DNA from: Sphingomonas sp. AP4-R1
GTDB lineage: Bacteria > Pseudomonadota > Alphaproteobacteria > Sphingomonadales > Sphingomonadaceae
NCBI RefSeq assembly: GCF_013113735.1
Contig: NZ_CP053346.1
Location: 868,001-932,000, forward strand
DNA: 64,000 nucleotides
Reading direction: 5' to 3'
The position numbers and the translations under genes were made by a program. A model generated the notes under the pieces. That model saw only the letters and a program-made list of their open reading frames with translations, did no database searches and was not told where the DNA came from. Shown one piece after another: positions 1-64,000 of the stretch; the stretch's first letter is position 1, and each line of letters opens with the position of its first letter.

Positions 1-11
1 GAATGAACCCC

Positions 12-665
12 TCAGTGGATGAAGATGATAGCGATGATGAGCGGCACCGCGAAGCCCAGCCCGACGAGCGGCCACGTCTTCTTGCGATGCTTGGCGTGGA
101 ACTGGAGCAGCAGCAGGCCGGTGCCCGTGAAGAGCAAAGCGGCGGCGGCGAACGCATCGATGAACAGGCGCCAGCCGAGCCCGGTGTTGCGCCCCTTGTG
201 CAGATCGTTCAGCAGCGAGATCCAGCCCTGCCGGGTGACCTCCGAGCTGATCGCCCCACTCGCACGGTTGACGCTCACCCAGGCGTCACCGCCGGGGCGC
301 GGCATCGCCACATAGACCTCGTCGTCGCTCCATTCACCCGCGCGACCGGAGGGATCGAGGCCCACCTGCCCCGCCACCGCCTGCGCCACCGGCGCCGGCA
401 TCGGCGCGCCCTCGGCCGGCGTGGCCTTCAGCAGGCGCAGCAGCGAAAGCGGCAAAGTGCCCGATTTCTGGACGACCTGCGGATGCGCGGGGATCGAGGC
501 GGCATGGTTGAGCGTCACGCCCGTCAGCGCGAACAGGAACATCCCGATCAGCGACACGGCCGCGCTGATCCAGTGCCATGTGTGGAGCTGCTTCAGCCAC
601 CAGCCGCGCGTGATGCGCTTGCGCTTGACGGGAGCGGTCTTGGGGAGGGGCGGAGAGGCGTTCAC
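12..665 (-). CDS. PepSY-associated TM-helix membrane protein
   Basis: This gene encodes a small inner-membrane protein of the PepSY-associated TM-helix type, a family often found near iron or copper uptake genes. The sequence shows a basic N-terminus, a W-x-x-x-L-H-x-W-H-W motif at the first membrane helix, a periplasmic stretch of about 100 residues, and two hydrophobic helices near the C-terminus. Two GTG starts are possible, at 725 and 665. I prefer 665 because the longer form would run through two operator-like palindromes. The length (217 residues) fits a short PepSY protein. The nearby PepSY protein at 1413-2726 suggests a shared role in metal or siderophore metabolism, but the exact function is unknown. 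Confidence 0.75.
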   Translation of the reverse strand: MNASPPLPKTAPVKRKRITRGWWLKQLHTWHWISAAVSLIGMFLFALTGVTLNHAASIPAHPQVVQKSGTLPLSLLRLLKATPAEGAPMPAPVAQAVAGQVGLDPSGRAGEWSDDEVYVAMPRPGGDAWVSVNRASGAISSEVTRQGWISLLNDLHKGRNTGLGWRLFIDAFAAAALLFTGTGLLLLQFHAKHRKKTWPLVGLGFAVPLIIAIIFIH

Positions 666-681
666 GGATATGGCCGGTAGC

Positions 682-723
682 GCGAATGATTCGCATCCGC
701 AACGCCTATTGCGAATCGTTCGC
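682..723. promoter_or_regulatory. Two Fur-box-like palindromes
   Basis: Two palindromes lie just upstream of the PepSY gene. The first (682-694) reads GCGAAT-G-ATTCGC with perfect arms. The second (711-723) reads GCGAA-TCG-TTCGC. They resemble alphaproteobacterial Fur operators, which would suit a PepSY membrane protein. No binding has been shown; the call rests on symmetry, spacing and gene context. Confidence 0.5.
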
Positions 724-924
724 ACGTCCGTCTCGCCGTTCGGCCGGCCGTCCGAATCCGCTCCCTTGGCATTGATCCCCCATTCCCGGCGATTTCCTGC
801 GCCGGAGAAGGCCTTTTACCGATCGATCGCCGCATCTTATTTCAGGACTGAAGGATTCGATCACACCACGCGCCGATTGTCGTGAATCATCGACAGCCGC
901 GCTCCGCTCCCATATCGTCGCCGC

Positions 925-1341
925 ATGCAGCTTCGGGCGATCGGCGGACGGGGACAACAGCGGGCCATGATCCTGCTGGCCGCGCTCGCCCTGATCCTGC
1001 GAATCCTGATTCCGTCGGGCTGGATGCCCGCCGCCGACCGCATCGGCCTGATGCCCTGCTTCGGCACGGTTTCGGCAGGCCATGCCGCGGCGGCGATGGA
1101 TCATGCGGGCCACCATGCCGCCCACCGTCGCGGCGATCATCCGGACGACGGCAAGAGCGACAGGCCCTGCGCCTTCGCCGGCTTCGCCTGCGCGCTGGCC
1201 GAGCCGGATGTTGTGTCCGGCCCGCCGCTCGTTCCCCTCGCCGCCCCGATCCTGCTCGGCGGCGTCGCGGCGGCGGCCCGGATCGGTGCGGGCCTCGCCG
1301 CCCCCCCGCCACCTCCGACAGGCCCACCCGTCACCCCCTGA
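925..1341 (+). CDS. DUF2946-like small exported or membrane protein
   Basis: This 138-residue protein starts with a basic stretch and one hydrophobic segment (about residues 15-30), followed by the G-W-M-P motif typical of DUF2946 proteins. It then has a His/Asp-rich region with H-A-G-H-H, two cysteines in the middle, and a Pro-rich tail. DUF2946 proteins commonly sit beside copper or TonB-dependent metal transport genes, and here the next gene is a PepSY membrane protein. The His-rich stretch could bind metal, but that is inference. No enzymatic motif is visible. Confidence 0.65.
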   Translation: MQLRAIGGRGQQRAMILLAALALILRILIPSGWMPAADRIGLMPCFGTVSAGHAAAAMDHAGHHAAHRRGDHPDDGKSDRPCAFAGFACALAEPDVVSGPPLVPLAAPILLGGVAAAARIGAGLAAPPPPPTGPPVTP

Positions 1342-1412
1342 TCACCCTTCCCCGCCACCCGCTCTCCGGGTGGTCTCGGCGCGAGCCGCTCGCGCCCGAT
1401 CAGGATCGTCCC

Positions 1413-2726
1413 ATGTCGCATCTCTACCGCGCCGTCTGGCGTTGGCATTTCTACGCGGGCCTGCTGGTGCTGCCCTTCCTCGCCTGGCTGGCCGTCACCG
1501 GCGCGCTCTACCTCTACAAGGCTGAAATCGAACGGAATTTTTACGGCAGCTGGATGGTCGCCAGCCCCCACGCCGCCGCGCCAAAAATCGCGCCCCTGCT
1601 CAACGCCGTCACCTCCGCCACCGGAGGCACCGTCACCCAGATCGTGAAGCCCGCCTCCGGGGGTGAGGCATGGCGGATGAACCTGACGCTGGCGGACGGC
1701 CAGAAGCGCATGGCCTTCGTCGATCCGGCCGACGGCCGCGTGCTGGGCATGACGCGGCCGGGCGGGATCATGGGGCTGGTGAAGGATCTGCACAGCCTCG
1801 CCATCACCGGCCCGGTCGGCAATGCGCTGATCGAGATTGCGGCGGGCTGGGCGATCATCCTCGTCCTCACCGGTTTCTATCTGTGGTGGCCCCGCCGGGG
1901 CAGCCCGATCGTCGGCCTGCGCGGCGCGCCCGGCCAGCGCCTGTTCTGGCGCGATCTCCACGCCTCGCTCGGGCTGGTCGCGGGCGGGATCGTCTTGTTC
2001 CTCGCCGTCACGGGCATGCCGTGGAGCGGGGTGTGGGGCAAGAACGTGCAGGCCTGGGTGACGAGCCATTCGCTCGGCAAGCCCAAGGCCCCCGCCGCCG
2101 CCGGCGCCGGCGGCGAGCATGCTGGGCATGAGGGCATGGCTGCGATGCCGTGGGCGATGCAGAAGATGATGATGCCGATGGACCACAAGACCGGCCCGGC
2201 CATCGGCCCCGATCGTGCGATCACGGCGGCGCAGGCGGCCGGCCTCTCCGGCGCGTGGACGCTCACTTTGCCCGCCGCGCCCGGCAAGCCTTATCTCTTC
2301 TCCGTCACCGCCCGCGCGGCGGAAGAGGAACGTGCCGTCTATGTCGGCTATAGCGACGGCCGCATCCTGCAGGACACGGGCTATGCCCGCTACGGCGCCG
2401 GATCGCGCTGGATCGACTGGGGCGTGCAGACGCATCAGGGGCTGGAATATGGCGAGCCGAACCGGCTGCTGATGCTGGCGGGCTGCATCGGCCTGCTGCT
2501 GCTGGCGATCAGCGCCCCCGTCATGTGGTGGAAGCGGCGCCCCGCCGGCCGGATCGCCGCGCCGCCGCGCGTGCGTCCTCAGGCAGCCACGCGCGGCCTG
2601 CTCGTCATCATGCTGGCCGGCGGCGCGCTCTTTCCGCTGACCGGCCTGACGATGGTCGCGGCCCTGCTGCTCGACATGGCGGTGCGGCGGACGGGCACCG
2701 GGCGGCTGGAGGCCGCCGCCGCCTGA
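1413..2726 (+). CDS. PepSY domain-containing membrane protein
   Basis: A 437-residue inner-membrane protein of the PepSY-associated TM family, which includes proteins linked to siderophore iron reduction. It opens with a motif of the form W-R-W-H-F-Y-A-G, forms a first helix, then carries a PepSY-like periplasmic segment, further helices (one ending F-Y-L-W-W-P), a long His/Met-rich loop around residues 225-255, and a terminal pair of helices. The ATG at 1413 has AGGA seven bases upstream; an open frame reaches back to 882 but overlaps the DUF2946-like gene. The Met/His loop could contact copper or iron. It probably works with the neighbouring metal-related genes. Confidence 0.8.
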   Translation: MSHLYRAVWRWHFYAGLLVLPFLAWLAVTGALYLYKAEIERNFYGSWMVASPHAAAPKIAPLLNAVTSATGGTVTQIVKPASGGEAWRMNLTLADGQKRMAFVDPADGRVLGMTRPGGIMGLVKDLHSLAITGPVGNALIEIAAGWAIILVLTGFYLWWPRRGSPIVGLRGAPGQRLFWRDLHASLGLVAGGIVLFLAVTGMPWSGVWGKNVQAWVTSHSLGKPKAPAAAGAGGEHAGHEGMAAMPWAMQKMMMPMDHKTGPAIGPDRAITAAQAAGLSGAWTLTLPAAPGKPYLFSVTARAAEEERAVYVGYSDGRILQDTGYARYGAGSRWIDWGVQTHQGLEYGEPNRLLMLAGCIGLLLLAISAPVMWWKRRPAGRIAAPPRVRPQAATRGLLVIMLAGGALFPLTGLTMVAALLLDMAVRRTGTGRLEAAAA

Positions 2727-2817
2727 ATTGGATCCGAAGAGCGTCACCCTCGCCCGGCCTGCCGATTTTCGGGATTTTTTCGTTGCCCGGCCGGGCGCCC
2801 CCCGCCATCCCGAGGGC

Positions 2818-3117
2818 ATGCGCGTCCTCCGGATCTATCACGACCTGACGTTCGGGCTGGAATCCTGGATCGGCAGCGACACCGTGCCGCATATCTGCGC
2901 GGGGCTGGCGCTGTGGCTAATCGGGGCGCTGGTCCTCAGGCGGCCGCTGCGCGACCCCTGGTCCTTGTCGCTGACGGTGCTGGGCGAAGCCGTCAACGAG
3001 ACGTTCGATTATATCCTGCACATCGGCTGGAGCCTGGGCGATACGCTGCACGACATCGCCTGGACCCTGTTCTGGCCCATCGTGATCCAGCAATTCCTGG
3101 CGCGCTCGCGCCGCTGA
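2818..3117 (+). CDS. Small multi-helix membrane protein, paralogue A
   Basis: I do not recognise a named family. The 99-residue product has about three hydrophobic helices and resembles the convergent neighbour at 3131-3547: both have a short N-terminus ending near G-S-D, then an H-x-x-A-G-L-A segment, a conserved E-x-x-N-E stretch, and a W-S-x-x-D-T-x-x-D motif before the last helix. The ATG at 2818 is chosen because it aligns with the start of the paralogue; the frame is open back to 2728. The conserved acidic and His residues inside helices suggest a membrane function, which cannot be named from the sequence. Confidence 0.6.
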   Translation: MRVLRIYHDLTFGLESWIGSDTVPHICAGLALWLIGALVLRRPLRDPWSLSLTVLGEAVNETFDYILHIGWSLGDTLHDIAWTLFWPIVIQQFLARSRR

Positions 3118-3130
3118 ATCGCCCTCCCGC

Positions 3131-3547
3131 TCAGCGCGAGGCGGCGAAGTCCGGAACGGGACGGCGGCGTGAAGAATCCGACGATTTCGCCACCAGCGCC
3201 TTTTTCTGATCGCGCACCGCCTTCGCGGCCGCCTCCTCGATCCGCCAGCGCGTGCGGCGATAATAGCCGAGCAGGCACAGCGCGCCCGGCCAGAAGACGG
3301 TCGCGGCGACATCGCCGATCGTGTCGGACCAGCGCCAGCTGCCCCAAAAGAGGCGGTCCATCACTTCGTTGGCGAGTTCGAGCGCGACGACGATCTGGAA
3401 TGCCACCGGCGATGCGCGCCGCGTCCTGAGCGCGACCTGCGCCAGCACGTAGATGGCGAGCCCCGCATAGGTGTGGACGATCTTGTCCGACCCTGCGAGC
3501 CGGACGATGGCCCCCGTCAGCGCGATATAGTCCGAGAGCAGATCCAT
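3131..3547 (-). CDS. Small multi-helix membrane protein, paralogue B
   Basis: This 138-residue protein is the diverged, convergent copy of the gene at 2818-3117. It shares the H-T-Y-A-G-L-A segment, the E-L-A-N-E motif and W-S-D-T-I-G-D before the final helix. It also has a basic, charged C-terminal tail of about 35 residues that the other copy lacks. The ATG at 3547 is preferred over an upstream GTG at 3556. The two genes are separated by only 13 bases and point at each other, so an old inverted duplication is possible. Function unknown. Confidence 0.6.
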   Translation of the reverse strand: MDLLSDYIALTGAIVRLAGSDKIVHTYAGLAIYVLAQVALRTRRASPVAFQIVVALELANEVMDRLFWGSWRWSDTIGDVAATVFWPGALCLLGYYRRTRWRIEEAAAKAVRDQKKALVAKSSDSSRRRPVPDFAASR

Positions 3548-3680
3548 GCCCCCCACCTAGCCGGGGGGCAGTTAAAATATGCCTCACGCCGATACCGAAA
3601 AATCCCCGCGATCGGAGATTTTCGGCATCGTGGCGGGTCCGCCCGATCGACGCCGCCCGGAGCGGCGCCGATCGAGAGGC

Positions 3681-4985
3681 TTACTTGCCGATGCCGACGT
3701 AGCGCAGACCGGCCTTCTCGGCCTCGACCGGCGGATAGACGTTCCGCAGATCGACCAGCAGCGGATCGGTGAGCAGCGACTTGATGCGGCCGAGATCCAG
3801 CGCGCGGAACGCATCCCATTCGGTGACGATCACCAGCGCCGCCGCGCCTTCGGCCGCCTCATAGGGGCCATCGACATAGTCGACGTTGTTCAGGACCTTC
3901 TCGGCCTGCTCGCGCCCTTCCGGATCATAGGCGCGGACGACGGCGCCCGCATCCTGCAGCGTCTGGATGATGGCGATGGCGGGCGAATCGCGCATGTCGT
4001 CGGTGTTCGGCTTGAAGGTCAGGCCGAGGATGCCGATCGTCTTGCCCTTCACGTCGCCGCCGGCCGCCTTGATCACCTTGCGCCCCATCGCGCGCTTGCG
4101 CTGATCGTTGGCGGTGACGACCGCCTCGACGATGCGCAGCGGCGATTCGTAATCCTGGGCGGTCTTCAGCAGCGCGAGCGTATCCTTCGGGAAGCAGGAG
4201 CCGCCATAGCCGGGGCCGGCATGCAGGAACTTGCGCCCGATGCGATTGTCGAGGCCGATGCCGCGCGCCACTTCCTGCACGTCCGCGCCCGCCACTTCGC
4301 AGAGATCGGCGATCTCGTTGATGAAGGTGATCTTGGTCGCGAGGAAGGCGTTCGCGGCATATTTGATGATCTCGGCCGTGCGGCGGCGCGTGAACAGCAC
4401 CGGCGCCGACTGGTTGAGCGAGAGCGGACGATAGATCTGGGCGAGAACCTCGCGCGCGAAATCGTCCTCCACGCCGCAGACGACGCGGTCGGGCCGCTTG
4501 AAATCGTCGATCGCGGCGCCCTCACGCAGGAACTCCGGATTGGAGGCGACCTTGATGCCCTTTTCGGGGCCCACCTCGGCCACGATCCGCTCGACCTCGT
4601 CCCCGGTGCCGACCGGCACGGTCGACTTGGTGACGATCACGGCGGGGCCGGTGAGCGCCGCCACGACTTCGTGGACGGCGCCGAACACATAGGAAAGATC
4701 GGCATGACCGTCGCCGCGACGCGAGGGCGTGCCGACGGCGATGAACACCGCATCGGCTCCGGCGACGCCGGCGGCCAGATCGGTGGTGAAAGAGAGGCGG
4801 CCGGCCTTGACGTTGCTCGCCACGAGCGCGTCCAGACCCGGCTCGTAGATCGGCATCACATTGCGCTCGAGCGCCTCGATCTTCGAGGCGTCCTTGTCGA
4901 CACAGACGACTTCGTGACCGAAATCGGAGAAACAGGCGCCGGAAACAAGCCCGACATAGCCCGTGCCGATCATCGTGATACGCAT
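3681..4985 (-). CDS. ugd: UDP-glucose 6-dehydrogenase
   Basis: The enzyme oxidises UDP-glucose to UDP-glucuronate with two NAD+, supplying glucuronic acid for exopolysaccharide or LPS. The 434-residue length is standard. The start M-R-I-T-M-I-G-T-G-Y-V-G gives the Rossmann NAD site at residues 5-12. The catalytic-cysteine motif G-G-S-C-F-P-K-D is intact, as are the K-S-T-V-P-V-G-T and L-T-F-K-P-N-T-D-D-M-R motifs of the family. The ATG at 4985 is the usual start; an upstream open extension to 5126 lacks family similarity. It is divergent from the O-antigen ligase gene, consistent with a surface-polysaccharide locus. Confidence 0.95.
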   Translation of the reverse strand: MRITMIGTGYVGLVSGACFSDFGHEVVCVDKDASKIEALERNVMPIYEPGLDALVASNVKAGRLSFTTDLAAGVAGADAVFIAVGTPSRRGDGHADLSYVFGAVHEVVAALTGPAVIVTKSTVPVGTGDEVERIVAEVGPEKGIKVASNPEFLREGAAIDDFKRPDRVVCGVEDDFAREVLAQIYRPLSLNQSAPVLFTRRRTAEIIKYAANAFLATKITFINEIADLCEVAGADVQEVARGIGLDNRIGRKFLHAGPGYGGSCFPKDTLALLKTAQDYESPLRIVEAVVTANDQRKRAMGRKVIKAAGGDVKGKTIGILGLTFKPNTDDMRDSPAIAIIQTLQDAGAVVRAYDPEGREQAEKVLNNVDYVDGPYEAAEGAAALVIVTEWDAFRALDLGRIKSLLTDPLLVDLRNVYPPVEAEKAGLRYVGIGK

Positions 4986-5462
4986 TCCCAACCCCCGAAT
5001 TTCTTGCGGTGCAGCATCCCGTAACCATTTCCGGGGGGGAACGAAAGCGCCGCGTATCGAGGCGCGACGGAAGGAGCGTCCGGAACGGCCACTGGCGACG
5101 GCCCGCAACGTTAAGCCTGTCTGCACCCCGGTCCTGAGCGCTCATTGGCGGTTTGTAAGCCCGGCACCAGATCGCGCTGTTCCCCCGATACGGCGCACGC
5201 CACGCACATTCCGTCTCCCATACGGTAACCAAACCCCGTCGCTGCCGGTTGCGAGCCGCAATCGTGCCGCATATACCATGCCGCAAAGCAGCATTTGGCG
5301 GTCTCCTGACGGACAAGCCCCCGGCGCGCGTCGAACACTGGAGTTGGGTATGCCCACGAAACGTCGGTCCGGTCGCGCACGAGGCCATGCACCTCATACC
5401 GTTGATGCCGTTCCCCTGTCTTTGGCGTAAGACGTCCGCCGTAGCGTAACAGCGAGTATAAG
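4986..5462. other. Divergent intergenic region, ugd / ligase
   Basis: This 477-base gap must carry the promoters of two divergent polysaccharide genes. I see no convincing gene, strong hairpin or repeat in it; the open frames here have no recognisable protein features. Confidence 0.5.
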
Positions 5463-6791
5463 ATGGCCACACGTTCGATGCCGAAACTCGCGGCGGTGGA
5501 GCAGCCGTCCTACCAGTGGGCGGCGTTCGCGCTGGGCTTCTTCCTCCAGTTCAATCTCGTGCCGACGGCCTGGCACATTCCGATCACCCGCTTCACGCAG
5601 CTCCTGATGCTGCCGTGCATCGCGTTTCTGGTGCATCGCCTCGCCAGCCGTCCGAACCCGCTTCCCACGCTTCTCTATTGCGCGGGGATGCTGCTGCTGG
5701 TCGTGCTGCATCTGGCCTTCAGCGGCACCCCGCTCGCCTTCGGCGGCGGCAATATCGATCTGGCCGCCAGCGTCGGCTATGCATTGTATCTGCTCGGCGG
5801 CGTCGGGCTCTACATCATGCTGGCTCAGCGCAGCGGAACCTCGTGGTTCTGCTGGGGCATCCTGATCGGCGGGCTTTTTTCGCTCCTCGTCTTCGTGATG
5901 GAGGCGAACGGCCTGACGGGGCTCGCCAAGGCCATCGGCCTCACCCAGCCGACCCAGTCGCTGCAGAAGATCGGAAGCGACGACGGCTTCACCCGGCTGA
6001 CCGGCATGTGGGGACATGCCAACGAGGTGGGCCACGTCCTCGCCATCGCCGCGCCCGCGGCCGGCTATCTGTATGTCTCACGCCGGGAGCGGATGCCGCT
6101 GGTGTTGCTCGGCCTCATCACGATGGCCTGCTTCTTCTTCACGGCCAATCGCGGCGGCGTGATCGCCGTGATCGTCACCGGCCTCGCGATGCTCGTCGCG
6201 CGCAAGGAGCGCGTGGACATCAAACGCAAATCGTTCCTGTTCACGATGCTGGGCGTGGTCGGGGTCTGCTACGCGCTCTACTTTCTGCCCTCTCCCGATT
6301 TCATCTATGCGCGGTTCGCCGGCGATTCCGGGGCCATCAACAGCAATGCCTCGGGTCGCCTCGTGACGACGCGTCTCGGCATCGATATCGCACTCCATCA
6401 CCCGTTCGGCATGGGCGTGACCGACTGGCGTGCCGCGCTGGAGCGGGGAAGCGGCTTCCAGACGCCGCACAACGGCTTCATTTCCATGACGAACGGAATG
6501 GGCATTCCGTTCTTGCTGATGTGCGTCTGGGCCCTGATCGCCGTGACCCTGGCGGGGCTGCGGCAGCCGCGCAAATTGTCGCTGGACATCTTCCTCATGC
6601 TGGCGGCCGTGCAGATGGCCGTGTCCTTCATGTTCGAGGAATTGTCCTATGTGGACAGCTTCATGATGATCTCCGCGCTGATCATGGCGCGCGTCTATTC
6701 GGGCGCGGTGAATCTCGTGGGCCGGGGACGCGGGCGCGGCGCCGTGCCGATGCGACGCAAGCCGGACGCGCAGGCGCAACCGGCCCTGTAA
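5463..6791 (+). CDS. O-antigen ligase / Wzy-like polysaccharide membrane protein
   Basis: A 442-residue polytopic membrane protein with roughly ten hydrophobic helices and a large periplasmic loop near the C-terminus, the layout of the O-antigen ligase (WaaL)/Wzy polymerase family. The motif T-A-N-R-G-G around residue 225 and the loop segment ending in T-P-H-N-G-F (about residue 340) match the conserved Arg and His regions of the family. It would join or polymerise lipid-linked glycans at the periplasmic face. A flippase follows, so the pair likely acts in one export pathway. Ligase and polymerase cannot be told apart from sequence alone. A basic tail ends the protein. Confidence 0.8.
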   Translation: MATRSMPKLAAVEQPSYQWAAFALGFFLQFNLVPTAWHIPITRFTQLLMLPCIAFLVHRLASRPNPLPTLLYCAGMLLLVVLHLAFSGTPLAFGGGNIDLAASVGYALYLLGGVGLYIMLAQRSGTSWFCWGILIGGLFSLLVFVMEANGLTGLAKAIGLTQPTQSLQKIGSDDGFTRLTGMWGHANEVGHVLAIAAPAAGYLYVSRRERMPLVLLGLITMACFFFTANRGGVIAVIVTGLAMLVARKERVDIKRKSFLFTMLGVVGVCYALYFLPSPDFIYARFAGDSGAINSNASGRLVTTRLGIDIALHHPFGMGVTDWRAALERGSGFQTPHNGFISMTNGMGIPFLLMCVWALIAVTLAGLRQPRKLSLDIFLMLAAVQMAVSFMFEELSYVDSFMMISALIMARVYSGAVNLVGRGRGRGAVPMRRKPDAQAQPAL

Positions 6792-6928
6792 TGCCGGACC
6801 GGGCGATCCTTTGCGGGTGTCGCCCGGAGATGACGCCGTGCGGCGGCCCGCCCCTGAATAGGCGCGGGCGCCGAGCACGGCGCGCGCCGGTCCGCCCTTC
6901 CACCTCCCTCGGTTCGATATAGGGCAGC

Positions 6929-8362
6929 ATGGTCCTCAAGAATTTCGCGACGATGTCCGCGCTGAGCATCTTCCGCTCCGCGGCGCAGCTGGGGATCAAC
7001 GTCCTCCTCGCCTTCTTCATCGATCCCAGCGAATATGGGCTCGTCGCCTTCTCGACGCCGTTCATCGTCCTCATCAGCATGCTGACCGATCTCGGCATGT
7101 CGAGCGCGCTGGTCCGGATCGAGGGGCTGGAGCGCAAGACGGTGGGAGCGGCCTTCACGCTGCTGATCTCGCTGGGCGCGGCTTTCGCGCTGGTGCTGGT
7201 CGTCTGCACGCCCTTCATCGCCATGGGCGTGAAGATGCCGGGTCTGCCCGGCGTGCTGAGCGGGATGACGTTCGGCGCGATCCTGAGCATCACCGCGATC
7301 GTTCCGCGCGCGATGCTGGAACGCGCGCTCGATTATTCGAAGATCGCGCTGACGGAGAGCCTCGCCGTGGCCGTCGCCGGCGTCAGCGCCGTGCTGCTCG
7401 CCGCCAGCGGCGCGGGCGTGTGGGCGCTCGTCTCCTTCATGATCATCACCAATGCGCTGCGGGCGATCCTGTTCTGCTTTCTCGCGCGCAACTGGCTCTC
7501 CATCTCGTTCGAGTGGCGGCGCTGCGCCGGGATCGTGACGTTCGGCGGCTGGGTGCTGCTCACCAATCTGCTGACATTCCTCGCCCGCAATTTCGACAAT
7601 CTGCTGATCGGCACCGTATTGGGCGCGGCGAGCATCGGGCTTTATGGCCTGTCCTATCAATTCATGCTGATCCCGATGATCGCGATCACCTGGCCGGCGA
7701 GCGGCGTGCTGCTCGCGACGCTGAGCCGGGGCGGATATGATGGACCGCAGGCCGAACGGATCATCCTCGCCACCATCGGCGTGACCGCTACGATCACCTT
7801 CCCGATGATGATCTGCCTGAGCCTGGTATTCCCCGATTTCGCCAATGCGGTCCTTTCCCCCAAATGGCGGGAGATCAGCGAGATCCTGCCCTGGCTGGCG
7901 CCGCTCGGGGCGTTGCAATCCATCTCGTCCTACAACGGCACCGTGCTGCTGGTGGCCGGGCGGGCACGCGCGCAGTTCGTCTATGCGGTGCTGAACACCG
8001 TGCTGACGATGCTGGCCTGCATCATCGGCATCCAGTGGGGCCTGATGGGCATGGTGAAGGCGGTGGTGATCGTCGGCACGATCATCTCCTTGTGGTTCAT
8101 CGGCGTGGTCGTCAGCGTATCACGCCTGCATTGGCTGAATCTGGCCAAGGCGCTCGTTCCGGCCGCCTGCTCGAGCGCGGCGGCGATCCTGGTCGCGATG
8201 CTGTTCCACTCCTGGCCGCCCCATTTGCCGGCGCCCTACGTGGCGCTGGCGGCGGGCCTGGCGATCGCCGTGCTGGCCGTCTACGCGCTGTTCCTCGGAC
8301 AGCTGAAGAGCTGGGGCAAGGCGCTCGCCAGCCGGAACAGTCCGGAGCCCGTCGTCGCCTGA
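6929..8362 (+). CDS. Wzx-like polysaccharide flippase (MOP superfamily)
   Basis: This 477-residue protein is hydrophobic throughout, with about 12-14 predicted membrane helices. Its N-terminus resembles oligosaccharide flippases of the polysaccharide-transport (PST/Wzx) branch: a short amphipathic start, then helix 1, and the motif D-P-S-E-Y-G-L-V-A near residue 31 that is common in this family. A segment near residue 220 (L-A-R-N-F-D-N-L-L-I-G) is also typical. It would flip lipid-linked repeat units to the periplasm, where the upstream ligase/polymerase acts. The two genes are co-directional, separated by 137 bases. Confidence 0.85.
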   Translation: MVLKNFATMSALSIFRSAAQLGINVLLAFFIDPSEYGLVAFSTPFIVLISMLTDLGMSSALVRIEGLERKTVGAAFTLLISLGAAFALVLVVCTPFIAMGVKMPGLPGVLSGMTFGAILSITAIVPRAMLERALDYSKIALTESLAVAVAGVSAVLLAASGAGVWALVSFMIITNALRAILFCFLARNWLSISFEWRRCAGIVTFGGWVLLTNLLTFLARNFDNLLIGTVLGAASIGLYGLSYQFMLIPMIAITWPASGVLLATLSRGGYDGPQAERIILATIGVTATITFPMMICLSLVFPDFANAVLSPKWREISEILPWLAPLGALQSISSYNGTVLLVAGRARAQFVYAVLNTVLTMLACIIGIQWGLMGMVKAVVIVGTIISLWFIGVVVSVSRLHWLNLAKALVPAACSSAAAILVAMLFHSWPPHLPAPYVALAAGLAIAVLAVYALFLGQLKSWGKALASRNSPEPVVA

Positions 8363-8380
8363 GCGATCGGGCAGCGATGC

Positions 8381-9763
8381 CTAGGACGCCTTGAAGCTCA
8401 CCTGCGGCGCCGGGCCGCCGCTCTTGCCGCGCAGCAGGATCGGCATCGCCGTCAACGCGCCCCAGCCCCGTCCGGCCGGCGCGGTCGGCTTGCACATCGG
8501 CTGCATCGTCGCGGCATCCGTCTGAAACTGGGCGGGCCGGGTGCGATCGGCCAGCCAGATCGCCGTGACGGGCCCGTCCTTGCCGACGAAATCCACGCGC
8601 ATCGCGCTGCCCTGCCGCACGCGACGGACGGGCTTGGCGTCGCGCACCAGCCGGGCCGCCGCCTGATAGGCGCAATAGGCCGGCTTCGGACGGTAATCGA
8701 ACCCGACAAGGCCGAAATTGTCCTCGATCTCCGCCGGATTCTGGCCACTATCCTTCAGCTCATAATACCACGCACCGCGGATCCACGGCCGCGTCGATGC
8801 GCCGAGGAGGAATTGGGCGACGTTTTCCGCCACCTCCTGCTGGGGAACGCTGCAGGTGCCGCGCCCCGTGGGCCAGCCGAATTCGCTGACATAGATGTCC
8901 GATTTGCCCGGCGCGTGCGCGGCGGCATAAGCATGGATGCCATCCAGCCGCGTCATCATTTCATCGGCGGCATGCGTCAGCCATTTCGGCGCGCAGTGAT
9001 CGTAAATGTGGACGGAGAGCGCGTCCGCCGCATCGAGGCCGCCCGCATCGATCATCGCCTTCGTCCATTCGAACGGCGTCTGGCCCTTGTCGTCCGCAGC
9101 ACCGCCCGCGAGGATGATGCCGTCGGGCGCCGCCTTGCGGAGCGCGGGCGCGGTGGCCTTCACCAGCGCGACATAGGCTTCGGGCGTGCCATGATCGCCC
9201 CGGCGGGCGCCCTTGTCCCACTCGTTCCAGATCTCGAACAGGACATGGCCTCCCTTCCACTGCGCCGCGCTATCGCCCGTGAAGGACGCGAAAGCCCGCA
9301 GCGCCTGGGGCGAGCGCGGCAACTCGCCGCCATCCATCGTGGAAATGACGCCGTGCGGCGTCAGCAACGGCGGCGCGAGATCGCGCCGGTGGGAGATGCT
9401 GAAGAAATCGGGAAGCTTGGCGGCGATACCGGCGGGAGGCGTATTGGCCAACAGCGGCCAGGCGATATTGTCGCGGATCGAGACGATATCGAGCGCACGC
9501 ATCGCCGCCATCGTGGGGGCGAGCTGATAGCCGCTTCCTTTCACCTTCCCGCCGAAATGCACCTGCACGCCGGTGATGAGCGGCGTCGGCCGGGTGATGG
9601 CCGTGTCCTCTTTCTGGGCGGCGGCGGGCTGGCAGCGACCGGGCGCGCCGAGCAGCAGCGGGAGCGCCGCCGCGAGCGCGAGCGGCATCACCCATTTCCT
9701 GCGATGCGACGTGGCGGAAGTGACGGCGGTGGCGGGTTCGGGAAAAAGGGGATGGGCGTGCAT
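8381..9763 (-). CDS. Exported glycoside hydrolase, clan GH-A type
   Basis: A signal-anchored protein: after the start there is a basic stretch (R-R-K-W) and a hydrophobic run ending near L-L-G-A-P-G. The mature part looks like a TIM-barrel glycosidase of the GH39/GH5-like group: the motif E-I-W-N-E-W-D supplies the acid/base Glu, and Y-V-S-E-F-G-W-P supplies the nucleophile Glu. Substrate unknown; context suggests trimming of the local exopolysaccharide. I chose the ATG at 9763, which precedes the signal sequence and has GAGAAG upstream; other starts up to 9850 are possible. It is convergent with the flippase gene. Confidence 0.75.
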   Translation of the reverse strand: MHAHPLFPEPATAVTSATSHRRKWVMPLALAAALPLLLGAPGRCQPAAAQKEDTAITRPTPLITGVQVHFGGKVKGSGYQLAPTMAAMRALDIVSIRDNIAWPLLANTPPAGIAAKLPDFFSISHRRDLAPPLLTPHGVISTMDGGELPRSPQALRAFASFTGDSAAQWKGGHVLFEIWNEWDKGARRGDHGTPEAYVALVKATAPALRKAAPDGIILAGGAADDKGQTPFEWTKAMIDAGGLDAADALSVHIYDHCAPKWLTHAADEMMTRLDGIHAYAAAHAPGKSDIYVSEFGWPTGRGTCSVPQQEVAENVAQFLLGASTRPWIRGAWYYELKDSGQNPAEIEDNFGLVGFDYRPKPAYCAYQAAARLVRDAKPVRRVRQGSAMRVDFVGKDGPVTAIWLADRTRPAQFQTDAATMQPMCKPTAPAGRGWGALTAMPILLRGKSGGPAPQVSFKAS

Positions 9764-9979
9764 GTGGACGCTTCTCACGCTGAGCGGATGCAGATCCGGT
9801 GGCATGGCCGGCAGCATCGTCCTGCCGCCGGCCATGATCAAGGCGCGCAACCGCGCTCCTCTCCCCTCTGTTCCCTCCCGTGACGGCGAAATGCGACGAC
9901 CGGCGTGGAAATCGGCCGACCGACAATATCCGGACGACGATCCGACCCGCCCCGATCACGGAGCGGGCCGGCCCGCGGA

Positions 9980-12900
9980 TCAGCCGAAGTGGAAGCCGCC
10001 GCTGTCCTTGATCAGGTGCGACATCGCCAGACCCTCGACCAGGATCGAGGTGCCGGAGTCGATCGTCACCATCGTGCCATCGGCGGTTTCGCTCAGGGTC
10101 GCCGTCTTGCCGGCCTTGAGGAAGGCCGACAGATCGATCGTGTCGCCCGCATCGAAATCGCCGATCTTGGCATGCCCCGACTTGCTGAAGACGAACACGT
10201 CATTGCCGCCACCGCCGAACAGGGTGTCGTCGCCACCCTGACCGTCGATGATGTTGTTGCCGCTGTTGCCGCGCAGCACGTCCGCCCGGCTGCTGCCGGT
10301 GGCGTTGATGTTGGCGGTGCCGGTGAGGCGCAGTTCCTCGACATAGGTGTCGGCGATGCTCTGGCTCACCGACGAATAGATGATGTCGTAGCCCTGGCTC
10401 GCGCCCGCCAGCTCGATCACCTTGCTGTTCGCATTGTCGATGAAATAGATGTCGTCGCCCTTGCCGCCCACGAAGATGTGCGCGCCCGGCGTATCGAAGA
10501 TATTGCCGCCGGCATCGCCATAGATCGTGTCGATCGGCACGCTGTTGTGCGAGTCGGGATCGGCCGGGAGCAGGATCCCGGTGCCGCTGGCCGTGCCGTC
10601 CACATCGATGCTGTAGACCGACTTCGGCGCCACGGTCGTGCCGTCCGTCACCGTGTAGGTGACGTCGACATTGGCGTGCGTGCCCTCGTTCAGCAGACCG
10701 GCCACCGCATGCGTGTCCAGCGTGAGCACGCCGTTGACGATCGAGTACATCGACGCATCGATGACCTTCAGGACATTGCCCGCGCCATCCACCAGATTCA
10801 CGGTCGGCGTGCCCGCCAGCTTCAGGTTCGTGCCCGACAGCGAACTGTAGGACAGGAGCTTGGCCGTCGTGCTGCCCTGATCCGCGGCCTCCGCATAGGC
10901 ATGGAACGACTTGGCGCCGCTCGCCGCCGTGAAGGCCTCCAGCGTCTTTTCGCCGGTGGCATCATAATAGGTCAGCAGCTTGCTGCCGTCGGCATTGTTC
11001 TGCTGCGAGAAATCGAGCGTGCCATCGGCATGGTAGCGCGTCAGGCTCTGGGCCGCGCCACCCGCGAAGAAGGTGACGTGATCCGACACATAGGTCTGGC
11101 CGGTGATGCCGTAGTGGAACTGCTCACCGCTCTTGTCCGCATTGGTGACGGATTTCGACTTCAGATCGCCGGTCACCGGATCGAACGTCCAGATCGTGGT
11201 CGCCTGCTGGCCGCTGGTGTTGACCTGCGTCGTCACATGGCCGGTCGTGTCGTAGGAGCGGACGGCCGATCCCCCATCGGCAGCGACGAGCACCTTCTGG
11301 CTGATCACCCCGGCGGCGTTGTAATATTCCTTCGCCGTGCTGCCGTCCGAACCGCGCTGCTCGAAATAATCGAGCGTGCCATCCGCATGGAAACGGCTCA
11401 CGCTCGCGAGCGTGTTGTTCGCCGAGTAAACGGTCTGGTCGGACGTGTAGCTCTTGCCCGTAATCCCGTACGTCCAGACGACGCCGCTCTTGTCGGCATT
11501 GAAGATCGTCTTGGACGTCATCGCCCCGGAGGCCGACTCATAGGACCAGGTGGTCGTCGAGTTGGCGGTGCTGATGTCCTGCCGCTGCGCCAGCCGGCCG
11601 GCGCTGTCGTAGGAATAGGTGCTGCGGCTGCCATTGGCGCCGACCTGCACCTCCAGCGTCAGGATGCCCTTGGCCGAATAATAATCATAGACCGCGCTGC
11701 CGTCCGACGTGTGCTGCTCGAAATAATCGCGCGTGCCGTCGGCATGATAACGGGTCACGTTATAGAGCGAACCGCTGGCCGTGTAGACATATTGATCGGA
11801 CGTGTAGCTCTTGCCCGTGATCCCGTAATGCCAGACCATGCCGCTCTTGTCGGCATTGAACAAAGTCTTCATCGTCGTCGCGCCCGACGTCGTGTCGTAG
11901 GCCCAGGTGGTCGTCACGTTCGAGGCGCTGACATCCTGGCGCTGGGTCAGACGGCCGGCACCATTATAGGTGTAGGTGCTCCGGCTGCCGTTGGCGGCGA
12001 TCTGCACTTCCTGCGTCAGGACGCCGGTGGCCGAATAATAATCATAGACCGCGCTGCCGTCGGACGGATGCTGCTCGAAATAATCGCGCGTGCCGTCGGC
12101 GTGATAGCGGGTCAGATTATAGAGGCTGCCATTCGCATTATAGACATACTGATCGGACGTGTAGCTCTTGCCCGTGATCCCATAATGCCAGACCATGCCG
12201 CTCTTGTCGGCATTGAACGACGTCTTCATCGTCGTCGCGCCCGACGCCGCGTCATAGGTCCAGTTGGTCGTCACGTTGGAGGCGCTGACTTCCTGACGCT
12301 GGGTCAGGCGCCCCGCACCATCGTAGGAGAAGGTGCTGCGCATGCCGTTCGCGCCGATCTGCACTTCCTGCGTCAGCACGCCACTCGCGGAATAATAATC
12401 ATAGACCACGCTGCCGTCCGAGCCGTATTTCTCGTAATAATCGCGGGTGCCGTCGGCGTGATAACGGGTCAGGCTGGCGACGCTGCCGTTCGCGGCATAG
12501 ACATACTGATCCGACGTGTAGCTCTTGCCCGTGATCCCGTAGTGCGAGACGGTGCCGCTCTTGTCGGCATTGAACACGGACTTGCTGGTCAGCGCACCGC
12601 TCGTCGCGTCATACGTCCAGCTTGAGGTGACATTGGCGGCGGTGACATCCTGCACCATGCGGCCCTGAGCATCATAGGTCGTCGTCGCGCGGGCGCCGGA
12701 GGCGCTGACGCGGACTTCCTGCGTGAGCAGACCGGCGGCCGAGTAGAAGTCCTGCACGGTGCTGCCATCGGCATTGCGCTGCTCGTAATAATCGCGCGAA
12801 CCATCCGCGTGCAGCCGGGTCATGCTCGCCAGCACGTTGCCCGCCGTATAGACGGCGTGGTCCGCCACATACGTCTTGCCGGTGATCCCGTAATGCCAGA

Positions 12901-15049
12901 CGTCGCCGCTCTTGTCGGCCTTGAACACCGTCTTGGTCGCCACGGCGCCGCTCGCGTCATAGGCCCATGTCGAGGTGACGCCGACGGCGCTGACATCCTG
13001 GATCATCCGGCCGGCGCTGTCATAGGTGGTGGTCGCACGGCTGCCGTCGGCGGCGGTGCGAACCTCCTGCGAGATCACCCCGGCAGCGGTATAGAAATCC
13101 TGCTGGATGCTGCCGTCGGCATTGCGCTGCTCGTAATAATCGCGCGAGCCGTCGGCGTGGAGCCGGGTCATGCTGACGAGGACGTTACCCGCCGAATAGA
13201 CGGAGTGATCCGACACATAGGTCTTGCCGGTGATCCCGTAATGCCAGACGTCGCCGCTCTTGTCGGCGTTGAAGACGGTCTTCGTCGAGACCGCGCCGGA
13301 CGTCACATCGTACAGCAGCGTGGTCGTGACGCTCTTCGCGCTGATATCGACGCGCTGGGTCGTGCGCCCCGCACTGTCATAGTTGATCGTGGTGCGGCTG
13401 CCATCGGCCGCGAGATGCGTCTCGTCGACGGTCAGACCGTTCTTGTAGCTGTAATGCGCCGAGCCGCCATTGGCATAGACCACGTCCAGCGTCGTCGCGA
13501 CGCCATTGGCCAGCGCATAATTGGAGGTCGACGTGAGGGTGCCGTACTGATCGTACGCGGTTTCGATCCGCGAGGTCGATCCGACATTCTCGATCATGAA
13601 GCTGTAGCCGCCGGCAATCTTGCCGAGCAGGCTGCCATAATGAGCGATGATATCCTTCATCGTCGGGATGGAGGCGACTTCCAGCGCATGGCTGTCGGTG
13701 AGCTTCACGCTGGTGATGCCGCTCGTCTTCGACAGCGTATCGATCTGCGCGATGAAGCTGGCCGTATCGATCGTAAGCGTCGGATCGGTCGCGACGAGCG
13801 GGGTCGCCACATAGGGATGGCTGCTGCCCAGCTCGACGATCAGCGGCGTGTCCGAAACGGGCAGCGTGATCGAGGACACATTGGTGTAGGAGGCGATCGG
13901 CGTCGTGCCGTCCAGCGGGCTATAGACATAGACATGCGCCTGGACGGAGCTGAACGAGACCGTCACCGGCTGCGATGCCACCGCGACGTTCGAATTGGTC
14001 GCCGTGTTCCACGAGCTGACGTCGCGCCAGATCACCAGATCGCTGCCGCCCGCGGCCTTGCCGACGTTCAGCGTATGACCATCGCTGCCGAGCCCCTGCA
14101 CCTGGACCGTTCCGGCCATCGCGCTGCCGCCCGTCGCGTTGAGCAGGGAGGTGAAATTGTGGAGCGCGGTCGCGGCCAGCTTCGGAGAGCCATCGGCGTT
14201 GAACAGGCCGAAATACTTCTCGGCCTCCGGCGACGTCGCCGTCGTATTCTCGAACGTGGGCGTATCGAGCAGCTGATAGACGTAGCTCATCGACGAACCG
14301 TTGGCATAGGCCATCAGAAGATCCGTCAACGTCATCTTCGCCTGGGCGAGCTCGTTCACCGCGATGCCGGCGGCCGCCTTGGCCGTGGTGAAGCCCGTCT
14401 CGGTGACCACATAGCCTTCGCCCGGCGTCACATTGTTGGCCAGCGTGACGCTGTTCGCGTAGCGCTTGGCCACGTCGGTCGCCGCGCCCGCATAGAAATG
14501 GACGTTGGCATAATCGCTATAGTCGGAAAGATCGCCGAACGCGGCGTAATTCGCCTCACGCCCCATCGCCATATTGTAGACGCTGACGCCGGAGAGCGCG
14601 GCATTCGCCTTCACATCGGCATACAGCTGCTGCTGTACCTTGATCGCGGCGGCGAACGACGTGTCACCGGCATAGTTCGTGCCGAAGAGATCAACCTCGT
14701 TCTGCCCCTCGATCGCGATCACCTGCCCCGGATTGCCCTTGGCGAAGGCGGCGACCCCATCGACGAAGCTCTGGACCCCCGCGCTGCCGTTGACCGCGAC
14801 GATGTTCGAAGCGACGAAGTCGAACTTGACGCCGGCATCGGCCATCGCCTGAAGAACCTGGCCCGGAACACCATCCGACCGGAAATTGTCGCGAACCGTA
14901 TCGATACCGATATAATCGAGCGAGCGAATCACCAGCGCCGCGTTGACGTATCCATCATTGTCGAACATCCCGCTGTGGGTGTTGACGCCGAAGCTACCAA
15001 GCAGATCCGAGGCGGACACGGAGAGGATTTGCGATGACTGGTCAGGCAT
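9980..15049 (-). CDS. RTX-type secreted protein with glycosidase-like domain and RHS-like repeats
   Basis: A giant 1689-residue protein in three parts. Residues 1 to about 400 resemble a clan GH-A glycosidase barrel, with candidate catalytic glutamates in G-Q-N-E-V-D and V-V-T-E-T-G. A middle region of about 850 residues contains seven units with A-D-K-S-G followed by Y-G-I-T-G and H-A-D-G-x-x-D-Y, like RHS/YD repeats. The C-terminus has an Ig- or cadherin-like segment and RTX nonapeptides (G-G-K-G-D-D, G-Q-G-G-D-D-T-L-F-G-G-G-G-N-D) that bind calcium. No N-terminal signal peptide is present, as expected for type I secretion. The divergent ABC transporter and HlyD genes are the likely exporter. 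Confidence 0.85.
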   Translation of the reverse strand: MPDQSSQILSVSASDLLGSFGVNTHSGMFDNDGYVNAALVIRSLDYIGIDTVRDNFRSDGVPGQVLQAMADAGVKFDFVASNIVAVNGSAGVQSFVDGVAAFAKGNPGQVIAIEGQNEVDLFGTNYAGDTSFAAAIKVQQQLYADVKANAALSGVSVYNMAMGREANYAAFGDLSDYSDYANVHFYAGAATDVAKRYANSVTLANNVTPGEGYVVTETGFTTAKAAAGIAVNELAQAKMTLTDLLMAYANGSSMSYVYQLLDTPTFENTTATSPEAEKYFGLFNADGSPKLAATALHNFTSLLNATGGSAMAGTVQVQGLGSDGHTLNVGKAAGGSDLVIWRDVSSWNTATNSNVAVASQPVTVSFSSVQAHVYVYSPLDGTTPIASYTNVSSITLPVSDTPLIVELGSSHPYVATPLVATDPTLTIDTASFIAQIDTLSKTSGITSVKLTDSHALEVASIPTMKDIIAHYGSLLGKIAGGYSFMIENVGSTSRIETAYDQYGTLTSTSNYALANGVATTLDVVYANGGSAHYSYKNGLTVDETHLAADGSRTTINYDSAGRTTQRVDISAKSVTTTLLYDVTSGAVSTKTVFNADKSGDVWHYGITGKTYVSDHSVYSAGNVLVSMTRLHADGSRDYYEQRNADGSIQQDFYTAAGVISQEVRTAADGSRATTTYDSAGRMIQDVSAVGVTSTWAYDASGAVATKTVFKADKSGDVWHYGITGKTYVADHAVYTAGNVLASMTRLHADGSRDYYEQRNADGSTVQDFYSAAGLLTQEVRVSASGARATTTYDAQGRMVQDVTAANVTSSWTYDATSGALTSKSVFNADKSGTVSHYGITGKSYTSDQYVYAANGSVASLTRYHADGTRDYYEKYGSDGSVVYDYYSASGVLTQEVQIGANGMRSTFSYDGAGRLTQRQEVSASNVTTNWTYDAASGATTMKTSFNADKSGMVWHYGITGKSYTSDQYVYNANGSLYNLTRYHADGTRDYFEQHPSDGSAVYDYYSATGVLTQEVQIAANGSRSTYTYNGAGRLTQRQDVSASNVTTTWAYDTTSGATTMKTLFNADKSGMVWHYGITGKSYTSDQYVYTASGSLYNVTRYHADGTRDYFEQHTSDGSAVYDYYSAKGILTLEVQVGANGSRSTYSYDSAGRLAQRQDISTANSTTTWSYESASGAMTSKTIFNADKSGVVWTYGITGKSYTSDQTVYSANNTLASVSRFHADGTLDYFEQRGSDGSTAKEYYNAAGVISQKVLVAADGGSAVRSYDTTGHVTTQVNTSGQQATTIWTFDPVTGDLKSKSVTNADKSGEQFHYGITGQTYVSDHVTFFAGGAAQSLTRYHADGTLDFSQQNNADGSKLLTYYDATGEKTLEAFTAASGAKSFHAYAEAADQGSTTAKLLSYSSLSGTNLKLAGTPTVNLVDGAGNVLKVIDASMYSIVNGVLTLDTHAVAGLLNEGTHANVDVTYTVTDGTTVAPKSVYSIDVDGTASGTGILLPADPDSHNSVPIDTIYGDAGGNIFDTPGAHIFVGGKGDDIYFIDNANSKVIELAGASQGYDIIYSSVSQSIADTYVEELRLTGTANINATGSSRADVLRGNSGNNIIDGQGGDDTLFGGGGNDVFVFSKSGHAKIGDFDAGDTIDLSAFLKAGKTATLSETADGTMVTIDSGTSILVEGLAMSHLIKDSGGFHFG
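11080..13290 (-). repeat. Tandem ~350-bp coding repeats in the RTX gene
   Basis: Seven repeats with a period of roughly 350-360 bases encode the A-D-K-S-G...Y-G-I-T-G units. Copies around 11,760-12,260 are the most alike at DNA level, including near-identical runs around the G-I-T-G codons, which points to recent duplication or gene conversion. Boundaries are approximate. Confidence 0.8.
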
Positions 15050-15889
15050 GACTGGCGCTACTCTTACTCGACAATCTACTGGGAGATGTCGGATTAGCAG
15101 ATCCGGGCTTTTATTCGGTTAACGCGCATGCCTACCACAAGCTTAAACGCTCGTTGCACCTATAGAACGACATGGTCGCAAGCGCAGATATCAAGCCAAC
15201 CGCCGCTCCGGATATCGTGCCTTATAATATGATGGTCGTTCCACCGGATATCCGAAGGCCATCCGAAGCATTGAATCGAAGATATCGAGTCTTTCCGACG
15301 CGATCAATCTCCAGGAACGGCAACAATATCGTTCCGGATACGCACATTACTCCGCATGTCCGAATCGATTCCATCTCACGAACTTTTATGTCGCCCTGTT
15401 ATCAAGCACGTAGGGCCATCGTGAGACGCGAATCGGTCCTGGATGCGTCCGCCGGCCATCGATTCGGGCTTTTTGCCGTGCGGCAGGCGCCCGTTTTCGC
15501 GGGATGAACTCCGGGCGAAGTCCCGCCGCGTGGATGACGCTGCGGAGAGAATCTGTTAATCATGCCGCAGGCGGGGCGCGCTCGCAGTGTCTTCTGCGCG
15601 CATCCCGCAAGGGGGTGGAAAACTGTCTTGATCGCGGCACGAGCCGCCGGTGAGTCCGGATATTCCGGGATCGGAATCGGCTGCGCGTGCGGAAAAGGCC
15701 GTGGCGATTCCATCGCCGCGCCGTGCGGGACGCTGCGCATCATGCCGATCGCACAATCCCATGCGGGTTTTACAGCCGCTCAACGTCTATCGTTAACCGT
15801 GTTTTAGCGAAGAATCCGGTATCCGGGGTCATCCCGGAAGAGTGGTCGACCCTGTTGGTCCGTAGCCTGATTCCCAGTGGGAACCCCGC
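15050..15889. other. Intergenic region between RTX gene and type I secretion operon
   Basis: This 840-base gap separates the divergent RTX gene and its likely exporter. It is less GC-rich than its surroundings, especially 15,050-15,400, and holds scattered GATATC and ATCCGAA words. I find no convincing gene or RNA. It must contain both promoters and would be the place for shared regulation. Confidence 0.5.
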
Positions 15890-17680
15890 ATGATCAAACC
15901 GTTGTTCGCGTCCATTGCCCATGACGACCGCGCCGATCCGATCGGCCGCGTGGTCCGCGCCTGCCGGCGCTATTTCGTGCACGGGGCGGCGTTCAGCGCC
16001 TTCCTGAACCTGCTGTATCTCGCGCCGACCATCTACATGCTGCAGGTCTATGATCGCGTGATACCGACGCGCGGCGCGCTGACGCTGACGATGCTCACGC
16101 TGATCCTGTCGCTGTCGGTGGTGACGATCGCCCTGCTGGATCTGGTGCGGACGCGCCTGCTGGTGCGGGCGAGCGCCAGGCTGGATCGCGAACTGGCCGG
16201 GCCGATCCTCGACGCGATGCTGCGCCTCGCCGGCGGCAGCGCGCGGACGACGGCGGCGATGCGCGAATTCGATACGTTCCGCTCGACGATGACGGGCCCC
16301 GGCGTGCTGGCCCTGTTCGATGCGCCCTGGGCGCCGATCTACATCCTCACCTGCTATCTGCTGCATCCCGCGCTGGCGGGGCTGGCGGTGGCGGGCGCCG
16401 TGGTGCTGTCCGTCCTGTCCTGGCTCAACGAGCGCGCGACCGCCGAATCGATCCGCCGCGCCACCTCCGCCGCGCAGGCGAGCCATGCGGGCATCGAGAG
16501 CATCATGTCCGCCTCCGGCGTGATCGGCTCGCTCGGCATGCGCCCCGCCATGGTGCAGCGTCACCTGCGCGACCGCCACGTCGCGACCCGGCTGGCGCTG
16601 GGCGCCACGTTCGGCAGCGCGGGCTATACCTCCGCGATCAAGGCGATCCGCCTGCTGCTCCAGTCGCTGGCGCTCGGCCTCGGCGCCTTGCTGGCGATCG
16701 AGGGGCAGGTTTCGGCCGGCTCGCTCTTCGCCGCCTCGCTGCTCGTCTCGCGCGCGCTCCAGCCGATCGAGCTGATCAACGGCGCGTGGAAGGGCCTGAT
16801 CCAGGCGAGCGCCGCCTATCGCTCGATGGTCGATCTGTTCGCCGCGCGCGGGCCGATCCGCCAGGCCACGCGCCTGCCCGATCCGGTCGGCGCGCTTTCG
16901 GTGGAGGGCGTCACGATCGCCTCGCCCTCGGGCGACCGCGCGCTGCTGCAGAATGTGCGCTTCGAGCTGGAGCCCGGCGAATCGCTCGGCATCATCGGCC
17001 CGTCGGGCGCCGGCAAGTCGACGTTGGTGAAGGCCATTGCGGGCGCCCTGCCCGCCACCGCCGGCCGCATCCGCATCGACGGCGCCGCGCTGGAGGATTG
17101 GCCGGAAGAGCAGCTCGGCAACCTGATCGGCTATGTGCCGCAGGCGCCGACGCTCTTTCAGGGCACGATCAAGGAGAATATCGCCCGCTTCCAGACCGAG
17201 TTCGCCGAACCGGGCGCGCTCGACGCGGAAGTGGTGCGGGTCGCCCAGCTGTGCGGCGCGCATGACTTCATCCTGCGCCTGCCGCGCGCCTACGACACCG
17301 AATTGGGTCGTGGCGGAGCGGGTCTCTCGGTCGGCCAGGCGCAGCGCATCGCGCTCGCCCGCGCCATGTTCGGCAACCCCGCCTTGCTGGTGCTCGACGA
17401 GCCCAATGCCAGCCTGGATGCCGAAAGCGAAGCGCAGCTGATCGCCGCGCTGGACGAGCTGCGCGGCAAGGGTGTGACGATGATCATCGTCGCGCACCGC
17501 ATGGGCATCCTCGCCTCGGTCGACAAGATGCTGTTCCTGCGCGACGGCAAGCCCGAGCTGTTCGGCCCGCGCAACGCCGTGTTCGCACGCCTGGCGACGC
17601 GCACCTCGGGCGACGGAGGTGGCGCCCCCGCGCCCGCCCGCGAGCCCGCCGCCGCAGCCGTCTCCGCCCAAGCCTCCTGA
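15890..17680 (+). CDS. Type I secretion ABC transporter (PrtD-like)
   Basis: A 596-residue half-transporter: N-terminal membrane domain (residues 1 to about 310, with the M-L-Q-V-Y-D-R-V motif typical of PrtD-type permeases) followed by an ATPase domain. Walker A is G-P-S-G-A-G-K-S near residue 370, the signature is L-S-V-G-Q-A-Q-R near 480, and Walker B is L-V-L-D-E-P-N. It powers export of RTX substrates through a HlyD/TolC channel. The HlyD-like gene follows after 17 bases, so they form an operon. The RTX gene in the opposite direction is the obvious substrate. A TolC-like outer-membrane gene is not in the window. Confidence 0.92.
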   Translation: MIKPLFASIAHDDRADPIGRVVRACRRYFVHGAAFSAFLNLLYLAPTIYMLQVYDRVIPTRGALTLTMLTLILSLSVVTIALLDLVRTRLLVRASARLDRELAGPILDAMLRLAGGSARTTAAMREFDTFRSTMTGPGVLALFDAPWAPIYILTCYLLHPALAGLAVAGAVVLSVLSWLNERATAESIRRATSAAQASHAGIESIMSASGVIGSLGMRPAMVQRHLRDRHVATRLALGATFGSAGYTSAIKAIRLLLQSLALGLGALLAIEGQVSAGSLFAASLLVSRALQPIELINGAWKGLIQASAAYRSMVDLFAARGPIRQATRLPDPVGALSVEGVTIASPSGDRALLQNVRFELEPGESLGIIGPSGAGKSTLVKAIAGALPATAGRIRIDGAALEDWPEEQLGNLIGYVPQAPTLFQGTIKENIARFQTEFAEPGALDAEVVRVAQLCGAHDFILRLPRAYDTELGRGGAGLSVGQAQRIALARAMFGNPALLVLDEPNASLDAESEAQLIAALDELRGKGVTMIIVAHRMGILASVDKMLFLRDGKPELFGPRNAVFARLATRTSGDGGGAPAPAREPAAAAVSAQAS

Positions 17681-17697
17681 CGCACGGATCCCCGGTC

Positions 17698-19059
17698 ATG
17701 TCCGCCGATATCATCACGCTGAACCCGCTCACCCCGATCGCCCCCTCGGCAGATCAGGATCATGATCTGCCGCGCGAGGCGCGTCTCGGCTGGATCGTCG
17801 TCGCACTCTTCTTCGGCCTGTTCCTGGGCTTTGCGAGCTTCATCCGGATGGACTCGGCCGCGCAGGCGGACGGCGTCGTGAAGGTTTCGGGCAGCCGCCG
17901 CGCCGTCCAGCACCGGGATGGCGGCGTCGTCTCCGCGCTGCATGTCCGCGAGGGCCAGCGCGTGAAGGCCGGCGACATCCTGATCGAGCTGGCGGGCGCT
18001 GAAGTCGCCGCCAACGAGCGTGGCCTCGCCTCGCAGGTGATCGGCCTGCAGGCCCAGCATGCGCGCCTGCTGGCCGAGCGCCAGGGGCAGACGAGCTTCG
18101 CCGCGCCCGCCGAATTCGCGTCGCTGACGGGCGCCGACCGCCAGCTGGCCGACGATGCGATGCGGCTGCAGCGCGGCGAGATGGCCGCGCGGGGGCAGGC
18201 GCTGTCCGCGCAGAAGAACGTGCTGCATCAGCAGGCGGCGCAGCTGTCCTCCAAGATCACCGGCATCGATCAGCAGATCGCCTCGACCAAGCGCCAGAGC
18301 GAATTGTTCAACGACCAGCTTTCCGGCATGCGCGAACTGGCGACCAAGGGCTTCGCCAGCGTCAACCGCGTGCGCGAGCTGGAGCGCGCGCAGGCGCAGC
18401 TGGGCGGCGATACGGCCAACCTCGCCGCCTCGGGCGCCTCGACCCGCCAGCAGATCGGCGAGACGCGGATGCAGGCGCTCTCGATGGACTCGCAGCGGCT
18501 GCAGCAGATCGCCGACGATCTGCAGAAGACCGAATCCGCCATCAACGAAACCTTGCCGCGCTGGCAGGCCGCCCGCAATCAGGTGGAAGCGACCCGCGTG
18601 CGCGCGCCCGCCTCGGGCCAGGTCGTCGGGCTCACCGTGTTCACGGTCGGCGCCGTCATCACGCCGGGTCAGAAGATCCTCGAAGTGGTGCCCGACGCGA
18701 CGCCGCTGGTGATCGAGCCGATGATCTCGCCCACCGACGCCTCCGATCTCGCGGTCGGCCAGACGGCGGAGGTGCGCTTCCCGAGCCTGCACGGTCGCGG
18801 CCTGCCGGTGTTCGAAGGCAAGATCACGCGCATGTCCGCCGACAGCTTCGTCGACGAGAAGAGCGGCGCGCGCTTCTACACCGCCGAAGTGACGGTGCCG
18901 CCCGAGACGCTGGACGCGCTGAAGCGCGTGGATGCGAGCCTCAGCATCAAGCCGGGCCTGCCCGCGCAGATCATCGTGCCGCTGAAGAAGCGCACGCTTC
19001 TGAGCTACCTGATCGAGCCGATCAGCCAGTCGCTGTGGCGCTCCGGACGCGAGCGCTGA
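17698..19059 (+). CDS. HlyD/PrtE-family type I secretion adaptor
   Basis: This 453-residue periplasmic adaptor links the ABC transporter to the outer-membrane channel. It has a short cytoplasmic N-terminus, one membrane helix at about residues 30-50, a biotinyl-lipoyl-like half motif (H-R-D-G-G-V-V), a long Gln-rich coiled coil from about residues 120 to 300, the second lipoyl half (R-A-P-A-S-G-Q-V-V-G), and a beta-barrel C-terminal part. These features in this order define the family. It is the second gene of the secretion operon and ends at a hairpin terminator. Confidence 0.92.
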   Translation: MSADIITLNPLTPIAPSADQDHDLPREARLGWIVVALFFGLFLGFASFIRMDSAAQADGVVKVSGSRRAVQHRDGGVVSALHVREGQRVKAGDILIELAGAEVAANERGLASQVIGLQAQHARLLAERQGQTSFAAPAEFASLTGADRQLADDAMRLQRGEMAARGQALSAQKNVLHQQAAQLSSKITGIDQQIASTKRQSELFNDQLSGMRELATKGFASVNRVRELERAQAQLGGDTANLAASGASTRQQIGETRMQALSMDSQRLQQIADDLQKTESAINETLPRWQAARNQVEATRVRAPASGQVVGLTVFTVGAVITPGQKILEVVPDATPLVIEPMISPTDASDLAVGQTAEVRFPSLHGRGLPVFEGKITRMSADSFVDEKSGARFYTAEVTVPPETLDALKRVDASLSIKPGLPAQIIVPLKKRTLLSYLIEPISQSLWRSGRER

Positions 19060-19075
19060 TCGGGGGCGGGGGTGC

Positions 19076-19102
19076 CACCGCAAGGGACGTAGCCTTGCGG
19101 TG
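19076..19102 (+). terminator. Hairpin after the secretion operon
   Basis: A perfect 10-bp stem, arms CACCGCAAGG and CCTTGCGGTG around a 7-base loop, lies 16 bases after the HlyD-like stop codon. There is no T-run, so it may act as an RNA-end stabiliser or a weak terminator. Confidence 0.6.
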
Positions 19103-19206
19103 ATCCCGTTCTTCGGGCGCGGAGCTGGATGGCTTCGCTGCGCTCGCAATGACGGGTGACTCTTCGGGGGAGATCTGGCTCTACGCCTCTCTAGAGGCTG
19201 CCGAAA

Positions 19207-19221
19207 TCATTCCCACTCGAT
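19207..19221 (-). other. Probable attL: displaced guaA 3' end
   Basis: On the minus strand these 15 bases read ATC GAG TGG GAA TGA, encoding I-E-W-E-stop, the usual C-terminus of GMP synthetase (GuaA). No guaA body is attached: upstream codons do not match GuaA. The site lies exactly between the last chromosomal operon and the first ICE gene. The 3' end of guaA is a known integration hotspot for ICEs and genomic islands. I infer that this is the left attachment core and that intact guaA lies beyond the right end of the element. Confidence 0.55.
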
Positions 19222-19497
19222 TGCCTCAGTCGGCGTTAAGACGTTGAAAAACAAGGAAAATAACTCCATTCTCCAGCCCGATCCCGATAGGCGATCCGAC
19301 AAAAAGCTACGCTTTTGATTTCAAACGATTTTTCCCGCGAAAATTTTTTTGCGAGGCTTCGTCAGCTATCGCTGTCGATCGCCCCATTCCAACGCTCGAG
19401 ATCGCAGTTGCCTTCGCAGCGGCGTTCCAAAAAAACACCGTCACCACCCTAACGAACACTCGAGGGAAACGCGAGCGTCAGCCTTGCGGGGAGTACG
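19222..19497. other. AT-rich ICE end without genes
   Basis: About 275 bases between the attachment core and the first ICE gene. It is clearly more AT-rich than either side, with runs of A and T around 19,240-19,360. This would suit integrase and excisionase binding sites; no gene is visible. Confidence 0.45.
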
Positions 19498-20736
19498 TCA
19501 ATAATAGGCAGGCGGCCGAAAGTCGTGATCGTCGTCCTCGGCAAACAGCCGGCTCTCCTCGAGCCGACGTTCGAGACCATCTGCCGACAGCGCCAACTCG
19601 CGACGCGCCAGCTTTTCCTCCGCAAACCTCACCAACGCTACAACCCTTCCAGACGCGTCCGCTTCCAGTTCGGCGCGCAGCGACGAGACAAGGCGCCGCA
19701 GCCGATCAAGTGCGGCCATTTCCTCCAGCAGACTGTCGAGCGCCTTGGAACGGCGTTCGTCGATGTGCTTCTGGCGAAGAACGCGCTCGCGACGCTGCCG
19801 TTCTTCCTCGCGCTGACGCGCATCCGCCTCTCGCCGGACGCGATCCTCCTTCCGCGCTGCGGCCAGGACCTTGATGCCCACGGCTATGTCGACCGCCATT
19901 TTCTCGAGGCGCTGCACCTTGGCATCACGGTAGGAGCGTCGCGGACTGGCCCCCATGAGGTAGGCGTGTTCCAGTTCGAACGACAGTTGGCCGTTGGGGT
20001 GATAGTCCCACTCCGGAAAGCGGGGCGGGAAGACACTGAAATCCTCGTCGTCCCATGAGGCGGGCTTGCTCCAGTATTTCTCGCGCTTCTTCCGATACGC
20101 GGCGTCTTCCGCCACCTCCTTCTCGGTGAGAACGTGCTTCTCGCGCCTCGTCGCCTCGGAGATCGAAAATCCGATCGTCTCACCATCGCATTCGAACGCT
20201 GCGGCCTTGTCAGTCTTCACGAGTCCGATACCCAGCGCGGCGCCTGCTGCTGCAATCCGATTCAGCACCGACTGGAGACGCTCTGCAGAGTCGGGCGCGA
20301 CCTCGACCTTGATGAGCCCGGCCTGTTCGACCGAAGCCAAGCCCGTGACCGGCGCGGGCTTCGCCTTGCGAAGCTTCTCGATCGTCCGTTCGACGATCGG
20401 ATTGGACGGCGGCTCGTCCCCGGCCGCGATCGTCGACGCCAGCACGCGGGCATTCTCACGAGCCTCCGCAATCAGCTCCGGCTCCGCTTTCAACTCTCCG
20501 CTCGCGATGGTGATCCGGTCGGCGTCGCCGGTCTTCATCTTCGGCAGCGGTATCTGTTTCACCGGCTTGCCGGCTGCCTTCTTGGCCCACCATCCCAGCG
20601 GCGGGTTGGGGATAGCGTGTTTCCTGCAGATCTTGTGGAGGGCGACGTCCGAAAGCACGAATTCCTTTGCCAAGTGGGTCATTGGCTTCGACCAGACGAG
20701 ATCGTAGAATTCTTCGCGTGTAAAGGTTCTGGACAT
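19498..20736 (-). CDS. Hypothetical protein with helical, coiled-coil C-terminus
   Basis: I do not recognise a named family. The 412-residue product starts with a compact motif, L-V-W-S-K-P-M-T-H-L-A-K-E-F (residues 13-26), followed by a possible helix-turn-helix (S-D-V-A-L-H-K-I-C-R-K-H) and P-P-L-G-W-W-A-K; this N-terminus is shared by many ICE- and plasmid-borne hypothetical proteins. The second half is strongly charged (R-E-E-E-R-Q-R-R and similar), consistent with a coiled coil. DNA binding is plausible but unproven. It is the first gene inside the left ICE end and points toward it. Confidence 0.6.
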   Translation of the reverse strand: MSRTFTREEFYDLVWSKPMTHLAKEFVLSDVALHKICRKHAIPNPPLGWWAKKAAGKPVKQIPLPKMKTGDADRITIASGELKAEPELIAEARENARVLASTIAAGDEPPSNPIVERTIEKLRKAKPAPVTGLASVEQAGLIKVEVAPDSAERLQSVLNRIAAAGAALGIGLVKTDKAAAFECDGETIGFSISEATRREKHVLTEKEVAEDAAYRKKREKYWSKPASWDDEDFSVFPPRFPEWDYHPNGQLSFELEHAYLMGASPRRSYRDAKVQRLEKMAVDIAVGIKVLAAARKEDRVRREADARQREEERQRRERVLRQKHIDERRSKALDSLLEEMAALDRLRRLVSSLRAELEADASGRVVALVRFAEEKLARRELALSADGLERRLEESRLFAEDDDHDFRPPAYY

Positions 20737-20877
20737 GCGCGGCTCCTGCCTTGCTCAGGTTGCACTAATGCGAAAGTCCTGATGCTTGCTCGGGCCACTG
20801 CGACGATCTTGATGCGAGATCACGATCGTTAGTAGACCTTGTTGAAGTCGGGCGGATGTTATAAAACCTCGGATGTC

Positions 20878-21516
20878 ATGGATAAGTCTCCGAGGAAATA
20901 TAACGCATCTGAGACCCAAGGGGAGCGAGCGCGAAACCTGCTCGCTCGGCATGGCATGATGCGCATTCGGGAACTCGAGGCCGAAGGTATCGCGGCCACC
21001 ACCATTGCTCGCCTGCTCTCGGACGAAACGGTAATGCGGCTGTCGCGGGGCCTGTATCAACTCGTCGACGCCGACATCGACGCCAATCATGATCTCGCGG
21101 AGGCCTCGAAACGCGTGCCGAAGGGCGTCATCTGCCTCACCTCCGCCCTAGCCTTTCACGAACTGGCCGATCAGATGCCGCGAAAGGTCTGGATGGCGAT
21201 AGGGCATAAGGACTGGACACCCGCCGATCACGGGCCGCGTCTCAAGGTCGTACGGATGTCGGACAGCCTGCTTCGGTCGGATGTCGAGACGCACATGATC
21301 GAGAATATCGGCGTTCCGATGTTCACCATCCCGCGAACACTGGTCGACTGCTTCCGTCATCGAAAGTCCGTTGGGATCAACGTCGCGGTCGAGGCGCTGC
21401 GCGAGACGCTCAGGCAGCGCAAGGCGACGCCGGCAGTCATTGCGGAATGCGCGCGCAAACGCGGCGCATGGTCCGTGATGGCGCCGTATCTCGAGACACT
21501 CGCCCTCAATGGCTGA
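20878..21516 (+). CDS. abiEi: AbiEi-type antitoxin / transcriptional regulator
   Basis: The 212-residue product matches the type IV AbiE antitoxin family: an N-terminal winged helix (residues 12-55, with R-L-S-R-G-L-Y-Q-L) and a C-terminal antitoxin domain with the typical V-C-L-T-S-A-L-style segment (here I-C-L-T-S-A-L-A-F-H-E-L) and T-I-P-R-T-L-V-D-C-F. In intact systems it represses the operon and counteracts the AbiEii nucleotidyltransferase. The ATG at 20878 is the first in frame; a TTG at 20839 is possible. It overlaps the start of abiEii by 8 bases, but that toxin is broken here, leaving the antitoxin an orphan. Confidence 0.85.
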   Translation: MDKSPRKYNASETQGERARNLLARHGMMRIRELEAEGIAATTIARLLSDETVMRLSRGLYQLVDADIDANHDLAEASKRVPKGVICLTSALAFHELADQMPRKVWMAIGHKDWTPADHGPRLKVVRMSDSLLRSDVETHMIENIGVPMFTIPRTLVDCFRHRKSVGINVAVEALRETLRQRKATPAVIAECARKRGAWSVMAPYLETLALNG

Positions 21517-21699
21517 AAAGCGCGCCAACCCGGGCGCCTCGGTCCGCGCGAAGCTGCTCAACCAATCGCGAGCCTCCGGTCAGCCGTTCGACCTCATACT
21601 TGTTCGCTTCGCGCTGGAGAGGTTGCTGTATCGCGTGAGCATCTCCGCTCATTCGAAGCGGTTCATCCTCAAAGGGCAATGCTGCTCAACACCATCTAA
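21509..21699 (+). pseudogene. abiEii: Remnant of AbiEii toxin (nucleotidyltransferase)
   Basis: The first 56 or so residues match the N-terminus of AbiEii toxins (N-P-G-A-S-V-R-A-K-L-L, A-L-E-R-L-L-Y-R, R-F-I-L-K-G). The expected continuation G-A-M-L-L is present only in the +1 reading frame from 21679, as though one G had been lost after the K-G codons, and that frame stops at 21699 (M-L-L-N-T-I-stop). The remaining 220 or more residues, including the nucleotidyltransferase site, are gone. The adjacent end of the HNH gene at 21708 suggests that arrival of the hsd/ATPase/HNH block cut the toxin. Confidence 0.85.
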
Positions 21700-21707
21700 A
21701 GCTGGCT

Positions 21708-22520
21708 TCATGTCATTAGCAGGTCTTGGACCCATGGATGGTCTTGATCGCGTTCTCCGCCAAGCAGAAATCGCATATCTCCGCTGAACGGACTACTATA
21801 ATCGATTGCCATCAGTATGCGTTTAGCCACCCGCTTGAACGCGGTTTCCTGAACAGGATCAGACTGGCTTAGGACAAAATGTCCTTTTGCTTCTTCGATA
21901 TCCAGCAGGAGTTTTACCGCTTCGGCGTGTCGAAGTTTGCAAGTCGGCTCATGTTGCAGATGATAGATCGCGATCGAAGTCTCGGCTCGCTTAAGGTCAA
22001 CGACACTGCCGCCAGCCGGACAAGGCTGACCATTCTCGCGCTTGCAACCTAAAAGGCGCCAATCGGAGATGTCGCATGGATCGAGCAGAACCGGGTGTTC
22101 ATCGGCGAGCGCGCCGGGCGCGTAAAGCCTCTTGCTCTCGTCAAGTAAAGGAAAGCGATCTGCCTTTCCCCCTGCTGTCCCGCCGTCAACGTCCTTACGA
22201 CGTGAGTTGCAGAACGTGCATGCGTATCTGAAGTTGGTCTGATCGAAAGCTAACCATTTGTATCCGGTGTGTGGATTAACGGCATCACTGACCCGACCCT
22301 TGGGCCGGAAATGATCGACTGCGTTATCTGATCGCGGGACGGCCGTTTCGCAGTACCAGCACTTGTCGTTGAATAAATCGGCTAAGGCCGATTTGAGCTG
22401 CCGCCAGACGCCAGAATGGTCGTCTGGGCTGTCCCCTTGGCTGACGGCGGATGTCGCGGCTGCCGACGCCTCGAACCACCCATCTGGCAGAACTATGCGG
22501 CTGAGGTTGATGTATCTCAT
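21708..22520 (-). CDS. PtuB-like HNH endonuclease
   Basis: This 270-residue protein has the HNH layout of PtuB and retron-associated nucleases: zinc cysteines C54-x-x-C57-E, the catalytic D69-H70-F-R-P-K-G segment, W-L-A-F-D-Q-T-N, then C101-x-x-C104-N-x-x-R-K. All key residues are present. In Septu systems PtuB cuts nucleic acid in complex with the PtuA ATPase. It starts 3 bases after the ATPase gene stop and is the last gene of the hsdM-hsdS-ATPase-HNH operon. Its stop abuts the abiEii remnant. Activity as part of this methylase locus is inferred. Confidence 0.85.
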   Translation of the reverse strand: MRYINLSRIVLPDGWFEASAAATSAVSQGDSPDDHSGVWRQLKSALADLFNDKCWYCETAVPRSDNAVDHFRPKGRVSDAVNPHTGYKWLAFDQTNFRYACTFCNSRRKDVDGGTAGGKADRFPLLDESKRLYAPGALADEHPVLLDPCDISDWRLLGCKRENGQPCPAGGSVVDLKRAETSIAIYHLQHEPTCKLRHAEAVKLLLDIEEAKGHFVLSQSDPVQETAFKRVAKRILMAIDYSSPFSGDMRFLLGGERDQDHPWVQDLLMT

Positions 22521-22523
22521 AGG

Positions 22524-24239
22524 CTAGGGTGCCGGGTCCGACTGCTGCTCGGCCAGCATCTCGGCGATAAGGCGCCGACCTAACTCTTCTCTGGCCTCGG
22601 GCTCCATAGCCGCAGAGAGTGTGGCAAGCTCTTCGGGATCTGAGGTCAAGAAGCTTGCTCGCATGACATCACTTCGTAGCCTAAGATAGCGTGAATATTC
22701 TTCATCTGGGTGGAAGAAACGGAAGCCTAGACGCTCCAGTTTTTCGTTTATGGAGGACAGCGTCTCAAGCTCGTTCGAAGATAGGTGCTCTTTGCCCGCG
22801 TAGGCCCGCTGACGTTCCAACAAAAGATGCGTCGGCTGATCGAGCGTTGATGAGATGCCGAACATGTCGCTTGTTATGATCGCGGCATAACCTTGGCCGC
22901 GAGGATCGAGCTCAGGGTGTATCGCCACGATGCGGGCGTCGTCCGCTTTGGGCGCATCGTTCATCCGAAGGATTTGCACCTGCTCCCTCACGAGCTCGGC
23001 GATCGCCAAAGGGTTGTGGGTGGTCAGCAAGATGTGGCTATTCTGCCGATCCTGGTCAGTCTGACCAGCGAAGGTTCGCAGATAGTTTAAATAGTCGACG
23101 GTCCATCGTGGATTTAGATGTGTATCGGGTTCATCAAGCAGGAACAGGCTCTCGTTCTCGGCTGTGAATCGAAGCAGCCCCAGCACCGTAAGGAGTTGCT
23201 GCTCGCCCTCACTGAGCTCCCTGAAGGTAACAGTGCCGTCGTTCTTTTTAAGCCGGACGCGAATTCGAACTTCGTCGATCAATTGAGAGACGTGAGTGCT
23301 TTCAATATCCCGGAAGAACTCTGCTGGTCGCTGATCGCCAACGAGAGCCCGCAGAGCCGCTATGTCTTTTACAAAAAGGTATTTGAAGTTCAGCGACTTC
23401 TTATTCCATAGAGAGACTTGGACGCGCCGGCTGACCTCGATCGGAGCGAGAGCGATGGAATACAGGCGGTCGAGGAAGCCAGCGACGACGCCTTTGGCGT
23501 TCCAGAACCTAGGGTCTCCGTCATGGGACGTCCATGGGGGCTCTCTGAGAACGAATAGAACCGACTCAATCCCTTGATCTGGATCGATGCCAAGATGCTC
23601 GGAGAGAAATTGCCGGACATCGGCGGACTGCTGAATCAAGAAAGCAAGCAGCACGAAGTGGCTGTGAACCGGCATCGCATAGAAAAGCCGCTTAAGTCCA
23701 GGATCACGGCCAAGTCGAAGCTGAGAATCAAATCGCTCTAAGTAAGGGCGAAATACCTCGAAAAGACGGTCACTCTCTCCAGAGTAATATGCAAATACGT
23801 AACGGGGGAGAAGGCTAGATTGATCAAAGAACGACTTCAGTGAAACCTTCTTTCCGGTGGTCACAGGAAAGCCCGTAGATTCAGCGAAGAGGTCGGGCCC
23901 GGCATCCGCATCATTGGCGGCTCTCGTGTCGACATGAATGATTAGGGCTTCGCGCTCCCGATCTGGATCGGCGTCGATGTTCACTCGAGCGGCATTCTCG
24001 CCAGCACCGACCCGGTAGCTTAAGTTGAAGGCGAACGAGGGTTTGCGATCGCCTTGTATCAAATCCCGGAAAATGATCGCCAGTGCCTCCAGCACGTTAG
24101 ATTTGCCGGTGCCGTTCCAACCGATGACCACGGTGATCCAGTGGTCCTGGTCAAAGTCTATGGTGACGTTCTTCAGGTTTTTGAAGTGATGGGTCGGACT
24201 GTCCTTAAGACTTCCGACTGTGAGTTTGTCGAGGCGCAT
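22524..24239 (-). CDS. PtuA-like ABC-type ATPase
   Basis: A 571-residue ATPase of the SMC/ABC-like type found in Septu and other defence loci. Walker A is G40-W-N-G-T-G-K-S-N48, the signature-like motif L-S-E-G-E-Q-Q is at 342-348, Walker B is L-F-L-L-D369-E370-P, and the H-loop is T-T-H408-N-P. The spacing of about 300 residues between the two nucleotide-binding halves fits the family. The ATG at 24239 is one base beyond the hsdS stop, showing tight coupling to the type I methylase genes. With the downstream HNH protein it forms a PtuAB-like pair. It may sense phage or foreign DNA through the HsdMS complex; this is inference. Confidence 0.87.
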   Translation of the reverse strand: MRLDKLTVGSLKDSPTHHFKNLKNVTIDFDQDHWITVVIGWNGTGKSNVLEALAIIFRDLIQGDRKPSFAFNLSYRVGAGENAARVNIDADPDREREALIIHVDTRAANDADAGPDLFAESTGFPVTTGKKVSLKSFFDQSSLLPRYVFAYYSGESDRLFEVFRPYLERFDSQLRLGRDPGLKRLFYAMPVHSHFVLLAFLIQQSADVRQFLSEHLGIDPDQGIESVLFVLREPPWTSHDGDPRFWNAKGVVAGFLDRLYSIALAPIEVSRRVQVSLWNKKSLNFKYLFVKDIAALRALVGDQRPAEFFRDIESTHVSQLIDEVRIRVRLKKNDGTVTFRELSEGEQQLLTVLGLLRFTAENESLFLLDEPDTHLNPRWTVDYLNYLRTFAGQTDQDRQNSHILLTTHNPLAIAELVREQVQILRMNDAPKADDARIVAIHPELDPRGQGYAAIITSDMFGISSTLDQPTHLLLERQRAYAGKEHLSSNELETLSSINEKLERLGFRFFHPDEEYSRYLRLRSDVMRASFLTSDPEELATLSAAMEPEAREELGRRLIAEMLAEQQSDPAP

Positions 24240-24240
24240 T

Positions 24241-25860
24241 TTAGGAGCGCTTCCAACGTAGGCGATCATAGAGCTTACGCCCTTGATCGTCAGTGACCGG
24301 TTTGGACTCAATTTGCCCGTTAATGTCAAGCTCTCGCAATTCGCTATAGAGGGCTTCGATGTCTTCGGTCGCCGCGTTGGCGCCGATTCCACATAGTTCA
24401 AAGGCTTCTTGGCCCGAAACCCAGCCATCTGCGCTGGAGAGCACAGCTGAGAGAGATGTTCTTGAAACCATGGTTTTTATTTCCTTCGGGTCGCTCTTCG
24501 GGTGACGACGATTGCTCACCGTCGATTGTCGTGCGCCTGCTTCTTGGCGAGCCAAGAGAGCATCCGCAGGCTCTTCCGTAGCGTCTTGCGAGACCAGCGC
24601 TCCGCTGAAAGCCTTTGTCCAAATCGCAGCCTCGAGTTTCGGCAGAAACTCCATCGCGGTAGTGTGATCGGCCACTACGCGATCAAGCCAACCGAAAGCT
24701 GCTTCGATCCGTCGGCTGATCTCGGCCGCCTCCTCCCAGGGCGGGACGGGAACCGGCAACGCGGCGACCTTACGCTTGCTGATTGAGGCGAGGTTCGTAG
24801 TCTGCGTTCCTTCGTCGAAGAAGTACGATTGCCCCTTCTCGTTCGCGAAGTGGGAAAGGTACTTGGGCGGGAGAGTCCCGTCCTTGAGGCGTATTCGAAA
24901 GACATGGTTCTGGTGGATGCATGGGTCGATTTGTTCCTCCCAGACCCATCCGCGTCCTAACTTATCCCTGTCTCCCCCTTCGTTCATCAGCACATCTCCC
25001 TCCCTCAGGAGGAGTCTGTCCCGCTCGGTCTCGGTCACACTGATGGTCTTAATCTCATCGAGTTTGAGCCACCCCCTCTGAACGTTGGCCACCCGAAGAT
25101 ACGGGACCTCGACCAGAACCTCGTCGGCTTTTCGTCGTCGGCCGACCTGAATTCCGCCTTGGATCTCGCTGATCTCGCCAAGCGCGCGAATGCTCCAGCC
25201 CTCCGGCAGAGAGCCGGCATCCGGATGGTTTTGATTGCGTAGATCTCGCGTCAAGCGTCCGGAGAACGCAAGGTCGAGCACAATCGACCGATATCGGGCG
25301 ATCAGCATCGGGATTTGCGCCAACTCGGCCGTCGCGCGGCTAGTGCGAGCAATAAGAGCGTTCGATTTATCGACGATACGCCTTTGCTCTGCGAGCGGCG
25401 GCAGGGGCACCATATAGCTCTTGAGGAATTCGGCCGGCACACGCTGCTGACCAACGGCGCCTGACATGACTTTCTGAGCCTCGTCTCGGAAAGATCGTTG
25501 TCTCACAAATCGCCATATAAAATCCGGGAGAAGTGCGCCCTTGCTCCGAATGACGTGGAACTCCGTTGACCCAAAGCCCACGCCGTTCGCCAGATCGGTC
25601 GCGATCGCTGCCTTGCCGTTCTCCATTGATGGCGTGATCTTGGCGACGATGACGTCATTCTCCCGAAATTGGGTAAACCCCGACCTGACCTCCCTCAACG
25701 GCCGCTCGACACGGTCCGTTATCGTGCCAGAGACCTCATCGACAGCCGCCATGGGGACGAACGTCACAGCATCCGTCATTTCGAGATCGACGGACTTCCG
25801 AGGATTAATCTCCGCTACCTCGCGGAGCGGGACACTCGCCCACCCAATTCGCTCACGCAT
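24241..25860 (-). CDS. hsdS: Type I restriction-modification specificity subunit
   Basis: The 539-residue HsdS has two target-recognition domains, each followed by a conserved helix. The first TRD ends near P-L-P-P-L-A-E-Q-R-R-I-V; the second begins after L-P-E-G-W and ends near V-P-P-W-E-E. The core ends around A-F-S-G-A-L-V. A C-terminal extension of about 115 residues follows, with a winged-helix-like end (W-V-S-G-Q-E-A-F ... L-Y-S-E-L-R-E-L). HsdS longer than about 450 residues is unusual; the extension could dock the co-encoded ATPase. It directs HsdM to its DNA target. It lies 60 bases after hsdM and 1 base before the ATPase gene. Confidence 0.92.
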   Translation of the reverse strand: MRERIGWASVPLREVAEINPRKSVDLEMTDAVTFVPMAAVDEVSGTITDRVERPLREVRSGFTQFRENDVIVAKITPSMENGKAAIATDLANGVGFGSTEFHVIRSKGALLPDFIWRFVRQRSFRDEAQKVMSGAVGQQRVPAEFLKSYMVPLPPLAEQRRIVDKSNALIARTSRATAELAQIPMLIARYRSIVLDLAFSGRLTRDLRNQNHPDAGSLPEGWSIRALGEISEIQGGIQVGRRRKADEVLVEVPYLRVANVQRGWLKLDEIKTISVTETERDRLLLREGDVLMNEGGDRDKLGRGWVWEEQIDPCIHQNHVFRIRLKDGTLPPKYLSHFANEKGQSYFFDEGTQTTNLASISKRKVAALPVPVPPWEEAAEISRRIEAAFGWLDRVVADHTTAMEFLPKLEAAIWTKAFSGALVSQDATEEPADALLARQEAGARQSTVSNRRHPKSDPKEIKTMVSRTSLSAVLSSADGWVSGQEAFELCGIGANAATEDIEALYSELRELDINGQIESKPVTDDQGRKLYDRLRWKRS

Positions 25861-25920
25861 GGCTTGCCCGATCGTTCTGATATCGCCAGTCTCGCTGCGC
25901 GTCAGTTAGAGGCCCGGAAA

Positions 25921-27336
25921 TCATTGCGCGGCCCCGGAAGAGTCTCCGAGCTCGTCGGCGACCGCTTGGATGTCAGCCAGGGCGTTCCGCAAATGGCCGA
26001 TTATCGCGGCTGCGACTTCCTCGGGCTCGGCCGGCAACTCCTCGGGAGCTGGATCGGACCCGCCCAACCAGATAAGATCGAGATTGTCGGAGCGATCGGC
26101 GATCGCTCGCCGATCATAAGATCGCCAACGCCCTCCTTCACCCTCACTAACGCGGGGAGCATTACCGCTTGGGTCTGAGCCGAACGCGCTCTCGAACGGC
26201 TCGAAATCACCGGCGGTCAGAGGACGCTTTTTTCCAAAGCGGGGTGCTTCATGACGCATGTCATATACCCACACAGTCTCGGTATTTCCGCTGTCTGTCT
26301 CGCCCCTCACAAAGAACAGAACGTTTGTCTTGACCCCGGGACTGTAGAAAATTCCACTCGGAAGTCTTAGGATTGTGTGGAGATTGCAAAGCTCCATGAG
26401 CTCGCGCCGAATCTTTTGACCTACACCCTCTTCGAAAAGCACATTGTCCGGCAAAACTACCGCAGCCCGTCCCCCCGGCTTCAGCCCAAGATAGATGTGC
26501 TGAAGAAAAGCCAGCTGCTTGTTAGCGCCCCCATAGGTAATATCTTCACGCAACTTCCGCGCGCTTCCAGCTTTTGCGCCGAATGGCGGATTGGCCAGAA
26601 TGACGTCCGCCGGGGATAGCAGGTCGGCGTCCGATGTCAGGGCGTCTCCCAAAATGAGACGAGAATCGAGCTGATGGAGGAAGGCATTCATCAAGCAGAT
26701 TCGAAAGGTCGCCTTCTCAATCTCGACGCCTTCGTATTTTGGCGGATTGCGGTCATACTCATCCGGTGCGACACGGGCCCGAAGTTGTTGATCTGCTGAA
26801 ATCAGGAAGCCGCCGCTTCCGGTCGCTGGGTCTTGGACGACATCTCCCAAGGCTGGCTGAACGAGCTTCACGATGGAATCAACGAGCGCCCGAGGCGTAA
26901 AATATTGTCCCGCTCCGGATCGCGCATCCTGGGAGTTCTTCGAAAGCAATCCTTCGTAAATGTCTCCCATTCCGTCCATCGATAACGAATGCCAATCCAG
27001 ACGGGCAATGCCATCGACCACAGCCTTCAGATTTTCTGAGTGCGAGAACACGGTAGTAGGAAACGCGTATATTTTCCGGATGTTTTCACTCTCCGCGTGG
27101 CCGCCCAGATAAGTCAGCATTTCTCTGTAGAAGTTTAGGAGATCCGGACCTTCATAGCCGACAAGATCTCTCCACCGATATCCTTTCGGAAGAAGATCTT
27201 CGGTGCCGTTCTCCTCAGCAATTTTGAGGAACAGCAGGTAGGTCAGTTCTGAAATATACTCGTGATAGCTGACACCATCACCCCTAAGGATGTGGCAAAG
27301 ATTCCAAATCTTCTGAACAATGTTCTCTATATTCAT
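25921..27336 (-). CDS. hsdM: Type I restriction-modification DNA methyltransferase subunit
   Basis: The 471-residue HsdM is an N6-adenine methyltransferase. It has the N-terminal helical HsdM domain, the G-Q-Y-F-T-P-R motif at about residue 143, SAM motif I D169-P-A-T-G-S-G-G-F-L, and catalytic motif IV N249-P-P-F. The ATG at 27336 gives the family start M-N-I-E-N-I-V-Q-K-I-W; the longer frame begins with TTG. It is the first gene of a four-gene operon. No HsdR helicase/nuclease gene is found beside it or elsewhere in the window, so on its own it could only modify DNA. Confidence 0.93.
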   Translation of the reverse strand: MNIENIVQKIWNLCHILRGDGVSYHEYISELTYLLFLKIAEENGTEDLLPKGYRWRDLVGYEGPDLLNFYREMLTYLGGHAESENIRKIYAFPTTVFSHSENLKAVVDGIARLDWHSLSMDGMGDIYEGLLSKNSQDARSGAGQYFTPRALVDSIVKLVQPALGDVVQDPATGSGGFLISADQQLRARVAPDEYDRNPPKYEGVEIEKATFRICLMNAFLHQLDSRLILGDALTSDADLLSPADVILANPPFGAKAGSARKLREDITYGGANKQLAFLQHIYLGLKPGGRAAVVLPDNVLFEEGVGQKIRRELMELCNLHTILRLPSGIFYSPGVKTNVLFFVRGETDSGNTETVWVYDMRHEAPRFGKKRPLTAGDFEPFESAFGSDPSGNAPRVSEGEGGRWRSYDRRAIADRSDNLDLIWLGGSDPAPEELPAEPEEVAAAIIGHLRNALADIQAVADELGDSSGAAQ

Positions 27337-27532
27337 ACTGACCAAGCATTCCGGGTATCGTTACAAGGTTGAGCCGGCCGTTGAGCTCGCCCATGGCCGC
27401 CTAAAGGAACCGATTGGCGACAAACGGCGTCTACGAGTGAGAGACATGGCTGTAGTTGACCAACGCGCGGCGGCGATAGGGTGCACTCGTCCAACGGCAG
27501 CAGCGGCCCAAAGCAATGAGGAAAGGTTCTCA

Positions 27533-28780
27533 TCATAGCGCCAAGGCTCGCCTCAAATCGTCGTGTTCGAAGGCGCTGGCCATTCGGCTGATCTCGGCCG
27601 ACCGTGCGCCGACCGCTTTGGCGGTCTCCCGCCAAGTCGCGGTAACGGTCGCCACCTCTTTGATGACCACGCGAGCCTGCGCCAACGTCAGGGCGAAGAA
27701 CTCCGACGCTTCTTCCAGGAGATCGAGTGAACAGGTGCCCTCATTAAGATCGATGTTGGTCGTCAGCACCCGTGCCTTGATGTCGGTCGGCACCGGGTTC
27801 AGATCGTAGGCGGGCGAAAGCGACCATCCGGCCCGGCCGAGCCAAAGGAAGCCGTGATTACGCAAGTGATCATCGACATTTGAGATCAGCACGTTGAACA
27901 CGACGCGACGATAGAGGGCGTGAGCATCGCTCTTTCCCTGCGCACCATGCTCGGCAAGGGCGTCGACAATCTCCGGATAACTACCGCGTTCTCCATCCTT
28001 TGCGCCCATCATCGCCATCGCCGAAAGGAAGGGAATCCGAACTGCGCCGTCGCGATCAAAGCGCCGGGACAACATGACCTTCTTGCCGGCCACGTCGATC
28101 AGTTCGTGAAAAGGTGTGGCGATGCCAGCCTGGCCAGCGAGTAGCAGGGCGACTTCCTCCCAGGTTTCCATGCTGTAGTCGTCGGTCTCCTTGGGAAATT
28201 TGGCGATCGAGAGACGGCCATGTTGATCGACGACCGATGCCTTGGGCCGCGCTCCACCGAGGGAGGAGCCGGGTGCGAAGATTAGCTGGAGATCCTCGTC
28301 GGTCTCTTCGTCGCGCAAGATGCGTTCGGTAATCTGGAGCAGTCGGCCGAGTTCGATCAGGGCGGGCACACCGGCGCGGATCGGCGCCTGAAACTGGTCT
28401 TCGCCGACCCAGCGGAAGCGGAGCGCGCCGAGCCGCGTCTCGTCTGCGACGCCAAGCAGATAATCGCTCTCCGCCAGCGTGCGCACTGCCCGGCCTTCAC
28501 GGTCAGCGCTCCGGCGTTCTGCGCGTTGCATGAGGCGGCGGCCCCAGGTATCGGGCGCGGAGTCGCTGATGGAGCCGAAGGTTGCAAGACCAACGGGGGG
28601 TGCGAAGGCGCCGCGTGTTAGCGCAAGCGCAGGCTCCAGCGAGAACCGTTCGGCGTCTTCAAGCCAATCACGATCGTACTCAAACAGGATGGTTTCGGCA
28701 CCACGGACACGATTGCTCCTAGCCAGACCCACCGGACGCGTCCGTCCATCCAGATCGAGATGCACCTCGAAGTCAGCCAT
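27533..28780 (-). CDS. hipA: HipA-like Ser/Thr kinase toxin
   Basis: A 415-residue HipA-family kinase. The N-terminal subdomain includes S-D-S-A-P-D-T-W-G-R-R, a family hallmark. The ATP-binding P-loop-like motif is S-S-L-G-G-A-R-P-K-A. The catalytic and metal-binding segment is S-N-V-D-D-H-L-R-N-H-G-F, followed by Y-D-L-N-P. All are intact, so the toxin should be active. HipA kinases phosphorylate targets such as glutamyl-tRNA synthetase and cause growth arrest. The start codon overlaps the end of the HTH gene by 8 bases, the normal hipBA layout. Confidence 0.9.
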   Translation of the reverse strand: MADFEVHLDLDGRTRPVGLARSNRVRGAETILFEYDRDWLEDAERFSLEPALALTRGAFAPPVGLATFGSISDSAPDTWGRRLMQRAERRSADREGRAVRTLAESDYLLGVADETRLGALRFRWVGEDQFQAPIRAGVPALIELGRLLQITERILRDEETDEDLQLIFAPGSSLGGARPKASVVDQHGRLSIAKFPKETDDYSMETWEEVALLLAGQAGIATPFHELIDVAGKKVMLSRRFDRDGAVRIPFLSAMAMMGAKDGERGSYPEIVDALAEHGAQGKSDAHALYRRVVFNVLISNVDDHLRNHGFLWLGRAGWSLSPAYDLNPVPTDIKARVLTTNIDLNEGTCSLDLLEEASEFFALTLAQARVVIKEVATVTATWRETAKAVGARSAEISRMASAFEHDDLRRALAL

Positions 28781-29108
28781 CGCGTGACGTCCCCGACGAT
28801 CTCTTCAGGTGGGCGTGTTTGGGCAATTCGGCGCTGGCAAGCGACTGGCCGACGCTGTCATTGCTGATGTCTGCAATCTGGCTCAGACCGTCGAGAAGTC
28901 CGAGCGCCTGAAGAGCGCCGGCGTAGATGCCAATGCTCACGTTGGTATCGCCCGCTTCAATCTTCTGTAGGGTCGACCGAGACGTGAACGCGCGTTCCGC
29001 CACGACGGCCATTGGCAACCGCCGACGCTTCCGCGCGTCGCGGATGTCAGCGCCGAGCTTGCGCATTGCGCGTCGCACCGCTGCTGATGGCTTATGGGGT
29101 GTCGGCAC
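28773..29108 (-). CDS. hipB: HipB-like XRE-family antitoxin
   Basis: The 111-residue protein carries an XRE helix-turn-helix (about residues 17-72, with R-S-T-L-Q-K-I-E-A-G-D-T as the recognition part) and a short C-terminal tail. It would bind HipA and repress the operon. The GTG at 29108 is supported by an AAGGTGG ribosome-binding site seven bases upstream; a later start is possible. The pair is the last cargo before the ICE backbone. Confidence 0.88.
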   Translation of the reverse strand: MPTPHKPSAAVRRAMRKLGADIRDARKRRRLPMAVVAERAFTSRSTLQKIEAGDTNVSIGIYAGALQALGLLDGLSQIADISNDSVGQSLASAELPKHAHLKRSSGTSRDG

Positions 29109-29473
29109 TTGCCACCTTCGCGCTACAGATCGACGTGATATGTAGCACGAAGCTTACATAATTCCAGCTAATAGCTGCCCTCGCCGCGAAATTCTGTGCG
29201 AAAGTTTTATCTGCTGCTTCGTTGGTATCAATGCTTCTAAGCGATGATCGGAAGTCAAGCCCGCCGCCGGCCAACTGGCCTGAAAGCCGCCTTTCCGGAT
29301 TTGTGCCCCGAGGGAAAAGCCTTCCCCTGCGGCCGAGCCTGACGTCTCCGCCGACCCCTTCTGCGGGGAGACCCCGCAACGCCCCCCAGAGAGCGAGAGT
29401 GCCGAGCCGATGGCCGTGACGGGTTAACGGCTGGGAGAGAGGCTCCCGGCGCCCGTCGCGAAAGACCAGTGCC
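29109..29473. other. Intergenic region: hipBA promoter and DUF932 leader
   Basis: This 365-base gap contains the divergent promoters of hipBA and the DUF932 gene. Its right part (from about 29,390) resembles the leader of the ParB-like gene at 31,430-31,529. I see no protein-coding gene. Confidence 0.55.
29416..29473 (+). repeat. Shared leader with covarying hairpin, copy A
   Basis: The sequence from GTGACGGGTT to the DUF932 start closely matches the 31,476-31,529 leader. It contains an 8-bp hairpin with arms at 29430-29437 and 29443-29450 and loop AGAGG. Compared with copy B, two base pairs change on both sides (C-G to T-A and G-C to A-T), while the loop is identical. This favours a structured RNA or a protein-bound hairpin over chance. 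Confidence 0.65.
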
Positions 29474-30667
29474 ATGATTACCCAGACCCTAGACGCGCGC
29501 CGTGACGTGAGCGGCGGATACAAGGTCGATGTCTCGCGCGGCGAACGGAACGGCCGGGTTTCGTCGGAGTGGTTTTCCCGCCCCGACGACGAACGCTTCC
29601 TCTCGCTCGATGCCCTCGGCCACGCCGTCCGCAGCCGGTCCGAGCGGAGCCATACCCGCGTCCTCGAAACCGCCGCGATCCGCGTCGAGGCCGACCGATC
29701 GAACGCCGAGCGCCTGACGCTCATCCTGCCTGGCGCCGATCGACCCGCCGCGCCGACTCACTGGAGCTTCGGCCAGCTCGCCAGCCTGATCGGCGCACCA
29801 GCCGCCTACCTGCGCCAGCTCTCCGCGCCGCTTGCGGGGATAAACCTCCAATATGGACTGACCTCCCACCGCGCAGAGCAGATCAAGACGCTCGAAACCG
29901 AGAAAGGCCGGCTTGAGCTGCGCGCCGTCACCGGCCCTGACTATGGCCGCATCTTCGACCACGAGCTGGTCGATGCCGTCCAACGCATCGCGGGCAACGG
30001 CACGGGCGACACTCGCTGGAAGGTGCCCGGCGTGCTTGACTGGTCGACCGGCATCTACAACCCGCGCGTCGACATCACCAAGGACACGACCACACTCTAC
30101 GCCTCCGATCGCGACATCTTCCTGTTCCTCGTCGACGATCTCAACCCGATCGAGGCCGGACGACTCCCAGACGGATCGCCCGACCTCTACTTTCGGGGCT
30201 TCTACTGCTGGAACTCCGAAGTCGGCGCGAAGACGCTCGGCATGGCGAGCTTCTATCTTCGCGCGGCCTGCCAGAACCGGAATCTCTGGGGCGTCGAGAG
30301 CTTCGAGGAAATCTCGATCCGCCATTCCAAATATGCGGCGTCGCGCTTCGCCCACGAGGCGGCACCGGCGTTGCTGAACTTCGCCAACTCCTCGCCGCTC
30401 CCCTTCGTCAATGGCATCCGTGCTGCCCGTGAGCGCATTGTCGCCCGCACCGACGAAGACCGCGGTGACTTTCTGCGCCGACGCGGCTTCTCCAAAGCGG
30501 AGACGGGTCGCATCATCGAGACCGTTCTCGCAGAAGAAGGGCACCCGCCCGAAAGCGTGTTCGACTTCGTCCAAGGGATCACCGCGATCGCCCGCGACAA
30601 GACCAATCAGGATGCCCGCCTCGACCTTGAAGGCAGGGCGAAGAAGCTTCTCGAACGCGCACAGTGA
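29474..30667 (+). CDS. DUF932 domain-containing protein
   Basis: A 397-residue DUF932 protein, a family common on alphaproteobacterial plasmids and ICEs and related to phage/plasmid-like proteins of unknown biochemistry. The domain fills most of the chain; motifs seen include L-A-S-L-I-G-A-P-A-A-Y-L-R near residue 100, D-W-S-T-G-I-Y near 190 and F-Y-L-R-A-A-C-Q-N-R-N near 260, the last being well conserved. It begins after the shared hairpin leader and ends at a strong inverted repeat. It is the first backbone gene after the cargo, and a role in DNA metabolism or element maintenance is only inferred. Confidence 0.85.
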   Translation: MITQTLDARRDVSGGYKVDVSRGERNGRVSSEWFSRPDDERFLSLDALGHAVRSRSERSHTRVLETAAIRVEADRSNAERLTLILPGADRPAAPTHWSFGQLASLIGAPAAYLRQLSAPLAGINLQYGLTSHRAEQIKTLETEKGRLELRAVTGPDYGRIFDHELVDAVQRIAGNGTGDTRWKVPGVLDWSTGIYNPRVDITKDTTTLYASDRDIFLFLVDDLNPIEAGRLPDGSPDLYFRGFYCWNSEVGAKTLGMASFYLRAACQNRNLWGVESFEEISIRHSKYAASRFAHEAAPALLNFANSSPLPFVNGIRAARERIVARTDEDRGDFLRRRGFSKAETGRIIETVLAEEGHPPESVFDFVQGITAIARDKTNQDARLDLEGRAKKLLERAQ

Positions 30668-30672
30668 CAGAC

Positions 30673-30701
30673 GACCCCGCCGGACCAGATCCGGCGGGGT
30701 C
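30673..30701 (+). terminator. 12-bp perfect hairpin after DUF932 gene
   Basis: Arms GACCCCGCCGGA and TCCGGCGGGGTC pair perfectly around a 5-base loop, 5 bases after the stop codon. There is no T-run, but position and strength fit a terminator. Confidence 0.75.
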
Positions 30702-31150
30702 GAACGCTTCGATGCGACCCGAAGCGGCTTTCCTTAGATCGGCGTGGGGGAACAGCGCGGCGGGACTCTGTCGATACCTCAGCCTACGCTAACGCCGGTC
30801 AGCCAGAAATAAGCGCGGGGGGACCACGCCCTTCGGTAGATCGAAGCTCCACGCGAACAGCCATTGGGGGCATCGCGGAAGGATTGGTCATGGTCTCCCG
30901 GATGGTTGCCCCGCCAATCTACCTTCGCCCGAGGAAATTATAATCGGGCAACACCGGACAGACTGTTGTCAGACCGTCAACAATCCCGCCCTTGGCTCAT
31001 CCCGACCTTCACGCCATCTCCAGACGAATTTCGGAGGAGTGCGACCAGTGCCAATTGAATCCATGCGCAGTAGCTATCTCGATCGAAGCTCAGCACCACG
31101 AGCCGCGATCCACAATGATCGGCGGCTGATTCCCTTGGTGACGAGATAAA
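30702..31150. other. Gene-poor spacer
   Basis: About 450 bases between the terminator and the next small gene. Short frames here lack recognisable features or a plausible ribosome-binding site. It may hold a promoter near 30,900-31,140; nothing more can be supported. Confidence 0.45.
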
Positions 31151-31375
31151 ATGTCCGAGCGGAAACTGCCGGCGCGTCACGCCGACCTGAAGCCTAAAGG
31201 GTATCTGATCGAAATCGACGGCGCACCGAACTACATCGCCTCGGATGACATGGGCGACCGGATCATCCTGAGAGGCCGCACGCGCCTCGTCGCGGTTATC
31301 TACGACACGGCCCATCTTTCCCGGGTGCTGGAGCAGGAGACGATGCAATCGCGGACGTCCGCAATATGGCCGTGA
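31151..31375 (+). CDS. Small hypothetical protein
   Basis: A 74-residue protein without a named family. It reads as a compact alternating beta-like sequence (G-Y-L-I-E-I-D-G ... R-I-I-L-R-G-R-T-R-L-V-A-V-I-Y) with a hydrophilic tail. A small ORF in this position, before the ParB-like gene, is plausible in such elements. The ribosome-binding site is weak, so confidence is moderate. Confidence 0.5.
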   Translation: MSERKLPARHADLKPKGYLIEIDGAPNYIASDDMGDRIILRGRTRLVAVIYDTAHLSRVLEQETMQSRTSAIWP

Positions 31376-31475
31376 CGCGAGCGACGAACACGGCTCGCGG
31401 CGCGCGGTCGCGCCCGCTCAGGCCGCCCGCGCGGAGCGCCCTAGGGAGAGAGGAAGAGGGCCGGAAACGGCCTTC

Positions 31476-31529
31476 GTGACGGGTTTAGGTTGAGAGAGAG
31501 GCTCTCGACGCCTGTCGCGGAGACCTACC
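31476..31529 (+). repeat. Shared leader with covarying hairpin, copy B
   Basis: Second copy of the leader seen before the DUF932 gene, ending just before the ParB-like start. Hairpin arms lie at 31489-31496 and 31502-31509 with the same AGAGG loop. Pair changes relative to copy A keep the stem, so the two genes may be co-regulated. Confidence 0.65.
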
Positions 31530-33644
31530 ATGGCCACGGCCGTACAGAAGATCACCCTCGCACCCTCGCGTGACATCCCCCTCAACAAGCTGGTTCTCAG
31601 CCAGTCGAACGTCCGCCGGATAAAAGCCGGCGCGTCGGTCGAGGAACTGGCGGATTCGATCGCCCGTCGAGGCCTCATTCAGAGTATCAGCGTCTTCCCC
31701 GTCGTCGATGCCGACGGCAACGAGACCGGCATGTTCGAGGTTCCGGCCGGCGGTCGCCGCTACCGCGCCCTCGAACTGCTCGTGAAGCGCAAGCGGCTCG
31801 CCAAGACCGCCCCCGTGCCGTGTGTCGTGCGCGAGCGCGACGGCGCCATCCTCCCCGAGGAAATCTCGCTCTCCGAGAATATCGAGCGCGCCGCCCTCCA
31901 TCCCCTCGACCAATATCGCGCGTTCAACGACATGCGCCACAAGGGCATGAGCGAAGAGGAGGTCGCTGCCGCTTTCTTCGTGTCGGTCGCGATCGTTAAG
32001 CAGCGGCTCCGCCTCGCCGCCGTCTCACCGACCCTGCTGCAGATCTACGCCGATGACGGCATGCAGCTCGAGCATGTGATGGCCTTCACCGTCTCCAACG
32101 ACCATGCCCGCCAGGAACAGGTCTGGGACGCGATCAAGGACAGCTGGAACAAGCAGCCCTATCAGATCCGCCGTATGCTGACCGAAAGCGCGGTCCGCGC
32201 GTCCGACAAGCGCGCCCTCTATGTCGGCGTTGATGCCTATGAGGAGGCCGGCGGCTTTGTGTTGCGCGACCTGTTCGAGAAAGACGATGGCGGCTGGCTG
32301 CAGGATCCCAGCCTTCTCGACATGCTCGTGTCCGAAAAGCTTCGCGACGCCGCCGTCGGCATTGCGGCCGAGGGCTGGAAGTGGATCGAGGTCGGGGTCA
32401 GCTTCCCCTACGATGCGACCTACGGCCTGCGCGAACTCGCCGGCGAGACGATCGCACTAACGTCCGACGAGGAGGCGACGATCGCCGCGCTCAACGCCGA
32501 ATATGAGCAGATCGAAGCGCAGCATGAGGGCGTCGATGAGCTGCCCGACGAGATCGACCATCGCTTTGGCGAGATCGAGACGGCGCTCGCAGCCTTCAAG
32601 ACCCGCCCGGTCCGCTACGATCCCACCGACATCGCCCGTGCCGGCGTCTTCGTCAGCATCGGCCACGACGGCTCGCTCGACATCGACCGGGGCTACGTCC
32701 GCGCCGAGGACGAGGCGCCGACCGTGCAGGAGGGCGGAGAGCCCGCTACGCACGACCCGGCGAACGACGGCGCGGATGCGACCTCGGACACACGGACGGT
32801 CATCGCGATCGGCGGCCAGACCGTCGAGCCCGCCGAGGAGGAAGACGGCATCAAACCGCTTCCCGACCGGCTGCTCGGCGAACTCACTGCGCATCGCACG
32901 CTCGCGCTGCGCAACGCAGTCGCCAACGACCCGCGCATTGCAATGACGGCGCTCCTCCACAAGCTCGTCGCCGACGCCTTCGACCATCACTCCTATGCCG
33001 GGGCGCTGGAGGCGTCCGTGCGCCATGTTCACTTCCCCGCCCAGGACGAAGCCCTTGGCGACAGCGCGGCAGCGCGGGAAGCCGAACAGCGTCACGAACT
33101 GTGGGGCGACGTCATCCCCGCCGACGAGGACGCACGGTGGAACTGGATCGACCAACTCGACGAAACCGACCGGATGGCGCTGCTGGCCCACTGCGTGAGC
33201 TTCGGCGTGAACGCGCTGTACGAGAAGCCCAACCCCTATGGCGGTCACGGCGTCTCCCAGCACGGTCTCGACCAGCGCCTCGCCCAGGCCGACCGCCTCG
33301 CGCGCGCAACCGGGCTCGACATGGTCGCATCGGGCTGGCGGCCCACCGTAGGCAACTATCTCGGCCGCGTCACCAAGGCCCGTATCCTTCTCGCGGTGCG
33401 CGAAGGTGCCGGCGACACCGCCGCCCAGACCATCGACCACCTGAAGAAGGGCGAGATGGCGAAACAGGCCGAGGAACTTCTCGCGGGCACCGGCTGGCTG
33501 GCCGAGCCCCTCCGACTCGCTGCCCCGGCGACGATCGGCGATGACTCGGCGGAGGACGGCGGCGAACAGGCTATGGGCGACAGCGAACCCATGAGCCACA
33601 CTGACCCGCGCGACGACGCGCCGTTCGCCGTCGCGGCGGAATAA
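31530..33644 (+). CDS. ParB-like nuclease domain protein
   Basis: This 704-residue protein begins with a ParB/Spo0J-like domain: I-P-L-N-K-L-V-L-S-Q-S-N-V-R (residues 12-25), then the G-G-R-R-Y-R-A-L motif near residue 73 and S-E-N-I-E-R-A-A-L-H-P, followed by a helix-turn-helix (E-E-V-A-A-A-F-F-V). The remaining 450 residues are acidic and of unknown fold. Large ParB-like proteins of this kind are standard on sphingomonad and rhizobial plasmids and ICEs. They are not the same as partition ParB and are not paired with the ParA gene 9 kb downstream. It is preceded by the hairpin leader and followed by a terminator. Confidence 0.87.
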   Translation: MATAVQKITLAPSRDIPLNKLVLSQSNVRRIKAGASVEELADSIARRGLIQSISVFPVVDADGNETGMFEVPAGGRRYRALELLVKRKRLAKTAPVPCVVRERDGAILPEEISLSENIERAALHPLDQYRAFNDMRHKGMSEEEVAAAFFVSVAIVKQRLRLAAVSPTLLQIYADDGMQLEHVMAFTVSNDHARQEQVWDAIKDSWNKQPYQIRRMLTESAVRASDKRALYVGVDAYEEAGGFVLRDLFEKDDGGWLQDPSLLDMLVSEKLRDAAVGIAAEGWKWIEVGVSFPYDATYGLRELAGETIALTSDEEATIAALNAEYEQIEAQHEGVDELPDEIDHRFGEIETALAAFKTRPVRYDPTDIARAGVFVSIGHDGSLDIDRGYVRAEDEAPTVQEGGEPATHDPANDGADATSDTRTVIAIGGQTVEPAEEEDGIKPLPDRLLGELTAHRTLALRNAVANDPRIAMTALLHKLVADAFDHHSYAGALEASVRHVHFPAQDEALGDSAAAREAEQRHELWGDVIPADEDARWNWIDQLDETDRMALLAHCVSFGVNALYEKPNPYGGHGVSQHGLDQRLAQADRLARATGLDMVASGWRPTVGNYLGRVTKARILLAVREGAGDTAAQTIDHLKKGEMAKQAEELLAGTGWLAEPLRLAAPATIGDDSAEDGGEQAMGDSEPMSHTDPRDDAPFAVAAE

Positions 33645-33664
33645 CTTCCCGACAATCGATCATG

Positions 33665-33688
33665 CGGGCCGTCAGCAATGGCGGCCCG
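33665..33688 (+). terminator. Hairpin after ParB-like gene
   Basis: Arms CGGGCCG and CGGCCCG around a 10-base loop, followed by GTTT, 20 bases after the stop. It fits a modest terminator. Confidence 0.55.
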
Positions 33689-33707
33689 TTTGGCTTGGAG
33701 ATGGCCC

Positions 33708-34112
33708 ATGGCGCATCACGTCCGCCTTTCTTGCGTGCTCGACGTCCGCACCGCCGCCAACGTCGAACGCGCCTTCACCCTCTACACCGACCTGCTCGCG
33801 GAGAATGCGCGGCAAGACCCGCCGGCCGACGCCTTCCGGCTGTCCGTCGTGCCCGACTATGGCGCCCATCGCCTCTGGCTGCACGACACCGGCACGGCCG
33901 ACCAGCAATTGCTGATCGCCTTCGTCCAGCGCTGCGCCACCGCGCTTGGCCTCGCCGGCCGCTGGGGCTTCCAGTGGGCGCTCCAATCCGACCCGCCCAG
34001 CGTCGACGGCTTCGGCGGGGGTGCCCATGTGCTCGACCTTGCGACCGGGCGCACCATCGACCGCATTTCCACCAGCCGGTGGCTGGATGAGCATCTGACA
34101 GGCGACACCTGA
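33708..34112 (+). CDS. Hypothetical protein coupled to the Toprim gene
   Basis: A 134-residue protein of no named family. It has alternating strands and helices (H-V-R-L-S-C-V-L-D ... V-P-D-Y-G-A-H-R-L-W-L-H-D) and ends D-E-H-L-T-G-D-T. The ATG at 33708 has GGAG at a good distance and an internal frame fit. Its TGA overlaps the ATG of the Toprim gene (A-T-G-A type overlap at 34110-34112), so the two are translated together. Confidence 0.7.
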   Translation: MAHHVRLSCVLDVRTAANVERAFTLYTDLLAENARQDPPADAFRLSVVPDYGAHRLWLHDTGTADQQLLIAFVQRCATALGLAGRWGFQWALQSDPPSVDGFGGGAHVLDLATGRTIDRISTSRWLDEHLTGDT

Positions 34113-35143
34113 TGGAATACGAACCGATCATCACGCTGGCCGAACGACTTGCGCACGACGCCGAGGCCGTCTGCCGCCACTATCTCTCGAACGGCGACCG
34201 CGCCGGCCGCTACTGGCAGGTCGGCGACGCCCGCAACACGCCCGGCCGCTCCACCTATGTCCGTCTGCACAGCACGGCGAAGGGACCGGCGGGGAAATGG
34301 ACGGACGCCGCAACCGGCGAACATGGTGACCTGCTCGACATCATCCGGGAATGCTGGGGCCTTCACGACTTCAAGGATGTGGCGGACGAAGCCCGCCGAT
34401 TCCTCTCCATGCCGGCCGCCGAGCGGCCAGAACCCGCGACAGCACGACGTGCGCCAGCGCCGCAGGGATCGCCAGAGGCAGCGCGCCGCCTCATCGCCAT
34501 CTCGAAACCGATAGCGGGCAAAATCGCACAAACGTATTTACGCAAACGCGGCATTACGGATTTGCGGGACACCGACAGCCTGCATTTCCATCCCCGATGC
34601 TATTATCGGCCGATGGACACCGCGCCGACCGAGACCTGGCCGGCAATGGTCGCCTCGGTGACCGACGTCATGGGCAAGATCACCGGCGCGCATCGAACCT
34701 GGCTCGACCGCGCGGGGCGTGGCAAAGCGCCGATCGACACCCCGCGACGGGCGATGGGAGACCTTCTCGGCAATGCGGTGCGGTTCGGTGCCAGCACCGA
34801 TGTCATGGCGGCAGGCGAAGGGATCGAGACGGTCCTGTCACTCCGGCAGGCTTTGCCCAGGATGCCGACGCTCGCTGGACTCTCCGCAGCACATCTCGCC
34901 GCCATCGCTTTCCCCGAGAGCCTGCGCCGCCTCTATATCGTCCGCGACAACGACCCCGCCGGCGAGGCGGCTCGCGATACATTGGCCGAACGGGCGAACG
35001 CGGCCGGGATCGAGGCGATCGTGCTGACGCCCGAGCTTGAGGACTATAACGAAGACCTGCTCATCCTCGGATTGCCTGCGCTGCGCGCGCGGGTGCGGCA
35101 GCAGATGTCCCCGCAGGACGTCACCCGCTTTCTGGTTTCATGA
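34112..35143 (+). CDS. Toprim domain-containing protein (DUF7146-like)
   Basis: A 343-residue plasmid-type Toprim protein. The N-terminal part (residues 1-110) has G-K-W-T-D-A-A-T-G-E-H-G-D-L-L-D-I-I and resembles the DUF7146 region; no CHC2 zinc finger is visible. The Toprim part holds A-G-E-G-I-E-T-V-L-S (catalytic Glu) and V-R-D-N-D-P-A-G (D-x-D). Such proteins are thought to prime DNA synthesis during plasmid or ICE transfer. It is distinct from the CHC2-containing protein at 48,666-49,754, so the element encodes two Toprim proteins. Confidence 0.85.
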   Translation: MEYEPIITLAERLAHDAEAVCRHYLSNGDRAGRYWQVGDARNTPGRSTYVRLHSTAKGPAGKWTDAATGEHGDLLDIIRECWGLHDFKDVADEARRFLSMPAAERPEPATARRAPAPQGSPEAARRLIAISKPIAGKIAQTYLRKRGITDLRDTDSLHFHPRCYYRPMDTAPTETWPAMVASVTDVMGKITGAHRTWLDRAGRGKAPIDTPRRAMGDLLGNAVRFGASTDVMAAGEGIETVLSLRQALPRMPTLAGLSAAHLAAIAFPESLRRLYIVRDNDPAGEAARDTLAERANAAGIEAIVLTPELEDYNEDLLILGLPALRARVRQQMSPQDVTRFLVS

Positions 35144-35457
35144 CAGGGACGCCCGTGGCGTAAAGTCACGGTTTGTCACGCCGCCGGACACAATCGAACC
35201 GGACGCCGAGAGGACCACGACCCCGGCCTTCCGAGGGGGCGATCGGCCCATAGGCAAGCCGGCCCGGCAACGCCTGCGGTAGGCTATTTTCCGGCGGCCC
35301 TGCGGGCCTTTCCATCGCGAATCAAAATAGCCGTCCTTCGGCATCCTCCACTGCGTTCCGGCCCGGCGCTGACGCGCCGGGTGCAGGTCCGTCCCGCCCA
35401 TGGGCTTCGTCGCCATGAAGGCCGCGGCGGATCGCGGTCCAGCATCCGGAGGATCTC
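35144..35457 (+). ncRNA. Structured leader upstream of DUF2493 gene (candidate)
   Basis: This 314-base gap has several perfect stems: GGCTATTTT (35282-35290) with AAAATAGCC (35324-35332), a nested GGCCC/GGGCC hairpin at 35296-35308, and CCCGGCGC/GCGCCGGG at 35362-35381. They stack up directly before the DUF2493 gene. An open frame on the minus strand across this region has no recognisable domain and is probably not a gene. I propose a structured 5' leader or small RNA; an origin-like function is another possibility. Confidence 0.45.
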
Positions 35458-36381
35458 ATGACCGGCTACGAAGACGACGAACCCTTCCACGCATCCTCAC
35501 CGACCGACCATGTCCTGAACGAGCTTCAGCTTTACGGCTACCGACCATTCGGGGACGAACCCGACCAGCGGCTCCTGCCCGACGGCAATCAGGTCGCAGG
35601 CGCCATCGCCGACATCTTCGACGCCCTGATCGCAACGCTGGAGGACACACGCCTCGAACCCGACCTCGACGACCTCCTATGGTCGACCGTCAATATCTTC
35701 CATCGGACGACCGAGCGCGTTGCCCGCGAGCTCGACGACAACGAACAGGCGCAGAAACGCTCGCAGCGCGAGCAGGACGGCAGCGAGGTGAAGTCGGTCG
35801 AACTCGAACGACTGATCGCGGAGGGCAAAACCAGCCTCGAGCGCCAGGCCGCCTTCGAGCTCATGCGTGAGCAGGCCGCCGACCACTATGAGCGCCAGCT
35901 CAAGAAGCCGTGGATCCCGCGCAGCGGTTCGAAGGTCAGCCACCGCAACCTCACCGCCGCGATGATCGACAGCCGGGATTTCCTGATGGCCCGTCGCCGC
36001 GCCGAGCAGGAAGCGCTGGTGCCCGCAGGACCCAAGATCGTCGTGACTGGCGGCCTCGACTATAACGACCATCAGCTCATCTGGTCGAAGCTCGATCAGG
36101 TCCACGAAAAGCACAGCGACATGGTGCTGGTGCATGGCAAATCGCCGAAGGGCGCCGAGCGCATCGCCTCTTTGTGGGCCACAAAGCGCGGCGTGCCGCA
36201 GATCGGCTTCGCACCCGACTGGACGAAGCACGGGCGAGCCGCACCGTTCAAGCGCAACGACCAGATATTGGAGATCGTCCCGAAGGGTGTGCTGCACTTC
36301 CCCGGCACGGGCATCAACGACAATCTCGCCGACAAGGCGCGTAAGATGGGAATCAAAGTCTGGAAATTCGGCGGCGCTTGA
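35458..36381 (+). CDS. DUF2493 domain-containing protein
   Basis: A 307-residue protein. The C-terminal 115 residues form a DUF2493 domain: I-V-V-T-G-G-L-D-Y (residues about 195-203), V-L-V-H-G-K-S-P-K-G-A-E-R-I-A (a SLOG/Rossmann-like nucleotide-binding loop) and a basic segment F-A-P-D-W-T-K-H-G-R-A-A. The first 190 residues are acidic and helical. DUF2493 proteins are common on conjugative elements and may sense nucleotides, but their role is not known. The GGAGG ribosome-binding site is ideal for the ATG at 35458. Confidence 0.85.
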   Translation: MTGYEDDEPFHASSPTDHVLNELQLYGYRPFGDEPDQRLLPDGNQVAGAIADIFDALIATLEDTRLEPDLDDLLWSTVNIFHRTTERVARELDDNEQAQKRSQREQDGSEVKSVELERLIAEGKTSLERQAAFELMREQAADHYERQLKKPWIPRSGSKVSHRNLTAAMIDSRDFLMARRRAEQEALVPAGPKIVVTGGLDYNDHQLIWSKLDQVHEKHSDMVLVHGKSPKGAERIASLWATKRGVPQIGFAPDWTKHGRAAPFKRNDQILEIVPKGVLHFPGTGINDNLADKARKMGIKVWKFGGA

Positions 36382-36396
36382 TGCGCCGCCTTTCTT
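36370..36396 (+). terminator. Rho-independent terminator of the DUF2493 gene
   Basis: Arms GGCGGCGC and GCGCCGCC (36370-36377 and 36383-36390) with a 5-base loop and a TTTCTT tail. The stem overlaps the final codons and stop of the gene. Confidence 0.8.
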
Positions 36397-36528
36397 GGGC
36401 GCGAAACACGCGCCCGCGCACCCAGGCGATTAGCGCTCCTCCCGCGATCAACAATCGGCTATGACGATTACGCGCCTCGGTGGTGGTGGCTGGCGCAACC
36501 GTCAGTCCTGTCTGCGGAGTCCACCGTC

Positions 36529-36972
36529 ATGATACTTCTCGCCGCAATCGGATCGCTCGTAGCGATCGCGCTCCTGTGCTGGCTGCTCTTCACATTGGCA
36601 GTATTCGCACTCCCCGTTTTTGTCGGCACCACCGCCGGCGCCTGGGCCCACGGCACCGGCGCGGGCCTGCTCGGCGCCGCCATCGTCGGCCTCGCGGCCG
36701 CCGCCGCGACGCTCGCCGCCGGCCAGCTCGCGCTCGCCTTCACGCGATCGTCCGCGCTGAAGCTCATCGTCGCCGCCGCGTTCGTCGCCCCGGCCGCGTT
36801 CGCCGGCTTTCACGCCACCCATGGGATCGTGAAGCATCTCATGCCCGGCGACGTCTGGCAGACGATCTTCTCGGTCGTCGGCGCGATCGCGGTCGGCGCG
36901 ACCGCCTTCGCCCGGATCGCCGGCATGGTGACAGGCCCCGACCATAGCGGACCGCCCCTCGCACGCGCCTGA
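36529..36972 (+). CDS. Small integral membrane protein
   Basis: A 147-residue protein with four hydrophobic segments (about residues 3-28, 44-66, 80-98 and 108-128) and a short hydrophilic C-terminus. It has no recognised family. Its Ala/Gly-rich helices and position between DUF2493 and DUF736 genes match hypothetical membrane proteins of similar ICEs. Confidence 0.65.
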   Translation: MILLAAIGSLVAIALLCWLLFTLAVFALPVFVGTTAGAWAHGTGAGLLGAAIVGLAAAAATLAAGQLALAFTRSSALKLIVAAAFVAPAAFAGFHATHGIVKHLMPGDVWQTIFSVVGAIAVGATAFARIAGMVTGPDHSGPPLARA

Positions 36973-37518
36973 CCGTCCAGACACCCCGGCAGGAGCAGGG
37001 CCAGATCAGCGAACACAACGCTACCCCCGGCCAGCAGGGCAGCGGACAAGCGCGGCGCAGGTGTTTCCGCACGGCGACGGTTGCAGCACGCATCGACGCT
37101 GGAAGGAGGCAGATCGCGCGGCGCGGTGGTCCGGATGCCGGCCCGTATCGAGCGGAGCGACGATCCCGGGATGGAGGGAGGTTGCGCCAGCAGCAGGGCC
37201 GCCCCCCCGGCGGAAGAGCGAGCGAGCCGGACTATCCTCTGCCGACAGCCATGGGCCCCGTCTATATCCGCTACCGACCGCCCCAAACGGCCTCTGCAAT
37301 GGCCTGATCTGGTCGAAGGGCGGCTGCGCCTCGATCGTCTAGGCGCAACAGCGCCGTCAAACTTTCTTCCCCTGCCGGCTGCGCCGCCATTCCTCGCGCA
37401 CCAAGAAAGTCCTCCTCTGCTGTCAGGCCCCTCCGGGGTGCGCCGCCGATCGCCTCCGACCTCCCGATCGCCATCGAGGCCGCAATGGAGCGGGCTCGAA
37501 CGGAAACGGAGACTTACC
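36973..37518 (+). other. Long leader region upstream of DUF736 gene
   Basis: About 545 bases with no convincing gene. The right half contains serial hairpins: TGCGCCT/AGGCGCA (37325-37331, 37341-37347), ACTTTCTT/AAGAAAGT (37361-37368, 37403-37410) and CCCC/GGGG at 37428-37438. It may be a structured leader or hold transfer-related sites. Confidence 0.45.
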
Positions 37519-37845
37519 ATGGCGACCATCGGCACCTTCAAGAAGACCGGCTCGAACGACTTCACCGGGGAGATCGTCACCCTCAGCGTACAGGCCAAGA
37601 ACGTCCGCATCGTCCAGGATCAGCGCGCCACCGGCGAGAACGCACCCAGCCACCGGGTTCTGGTCGGCCGCGTCGAGATCGGCGCCGCCTGGTCCAAGCA
37701 GTCGAACGAGGGCCGCAACTACCTCGGCCTGAAGCTCGACGATCCCAGCTTCACTGCCCCGATCTACGCCAACCTCTTCGACGACGAGGACGGCGAAGGT
37801 TACTCGCTGATCTGGTCCCGCCCCACCGGCCGACGCACCGACTAA
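37519..37845 (+). CDS. DUF736 family protein, copy 1
   Basis: This 108-residue protein is a DUF736 member: M-A-T-I-G-T-F-K-K start, A-P-S-H-R-V near residue 50, G-A-A-W-S-K, L-D-D-P-S-F-T-A-P-I-Y-A-N-L-F and a final L-I-W-S-R-P. Function is unknown, but the family is almost always on alphaproteobacterial plasmids and ICEs. A second copy lies at 43,001. The ATG at 37519 is the family start; longer frames upstream are chance. It ends before a strong hairpin. Confidence 0.88.
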   Translation: MATIGTFKKTGSNDFTGEIVTLSVQAKNVRIVQDQRATGENAPSHRVLVGRVEIGAAWSKQSNEGRNYLGLKLDDPSFTAPIYANLFDDEDGEGYSLIWSRPTGRRTD

Positions 37846-37857
37846 GGCCACCTACGA

Positions 37858-37884
37858 AGGCCCCGACCGCCACGGTCGGGGCCT
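37858..37884 (+). terminator. 11-bp hairpin after DUF736 copy 1
   Basis: Perfect arms AGGCCCCGACC and GGTCGGGGCCT with a 5-base loop, 12 bases after the stop. This is a likely terminator. Confidence 0.75.
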
Positions 37885-37973
37885 ATCGCCATGCTGGTGG
37901 AGCGAATCAGCGGGCGCTGCGCAGGGCGCATGCGCGCACCCGCGCCAGCAGCATCTTGTGGCGCGAGGTGCAA

Positions 37974-37999
37974 AGAACGACTATTATAGCCGTAGTTCT
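37974..37999. promoter_or_regulatory. Operator candidate upstream of XRE regulator
   Basis: Arms AGAACGAC and GTAGTTCT (7 of 8 pairs match) flank a 10-base AT-rich core TATTATAG-like stretch, 35 bases before the QseC-like start. It could be its autoregulatory operator overlapping a -10 element. Confidence 0.45.
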
Positions 38000-38034
38000 G
38001 GCGTGCGTATTGGTCCGGGTGGGAGGTGATCGTC

Positions 38035-38277
38035 ATGATCACCGCCCGACAATCTCGGGCCGCACGCGCGTTGCTGGGATGGACACAGGAGACGCTCGCT
38101 GACCGGGCCCGCGTATCACTGACCGCGCTCAAAAGGCTCGAGTCAGAAAGCGGGCTCGAAGTCTATGAGAGCACTCGCGATGAAGTCCGGCGCGCGTTCG
38201 AGCGCAGCGGGATCGTGCTCCTGAACTCCGCCCAAGGTGTTGGGGTGATGCTCGTTGAAGGATCTAGGGCAGACTGA
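38035..38277 (+). CDS. QseC-like XRE-family regulator
   Basis: An 80-residue single-domain HTH protein: S-R-A-A-R-A-L-L-G-W-T-Q-E-T-L-A and V-S-L-T-A-L-K-R-L-E-S are the helix-turn-helix core. The ATG at 38035 has a GGGAGG site eight bases upstream; a GTG at 38026 is less likely. Small XRE proteins of this kind precede the DUF2285 antiactivator gene in ICE excision modules, where QseC controls QseM. The role here is inferred from gene order. Confidence 0.75.
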   Translation: MITARQSRAARALLGWTQETLADRARVSLTALKRLESESGLEVYESTRDEVRRAFERSGIVLLNSAQGVGVMLVEGSRAD

Positions 38278-38370
38278 TCGCCGTCGCAGCGCAACGGCTC
38301 CCCGCAATGCGGGCGCTGACCGACAATCGTCAGTGGCAAATCCATCCATTCTGGATAGAAGCGCCTCGCT

Positions 38371-38631
38371 ATGGTTACGGCGATGACGAGCAACTTCCCT
38401 GAGACACCGCCGAGCGATCCGTCGGTCACCGACTATGATCGCTCGCACCTCAAGCTCTATCTGCGCCTTCTCGATGCCGACGCCGAGGGCGCCGACTGGC
38501 GGGAGGTCGCATCAATCCTCTTCGGCCTCGATCCGGATGCAGATCCCATTCGCGCCAAGACCGTCCACGCCGCACATCTGGCGCGCGCCAAATGGATGAC
38601 TGAGCACGGGCCAAACGAACTGGGCCGCTGA
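38371..38631 (+). CDS. QseM-like DUF2285 antiactivator
   Basis: This 86-residue protein is a stand-alone DUF2285 domain: V-T-D-Y-D-R-S-H-L, Y-L-R-L-L-D-A-D-A-E-G-A-D-W-R-E-V-A, and H-L-A-R-A-K-W-M-T-E-H-G. In the Mesorhizobium symbiosis ICE, QseM binds and blocks the excision activator FseA. Here it sits between the XRE regulator and the fseA-like genes, the expected place. The C-terminus ends P-N-E-L-G-R, a little different from typical members. Confidence 0.75.
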   Translation: MVTAMTSNFPETPPSDPSVTDYDRSHLKLYLRLLDADAEGADWREVASILFGLDPDADPIRAKTVHAAHLARAKWMTEHGPNELGR

Positions 38632-38757
38632 CCGGTTTGTTTTGGTGATGCAGTAACGACATCACGTTGTCGCCACTTCGCTCTTCCCACGCAACCTCAA
38701 CCTCCTGATTCTCTTCGAGCGCATCTCGCGTGCACGGATATGCGCGGAGGCTGGAGG

Positions 38758-39072
38758 GTGGCAGACGACGGCGATTGGCGTTCGGAGCACGCATACGACT
38801 ATGTCGATGAGCTCTCGCCCACGGATTTGGCTTGGGAGTTCCTGCGCCGCAATCCCGAGTATCAGCGCGCTTACCGAGCCATCCGAACGCGCGCGCGCTT
38901 GACGCAAGAGGCGGAGACCGCTCTTGCCGAGCAATGGGGGTTGCGAAGTCCTGGCCGACCCCCGCCACTCCGCCAAACATCAACCGATATTCTGGTCCGT
39001 CCACGCCAATCCCGCCGCGATCGTTCTCACACCCGGTTGTACGCCAAGCACACTTCGGCTGACGAGCGATGA
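38758..39072 (+). CDS. FseA N-terminal half (msi172-like, DUF6499)
   Basis: The frame encodes the DUF6499-type N-terminus: D-W-R-S-E-H-A-Y-D-Y-V-D-E-L-S, L-A-W-E-F-L-R-R-N-P-E-Y and W-G-L-R-S-P. The GTG at 38758 has GGAGG eight bases upstream; an ATG at 38740 is also possible. After residue W-G-L the family homology jumps to the +1 frame, which continues as the DUF2285 half to 39523. In the Mesorhizobium ICE the two halves are fused by programmed frameshifting to make FseA. The separate product would end at 39072. Confidence 0.75.
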   Translation: MADDGDWRSEHAYDYVDELSPTDLAWEFLRRNPEYQRAYRAIRTRARLTQEAETALAEQWGLRSPGRPPPLRQTSTDILVRPRQSRRDRSHTRLYAKHTSADER

Positions 39073-39523
39073 CCTGCGTCCGCTCATGATCCTGCAGCAT
39101 GCGCCGAGCCTCATGCGCCTCGATATTCGCGGCGATCAGTATGACGTCGAACTCACCGATCCCGATGATCGCCGAACCCTGTGCGCACTGACAGTTCTCG
39201 ATGCGCTTACCCCCGACAGACTGGCCTCTCTTGAACGGTTCTGGTCCGGCCTCGCCGGAAAGCGGGTGCCCGCCGACCAGCGAGTGACACGACAGCGCCG
39301 CGCCCGTGCGCGTTTAATGCTGCGAGCCATCGATGGCGATGCGGCTCAGGCCACTTATCGGGCTATCGCGCTTCAGCTCTACCCGCAGCATCCTACCGAG
39401 CCCGGCGACTGGGTCGGCAGCCCGGTGCGAGAGACCGTGATCCGCCTTGCGCGCGATGGGCGGGTGCTTGTCGGTGGCGGATATCTCGACTTGATGCGCC
39501 GTCCCCGGCGCTCCCGCGGCTAA
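38924..39523 (+). CDS. FseA C-terminal half (msi171-like, DUF2285), +1 frame
   Basis: This frame carries the DUF2285 C-terminus: P-I-F-W-S-V-H-A-N-P-A-A-I-V-L near the start, R-G-D-Q-Y-D-V-E-L-T-D, and a terminal DUF2285 part with R-A-I-D-G-D-A-A-Q-A-T-Y and W-V-G-S-P-V-R-E-T-V-I-R-L. It overlaps the N-terminal half in the +1 frame for about 150 bases and probably has no own start; it is read by a shift near TGG GGG TTG CGA (38935-38946). The full FseA-like protein would activate rdfS. Confidence 0.75.
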   Translation: MPSNGGCEVLADPRHSAKHQPIFWSVHANPAAIVLTPGCTPSTLRLTSDDLRPLMILQHAPSLMRLDIRGDQYDVELTDPDDRRTLCALTVLDALTPDRLASLERFWSGLAGKRVPADQRVTRQRRARARLMLRAIDGDAAQATYRAIALQLYPQHPTEPGDWVGSPVRETVIRLARDGRVLVGGGYLDLMRRPRRSRG

Positions 39524-39529
39524 AGCCGC

Positions 39530-39561
39530 GATGTCGAAATTAGCCGCTTAACTTCGACATC
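39530..39561. promoter_or_regulatory. Perfect inverted repeat between fseA and rdfS
   Basis: Arms GATGTCGAA (39530-39538) and TTCGACATC (39553-39561) pair perfectly across 14 bases. It lies 7 bases after the fseA stop and 80 bases before rdfS. It could be a terminator-like element or the binding site of FseA at the rdfS promoter. Confidence 0.5.
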
Positions 39562-39641
39562 GTCCGACCCGCCGAACGCACGCCACGATGCTCGCATCCC
39601 GCCGTCCCTGCACGGTGCCCCTGCGAACCACCGAGGTCTCT

Positions 39642-39917
39642 ATGGCTGAAAAGGCCGCCACGCTCCCGAACCGCTACCTCCGCACGCCAGAAGCCGCCCG
39701 ATTCCTCGGCCTCTCGCAACGGACGCTGGAAAAGCACCGCACCTACGGCACAGGACCGACCTTCCGTAAGCTCGGCGGCCGGGTCGTCTATTCAATCGAC
39801 GAACTGCAGGCTTGGGCGGACCTCGGCGTTGCGACATCGACCTCCGATCCCCGTGCCCGCACCGTGCCGCCGGCCAAGCCCCATGCCGCCATCGCCGGAC
39901 TCCCCGATCGCGCCTGA
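39642..39917 (+). CDS. AlpA/RdfS-like excisionase
   Basis: A 91-residue MerR/AlpA-type winged-helix protein: Y-L-R-T-P-E-A-A-R-F-L-G-L-S-Q-R-T-L-E-K-H-R and G-P-T-F-R-K-L-G-G-R-V-V-Y form the DNA-binding domain. RdfS proteins bind near the attachment sites and direct the integrase to excise the ICE. The ATG at 39642 has GAGG upstream. The gene follows the fseA-like pair and precedes repA, as expected. Confidence 0.82.
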   Translation: MAEKAATLPNRYLRTPEAARFLGLSQRTLEKHRTYGTGPTFRKLGGRVVYSIDELQAWADLGVATSTSDPRARTVPPAKPHAAIAGLPDRA

Positions 39918-39923
39918 TCGCCG

Positions 39924-40811
39924 ATGCCCCCACCGACCCGGCAGCACGACGAACGCGCCCAGCTCGACCTGTTCAGATCGCTCCCCGGCGACCTTGCACC
40001 CCGCGACGCACAGGACCTCATGGCCTATCCATTCTTCTCCCTCGCCAAATCCAAGCGGCTCGCCCCAATCGACTTCAAAGCCGGTTCGGTGAAGATCCGC
40101 GTCGAAGCCGTACCCGAGCACGGCATGGCAACCATCTGGGACGCCGACATTCTCATCTGGGCCGCCTCCCAGATCGTCGAGGCGCGCGACCTCGGACTGC
40201 GCCCGTCGCGCCTGATGGCGACCACACCCTACGAAATCCTGAACTTCATCGGCCGGGGTGTCTCGCTGCGAGACTATGAGCGGCTCAAAGCTGCCCTCGA
40301 CCGCCTCCAGTCGACGACGGTAGCCACCTCGATCCGGCAACCGACCGAGCGGCGCATGCACCGCTTCTCGTGGATCAATGAATGGAAGGAGCGAATCGAC
40401 GAACGCGGACGCCCGCTCGGCCTGGAACTCATCGTCCCCGACTGGTTCTTCTCAGCCGTGCTCGACGACGCGCTCGTGCTGACGATCGACCGCGACTATT
40501 TCAACCTGACCGGCGGCCTCGAACGATGGCTCTACCGCCTAGTCCGCAAGCATGGCGGCCGACAGGAAACCGGATGGAGTTTCGACTTCGCGCATCTCCA
40601 CGCGAAGTCCGGCTCGCTTTCGCCGCTCAAGCACTTCGCCTACGACCTGCGAGAGATCGTCCAGCGACAGCCACTCCCAGGCTACAAGCTCGCGATCCTG
40701 CCCGGCGCGGGCTGTCCCGACATCCTGACCTTTGTGCCCACCGATCCGATACCGTTCGCGGTGCCGCGCCGGCGCCGCCTGAAGCTCGCCCGGCCTGTGG
40801 ATAAGCTGTGA
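39924..40811 (+). CDS. RepA-like replication initiator
   Basis: A 295-residue initiator of the plasmid RepA family common in alphaproteobacterial elements. The conserved stretch F-F-S-L-A-K-S-K-R (residues about 36-44), I-W-D-A-D-I-L-I-W and the winged-helix segment L-E-R-W-L-Y-R-L-V-R-K-H-G are typical. It would bind the iterons just downstream and start DNA replication of the excised circle. The start is 6 bases after the rdfS stop, suggesting joint expression with excision. Confidence 0.85.
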   Translation: MPPPTRQHDERAQLDLFRSLPGDLAPRDAQDLMAYPFFSLAKSKRLAPIDFKAGSVKIRVEAVPEHGMATIWDADILIWAASQIVEARDLGLRPSRLMATTPYEILNFIGRGVSLRDYERLKAALDRLQSTTVATSIRQPTERRMHRFSWINEWKERIDERGRPLGLELIVPDWFFSAVLDDALVLTIDRDYFNLTGGLERWLYRLVRKHGGRQETGWSFDFAHLHAKSGSLSPLKHFAYDLREIVQRQPLPGYKLAILPGAGCPDILTFVPTDPIPFAVPRRRRLKLARPVDKL

Positions 40812-40818
40812 AACCCCT

Positions 40819-40881
40819 CGTGCTATCAGGGACCAGCCCTATCGTGCCATCGGGGACCGGGCCATCGTGCTATCGGGGACC
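40819..40881 (+). repeat. Three iterons downstream of repA
   Basis: Three 16-base repeats of the type CGTGCTATCGGGGACC lie at 40819-40834, 40843-40858 and 40866-40881, with starts 24 and 23 bases apart (two helical turns). They differ by one base each. Their place beside repA marks a probable replication origin (oriV). Confidence 0.75.
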
Positions 40882-41022
40882 GGAATCGTCGAATTCCGCT
40901 TCGGATTCAGTGACTTATTTCGACTCTAACATTGCTAACCTAGATTCCTTCGGAATCTGTCTAACGGCCGCGCGCATCGTCGCGGTTTCGCCGAGCGACG
41001 CGCCGCCGGGACAGCCCGCATC

Positions 41023-41661
41023 ATGATCGTGGCGCTGCTCAATCAGAAGGGCGGTGTCGGCAAGACGACGCTGGCGCTGCACCTCGCCGGACAGTGGGCG
41101 TGTGAGGGCAAGCGGGTCACCGTGATCGATGCCGACCCGCAAGGTTCGGCACTCGACTGGTCGGAACAACGCGCCCGCGAAGGCCACCCGCGGCTATTCG
41201 GCGTCGTCGGGCTGGCGCGCGACACGCTGCATCGCGAGGCACCCGAGCTTGCCCGTGATGTCGACCATGTCGTCATCGACGGGCCGCCGCGTGTTGCCAG
41301 TCTGATGCGCTCGGCGCTGCTCGCGACCGACGTCGTTCTGATCCCGGTTCAGCCGTCCCCGCTCGACGGTTGGGCGTCCGCCGAGATGCTCTCATTGCTC
41401 GGCGAGGCGCGCATCTACCGGCCCGAACTGGCCGCGCGGTTCGTCCTCAATCGCTGCTCGGCGCGCACCGTCATCGCACGCGAGACCGCAGCCGCACTGG
41501 CCGATCACGACCCGCCCGTGCTCGCCGCAGCGATCGGGCAGCGCATCGGCTTTGCAGAAGCCGCGCAAAGCGGCAGGCTCGCCAGCGAACTTAGCCACGC
41601 CCAGATTGCCGCCTCCGAAATCGCAGCGCTCGCCGCAGCGATCACTGGCATACTGCCATGA
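41023..41661 (+). CDS. parA: ParA-family ATPase
   Basis: A 212-residue ParA/MinD-type partition ATPase. The deviant Walker A K-G-G-V-G-K-T-T is at residues 9-16, Walker A' V-I-D-A-D-P-Q-G at about 37-44, and Walker B-like V-V-I-D-G-P-P near 85. It drives segregation of the element DNA. The next gene overlaps its stop (ATGA) and is likely its DNA-binding partner. Confidence 0.93.
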   Translation: MIVALLNQKGGVGKTTLALHLAGQWACEGKRVTVIDADPQGSALDWSEQRAREGHPRLFGVVGLARDTLHREAPELARDVDHVVIDGPPRVASLMRSALLATDVVLIPVQPSPLDGWASAEMLSLLGEARIYRPELAARFVLNRCSARTVIARETAAALADHDPPVLAAAIGQRIGFAEAAQSGRLASELSHAQIAASEIAALAAAITGILP

Positions 41662-41915
41662 AGGAGCGGCAATCCTCCGGCGGTTTCGCTGCCCGACCGG
41701 GCGACGCCGAACGCTGGGTGCGAGCACCCGAACACACGCCGGTTCGTCCCCCCACAGCCGCCGAGGAATATCCCGCGCGCCTCACGATCGACGTCACTGT
41801 CGACATGCGCGGGCGGATCAAGATCGCGGCATTCCAGCGCGGCCAGACCGTCGCGGACATGCTGCGCGCGCTCTTCGAGCGTGAATTTCCAGCGCCATCA
41901 GGAGAGAAGGAATGA
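41658..41915 (+). CDS. Small ParA-associated ribbon-helix-helix-like protein
   Basis: An 85-residue protein coupled to parA by a 4-base overlap. The C-terminal part, R-L-T-I-D-V-T-V-D-M-R-G-R-I-K-I-A-A-F followed by T-V-A-D-M-L-R-A-L-F, resembles a ribbon-helix-helix fold (one beta strand, two helices). It would act as the centromere-binding partner of ParA. This is inferred from size and context. Confidence 0.7.
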   Translation: MKERQSSGGFAARPGDAERWVRAPEHTPVRPPTAAEEYPARLTIDVTVDMRGRIKIAAFQRGQTVADMLRALFEREFPAPSGEKE

Positions 41916-42412
41916 CCACGCTCACCGCACCAGTTCCGGCAACCGACGGCTCCGAGCTGACGCAGGTCGAGCTTGTCTGGGTCGAGCAACAGACCGAACA
42001 TTGGCTCCGCTTCGGCCGGGAAGTGGGCGAGCAGATCCTCGACCGTCGCCGCCGCGTTCTCTTCTTCGCTCCCGACGCCGTTTTCGCGCTCGTCAGATGG
42101 GCATCGAATGATCACGGCACGATCGCCTCGCGGCTCGACATCTTGCGCGCGGCCAGGCGAAGCGAGGGCTATCAGACAGTCCCAACCGTCTCGCCGGGTG
42201 CGGAAATCCTGCTGCGCGCCGCCGGCTGGCCGAAGGTGTCGCAGCTTCTGGAACATATCGACGCGATCGAAGCCCAGGACATCGACCCCTGCGCCGTGTC
42301 GCCCGACCACTGGCGACACGTCCAGAACCGCCTCGCGGTGGGAGCGCCGCCGCGACGATACACGCGAACGCGACATCGCGCTTTTGAACGCATGCGCGAG
42401 ATCGGCGCATGA
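41912..42412 (+). CDS. DUF2840 domain-containing protein
   Basis: A 166-residue DUF2840 protein, found next to traF in many alphaproteobacterial transfer regions. Features include V-E-L-V-W-V-E-Q-Q, I-L-D-R-R-R-R-V-L-F-F and the central W-A-S-N-D-H-G-T-I-A-S-R-L-D-I-L-R-A. It overlaps both neighbours by 4 bases (ATGA), so it is part of the parA-traF operon. Its function is unknown. Confidence 0.82.
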   Translation: MTTLTAPVPATDGSELTQVELVWVEQQTEHWLRFGREVGEQILDRRRRVLFFAPDAVFALVRWASNDHGTIASRLDILRAARRSEGYQTVPTVSPGAEILLRAAGWPKVSQLLEHIDAIEAQDIDPCAVSPDHWRHVQNRLAVGAPPRRYTRTRHRAFERMREIGA

Positions 42413-42954
42413 CTCGCCGTCGTTACGCGGCAGCCACCACTGCGGGAATTGCGCTGGTAGCGACCTCGACGCTGGCGTCGTTCACGCCCCGGCTGATCTG
42501 GAACGCCTCGGCGAGCACGCCGATCGGCCTCTACGCCATCGCGCCCGCCAAGACGCTCGATCGCGGCGCGCTCGCGGTAGTCGTGCCACCGCCACCGCTC
42601 GCCGACTTCCTCGCCGAAGGCGGCTACCTCCCGCGCGGACTACCGCTCATCAAGCATGTCGCCGCAGTCCCCGGCCAGCGCGTCTGCCGCGTAGGACGGG
42701 CCATCACCATCGATGGCGCGATCGTCGGGAACTTGCAGGAACACGACCGGAACGGCCGGCCACTTCCCGGCTGGTACGGCTGTCGGCGGGTGTTGGAGGA
42801 CGAGCTGTTCTTCATGAACACGGCGGTCCCAGGCAGCTTCGACGGCCGATATTTCGGCCCACTCAGCACCCGCGCCGTCATCGGCCGCGCGACCCCACTC
42901 TACACCGATGAACAGGGCGATGGCCGTTTCACATGGCGGGCGTCTGCGCGGTGA
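42409..42954 (+). CDS. traF: TraF-type conjugal signal peptidase (S26)
   Basis: A 181-residue S26-family peptidase. It has an N-terminal membrane anchor, the catalytic Ser in S36-T-P-I-G-L, and the Lys in I-K82-H-V-A-A-V-P-G, followed by R-V-C-R-V and the box V-L-E-D-E-L-F-F. In RP4 TraF processes and circularises the pilin TrbC; trbC is present at 56,123. The start overlaps DUF2840 by 4 bases. Confidence 0.92.
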   Translation: MTRRRYAAATTAGIALVATSTLASFTPRLIWNASASTPIGLYAIAPAKTLDRGALAVVVPPPPLADFLAEGGYLPRGLPLIKHVAAVPGQRVCRVGRAITIDGAIVGNLQEHDRNGRPLPGWYGCRRVLEDELFFMNTAVPGSFDGRYFGPLSTRAVIGRATPLYTDEQGDGRFTWRASAR

Positions 42955-43000
42955 CGACTCTCCCCCAATCCACTTCACCTCACGCGAAAGGAGATCAGCA

Positions 43001-43339
43001 ATGGCATTGATTGGACAGTTCAAGCGCTTTGATGCGGGGTATCAGGGGCGCATCGAGACCCTCGGACTCTCGGCGGACCTCATGCTCGTCCCCGTCGGTC
43101 AGAGCGACGCGGAGAACGCTCCCGACTATCGTATCCATCTCGGCACCGACGAGGACGGCCCTGAAGTCGGCGCGGGCTGGAAACGGACCGGCGAGCGTGC
43201 CGGGGAATATGTCTCGCTACAGCTAGATTCCCCGACATTTACCTACCCGATCCGCGCCAACCTCTTCCAGTCCCCCGACGACGCCAGCGCCTGGGGGCTG
43301 TTCTGGAATCGTCCGCCAAAGCGCGGCGAGCGCGACTGA
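43001..43339 (+). CDS. DUF736 family protein, copy 2
   Basis: A 112-residue DUF736 paralogue of the gene at 37,519. It shares M-A-x-I-G-x-F-K, G-A-G-W-K-R, L-Q-L-D-S-P-T-F-x-x-P-I-x-A-N-L-F and a final F-W-N-R-P, but is clearly diverged. It has an AAAGGAG ribosome-binding site. Its neighbours are traF and the lytic transglycosylase. Confidence 0.88.
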   Translation: MALIGQFKRFDAGYQGRIETLGLSADLMLVPVGQSDAENAPDYRIHLGTDEDGPEVGAGWKRTGERAGEYVSLQLDSPTFTYPIRANLFQSPDDASAWGLFWNRPPKRGERD

Positions 43340-43342
43340 CCC

Positions 43343-44107
43343 ATGTCGGCCCAGCGCATCCGGACAGCGGCACCCAGACGCCGGAGCACCCCTGCCTGGG
43401 CGCTCATTTTCCTTCTCGGCCCGGCCTCCGGCCTCGCCCCGCTCACAGGCGCCAGCGCGCAATCGGCCGGCCCCGTCATGCCCACGCCGAGCGACCCCTA
43501 CGCAGCCTACATCGCAGAAGCCTCGCAACGCTTCGGCGTGCCGGAGATGTGGATCAGGGCCGTGATGCGCGTCGAGAGCCGCGGGGATGTCCGCGCACTC
43601 TCGCCAAAGGGTGCGATGGGATTGATGCAGATCATGCCTGCGACATGGGGCTATCTGCGCGCGCGCTACGGCCTCGGCATCAACCCCTACGACACGCGCG
43701 ACAACATCCTGGCGGGCGCCGCATATCTGCGCGAACTGCGCGATCGCTACGACTCGCCGGGCTTCCTCGCCGCCTACAATGCCGGCCCCGGTCGCTACGA
43801 AGACTATCGGGCGACCGGCAGACCGCTCCCTCCCGAAACCATCGCCTATGTGGCGGCGATCGCACCCGTCATCGGGGCGGAGCCGCTCTCTTCCTCCGTC
43901 CCGGCCACTGCGCCCGATCCATTCGCATGGACACGCTCTGCGCTGTTCGTTTCACAGACCGGCAGCAATCCCAGCACGCCGCGACCGCAGCCCGACGAGG
44001 GCGCCGCACCGCGTCCGCTGCAGACGGCCGACAGCGCCGGAACGCCCAGACAAGACACCCGCGACACCATCTTCGTCGCACGGGCCCCGGCTCCGGCGCC
44101 GCGATGA
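43343..44107 (+). CDS. Lytic transglycosylase (VirB1-like)
   Basis: A 254-residue SLT-domain protein with a signal peptide at the N-terminus (hydrophobic part about residues 18-36). The catalytic Glu is in R-V-E78-S-R-G-D, followed by G-A-M-G-L-M-Q-I-M-P-A-T-W and A-A-Y-N-A-G-P-G. It opens peptidoglycan for the conjugation channel. The C-terminal 80 residues are Pro-rich and variable. It starts 3 bases after the DUF736 stop. Confidence 0.9.
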   Translation: MSAQRIRTAAPRRRSTPAWALIFLLGPASGLAPLTGASAQSAGPVMPTPSDPYAAYIAEASQRFGVPEMWIRAVMRVESRGDVRALSPKGAMGLMQIMPATWGYLRARYGLGINPYDTRDNILAGAAYLRELRDRYDSPGFLAAYNAGPGRYEDYRATGRPLPPETIAYVAAIAPVIGAEPLSSSVPATAPDPFAWTRSALFVSQTGSNPSTPRPQPDEGAAPRPLQTADSAGTPRQDTRDTIFVARAPAPAPR

Positions 44108-44183
44108 CCGCCCCTCCCAGCCGGTGCAGCATGGCGTGCCCCGTCGCAGGTTCGGCGGGAAATGGGGAGGTATGGGGGAGAAC

Positions 44184-44243
44184 AACCGCACGATGGCAGG
44201 ATAAAGGGCCGCGAGGTGCGGTTTTGTGCGGTCGTGGTTTATC
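44184..44243. other. Candidate oriT with P-type nic-like site
   Basis: In the 226-base gap before the relaxase, the minus strand reads TTATCCTGCC at 44204-44195, matching the P-type/VirD2 nic consensus (YATCCTG/Y), with the nick expected between 44197 and 44196. Inverted repeats AACCGCAC/GTGCGGTT (44184-44191, 44216-44223) and GATAAA/TTTATC (44200-44205, 44238-44243) surround it. Location directly upstream of a relaxase gene fits oriT. Confidence 0.6.
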
Positions 44244-44333
44244 AGGGACTTATGATCGAGAAACGCGAGGTTCAGGCTATGGCCGCAGCCTGCGCGAGCC
44301 GAATTTTCCGAGGACATTAGCCGACGTTTCGCG

Positions 44334-46088
44334 ATGTGCGGAGCGACGCCGATGACCGGCGACGACACCATCCGCATCCGTCCAGGCCGTATACGCTCGA
44401 CGAAGACGCAGGCCGCGCGACCCTTCATTTCCCAGGCCCTCGCCGCTGCCCAGCGCGCCGGGGGAATGATTTCTCGGCGCGGAAATCTGTCCTCGGGGAG
44501 CCGCTCCCGTTTCGGCCGCGGGCAACGCGCGTCCATTCAGGCCAACCGCTTGCTCACGGCGCGCACGCGCGGCGTGGTGGTGAAAGCGCGAGTGGTCCGG
44601 CTCGGCGGACGTAATGCGCCGCTGGCCACACACCTGAGCTATCTGCGTCGCGACGGGGTTACCCGGGACGGAGAGAAGGCGCGCCTGTTCGGGCCCGGCG
44701 GCGGCGATGTCGATGCAAAGGGCTTCGCCGAGCGCAGCGCCGACGACCGTCATCACTTCCGCTTCATCGTCTCGCCAGACGACGCCGTCGAGATGTCCGA
44801 CCTCAAGGCCTTCACCCGGGACCTGGCCGGGCAGATGGAGCAGGATCTCGGCACGCGCCTCGATTGGGCGGCGGTGGACCATTGGAACACGGAGCATCCC
44901 CACGTTCACCTGATCGTGCGCGGCGTGCGGGACGACGGCGAAAATCTCGTCATATCTCGCGACTACATCAAAGAAGGCATGCGCGACCGCGCGCGCGATC
45001 TTGTCACTCAGGAACTCGGCCCTCGCACCGACCTCGAAATCCGCCGCACCCTTGAACGCCAGATCGACGCCGAGCGATGGACCAGCCTCGATCGGCAGCT
45101 TGCCCGCGACGCCTACAGGACCGGCGTCATAGACCTCGCGCCATCAGCCAACCGGCAACCTGACGCATTCCACGTTCTCAAGATCGGGCGTCTTCGCAAA
45201 CTCGAGGCGCTGGCTCTCGCCGAGGAGATCGGGCCGGGACAATGGACAGTCTCGGAACAGGCCGAGGCGACGCTTCGTCAGCTCGGCGAACGCGGCGATA
45301 TTATCAAACGCATCCACCGTGGGCTTGCCACCAGTGGGATCGACCGCAGTGCCGCGAGCTATGTGCTGGCGGCCGAGACGATCAGCGACCCGATCGTCGG
45401 CCGTCTCGTTTCGCGCGGCCTCGACGACGAATTGAAGGGAACGGCCTATGCCGTCGTCGACGGCGTCGATGGCCGCACCCACCACATCAAACTCCCCGAC
45501 TTCGACGCGGCTGGCGACAGCGCTCCCGGCTCTATCGTCGAGCTTCGCCGCTTCCATGACGCGCGCGGCGCCCAGCGCACGGCGCTGGCCGTGCGCTCCG
45601 ATCTCGACGTTAGCGGGCAGATCGCGGCGGATGGCGCGACCTGGCTCGACCGTCAGGCCATCTCGCGCAACCCGCCCGCGCTCGCCAGCGCCGGGTTTGG
45701 CGCCGAAGTCCGGGACGCGCTGGATCGACGGGCCCAGCATTTGATCCAACGCGGTCTGGCCGAGCAGCGGGGCATCGGCGTCACGTTCAACCCCGGACTG
45801 ATCGACACCCTCCGGCAACGCGAACTGGCGAGCGCGGCGGAAAAGATCGCGACGGAGACCGGGCGGCGACACGTCGGCACCGCCAGCGGCGAGTACGTCG
45901 CCGGCACCTACCGCCAGCGCCTGACGCTCGCGTCGGGCCGCTTCGCGATGATCGACGATGGCATGGGATTCCAGCTCGTGCCCTGGACGCCGTCGATCGA
46001 CCGCCAGCTCGGCCAGCACATCAGCGGCGTCGCAAGACCCGATGGCGGGGTCGACTGGACCTCCCGCAAGCGCGGCCTCGCCCTCTAA
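44334..46088 (+). CDS. Relaxase, MOBP/VirD2-like (DUF3363, RlxS type)
   Basis: A 584-residue relaxase. The DNA-nicking domain has the metal-binding pair H-H-F-R-F-I-V-S-P and H-W-N-T-E-H-P-H-V-H-L-I-V-R-G (HxH), at about residues 138-145 and 183-200. The C-terminal half is DUF3363. Upstream tyrosine candidates lie in T-H-L-S-Y-L-R-R, about residue 105. Such proteins cut at oriT and are exported with the DNA through the TraG-coupled Trb channel. The start at 44334 or 44352 cannot be decided. The gene is 18 bases ahead of traG. Confidence 0.9.
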   Translation: MCGATPMTGDDTIRIRPGRIRSTKTQAARPFISQALAAAQRAGGMISRRGNLSSGSRSRFGRGQRASIQANRLLTARTRGVVVKARVVRLGGRNAPLATHLSYLRRDGVTRDGEKARLFGPGGGDVDAKGFAERSADDRHHFRFIVSPDDAVEMSDLKAFTRDLAGQMEQDLGTRLDWAAVDHWNTEHPHVHLIVRGVRDDGENLVISRDYIKEGMRDRARDLVTQELGPRTDLEIRRTLERQIDAERWTSLDRQLARDAYRTGVIDLAPSANRQPDAFHVLKIGRLRKLEALALAEEIGPGQWTVSEQAEATLRQLGERGDIIKRIHRGLATSGIDRSAASYVLAAETISDPIVGRLVSRGLDDELKGTAYAVVDGVDGRTHHIKLPDFDAAGDSAPGSIVELRRFHDARGAQRTALAVRSDLDVSGQIAADGATWLDRQAISRNPPALASAGFGAEVRDALDRRAQHLIQRGLAEQRGIGVTFNPGLIDTLRQRELASAAEKIATETGRRHVGTASGEYVAGTYRQRLTLASGRFAMIDDGMGFQLVPWTPSIDRQLGQHISGVARPDGGVDWTSRKRGLAL

Positions 46089-46106
46089 CCCAATCAAGGA
46101 TCGATC

Positions 46107-48089
46107 ATGTCCGCGACCAAGATACTCTGGGGCCAAATCCTCGCCGTCTTCCTGATCGTCCTGCTCACGACATGGGGCGCGACCGAATGGACGGCGTACC
46201 GGCTCGGATTTCAGGACGGTCTTGGCGCGCCATGGTTCACCATCGGACGCTGGCCGATCTACTACCCGCCCGCACTCTTCTGGTGGTGGTATTTCTATGA
46301 TGCCTACGCGCCTTCGGTGTTCGCCGAGGGCGGCATGATCGCCGCGTCAGGCGGGATCGTCGCCACAATCGTCGCGATCGGAATGTCGGTATGGCGGGCG
46401 CGGGAGGCACAGAATGTGGAGACCTATGGCTCGGCGCGCTGGGCCCGCCTCGACGAGGTGAAGGCTGCCCACCTCCTCGATCAAGACGGGGTGATCCTGG
46501 GGAAACTTGATCGTGATTATCTCCGCCATGACGGCCCGGAGCATGTGCTCTGCTTCGCGCCGACCCGTTCCGGCAAGGGCGTCGGCCTCGTCGTCCCTTC
46601 ACTCCTCACCTGGCCCGGCTCCGCGATCGTCCACGATATCAAGGGAGAGAACTGGACGCTGACCGCCGGTTATCGCTCGCGCTTTGGCCGCGTGCTGCTG
46701 TTCGACCCGACCAACGCCATGTCGGCCGCCTATAACCCGCTCCTCGAAGTACGGCGCGGCGAATGGGAAGTGCGCGACGTCCAGAATATCGCGGACATCC
46801 TCGTCGACCCGGAAGGCAGCCTCGAAAAGCGCAACCACTGGGAGAAGACCAGCCACGCCCTGCTGGTCGGTGCAATTCTTCATGTCCTCTACGCCGAGAA
46901 GGACAAGACCCTCGCCGGTGTCGCCGCGTTCCTGTCAGATCCCCGGCGCCCGATCGATTCGACCCTCGGGGCGATGATGAAGACTGCCCATCTCGGCGAA
47001 GCCGGGCCGCACCCCGTCATCGCCAGCGCGGCGCGGGAGCTTCTCAACAAGTCTGAGAATGAGCGATCCGGCGTGCTCTCCACCGCCATGTCGTTCCTTG
47101 GCCTCTATCGCGATCCCGTCGTTGCCGAGGTTACGCGCCGCTGCGATTGGCGCATCACCGACCTAGTCAGCGGCAAGCACCCGACGACGCTCTACCTCGT
47201 CGTGCCGCCCTCGGACATCAACCGGACGAAGCCGCTGATCCGGCTTATCCTCAATCAAGTCGGCCGCCGCCTCACCGAGGATCTGCAGGCGAAGGCGGGC
47301 CGGCATCGCCTGCTCCTCATGCTCGACGAGTTTCCCGCGCTCGGACGCCTCGACTTTTTCGAGAGCGCCCTGGCTTTCATGGCCGGTTATGGCCTCAAGA
47401 GCTTCCTCATCGCCCAATCGCTCAACCAGATCGATAAGGCTTACGGCCCCAACAACTCGATCCTCGACAACTGCCATGTCCGGGTGAGCTTCGCGACCAA
47501 CGACGAACGCACAGCGAAACGGGTGTCCGACGCGCTCGGCACCGCCACCGAGATGAAGGCGATGAAGAACTATGCCGGCCACCGGCTGTCGCCCTGGCTC
47601 GGGCACATGATGGTCTCCCGGTCGGAAACCGCCCGTCCGCTCCTGACCCCGGGTGAAATCATGCAGCTCCCGGCAGGCGACGAGATCGTCATGGTCGCGG
47701 GAACGCCGCCGATCCGGGCACAGAAGGCACGCTATTTCGAGGACCGCCGCTTGCAGGAACGGGTGATCAGCCCACCCGTCCTGCGCAAAATCGCTGCCCC
47801 TGCGCCGGACGACTGGAGCAGGCTCGCTCTTCCCCACCCGCCGGCGGACGCTGCGCCGCCGTCCACCGTCGCGACTGATGACGAGGACACGACCGGCTCC
47901 GAACAGCGGCGCCAGCCCGAGATCGACCGTGCGCCTCCACCAGAGCCGGCCAAACCGATCAGCGAATTTGATTTCGATGCCGACGACGAGGCCGAGGACG
48001 ACATAGCGCGCACCAGTCGCATGCGCGACACGATGCGGATGGCGGCGCGGCAGGCCTCACTCGACCCCGGCGACGGCATCGAGCTTTAG
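46107..48089 (+). CDS. traG: TraG-type coupling protein
   Basis: A 660-residue VirD4/TraG-family ATPase. Three N-terminal hydrophobic helices (first near residue 10) are followed by F-A-P-T-R-S-G-K-G-V-G (Walker A, about residue 150) and L-L-L-M-L-D-E-F-P-A-L-G (Walker B, about residue 405). It delivers the relaxase-DNA complex to the Trb channel. The C-terminus is acidic and Pro-rich. The next gene lies 9 bases downstream. Confidence 0.94.
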   Translation: MSATKILWGQILAVFLIVLLTTWGATEWTAYRLGFQDGLGAPWFTIGRWPIYYPPALFWWWYFYDAYAPSVFAEGGMIAASGGIVATIVAIGMSVWRAREAQNVETYGSARWARLDEVKAAHLLDQDGVILGKLDRDYLRHDGPEHVLCFAPTRSGKGVGLVVPSLLTWPGSAIVHDIKGENWTLTAGYRSRFGRVLLFDPTNAMSAAYNPLLEVRRGEWEVRDVQNIADILVDPEGSLEKRNHWEKTSHALLVGAILHVLYAEKDKTLAGVAAFLSDPRRPIDSTLGAMMKTAHLGEAGPHPVIASAARELLNKSENERSGVLSTAMSFLGLYRDPVVAEVTRRCDWRITDLVSGKHPTTLYLVVPPSDINRTKPLIRLILNQVGRRLTEDLQAKAGRHRLLLMLDEFPALGRLDFFESALAFMAGYGLKSFLIAQSLNQIDKAYGPNNSILDNCHVRVSFATNDERTAKRVSDALGTATEMKAMKNYAGHRLSPWLGHMMVSRSETARPLLTPGEIMQLPAGDEIVMVAGTPPIRAQKARYFEDRRLQERVISPPVLRKIAAPAPDDWSRLALPHPPADAAPPSTVATDDEDTTGSEQRRQPEIDRAPPPEPAKPISEFDFDADDEAEDDIARTSRMRDTMRMAARQASLDPGDGIEL

Positions 48090-48098
48090 GAGGCCGAC

Positions 48099-48515
48099 AT
48101 GGCAAAGAAACAGCGGCTGTCGGTCTATCTCGACAATGACGTGCTCGACGCCCTCACCGCTTACGCCGTCCGTCGCGGACATTCGCTATCGCTGGTCGCC
48201 GAGGCGGGCATCGCGTCGTTCCTGTCGCCGGACGCCGCCGAGCGACAGGAAGCCGTCACGGCCAAGCGGCTCGACCAGCTAGACCGGCGATTGGCGCGGA
48301 TCGAGCGCGACCTAGGCATCTCGATCGAGACGCTGGCCATCTTCGTGAGGTTCTGGCTGACAACCACGCCCGCTTTGCCCGAGCCTGCCGCCCAGGCTGC
48401 CCGCGCAAAGGCCAGTGAACGATACGACGCCTTCGTCACGGCGCTCGGTCGCCGCCTCGCCAACGGACCGAAGCTGCGGAACGAGATTCCCGAAGACGAA
48501 ACACCGCCCGAATGA
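48099..48515 (+). CDS. CopG-like ribbon-helix-helix protein
   Basis: A 138-residue protein whose N-terminus, R-L-S-V-Y-L-D-N-D-V-L-D-A-L-T-A-Y-A-V-R-R-G-H-S, is a ribbon-helix-helix DNA-binding domain. A helical middle region (R-L-D-Q-L-D-R-R-L-A-R-I-E) follows. CopG-like genes next to traG are usual in this ICE type and normally precede trbB; here cargo intervenes. Confidence 0.82.
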   Translation: MAKKQRLSVYLDNDVLDALTAYAVRRGHSLSLVAEAGIASFLSPDAAERQEAVTAKRLDQLDRRLARIERDLGISIETLAIFVRFWLTTTPALPEPAAQAARAKASERYDAFVTALGRRLANGPKLRNEIPEDETPPE

Positions 48516-48665
48516 CCGCACTTGGGACATTTCGGTCGTTCGGGGCATTCGCGTCGAACGACGAGTATCGGCAGAACCTGACATTAGATGTTGGAAGACA
48601 CCCTAGGTATGTCGATCAGTGATAACGGCCGTGGAATAATCTCTTGCCACAACGTAGAATAGCTG

Positions 48666-49754
48666 ATGCGTTTTGCGACCTACAAAAGGACTGCAAGTGC
48701 AGGCCGCAACAAGTTCGACCTCGCGAGCATCCGCGCAATCCCTTTGCGTGCGGTCGCGATCGACCTCGGATTCGGGCTGACGGCTGGCGGCACCGGACGT
48801 TGCCGTCTGCCCGGCCACGATGATCGCAATCCCTCCTTTTCCATTCGATCAGCGACTAACCGCTTCACCTGCTATGCATGTGGCGAAAACGGCGACGTGA
48901 TCGATCTCGTGATGAAGATGCGCGATATCAGCTTCGTCGACGCTTGCGAATGGCTCACTGATCGGCATCTCGGCGGCGCCTCAGTGCGGCCGGAAATGGG
49001 GCGAAGGCCAGCCGGTAGAGCGGCGGCCGCCAAGCGCGCTTCGAGCGTGTCCGCCAAGGCGGAACACGCCGTCGCGCCCGACCACGAAGCCTTCGAATGG
49101 CTGCTACTTGATTCCAAGCTGAGTTCGTCCGGCTACGACTACCTGGCCAGCCGCGGCTTCAGTGCCGAGACCATAGCGCATTTCCGCGTCGGCCAGATCG
49201 GTGATCGCGGCAAGGCAATGAGGAAGGCGGTAGCCCGCTTCGGCCTGGAAAGGTTGCGGCGCTGCGGGCTCGTCTGCGATGGCAAGTTCGGAGACCGGTT
49301 CGTTTTTCCAGCCGGCTACCTCCTGTTCCCCTTCATTATAGACGGCAACGTCGCGTATCTTCAGGCGCGGCGCCCAGACAGCGGCACGCAGTGGCGCTGG
49401 CTCTGTCCGAACAGTCTCCTGCCCCCAGTGTTCAACCGGTCCGCGCTAACTGACGGCACGGCCACGATCTCCATTTGCGAAGGCGTCACTGACGTCGTCT
49501 CAGCCCACGAACTCGGCATGCCCGCCATCGGGCTCGTCGGCGCGAACGCTCGTCTCGAGGATGCAACGCTCGACTTGCTTCGCGGCCGCAACGTCGCGAT
49601 CTTTGGCGACCGCGATGCCGCCGGCTCCCGCTTCGCCCGGCATCTGGTCGATCGGCTTGCGGAGATCGGTGTCACGGCGATACCAAAGCGGCTGCCGCCG
49701 GGAGCCGATGATCTGAACGACCATCTACGAAGGGTCAGAGGCCTCTTAGTATGA
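48666..49754 (+). CDS. DnaG-like CHC2 zinc finger / Toprim protein
   Basis: A 362-residue primase-like protein. The zinc finger uses C46, H51, C69 and C72 in C-R-L-P-G-H ... C-Y-A-C-G-E-N-G-D, the DnaG CHC2 pattern. A linker of about 70 residues follows, then a Toprim-like domain with I-C-E272-G-V-T-D and F-G-D315-R-D317-A-A-G. There is no helicase domain. The RT gene overlaps its stop by 4 bases, so both are made together. It might prime or modify DNA/RNA synthesis for the RT system, but no such role is known; it could also be a cargo-encoded replication helper. Confidence 0.85.
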   Translation: MRFATYKRTASAGRNKFDLASIRAIPLRAVAIDLGFGLTAGGTGRCRLPGHDDRNPSFSIRSATNRFTCYACGENGDVIDLVMKMRDISFVDACEWLTDRHLGGASVRPEMGRRPAGRAAAAKRASSVSAKAEHAVAPDHEAFEWLLLDSKLSSSGYDYLASRGFSAETIAHFRVGQIGDRGKAMRKAVARFGLERLRRCGLVCDGKFGDRFVFPAGYLLFPFIIDGNVAYLQARRPDSGTQWRWLCPNSLLPPVFNRSALTDGTATISICEGVTDVVSAHELGMPAIGLVGANARLEDATLDLLRGRNVAIFGDRDAAGSRFARHLVDRLAEIGVTAIPKRLPPGADDLNDHLRRVRGLLV

Positions 49755-52700
49755 CATGGCACGAGTTGCTCCAGCTGCCAGAGACCGCGCTCTGGGCATG
49801 GCGAAAGGTGCGCCGTGCATACCAAGCGGCTGACAGCCTGTATGATCCAGCCGAAGTCGCGGCCTTCGAGCTGAACCTCGAGGCTGAACTCGACGCCATC
49901 TGCGCCGCCTTCGCCGAAGGCCGCTGGTCGAACCGGCCGCTGCGCCTCGTGCCGCAGCCCAAGAACCCGGACAAGCAGGGCGCGCCGAGGATGCGCCAGT
50001 TCTTCGAGGTGTCCGTCCGCGACCAGGTCGCCTGGGCGGCGGTCGCGACCGTCCTGGGTCCCGAACTGGACCGGAAGATGCCCCCTTGGAGCTACGGGAA
50101 CCGATTATACCGCGCCGCGTGGTATGATGAGGGACAGGAGACGGGAAAGGCCTCTCGGCTGAACATCGGGCCCTACAGGCATGCGGCTGGGCATCTATAC
50201 CGCCGGTTCAAGCACAGCTGGCCACTGTACCGGCGCCACATCTCGCTGACGGCGCGGCGGATGGTCAACGAACGGCTCGACCCTGAGCTGCTCGACGAGA
50301 GCGATCTACGCGCCCTCGGCCAATCGGACGGCCTGCGATACCTGGATGCGCAGTTCTGGATCCGGAAGGCTCCGGAGGGCGGCACCATGTTCGCTGGATC
50401 GTTCGACCTCATGAAGTTCTACCCCTCCGTGCGGGTCGAGGCCATTCGACGGGGGTTCGATGATCACGTCCAAGGCATCGGCGACGAGCCGGTTCTGGCT
50501 GAACTACTCCGCCAGATGCTCGTGTTCGAGGTGGATGCCTCAGGCGTCTCGGAAGACATGAGGGAAGCGATCAACCCGCCTGTGTCATCCGGCGAGTTCG
50601 ACGGCATCCCTACAGGCCTCTTCGTCGGCGGCTTCTTGGCGAACGTGGCAATGCTCTCGATCGACCTAGAAGCCGACAGGCTGCTGCTCGAGAACCGGGA
50701 AATCGCTCACTTCCGCTTCGTCGACGACCATGAAGTCCTGGCCTACGACTTCGAAGCCCTTCTGGATTGGATCCGAACCTATATCGGACTGCTGGAAGCA
50801 TCCGGGATCGGCGTAAAGGTCGAGCCGGATAAATACGTTCCTCCCGAACTTAAGTGGCTCATCCATCCAGAGAGGCTGGAAGACGAGAAAGAGATCGAGA
50901 GGCCCCCGAATGCCGAAGAGGCGATGACCCGCGCAAGGAAGGCGTCAATGGTCGACGGGCGGAAGCCCACGCAGCTCATGACCCGTACCCTGGCCCAAGT
51001 GTCGATGCTGGCCGCGACCGACTTCGACCTCTTGACTGATGCCGGACGCAGTCAGCGACTTGAGCAGCTGGAGTGGCTGCTGCTCGCCAACATCCCCGAG
51101 CAGGAGATTCGGGGTGACACCCGCATGGCATTTGCTGCCGCGCGGATCGCATTGCTTACGCCGGCCCTTTTCCGCCCGAACGACGATCTCCTCGCCGCAC
51201 GTCGCTCGATGCAGGGCCACCTCGACAAGAGAGACAAGGACAGACGCAGCGGCAGAGCCACCGACGAAGCGAACGAGATGGAGATCGCGAGCCTCGAGAA
51301 GCGCGTTGCGGAACTCGACGACCTCGAGAGGAAGGGTTGGCGCAACCTTCTGGATCGACACTTCGGCCTCCTCTTCGAGGCCTTCGCGGCACACCCGGAC
51401 AAGGTGCGACTGTTCCTGCGCGTCATCGACTTCTGCCGCACGACAGGCCACGACGGCCTAGGCAGGCTGACGAGGTGGATGGACGAGAATCGAAACGGGG
51501 AAACCCGTCTCCTGTGCTGCTACCTCGGTGCGACGGCCGTCCAGGCACTCTCCCGGCACATCTTGACCGCTTGCGCGGACGTCAACCGGCCCAACCTGCT
51601 ACACCGGGAGAGGAACGCTGCGATCTCCTTCCTTGAGAGCGTACTGAGCACGGACCTGGACCGTTTCGTCCCCATGGCCGCAGAGACTGCGTCCCTCCAG
51701 CACTTCCAGCATGACGCCAGGCGTGCCTATGTCGCCGCTCTGCTCCTCGGCGCCGCGGAGGTAGAGCAAGTCGCCCCTCAGCTCTCCGAGAAGATGCGTC
51801 AGCGCGTCATGGCGGCGATCGGCGGTGACACGTTCGAAGCCCTCGCCGCCGCCACCCGCGTTCCGATCGGCAGCTGGTATCACCTATTCCTGTCGACGAC
51901 ACGCGCGCATCGGGATCTGCCGCCGTCCTACTGGCCGAGAATCGAAGCCGCGCACGACCCGAACATTCCACAGGACTGGCTCAGTCTGCGGCGATACCCT
52001 GCAAGGCTGCCGGCCAAAGCGTGGGCGCGTCTCGTCCGCTATCCGGACCTGCTTCGCACAGACGATGCGGGCTGGCTGATCGAGGCCGCTCGCGCGAACC
52101 CGGCGGAGTTTGCCGGCCTCCCGCCATCAGATCCCGTCGTTGCCTCCGTGAAGGCGAGCCTCGCCGCCGAGAAAGGCGAGATGACGTTGCTGGACTGGGC
52201 GGCCTTCGCAAGGGAGCGTGAGCCGAACGATCCGCGCCGATCGGAGTGGACCGCTCTGGAAATCGCAAGGCAGATGCTGACGGCGTTCGGCGAGTTCGGC
52301 GGACCAGACATAGATGGCCTCGACCTGATCCACCCGGAGAACGTCTTCGTCGACCCGTCCTGGAAGGACCCGCCAGCCGACGTCCTCACGAACGAGCGGC
52401 TTACCTGGGAAGGCTGGCGCTCGGTGGCGCGGGCGAAGCCGGTGCACCTCCATCCGGAAGGGCTCGAGGACTACAGATACCGGGAGAATTTGGACGACAA
52501 TGATCGCAAGTGGGCACGCCGGCTCAGACCGGTCGGCCAGTTGCTTTGGGGAACGCTGCGGCATGACTTCAGCCTGCCTTCGGCTTGGAACATCCGGGGA
52601 CAGGAGCGCAGCCTAGTGGACTTGGTCGCCTGGGATCTCGAGCGTCTGCCTATCTCGTCGTTCACGCTGAAGATTCTCCAGGCATGCCTCCTTCCCCGCT

Positions 52701-52960
52701 CGCTGGAGAGCGCCCTGCTCCTCGACTTTCCCTCATTGTTCGGGAACCTCTTCGGTGGCGCGGCCGACGACGTCGAGTTCGACCGGCCGATCAAGAGCCT
52801 CCCCGTGCTGATCGATGTGATCGAGAGGGCACAGCTGGTCCTGACCCGAAGCCAGATGACCGTCCTAGAATACGAGCCCAGGCAGCTCATACCCGTTCGA
52901 TTGCAGCATGTCGGACGGTTGGGCGAGGGCGATGCGGCCGAGCCGGAGGATCTCCAATGA
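49751..52960 (+). CDS. Large reverse transcriptase, likely defence-associated (DRT-type)
   Basis: A 1069-residue reverse transcriptase. Motif A is F-D-L-M-K-F-Y-P-S-V (about residues 218-227), motif B is G-I-P-T-G-L-F-V-G-G-F-L (about 285), and motif C is F-R-F-V-D-D (about 320), so the catalytic aspartates are intact. A charged helical region (about 480-530) and a C-terminal part of over 500 residues follow; that part has no recognised domain and no nitrilase motif. Fingers and palm fill roughly the first 420 residues. The size and an adjacent nitrilase gene resemble the nitrilase-associated UG/DRT reverse transcriptases that protect against phage. No maturase, integrase or msr/msd is visible. 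The start is overlapped by the primase-like gene. Confidence 0.88.
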   Translation: MTWHELLQLPETALWAWRKVRRAYQAADSLYDPAEVAAFELNLEAELDAICAAFAEGRWSNRPLRLVPQPKNPDKQGAPRMRQFFEVSVRDQVAWAAVATVLGPELDRKMPPWSYGNRLYRAAWYDEGQETGKASRLNIGPYRHAAGHLYRRFKHSWPLYRRHISLTARRMVNERLDPELLDESDLRALGQSDGLRYLDAQFWIRKAPEGGTMFAGSFDLMKFYPSVRVEAIRRGFDDHVQGIGDEPVLAELLRQMLVFEVDASGVSEDMREAINPPVSSGEFDGIPTGLFVGGFLANVAMLSIDLEADRLLLENREIAHFRFVDDHEVLAYDFEALLDWIRTYIGLLEASGIGVKVEPDKYVPPELKWLIHPERLEDEKEIERPPNAEEAMTRARKASMVDGRKPTQLMTRTLAQVSMLAATDFDLLTDAGRSQRLEQLEWLLLANIPEQEIRGDTRMAFAAARIALLTPALFRPNDDLLAARRSMQGHLDKRDKDRRSGRATDEANEMEIASLEKRVAELDDLERKGWRNLLDRHFGLLFEAFAAHPDKVRLFLRVIDFCRTTGHDGLGRLTRWMDENRNGETRLLCCYLGATAVQALSRHILTACADVNRPNLLHRERNAAISFLESVLSTDLDRFVPMAAETASLQHFQHDARRAYVAALLLGAAEVEQVAPQLSEKMRQRVMAAIGGDTFEALAAATRVPIGSWYHLFLSTTRAHRDLPPSYWPRIEAAHDPNIPQDWLSLRRYPARLPAKAWARLVRYPDLLRTDDAGWLIEAARANPAEFAGLPPSDPVVASVKASLAAEKGEMTLLDWAAFAREREPNDPRRSEWTALEIARQMLTAFGEFGGPDIDGLDLIHPENVFVDPSWKDPPADVLTNERLTWEGWRSVARAKPVHLHPEGLEDYRYRENLDDNDRKWARRLRPVGQLLWGTLRHDFSLPSAWNIRGQERSLVDLVAWDLERLPISSFTLKILQACLLPRSLESALLLDFPSLFGNLFGGAADDVEFDRPIKSLPVLIDVIERAQLVLTRSQMTVLEYEPRQLIPVRLQHVGRLGEGDAAEPEDLQ

Positions 52961-53862
52961 CGACGCCACACGTGTCCAGCCTCGAGGAGAAGTTGAAGAT
53001 CGGGCTAATCCAGACATCACTCGATCCTGCCGCGGCGTGGGTGACGAACACGAAGATGACCGCATGCGAGGAAGAGCGGGCGATCATCGAGATCCGCTCC
53101 TTCTTCGCGACGTTCCATCAGGAGGAACCGCCTCCACACATTATCGTGCTTCCCGAACTGGCAGTCCCTACGGGTTTCGAAGCGAAGCTGCGCACGATGG
53201 CGACGAAGATGGAATCGGTGGTGATCGCTGGCTTCGACTACCGGGATGGGAACTCCGCGGGACAAGTCCACAACGACGCGCTCCTCATCGTTCCCCGCGT
53301 TTGGCGCGGTAAGAAGATGGGAGCGAAGACGACCACGCGCCGGATCGGGAAGACCTATCCGGCACCCGAGGAGAAGAAGAAGCTCCAGGCGATATCGTGT
53401 TCCTTCAAGGAGGACCCATCGGTCTGGCTGCTCGACGGCGGCGACATCGGCAGCTTCGGCGTGATGGTCTGCTACGACTTCCTCGATCTCGAGCGGATCG
53501 CGATGTATCGCGGCAAGGTCCACCATCTCTTCATCCTCGCGCTCAACAAGGATGCCACGTCCTTCCGTCACGTCGCGGAGGCCGTCGCCAGGATGGCCTT
53601 CTGCAACGTGATCATCTGCAATTGCGGACACTACGGCGGATCGCTCGCCGTCTCACCATACCGGCTGCCTGAGCGACGGACGATCTACCAGCATTCCGGT
53701 GCCGGCCTCGCCACCGCGCAGGTGATCGAGGTGCCCGTCTCGAAGCTCGACGAACATCAGCACCTCAACTATCCGCAGAGCGACGGTGTCAATCTCTTCA
53801 AGAGCCTGCCACCGGGCTACGTGTTCGCAGCCCCGCTGTATCGGCACATCGTGGATCTCTGA
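52957..53862 (+). CDS. Stand-alone nitrilase-fold hydrolase of the RT operon
   Basis: A 301-residue carbon-nitrogen hydrolase. The Glu-Lys-Cys triad is present: V-L-P-E67-L-A-V-P, R-I-G-K132-T-Y, and V-M-V-C172-Y-D-F. The start overlaps the RT stop by 4 bases, so it is translated with the RT. In DRT type 1 the nitrilase domain is fused to the RT; here it is separate. Substrate is unknown. Length is close to free nitrilases. It may act on a nucleotide or signal made by the RT; this is inference. Confidence 0.87.
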   Translation: MTTPHVSSLEEKLKIGLIQTSLDPAAAWVTNTKMTACEEERAIIEIRSFFATFHQEEPPPHIIVLPELAVPTGFEAKLRTMATKMESVVIAGFDYRDGNSAGQVHNDALLIVPRVWRGKKMGAKTTTRRIGKTYPAPEEKKKLQAISCSFKEDPSVWLLDGGDIGSFGVMVCYDFLDLERIAMYRGKVHHLFILALNKDATSFRHVAEAVARMAFCNVIICNCGHYGGSLAVSPYRLPERRTIYQHSGAGLATAQVIEVPVSKLDEHQHLNYPQSDGVNLFKSLPPGYVFAAPLYRHIVDL

Positions 53863-53864
53863 TC

Positions 53865-54830
53865 GTGGCAGGCCTCTTGGATCGGATTCGTCACCGCCTC
53901 GCGGGTTCGCCGGCCGACCGCGCGGGAGGAAGGTCGTCAGGCTCCGACGAGCCCAGTGGCGAGGATCTCGCACTCAGGCTGTCATCGATGCCTGGCTATC
54001 GTGTCCTGCGGGAGGTTGATGCGAATGCTGGCGTCAAGCGGCTGCGGGCCACCGTCGCCGGCGAGCGCATCGCGGCGGTCGTCGACACGGAAACTACGGG
54101 TCTCGATCCGACCAACGACCGGATCATCGAGATCGCCGTCCAACGCATGATTTTCGATGGGGGGAAGCGCATCGTCGAGATCGAGCGCGCGAGGTCGTGG
54201 TTGGAGGACCCGCAACGCCCTCTCAGCGCCGATATCTCGCGGCTGACCGGACTCGTCGATCGCGACCTGTGCGGGCAGCGGTTCGACGACGAGGCGATCC
54301 TCGAAATGGTCGGCGCTTCTGACATCGTCATCGCCCACAACGCCGCGTTCGATCGCCCTTTCCTAGACCGGCGATTCCCGAGCCTCTCGGACTTTCCTTG
54401 GGCATGCAGCCTATCTCAGCTGGATTGGCGCGACCTCGGCTATGACGGTCGGGCACTGGGCCACCTCGTGCTGCAGAGCGGATGGTTCTTCGATGGCCAC
54501 CGCGCCGGAAACGACACAAGCGCGCTGATCACACTACTGGGGACAATGGCACCAGATGGCCGCTCCGTCCTCGCCCACCTTCTGGACAGGTGCGAACGCG
54601 ACAGCCATCGTATCGACGCCATCGGCGCCCCCTTTGAGGCCAAGGACGGATTGAAGTCACGGGGTTACAAATGGGACGCCGTCCGTCGCCACTGGTGGCG
54701 CGAGGTAGAGGCTTCCGAGCTCTCTCATGAAGAGGATTGGCTCGAAACGGAGGTGTATCGTGGCCGAGGCCGCCCGCGGTCCATCCCAATCACGCCGAGG
54801 ACGCGCTTCAAGCGCGAAAGCCAGGCGTGA
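53865..54830 (+). CDS. DEDDh 3'-5' exonuclease
   Basis: A 321-residue DnaQ-like exonuclease. All DEDDh residues appear: D74-T-E76-T-T-G, D163 in H-N-A-A-F-D-R, and H212/D217 in G-H-R-A-G-N-D-T. An N-terminal extension of about 60 residues and a C-terminal domain of about 80 residues (G-Y-K-W-D-A) surround the nuclease. The latter resembles the part seen in other phage- or plasmid-type exonucleases. The GTG start lies 2 bases after the nitrilase stop, completing the four-gene operon. It could degrade DNA ends or edit RT products. Confidence 0.87.
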   Translation: MAGLLDRIRHRLAGSPADRAGGRSSGSDEPSGEDLALRLSSMPGYRVLREVDANAGVKRLRATVAGERIAAVVDTETTGLDPTNDRIIEIAVQRMIFDGGKRIVEIERARSWLEDPQRPLSADISRLTGLVDRDLCGQRFDDEAILEMVGASDIVIAHNAAFDRPFLDRRFPSLSDFPWACSLSQLDWRDLGYDGRALGHLVLQSGWFFDGHRAGNDTSALITLLGTMAPDGRSVLAHLLDRCERDSHRIDAIGAPFEAKDGLKSRGYKWDAVRRHWWREVEASELSHEEDWLETEVYRGRGRPRSIPITPRTRFKRESQA

Positions 54831-55142
54831 TAGCCGCGCTCAGACTTAAGACCAAGTGCAAGGCTTGCGGATCCGTCCAAGAGTTACCCGGATGATCTAT
54901 ATCGGGCGCTGCCGACGGTGGCAGCTTTCGTCGAGACCGGACGATCATTAGCGCGCACCTGAGCGACTGACCTTGGTCGAGAGCGGCCGCAGAGCGGGCC
55001 TGTAACCCGCCGATTGCCTGTCTTTGCACGCTACAGTGCGATGACCACTCGACACTTGTTGAAATGCCTAGGTTTCTGCCTCCTCTATCTGCCCCACGCA
55101 GGGCCGCGCGACGTGCGTGGCCGGTAATCGGACGGGGCAAGG
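54831..55142. other. Spacer between RT operon and trbB
   Basis: This 312-base gap ends the cargo. It is less coding-like than its surroundings; I see no gene, strong terminator or direct repeat that would mark an insertion edge. It must provide or pass through the trb promoter. Confidence 0.5.
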
Positions 55143-56126
55143 GTGACAAACCTGCACGCCAAACGAGAAGCGCTCCGACGCGGCGCGCGCATGCTCAGCA
55201 CCGCGCTCGGACCGTCAATCGCGCAGTTTCTGGAAGACCCGGCCGTGGTCGAAGTCATGCTCAACCCGGACGGCCGACTCTGGGTCGATCGCCTCGCGGA
55301 AGGACTGGTCGAGACTGAGGCGACGCTCTCGCCCGAAGACGGGGAGAGGATCATCAGGCTAGTCGCGCACCATGTCGGCGCCGAGGTTCACGCCGGCGCG
55401 CCGCGCGTTTCCGCCGAACTGCCGGAAACCGGCGAGCGCTTTGAGGGCCTTCTGCCGCCCGTCGTCACCGCGCCAACCTTCGCCATCCGCAAGCCCGCCG
55501 TCGCGCTGTTCACGCTCGACGACTATGTCTGGACCGGCGTGATGCCAGCGGCGCACGCGGACGCGCTGCGCGTCGCCGTCGCCGAACGCCGCAATATCCT
55601 CGTTGCTGGCGGCACCTCCACCGGCAAGACGACGCTCACCAACGCCCTGCTGGCCGAAGTCGCCAAGACCAGCGACCGTGTCGTGCTGATCGAGGACACG
55701 CGCGAGTTGCAATGCGCCGCCCCGAACCTGGTCGCCATGCGAACCAAGGACGGCGTCGCGACGCTTTCCGACCTCGTCCGCTCGTCCCTTCGGCTCCGTC
55801 CCGACCGGATTCCGATCGGCGAGGTTCGCGGCGCGGAGGCGCTAGACCTCCTCAAGGCCTGGGGCACCGGACATCCCGGCGGGATCGGCACGATCCATGC
55901 CGGAAGCGCGATGGGCGCGCTCCGCCGCATGGAGCAGCTCATACAAGAAGCGGTCATCACCGTCCCGCGCGCGCTCATCGCGGAGACGATCGACATCGTC
56001 GCCGTCCTGTCCGGCCGGGGCGCAGCCCGGCGGCTTGCCGAACTGGCGCGCGTCGAAGGGCTGACAGGCGATGGCGACTACCGAGTGTCCCTCATCTTCT
56101 CGCCCGTCACAGGAGATCCGTCATGA
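55143..56126 (+). CDS. trbB: TrbB conjugation ATPase
   Basis: A 327-residue VirB11-family ATPase that powers pilus assembly and transfer. Walker A is G-G-T-S-T-G-K-T-T (about residue 155), followed by the Asp box [15 protein letters not shown] and [11 protein letters not shown]. The GTG at 55143 gives the usual start. It is the first trb gene and overlaps trbC by 4 bases. Confidence 0.94.
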
Positions 56127-56452
56127 CCATCCGCGTGTCCAGCGCCCGTCGCCTCACGACAGTCGTTTCCTTCATCGCCTTCTCGGTCGCATTCGCCCCA
56201 GCCGCTCACGCCTCGGGATCGTCGATGCCTTGGGAGGCGCCGCTCCAATCGATTCTAGAATCGATCGAGGGGCCGGTGGCGAAAATCCTGTCGGTCATTG
56301 TCATCATTGTGACCGGCCTGACCCTCGCGTTCGGAGACAGCTCCGGCGGATTTCGCCGACTCATCCAGATCGTGTTCGGTCTCTCGATCGCCTTCGCCGC
56401 ATCCAGCTTCTTCCTGTCATTCTTCTCGTTCGGCGGCGGGGCGCTGGTTTGA
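56123..56452 (+). CDS. trbC: TrbC prepilin
   Basis: A 109-residue TrbC/VirB2-like pilin precursor. It has a long N-terminal signal peptide ending near A-H-A-S and two hydrophobic helices (about residues 54-71 and 81-103). TraF at 42,409 is the likely processing peptidase. The start overlaps trbB by 4 bases. Confidence 0.9.
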   Translation: MTIRVSSARRLTTVVSFIAFSVAFAPAAHASGSSMPWEAPLQSILESIEGPVAKILSVIVIIVTGLTLAFGDSSGGFRRLIQIVFGLSIAFAASSFFLSFFSFGGGALV

Positions 56453-56733
56453 TGGCGCTGGGCGCCGATCCTGCGGGCGACGTCCCCGGCTTCTCGGTCC
56501 CGGTTCACCGCGCCCTGACCGAGCATATCCTACTTGGGGGTGCCCCGCGCTCGATCGCGATCCTCAACGGGACGCTTGCCGGCGCGGTCGGTCTCGGCCT
56601 GCGCCTCTGGGTCGCGGGAATCGCCATCGGCCTGATCGGGCATGTGGCCGCAGTCTGGGCAGCGAAGCGCGACCCGCAATTTGTCGACGTGGTGAGGCGC
56701 CACCTCCGCTTTCCAACGCACCTATCGGTTTGA
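56452..56733 (+). CDS. trbD: TrbD inner-membrane protein
   Basis: A 93-residue VirB3-like protein. It has the motif G-F-S-V-P-V-H-R-A-L-T-E near the start, L-L-G-G-A-P-R, one or two hydrophobic helices and a basic end (F-V-D-V-V-R-R-H-L). The ATG shares its first base with the trbC stop. Confidence 0.9.
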   Translation: MALGADPAGDVPGFSVPVHRALTEHILLGGAPRSIAILNGTLAGAVGLGLRLWVAGIAIGLIGHVAAVWAAKRDPQFVDVVRRHLRFPTHLSV

Positions 56734-56744
56734 GGGTGCGCGAC

Positions 56745-59183
56745 ATGATGAGCCTCGCCGAATACCGCAACCGCAATTCCCGGCTCGCCGATTTCCTCCC
56801 TTGGGTCGGACTTGCCAGCGAGGGGGTGGTCCTCAACAAGGACGGATCGTTCCAGCGCACCGCGCGCTTTCGCGGGCCAGACCTCGATAGCGCCGTTCCG
56901 GCAGAACTGGTCGCAGTCGCCGCACGCCTCAACAATGCCTTCCGACGTCTCGGCTCAGGCTGGTCGATTTTCGTCGAAGCACAGCGCCACGAGGCTGCAA
57001 CCTACCCGTCGAGCGAATTTCCGGACAACGCATCCGCGCTGGTGGACGCCGAGCGGAAAGCGGACTTCGAGGAGGAAGGCAGCCATTTCGAGTCGAGCTA
57101 CTACCTCACGTTCCTCTACCTGCCTCCGGGCGAGGACGCCGCCCGCGCCGAAAGCTGGCTCTACGAAGGACGGGACCAAGGCGGTGTCGACGCGTTCGAA
57201 ATCCTTCGCGGATTTGTCGACCGCACCGACCGAATCCTCCAGCTTATCGACGCTTTCATGCCCGAGAGCGCGTGGCTCGGCGATGCCGAGACTCTGACCT
57301 ACCTGCACTCGACGGTCTCGACCAAGCGGCATCGCGTCCGCGTGCCCGAAACGCCGATGTATCTCGACGCGCTTCTCGCAGACCAACCGCTTACAGGTGG
57401 CCTCGAGCCACGGCTGGGCACGGCGCACCTGCGCGTATTGTCGATAGTCGGCTTCCCGACGGCGACGACGCCGGGGATACTCGACGAACTCAACCGGCTC
57501 GCCTTCCCTTATCGTTGGTCGACCCGCGCGATCCTGCTCGACAAGACCGATGCCACGAGGCTCCTGACCAAAATCCGGCGCCAGTGGTTCGCCAAGCGCA
57601 AGTCGATCGCCGCGATCCTCAAGGAGGTGATGACGAACGAGGCCTCGGTGCTGGTCGACAGCGACGCGGCCAACAAGGCTGCGGACGCCGACCTCGCTCT
57701 GCAGGAGCTAGGCGCGGACTATGCCGGCCAAGCCTATGTCACGGCGACCATCACCGTCTGGGACAACGATCCTCGCATCGCGGCCGAAAAGCTCCGCCTC
57801 GCAGAAAAGGTGATCCAGGGCCGCGACTTCACCGCGATGCCCGAGACGATCAACGCGGTCGACGCTTGGCTCGGTAGCCTCCCCGGCCACGTCTACGCCA
57901 ACGTCCGGCAACCCCCGATCTCGACATTGAACCTCGCACACATAATCCCGCTGTCGGCGGTGTGGGCGGGGCCGGAACGGGACGAGCATTTTGGCGCCCC
58001 CCCCTTGCTCTACGGCAAGACCGATGGCTCCACCCCGTTCCGGCTGTCCATCCATGTCGGCGACGTAGGCCACACGCTGATCGTCGGCCCGACGGGCGCC
58101 GGCAAGTCGGTGCTCTTAGCGCTCATGGCGCTTCAGTTTCGCCGATACGCTGGCGCTCAGGTCTTCGCCTTCGACTTCGGCGGCTCGATCCGCGCCGCAG
58201 CGCTCGCCATGGGCGGCGACTGGCATGACCTTGGAGGCGGCCTCACTGACGGCTCCGATCAAAGCGTCTCGCTGCAACCGCTCGCGCGGATCGACGACGC
58301 TGCCGAACGGTCCTGGGCGGCCGACTGGATTGCGGCGATCCTCGCACGCGAGACCATCACGCTTTCGCCCGAGACGAAGGAGCATATCTGGTCGGCGCTG
58401 ACGTCGCTGGCCTCTGCTCCGGCGTCGGAGCGGACGATGACCGGGCTCTCGGTCCTTCTGCAATCGAACGACCTCAAACAGGCGCTGCGCCCCTATTGTG
58501 TCGGCGGTCCCTATGGCCGCCTCCTCGACGCCGAGACCGAATATCTCGGCGAGGCGACCGTGCAGGCGTTCGAAACCGAGGGGCTTATCGGCACCGCAGC
58601 CGCACCGGCCGTGCTTGCCTACCTGTTCCACCGCATCGGCGACCGGCTCGACGGAAGCCCAACCCTCATTATCATCGACGAGGGCTGGCTCGCCCTCGAC
58701 GACGAGGGGTTTGCCGGTCAACTCCGGGAATGGCTCAAGACGCTCCGCAAAAAGAACGCGAGCGTGCTCTTCGCCACACAGTCACTGTCCGACATCGACG
58801 GCTCCGCGATTGCGCCGGCCATCATCGAGAGCTGCCAAACCCGTATCCTGCTCCCCAACGAACGCGCGATTGAGCCTCAGATCACCGCCATCTACCGGCG
58901 GTTCGGCCTGAACGACCGCCAGATCGAGATCCTCGCGCGGGCGATGCCCAAGCGCGACTATTACTGCCAATCCCGGAAAGGAAACCGGCTCTTCGAGCTC
59001 GGTCTCTCTAAAGTCGCGCTCGCGCTCTGCGGTGCCTCCTCGCGCGCGGATCAGTCCGCGATCGCCACGATCCTAGCCGAACACGACCGCGCGGACTTCC
59101 TCGCGGCCTGGCTTCAGCATCACGACCTCGGTTGGGCGGCCGATCTCATCCCCATCCTAGAAAATAAGGAGACGACACCATGA
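56745..59183 (+). CDS. trbE: TrbE conjugation ATPase (VirB4-like)
   Basis: An 812-residue VirB4-family ATPase. The start M-M-S-L-A-E-Y-R-N-R is typical, with GAGGG eight bases upstream of the ATG at 56745. Walker A is G-P-T-G-A-G-K-S near residue 450, and Walker B is I-I-I-D-E-G-W near 645. It energises pilus biogenesis. It overlaps trbJ by 4 bases. Confidence 0.94.
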   Translation: MMSLAEYRNRNSRLADFLPWVGLASEGVVLNKDGSFQRTARFRGPDLDSAVPAELVAVAARLNNAFRRLGSGWSIFVEAQRHEAATYPSSEFPDNASALVDAERKADFEEEGSHFESSYYLTFLYLPPGEDAARAESWLYEGRDQGGVDAFEILRGFVDRTDRILQLIDAFMPESAWLGDAETLTYLHSTVSTKRHRVRVPETPMYLDALLADQPLTGGLEPRLGTAHLRVLSIVGFPTATTPGILDELNRLAFPYRWSTRAILLDKTDATRLLTKIRRQWFAKRKSIAAILKEVMTNEASVLVDSDAANKAADADLALQELGADYAGQAYVTATITVWDNDPRIAAEKLRLAEKVIQGRDFTAMPETINAVDAWLGSLPGHVYANVRQPPISTLNLAHIIPLSAVWAGPERDEHFGAPPLLYGKTDGSTPFRLSIHVGDVGHTLIVGPTGAGKSVLLALMALQFRRYAGAQVFAFDFGGSIRAAALAMGGDWHDLGGGLTDGSDQSVSLQPLARIDDAAERSWAADWIAAILARETITLSPETKEHIWSALTSLASAPASERTMTGLSVLLQSNDLKQALRPYCVGGPYGRLLDAETEYLGEATVQAFETEGLIGTAAAPAVLAYLFHRIGDRLDGSPTLIIIDEGWLALDDEGFAGQLREWLKTLRKKNASVLFATQSLSDIDGSAIAPAIIESCQTRILLPNERAIEPQITAIYRRFGLNDRQIEILARAMPKRDYYCQSRKGNRLFELGLSKVALALCGASSRADQSAIATILAEHDRADFLAAWLQHHDLGWAADLIPILENKETTP

Positions 59184-59950
59184 AACCTCGACCCGGTCGC
59201 AGCATCCGCATCTCGATGCTCCTCCTGAGCGGTGCGATGACCGCCGGACTGATGCCGGCGCAGCCCGCCCATGCGCAGTTCGGTGGGATCGTGTTCGACC
59301 CGCGCAACTATGCGCAGAACATCCTTACCGCCGCTCGCACGCTCCAGCAGATCAACAACCAGATCACCTCGTTACAGAACGAAGCGGCAATGCTCATCAA
59401 TCAGGGCCGCAATCTTGCGAGCCTGCCATACTCCTCGCTCCAGCAGCTTCAGCAATCGGTCCAGCAGACCCAACAGCTGCTCGGCCAGGCGCAGCGGATC
59501 GCCTACAACGTCGAGAACATCGATCAGGCATTCCGCACGACCTATGGGAACGCCTCGCTCTCCGCCACGGATCAGCAACTCGTCGCCGGCGCGCGCGAAC
59601 GCTGGCAAAACACAGTCGGCGGCCTGCAGGACGCCATGCGGGTACAAGCCGGCGTCGTTGGAAACATCGACACCAACCGGACCGAGATGAGCGCGCTCAT
59701 CGGCCGCAGCCAAGGCGCGACGGGCGCGCTTCAGGCGACGCAAGCCGGGAACCAGCTCCTCGCCTTGCAGGCCCAGCAGCTCGCCGACCTGACCGCCGTC
59801 GTGTCCGCAAACGGACGCGCGCAGGCGCTTTCCGAAGCAGAGAGATCCGCGGCCGTCGAGCAAGGGCGCGAACAGCGCCGGCGTTTCCTCACGCCGGGCA
59901 CTGGCTACCAGCCCGGCAACGCGCGCATGTTCCAGAACAACGGCAACTGA
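59180..59950 (+). CDS. trbJ: TrbJ mating-pair protein (VirB5-like)
   Basis: A 256-residue exported protein with a signal peptide ending near A-H-A-Q (residue about 33). The mature part is Gln-rich and helical (L-Q-Q-L-Q-Q-S-V-Q-Q-T-Q-Q-L), typical of TrbJ. It is thought to sit at the pilus tip or periplasm. It is separated by 7 bases from the next gene. Confidence 0.9.
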   Translation: MKPRPGRSIRISMLLLSGAMTAGLMPAQPAHAQFGGIVFDPRNYAQNILTAARTLQQINNQITSLQNEAAMLINQGRNLASLPYSSLQQLQQSVQQTQQLLGQAQRIAYNVENIDQAFRTTYGNASLSATDQQLVAGARERWQNTVGGLQDAMRVQAGVVGNIDTNRTEMSALIGRSQGATGALQATQAGNQLLALQAQQLADLTAVVSANGRAQALSEAERSAAVEQGREQRRRFLTPGTGYQPGNARMFQNNGN

Positions 59951-59957
59951 CCCGCCG

Positions 59958-60287
59958 ATGGACGGGAAGTTCTTTGCCCGGATTGGTGCCGGGGTCTTCG
60001 TCGCGATCGCCATCACGGCGACAGCCGTCGAAATGACGCGCGACAAGGCGCCGATTGTGCGTCCGACTGTGACCCCATCCGCCGGGCGAGAGGGCGATCC
60101 CCTCCGCGTCGAACTGGTCAGGTGCCAGGAGCTAGGCGAAGCCGGACCGCGCGATCGTGACTGCCTGAAGGCATGGGCAGAGAACCGGCGCCGATTTCTC
60201 GCACCCGGTGCCCGGCCGGCCGGACTGATCCAAGCGCCCGCCACTGCCGACAGGCCGAAGGCCGGCACGGAGGCGCCAGCCCCATGA
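59958..60287 (+). CDS. trbK: TrbK-alt-like entry-exclusion protein
   Basis: A 109-residue protein with one N-terminal helix and a C-x(10-20)-C pattern (R-C-Q-E-L-G ... R-D-C-L-K-A-W-A-E-N-R-R-R-F), the hallmark of the alternative TrbK family, and a Pro/Ala-rich end. It may prevent redundant transfer. It overlaps trbL by 4 bases. Confidence 0.82.
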   Translation: MDGKFFARIGAGVFVAIAITATAVEMTRDKAPIVRPTVTPSAGREGDPLRVELVRCQELGEAGPRDRDCLKAWAENRRRFLAPGARPAGLIQAPATADRPKAGTEAPAP

Positions 60288-61615
60288 ACAATACCGGCGT
60301 CATCGACCACTTTCTTGAGGTCTTCACCCGCTACATCGACGGGGGATTCGGCCTGCTCGGCGGAGAGGTCGCCTTCATCGCGACCACGCTGATCGTCATC
60401 GACGTCACGCTCGCGGCTCTGTTCTGGTCCTGGGGCGCCGACGACGACATTCTCGCGCGACTGGTCAAGAAGACCCTGTTCGTGGGCGTCTTCGCCTACA
60501 TCATCGGCAACTGGAACAACCTTGCCAGAATCGTCTTCGAGAGCTTCGCCGGCCTCGGCCTGAAGGCGAGCGGCACGAGCTTCACGACCGCCGACCTGCT
60601 CCGCCCAGGCCGCGTCGCCCAAACCGGGCTCGATGCCGGGAGGCCCATCCTCGACTCGATCTCGGACCTGATGGGCTACTGGTCCTTCTTCGAGAATTTC
60701 ATCCAGATCGCCTGCATGTTCTTCGCGTGGGTGCTGGTGCTGCTCGCCTTCTTCATTCTGGCAATCCAGCTTTTCGTCACGCTGATCGAGTTCAAGCTGA
60801 CCACGCTCGCGGGCTTCGTGCTGATCCCGTTCGGCCTGTTCGGCAAATCCGCCTTCATGGCTGAGCGCGTCCTCGGCAATGTGATCTCATCGGGGATCAA
60901 GGTCTTGGTCCTCGCCGTCATCATCGGCATCGGATCGACGCTCTTCTCCGAGTTCACAAACGGCTTTGCCGGGCCGACCCCGACGATAGACGAGGCGATG
61001 GCAATCGCGCTCGCGGCATTGTCGCTCCTCGGCCTCGGGATCTTCGGGCCGGGCATCGCAAGCGGCATCGTCTCCGGTGGTCCGCAGCTCAGCGCCGGTG
61101 CGGCTGTCGGCACCGGCCTCGCTGCGGGCGGCGTCGTCGCGCTCGGCGCCGGGGCCGTCGGTGCTGCCGCAACGGGAGGGTCCGCGCTCGCCGGCGCCGC
61201 TGCCGCCGCGGCGCGCGGAGGCGCTGCGGTCGCTGGCGGCGCATCGACCGCCTACAGCCTCGGCGCGGCCGGGGAGTCCGGTATTTCCGGCGTCGCCTCC
61301 GGGCTGGGTGGCGGCGCACGCGCTGGCGCTCAAGCCGCCGCTTCTCCTCTGCGGCGCGCCGCCTCCCGCGCCAGAGACTCCATGCAGTCAAGCTTCAACG
61401 AGGGTGGTCGCGCCGTCCTCACCGGCGGTGCCCCGCGCCCGACACCGACCAACGAAAGCGCGCCTAGCCAAGGCGACGGGCCGCCGGCTTGGGCACGCCG
61501 CATGCGTCACTCCCAGCGCATGACCCATGCCGTGCAGGCGACGGCGCACGCGGTCCGCTCGGGCGATGCGGGCGGCGGCGGGGCATCCATCAACCTCTCC
61601 GAAGGCAACGGCTGA
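60284..61615 (+). CDS. trbL: TrbL membrane protein (VirB6-like)
   Basis: A 443-residue polytopic membrane protein. It has about six hydrophobic segments in residues 25-260, the motif W-S-F-F-E-N-F near residue 131, and a long Gly/Ala-rich region from about 265 to 370, with a polar C-terminus. It forms the inner-membrane part of the channel. The ATG overlaps the trbK stop; trbF overlaps its own stop by one base. Confidence 0.92.
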   Translation: MNNTGVIDHFLEVFTRYIDGGFGLLGGEVAFIATTLIVIDVTLAALFWSWGADDDILARLVKKTLFVGVFAYIIGNWNNLARIVFESFAGLGLKASGTSFTTADLLRPGRVAQTGLDAGRPILDSISDLMGYWSFFENFIQIACMFFAWVLVLLAFFILAIQLFVTLIEFKLTTLAGFVLIPFGLFGKSAFMAERVLGNVISSGIKVLVLAVIIGIGSTLFSEFTNGFAGPTPTIDEAMAIALAALSLLGLGIFGPGIASGIVSGGPQLSAGAAVGTGLAAGGVVALGAGAVGAAATGGSALAGAAAAAARGGAAVAGGASTAYSLGAAGESGISGVASGLGGGARAGAQAAASPLRRAASRARDSMQSSFNEGGRAVLTGGAPRPTPTNESAPSQGDGPPAWARRMRHSQRMTHAVQATAHAVRSGDAGGGGASINLSEGNG

Positions 61616-62298
61616 TGTTCAAGAGACCCTCGACACATTACGGGAAGGTCCCCGCGCCGGAGACGCCATATCAGCGCGCCGCGCAGGTCTGGGACGATCG
61701 TATCGGCTCTGCTCGGCTGCAGGCTCGCAACTGGCGCTACATGGCGTTCGGCTCGCTCTTCCTGTCAGCGGGCTTCGCCGCTGCACTCGTCTGGCAGTCT
61801 GCTCGTGGATCGGTGGTCCCTTGGGTGGTGCAAACCGACCGCCTCGGCCAGGCGCAGGCCGTCGGGCCGGCAACGGCCGACTACCAGCCCACCGATGCGC
61901 AGATCGCATTCCACCTCGGGAGATTTATCGAGGAGGTGCGCTCCGTCCCGGCCGATGCGATCATCGTCCGGCAGAACTGGCTGCGCGCATACGACTTCAC
62001 CACCGATCGCGGCGCCGCCGCGCTCAATGACTACGCGCGGGCCAACGACCCGTTCAGCAAGGTCGGTCGCCAGCAGGTCTCCGTCGAAGTCTCGAGCGTC
62101 ATCCGTGCGTCGCCCAGCAGCTTCCGCGTCGCCTGGATCGAACGCCGGTACGAGAACGGCCAGCTCGGCACCACGGAGCGCTGGACCGCGATCCTGACAA
62201 CCGTCGTGCAAGCCCCGCGCGACGCCGACACGGTGCGGAAGAACCCGCTCGGAATCTACGTCAACGCAATCAATTGGTCTCGGGAGCTAGGGCAATGA
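61615..62298 (+). CDS. trbF: TrbF channel protein (VirB8-like)
   Basis: A 227-residue inner-membrane protein with one helix (about residues 44-64) and a periplasmic VirB8-like domain (F-I-E-E-V-R-S-V, W-L-R-A-Y-D-F, N-P-L-G-I-Y-V). It links the inner and outer membrane parts. The start shares a base with the trbL stop. Confidence 0.92.
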   Translation: MFKRPSTHYGKVPAPETPYQRAAQVWDDRIGSARLQARNWRYMAFGSLFLSAGFAAALVWQSARGSVVPWVVQTDRLGQAQAVGPATADYQPTDAQIAFHLGRFIEEVRSVPADAIIVRQNWLRAYDFTTDRGAAALNDYARANDPFSKVGRQQVSVEVSSVIRASPSSFRVAWIERRYENGQLGTTERWTAILTTVVQAPRDADTVRKNPLGIYVNAINWSRELGQ

Positions 62299-63332
62299 AG
62301 CCGACTTTCCGTAAAGCCGGCTCTGCGGTTTCACGCTTTTCCGTAAAGCCGTGCATTGTGCTCGCCGGCCTGTCGGCGCTCGGCGCTATGCCAGGATGTG
62401 CGGCGACGACCCCGCCTCCGAAGATCACCTATGACGATGCGGCCCCGGCCACGGTGATGCCGGAACCTCCCGCACCCGTCACCGTCGTCGAGGTGCCCAA
62501 GCCGCTGCCGCTGCCGGGACAGCTCAAGCCAATCGAACGAAGCGCCCGCCCACCCGAGCCGGTCGATCCGGCCGTTCGCATCAACCTCGCCAACGCCGCC
62601 GCACGCATGCAGCCCGTCCGCGACGGCTTCATCAACTCGATGCAGGTTTACCCGTTCACACCCGGCGCGCTCTATCAAGTCTATACCGCCATCGGGCAGA
62701 TCACCGACATCGCGCTCCAGCCTGGGGAGCAACTCGTCGGATCGGGACCGGTAGCAGCAGGAGATACCGTTCGCTGGATCTTCGGGGACACAATGAGCGG
62801 GGCTGGCGCGGCGCAGCAGGTCCACATCCTCGTCAAACCCACCAGGACCGACCTGACGACGAACCTCATCATCAACACCAGTCTGCGAACCTATCATATG
62901 GAGTTACACTCGACCGAGCGGACCTACATGGCGTCGGTGTCGTGGCAGTACCCGCAAGATGAGCTGATCGCGCTGCGCAACCAAAGCGCCGCCGCTCAGG
63001 CTTCGCCAACCGTCGCCACCGGGATCGACCTCGCCGCCATCAACTTCCGATACGCCATCGAGGGCGACAAGGCGCCGTGGCGTCCCCTGCGCGCCTTCGA
63101 CGACGGGCAGCAGGTCTTCATCGAGTTCCCGACCGGCATCGCTCAAGGCGAGATGCCGCCGCTGTTCGTCGTCGGCGACAGCGGCAAAACCTCCGAGCTG
63201 GTCAACTACCGCGTCCGCGGCCGTCATATGATCGTCGATCGGCTCTTTGCAGCCGCAGAATTGCGGTATGGGTCCGACAATAAGCAGCAGCGCGTCCGCA
63301 TCGTCCGGACCGACGGCAGGCCCGCGAAGTGA
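62295..63332 (+). CDS. trbG: TrbG outer-membrane lipoprotein (VirB9-like)
   Basis: A 345-residue VirB9-type protein with a lipoprotein signal (A-M-P-G-C, Cys about residue 35), a Pro-rich linker, and the VirB9 domain (V-Y-P-F-T-P-G-A-L-Y-Q-V-Y-T ... H-I-L-V-K-P ... Y-M-A-S-V-S-W-Q-Y-P). A 14-base direct repeat (TTTCCGTAAAGCCG, 62306 and 62338) lies in the signal-peptide codons. Start overlaps trbF; stop overlaps trbI. Confidence 0.92.
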   Translation: MKPTFRKAGSAVSRFSVKPCIVLAGLSALGAMPGCAATTPPPKITYDDAAPATVMPEPPAPVTVVEVPKPLPLPGQLKPIERSARPPEPVDPAVRINLANAAARMQPVRDGFINSMQVYPFTPGALYQVYTAIGQITDIALQPGEQLVGSGPVAAGDTVRWIFGDTMSGAGAAQQVHILVKPTRTDLTTNLIINTSLRTYHMELHSTERTYMASVSWQYPQDELIALRNQSAAAQASPTVATGIDLAAINFRYAIEGDKAPWRPLRAFDDGQQVFIEFPTGIAQGEMPPLFVVGDSGKTSELVNYRVRGRHMIVDRLFAAAELRYGSDNKQQRVRIVRTDGRPAK

Positions 63333-64000
63333 CCGAGCATCCGCCTTCGCCAGACGAGCGGCCGGATGAAGACGGCGAGCCGCTGACCGGCGAGCCGATC
63401 AACCCCGCAGCAATGCGCCTGCGCGCCGAACCGCCCCGCGTCACGAGGCTCTCTCGCCGCGTGCTTGCTACCATCGGCCTCGGCGCGACCCTCGGCGTGG
63501 GCGGCGCGTTGGTCTATGCGCTGCAGACCAGACATGCTGTGCATGCGCCCGAGGACCAGTATTCGACCGAGAACAGGCCGACCGCCGATGGCGTGGCCGC
63601 TCTTCCCCGAGACTATGCGACCGTCCCTAAATTGGGGCCACCCCTCCCAGGCGACCTCGGAAAGCCGATTCTGAGCGCGCAGCAGCGCGGACAGGATATT
63701 CCGGCGGCAGGCGCGACTGGCGCCCCCGGATCGGCGCCACGGGTCAGTCCAGAGCGCCAAAGGCGCTTTCAGGAAATTGAGTCCGCTCGAACAGCACGTC
63801 TCTTCGCCACGTCGGAGGCGCGCGGTGCCGAGGCGCCACCTGTGTCTGCCGGCGTGTTAGATTCCGGGACCGGGACAGCAGGGGCGCCGCCGAATACCCT
63901 ATCCACAGCGCAGGATCGCCAGGCTGCCTTCCTCAATGCGGCACCCGAACGTCGGACGGTTTCGACCGAGCGGGTGACGTCGCCGCCATCCCGAAACATT
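63329..64000 (+). CDS. trbI: TrbI channel protein (VirB10-like), partial
   Basis: The gene begins with GTG at 63329, overlapping the trbG stop by 4 bases, and is open for 224 codons to the window edge with no stop. The first 45 residues are cytoplasmic and acidic (D-E-D-G-E-P-L-T-G-E-P-I), then one helix at about residues 49-67 and a Pro/Gln-rich periplasmic part, as in TrbI. The remaining C-terminal domain is outside the window. Confidence 0.9.
   Translation, partial: MTEHPPSPDERPDEDGEPLTGEPINPAAMRLRAEPPRVTRLSRRVLATIGLGATLGVGGALVYALQTRHAVHAPEDQYSTENRPTADGVAALPRDYATVPKLGPPLPGDLGKPILSAQQRGQDIPAAGATGAPGSAPRVSPERQRRFQEIESARTARLFATSEARGAEAPPVSAGVLDSGTGTAGAPPNTLSTAQDRQAAFLNAAPERRTVSTERVTSPPSRNI

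What the first reader, a model, noticed from the sequence alone, without database searches (positions are those of the whole stretch)
48666..54830. Four-gene reverse-transcriptase operon: primase-like, RT, free nitrilase, DEDDh exonuclease
Four genes are translationally coupled (4-base overlaps at 49751 and 52957, 2-base gap at 53863-53864) and inserted as cargo in the transfer region. All catalytic motifs are intact: RT motifs A-C with F-V-D-D, nitrilase E67-K132-C172, exonuclease D74-E76-D163-H212-D217, and CHC2/Toprim residues. Defence-associated RTs with a nitrilase domain (DRT type 1, UG1) are known, where the nitrilase is fused. Here it is a separate protein, the RT has a long extra C-terminus without a known domain, and two further nucleic-acid enzymes are co-encoded. 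This may be an unrecognised variant or a new anti-phage system. The defence role is inference.
Basis: partly seen in the sequence, partly recalled or inferred. Interest (0 to 1): 0.95.

Follow-up and report, generated by a model that had tools for sequence, protein, structure and literature searches.

The report
Four-enzyme reverse-transcriptase phage-defence cassette
A mobile DNA element carries four enzyme genes built around a reverse transcriptase of a catalogued but, as far as I could find, untested defence family; it probably works like a recently solved anti-phage machine that has been split into parts and given its own primase and DNA-trimming enzyme.

Summary
In detail: four intact, coupled genes at 48666-54830 (DnaG-like primase, reverse transcriptase, free nitrilase, DEDDh 3'-5' exonuclease). 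It is not wholly unrecognised: PADLOC-DB (2023) names the RT UG6 and the first and third genes RT-associated, and that three-gene core stands in 33 of 35 loci. The unlisted part is the exonuclease type: PADLOC models an SbcB-type partner, not this PRK09182 type. In 19 of 35 loci the gene beside the core is a 3'-5' exonuclease, from three families, before or after it; all lie in one branch of the RT tree. The nitrilase's only PDB match is DRT1 (9yfd), with DRT1's essential lid motif kept; the RT is homologous to DRT1 to residue 493, without its priming serine. I read it as a split DRT1: RT-made DNA controls a free nitrilase, a primase may start the DNA, an exonuclease limits it. The RT C-terminus resembles a protein-kinase C-lobe (moderate support). 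The cassette is a 6.5 kb unit at a traG-trbB site that holds other defence genes in some relatives. Defence itself is untested.

The parts
48523..54997 (+). mobile cassette: stretch shared at 91% DNA identity with Sphingobium sp. Leaf26 (L002), abrupt ends
   Evidence: one alignment of 6,476 columns; no repeats found within either end region (each end searched on its own)
48666..49754 (+). DnaG-like mini-primase, 362 aa: CHC2 zinc finger, partial DnaG core, Toprim; ends after Toprim, so no helicase-binding C-terminal domain (that last point by comparison with recalled DnaG anatomy)
   Evidence: RTasDnaG-like 279.7 bits; PF01807, PF13155, PF13362 over cut-off; invariant residues
49751..52960 (+). 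UG6 reverse transcriptase, 1069 aa (FVDD 323-326)
50981..51004 (+). RT residues 411-418 (TRTLAQVS): T413 and S418 invariant in 89 of 89 rows; lies just after the place of DRT1's priming serine; possible priming region (inference)
52229..52705 (+). RT residues 827-985: region resembling a protein-kinase C-lobe without HRD aspartate, DFG or N-lobe
   Evidence: for; no support:
52957..53862 (+). free nitrilase, 301 aa, E67-K132-C172; C-terminal lid motif K282-x-x-P285-x-G287 as in DRT1
   Evidence: RTasNitrilase 343.6 bits; only PDB match 9yfd; hhalign to DRT1 Prob 99.6
53865..54830 (+). DEDDh 3'-5' exonuclease of the PRK09182 type, 321 aa, GTG start
   Evidence: NF006615 280.6 bits, cut-off 207; no RT-associated PADLOC model at E 0.1
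44334..46088 (+). RlxS-type relaxase of the host element (context)
   Evidence: 582.3 bits, below the RlxS cut-off of 850
46107..48089 (+). TraG coupling protein (left border of the insertion site)
   Evidence: 1225.9 bits
48099..48515 (+). ribbon-helix-helix-like protein of the element, outside the cassette
   Evidence: PF01402 13.8 bits, below cut-off
55143..56126 (+). TrbB ATPase (right border of the insertion site)
   Evidence: 432.6 bits

Best explanation
It is an anti-phage (abortive-infection) operon of the UG6 branch of defence-associated RTs that works like DRT1 taken apart. The RT makes non-genomic single-stranded DNA, probably without an RNA template. That DNA, held by the RT, controls the assembly or lid of the separate nitrilase, which is the cell-damaging effector. 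The DnaG-like enzyme takes part in starting the DNA (or makes the primer), doing what a single priming serine does in DRT1. The 3'-5' exonuclease trims or removes the DNA and so keeps the switch off until infection disturbs the balance. SHOWN here: gene content, intact active sites, homology of RT (through residue 493) and of nitrilase (including the lid) to DRT1, absence of the DRT1 priming serine, natural primase-RT fusions, exonucleases of three families beside the core in one branch, purifying selection, a cassette at a site that can hold other defence genes. INFERRED: DNA synthesis, its template-free nature, nitrilase as effector, primase as starter, exonuclease as brake, phage as trigger.
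For: RT_UG6, RTasDnaG-like and RTasNitrilase profiles. Nitrilase: 9yfd is the only PDB match at E up to 1 and, with the profile, up to 0.01. K282-x-x-P285-x-G287 aligns with 9yfd K1219-x-x-P1222-A-G (residue numbers counted by me from the alignment end); K1219 and A1223 are reported essential for DRT1 (PMC13275509, section 8); K282 and P285 invariant in 22 of 22, G287 in at least 90%. In DRT1 both active sites are needed, and DRT1 and DRT5 make protein-primed untemplated DNA (section 5). Core order in 33 of 35 loci. Primase and RT are one protein in P0099 and L031. A 3'-5' exonuclease of one of three families is adjacent in 19 of 35 loci. Precedent for an exonuclease brake: an RT-SLATT system makes host exonuclease I (SbcB) essential in E. 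coli H120 (PMC9122126, passages). Two of six other large inserts at the traG-trbB site hold clear PADLOC matches.
Against: No phenotype data. 16 of 35 loci lack an adjacent DEDD exonuclease as far as I looked; in the corrected RT tree 19 of 27 rows of one well-supported branch have one and 0 of 9 rows outside it, so the core can do without. DRT1's priming serine is not conserved (position 401 is I/L/V in 86 of 89), so protein priming cannot simply be carried over. RT and nitrilase are separate; a complex is not shown. The C-terminal helical part of the RT does not align significantly with DRT1 (Prob 0.8). The RT is rare: 4 of 396 genomes in the order and 1 of 385 in the class, own genome included in both; no match in phage or PLSDB records and no relative confirmed in viral contigs. 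Four of the six other inserts at the site gave no or only a weak PADLOC match.
Confidence: 0.6

Rival explanations
1. The nucleic-acid enzymes, not the nitrilase, do the damage: primase and RT make DNA on phage or plasmid nucleic acid (for example copying or blocking incoming DNA), the exonuclease degrades invaders, and the nitrilase only signals or tunes.
For: Three of four genes act on nucleic acids; exonuclease active site intact; the cassette sits in a conjugative element, where plasmid competition is possible.
Against: Nitrilase is the most constrained of the four genes (dN/dS 0.024) and keeps the DRT1 lid and active site; in DRT1 the nitrilase active site is needed for defence (PMC13275509). 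The exonuclease is replaceable or absent, while a nitrilase was found in 34 of 35 loci, the 35th ending before it.
Confidence: 0.15
2. It is a retron-like or RNA-templated (class 2) DRT with an unseen noncoding RNA next to the operon.
For: About 143 bases upstream of the first gene and 167 downstream of the last belong to the cassette and are conserved with L002 (matches of 86.7% and 87.5%, which include some coding bases), enough room for a small RNA.
Against: No Rfam family reached its threshold in the window; the flanking stretches match only the closest relative, none of the five others compared at E 0.01; the four genes leave at most 2 bases between them; RT profile is UG6 and homologous to untemplated DRT1.
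Confidence: 0.1
3. It serves the conjugative element (priming or protecting transferred single strands) rather than defence.
For: In the window it sits inside the transfer region; a primase and a 3'-5' exonuclease fit single-strand handling.
Against: In the stretches held for the 35 relatives (up to 10 kb each side) the window's TraG and relaxase were found in none and a TrbB-like piece only in L002; 22 of 38 TraG-TrbB pairs in the family have 0.45-0.7 kb between them; the same site holds IetA/IetS in another element.
Confidence: 0.08
4. A housekeeping or repair pathway unrelated to phage.
For: DnaG, DnaQ-type exonuclease and polymerase are repair-like activities.
Against: Found in 4 of 396 genomes of the order, patchy across phyla, moves as a cassette.
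Confidence: 0.07

Closest known systems
UG6 DRT module of PADLOC-DB 2.0.0 (RT_UG6, RTasDnaG-like, RTasNitrilase; RTasSbcB beside some UG6 loci)
   Same: RT, DnaG-like protein and free nitrilase match these models strongly; same gene order as in 33 of 35 relatives
   Different: The window's exonuclease is PRK09182-type; the SbcB-type neighbours of L015, L020, L021 and L034 match RTasSbcB at 448-702 bits, P0004 does not match it at E 0.1. That PADLOC ties RTasSbcB to UG6 in particular was not seen; the link is from the loci
DRT1 (UG1; structure 9yfd; PMC13275509)
   Same: Homologous RT (UG6 residues 2-493), homologous nitrilase with the essential C-terminal lid motif
   Different: DRT1 is one polypeptide with a priming serine S402; the paper describes no primase or exonuclease partner in the sections read. 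UG6 is split and lacks the serine
UG5 RT-nitrilase
   Same: Nitrilase matches the UG5 profile (130 bits); an RT of unknown group 5 with a fused nitrilase and a transmembrane partner is among the systems tested for defence in E. coli (PMC9122126, passages)
   Different: Nitrilase fused to RT; RT only distantly similar (16.8 bits)
RT-SLATT system of E. coli H120 (PMC9122126)
   Same: RT whose presence makes a 3'-5' exonuclease (SbcB) essential, which suggests an exonuclease brake
   Different: Other RT system and effector; exonuclease is the host's
PRK09182 exonuclease family (NF006615)
   Same: 280.6 bits, over the cut-off of 207
   Different: The family is found in 7 of 60 genomes of the order, own included; own genome has a second copy, 38% identical, elsewhere

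Membership tests
UG6 DRT (PADLOC) | RT best matched by RT_UG6 | tested here: met
   903.7 bits; next model 48.2
UG6 DRT (PADLOC) | adjacent DnaG-like gene | tested here: met
   279.7 bits to RTasDnaG-like
UG6 DRT (PADLOC) | adjacent nitrilase gene | tested here: met
   343.6 bits to RTasNitrilase
UG6 DRT (PADLOC) | SbcB-type exonuclease (RTasSbcB), seen beside 4 of 35 UG6 loci; optional, not defining | tested here: not met
   P0004 matches only generic DEDDh and PDC-S48 models; a different 3'-5' exonuclease stands there
anti-phage defence system | phage protection in a host | not testable with these tools
   no experiment possible
DRT1 / class 3 DRT | homologous RT domain | tested here: met
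   hhalign Prob 99.5, 423 columns; 9yfd E 1.7e-9
DRT1 / class 3 DRT | RT and nitrilase (or phosphohydrolase) in one multidomain protein (definition in PMC13275509, passage) | tested here: not met
   two separate proteins
DRT1 / class 3 DRT | nitrilase active site and essential C-terminal lid | tested here: met
DRT1 / class 3 DRT | priming serine (S402 of DRT1; by the paper not conserved in other class 3 DRTs) | tested here: not met
   aligned UG6 position 401 is I, L or V in 86 of 89 rows; that L053 S430 corresponds to S402 is my reading from the distance to the catalytic pair
[quoted passage not shown]
   biochemistry needed
group II intron maturase | score over the curated cut-off | tested here: not met
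   31.5 bits against 300
retron | retron RT as best model, msr-msd RNA | tested here: inconclusive
   RT best model is UG6; no Rfam match in the window at gathering score, but Rfam need not hold all such RNAs
protein kinase | C-lobe arrangement alphaE to alphaH | tested here: inconclusive
protein kinase | N-lobe, HRD aspartate, DFG | tested here: not met
   residues 475-779 predicted helical; position aligned with the catalytic Asp is variable, D in 7 of 89

The most novel reading that the evidence does not exclude
A four-enzyme switch not yet described: a DnaG primase starts, and a dedicated 3'-5' exonuclease limits, an untemplated single strand made by the RT, and the length or amount of that strand gates a free nitrilase toxin. 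The RT carries a dead kinase-like C-lobe as the docking part. In one branch of UG6 the exonuclease slot has been filled by enzymes of three families, so there the exonuclease is a working part, not a passenger.
Probability: 0.3. Interest if true: 0.8.

Novelty: new variant of a known kind. Interest (0 to 1): 0.62.

Why it matters
DRT1 showed in 2026 that self-made DNA can both arm and restrain a nitrilase, but all parts sit in one chain. UG6 separates RT, effector and, on this reading, initiation and removal of the DNA into four genes that can be deleted, swapped and purified one by one. That makes open questions about nitrilase DRTs directly testable: what starts the DNA when the priming serine is absent, what turns the switch off, and whether the DNA's 3' end is the sensed feature. 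Exonucleases of three families in the same slot predict a product with an accessible 3' end. If the kinase-like lobe is real, it would be an unexpected domain in a reverse transcriptase.

Tried and rejected
Led nowhere or weak: Rfam scan (0 matches); viral contigs (36 stretches, none confirmed); phage and plasmid records (none). Foldseek of the RT C-terminus alone: best E 0.22, nothing at E 0.001. The 50 rows shown of the Foldseek and VIA lists of the whole model do not include 9yfd; that PDB copy ends April 2026, so this is no evidence. APH kinases (PF01636, 30 sequences) as the source of the LHPxN motif: hhalign Prob 1.1, while APH against kinases gave 96.9; rejected. HMMER with the C-lobe profile against PDB: 0 matches at E 10; Pfam on 20 C-lobe sequences: no kinase. 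Repeats within either cassette end: none. A conserved neighbouring RNA: no support beyond the nearest relative. A UvrD helicase gene upstream of L004's operon and a gene upstream of L035's match RTasHel and RTasTM; neither is among the window's four genes. Mestre et al. 2022, which defines the UG/Abi classes (cited in PMC13275509), is not held, so what it says about UG6, and whether UG6 was ever tested, was not seen. In the library UG6 was found only in PMC8934634 (searches; passages: RT class, one nitrilase neighbour, no function); searches for related wording added no UG6 paper; one search (45 papers, 20 listed) showed only PMC13275509 as relevant.

Labels corrected: in the tree rows L040 and L041 were labelled without exonuclease because their loci were short. 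Longer stretches show the exonuclease upstream in L041's genome (contig length and RT as L016's) and no PRK09182-type exonuclease in L040's (L132; not checked for other types). One search repeats the tree without L041, L043, L007 and the DRT1 rows and with the SbcB and PolB types labelled; its counts replace those, and the number of changes forced for the upstream group falls from 2 to 1. L007 gives the same coordinates and scores as L004 and was left out of the trees. In the exonuclease tree the row L023_second was extremely long and its place means nothing.
Full report
WHAT IS THERE. Four genes on the plus strand, coupled by two 4-nt overlaps and one 2-nt gap, lie between TraG plus a small RHH-like gene and TrbB of a conjugative element. 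The genome has 5.27 Mb in 2 contigs.

WHAT THE GENES ARE. PADLOC-DB calls the RT UG6 (903.7 bits; next best 48.2), the first gene RTasDnaG-like (279.7) and the third RTasNitrilase (343.6). The fourth is a PRK09182-type 3'-5' exonuclease (280.6 bits, cut-off 207); PADLOC gives it only DEDDh and PDC-S48 matches. The group II intron label does not fit, and no retron model outscores UG6.

THE UNIT TRAVELS. A 27-row RT alignment found 35 loci in named genomes. DnaG, RT and nitrilase follow each other on one strand in 33 of 35. L034 has no DnaG match; L033's contig ends before the nitrilase. The RT frame is interrupted in L002, L026, L029 and L032. The 33 include Alphaproteobacteria (the largest part), Verrucomicrobiota, Bacteroidota, Bacillota and Campylobacterota (organisms as listed). 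DnaG and RT are one protein in L031 and in the metagenomic P0099. PADLOC's UG29 RT profile also holds a DnaG-like stretch that P0001 matches (73.1 bits). The RT is rare: 4 of 396 genomes of the order, 1 of 385 of the class, own genome counted in both.

THE FOURTH GENE. PRK09182-type exonucleases stand directly after the nitrilase in 9 of 35 loci (L002-L008, L011, L025) and directly before DnaG in 5 (L012, L014, L016, L023, L026). SbcB/exonuclease I-type genes stand beside the core on the same strand in 4 more (L015, L020 before; L021, L034 after, L034 being the locus without DnaG; gaps 40-135 nt), and a PF10108 PolB-type exonuclease follows in L022 (49 nt). That is 19 of 35 (18 of 34 without L007, which duplicates L004). 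L017 has an SbcB-type gene 756 nt away on the other strand and L024 a DUF2779/Cas4-like predicted nuclease 3 nt after the nitrilase; neither is counted. In the other loci only some neighbours were scanned with Pfam (20 proteins, some of them from loci already counted); the rest were checked only with two exonuclease profiles, so 19 is a lower bound. The SbcB type is catalogued as RT-associated (RTasSbcB). In the RT tree with corrected labels (36 rows: window, 34 loci, L040) the exonuclease carriers are 19 of 27 rows of one well-supported branch (100/99) and 0 of 9 outside it. Within the branch, starred forks force at least 2 changes for the PRK09182-downstream group, 3 for SbcB and 1 for PRK09182-upstream. 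The exonuclease tree places most upstream rows near the host paralogue and away from the downstream rows. So the core is older than the exonuclease, and in one branch enzymes of three families came to occupy the same place, which is hard to explain unless a 3'-5' exonuclease is useful there.

HOW IT PROBABLY WORKS. DRT1 (UG1) makes untemplated DNA attached to its own serine 402; DNA synthesis activates, and filament formation restrains, its fused nitrilase; both active sites are needed; defence is by abortive infection (PMC13275509; abstract and sections 5, 7, 8, 9, 10 read). UG6 is homologous to DRT1 over RT residues 2-493 (Prob 99.5, E 3e-22), and its free nitrilase over the whole domain (Prob 99.6). 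9yfd is the only PDB match to the nitrilase at the limits used (E up to 1 for the single sequence, up to 0.01 for the profile). The lid motif K-x-x-P-x-G, whose residues K1219 and A1223 are reported essential in DRT1, is kept as K282-x-x-P285-P-G287; K282 and P285 are invariant in 22 of 22. The DRT1 priming serine is not kept: the aligned position is I/L/V in 86 of 89 rows, while T413 and S418, 12 and 17 residues on, are invariant in 89 of 89 and T411 stands in 87. Either one of these takes the role or the DnaG-like enzyme, with its zinc and metal residues kept, starts the strand. An exonuclease brake has a precedent: an RT-SLATT system makes SbcB essential in E. coli H120 (PMC9122126, passages). 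Everything about biochemical activity in UG6 is inference.

CASSETTE AND SITE. Window 48523-54997 matches L002 at 91.06% DNA identity with abrupt ends. From the place lists (99 genomes of the family; 43 TraG and 47 TrbB places) a script pairs 38 neighbours on one strand: 22 have 469-685 bases between them, 9 other gaps are 145-2,585 bases, 7 exceed 5 kb, own cassette included. Of the other six large inserts I fetched four whole and two in part and scanned 20 of their ORFs with PADLOC: one insert holds IetA and IetS, one holds OLD/Gabija-like and type II methyltransferase matches and a weak LmuB match, one a weak mad8 match (28.8 bits), three gave nothing. So the site takes cargo repeatedly, some of it defence genes.

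VERDICT. A real, conserved, probably anti-phage operon; core already catalogued as UG6; the exonuclease type and its slot, the detailed relationship to DRT1 and the kinase-like lobe are the new parts. Whether it defends against phage is unproven.

Noticed in passing
window 22527-24428 (-), next ORF 21708-22520 (-): SMC-like AAA_21 ATPase (PF13304, 83 bits), of a kind often found in OLD/AbiEii-type defence pairs (recalled), about 25 kb from the cassette.
   Followed up: no
window 27536-28780 (-): HipA-type gene (PF07804, 149 bits), a likely toxin-antitoxin component.
   Followed up: no
L124 (G1060:C1:1142200-1153500): A different insert at the same traG-trbB site: OLD/Gabija-like ATPase, type II DNA methyltransferase and a large ATPase with a weak LmuB match.
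   Followed up: partly
L121 2545-6033 (G1071:C19): IetA and IetS homologues (231.8 and 99 bits) as cargo at the same site.
   Followed up: partly
L004 5482-8856: UvrD-type helicase whose end overlaps the DnaG-like gene by 4 nt, matching PADLOC RTasHel: perhaps a five-gene version of the operon.
   Followed up: partly
L024 7690-9165: 491-aa protein 3 nt after the nitrilase with DUF2779 and a weak Cas4-like match; perhaps another nuclease in the exonuclease slot.
   Followed up: partly
L053 (DRT1 homologue), protein residues 859-939: Faint hhalign match of DRT1's helical domain to the kinase alphaF-alphaH region (Prob 9.8, E 0.0032); might mean the lobe is shared by RT-nitrilase systems.
   Followed up: no
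G000:C1:5020751-5024135: The genome holds a second TraG-TrbB pair with a gap of 517 bases, that is, without cargo.
   Followed up: no
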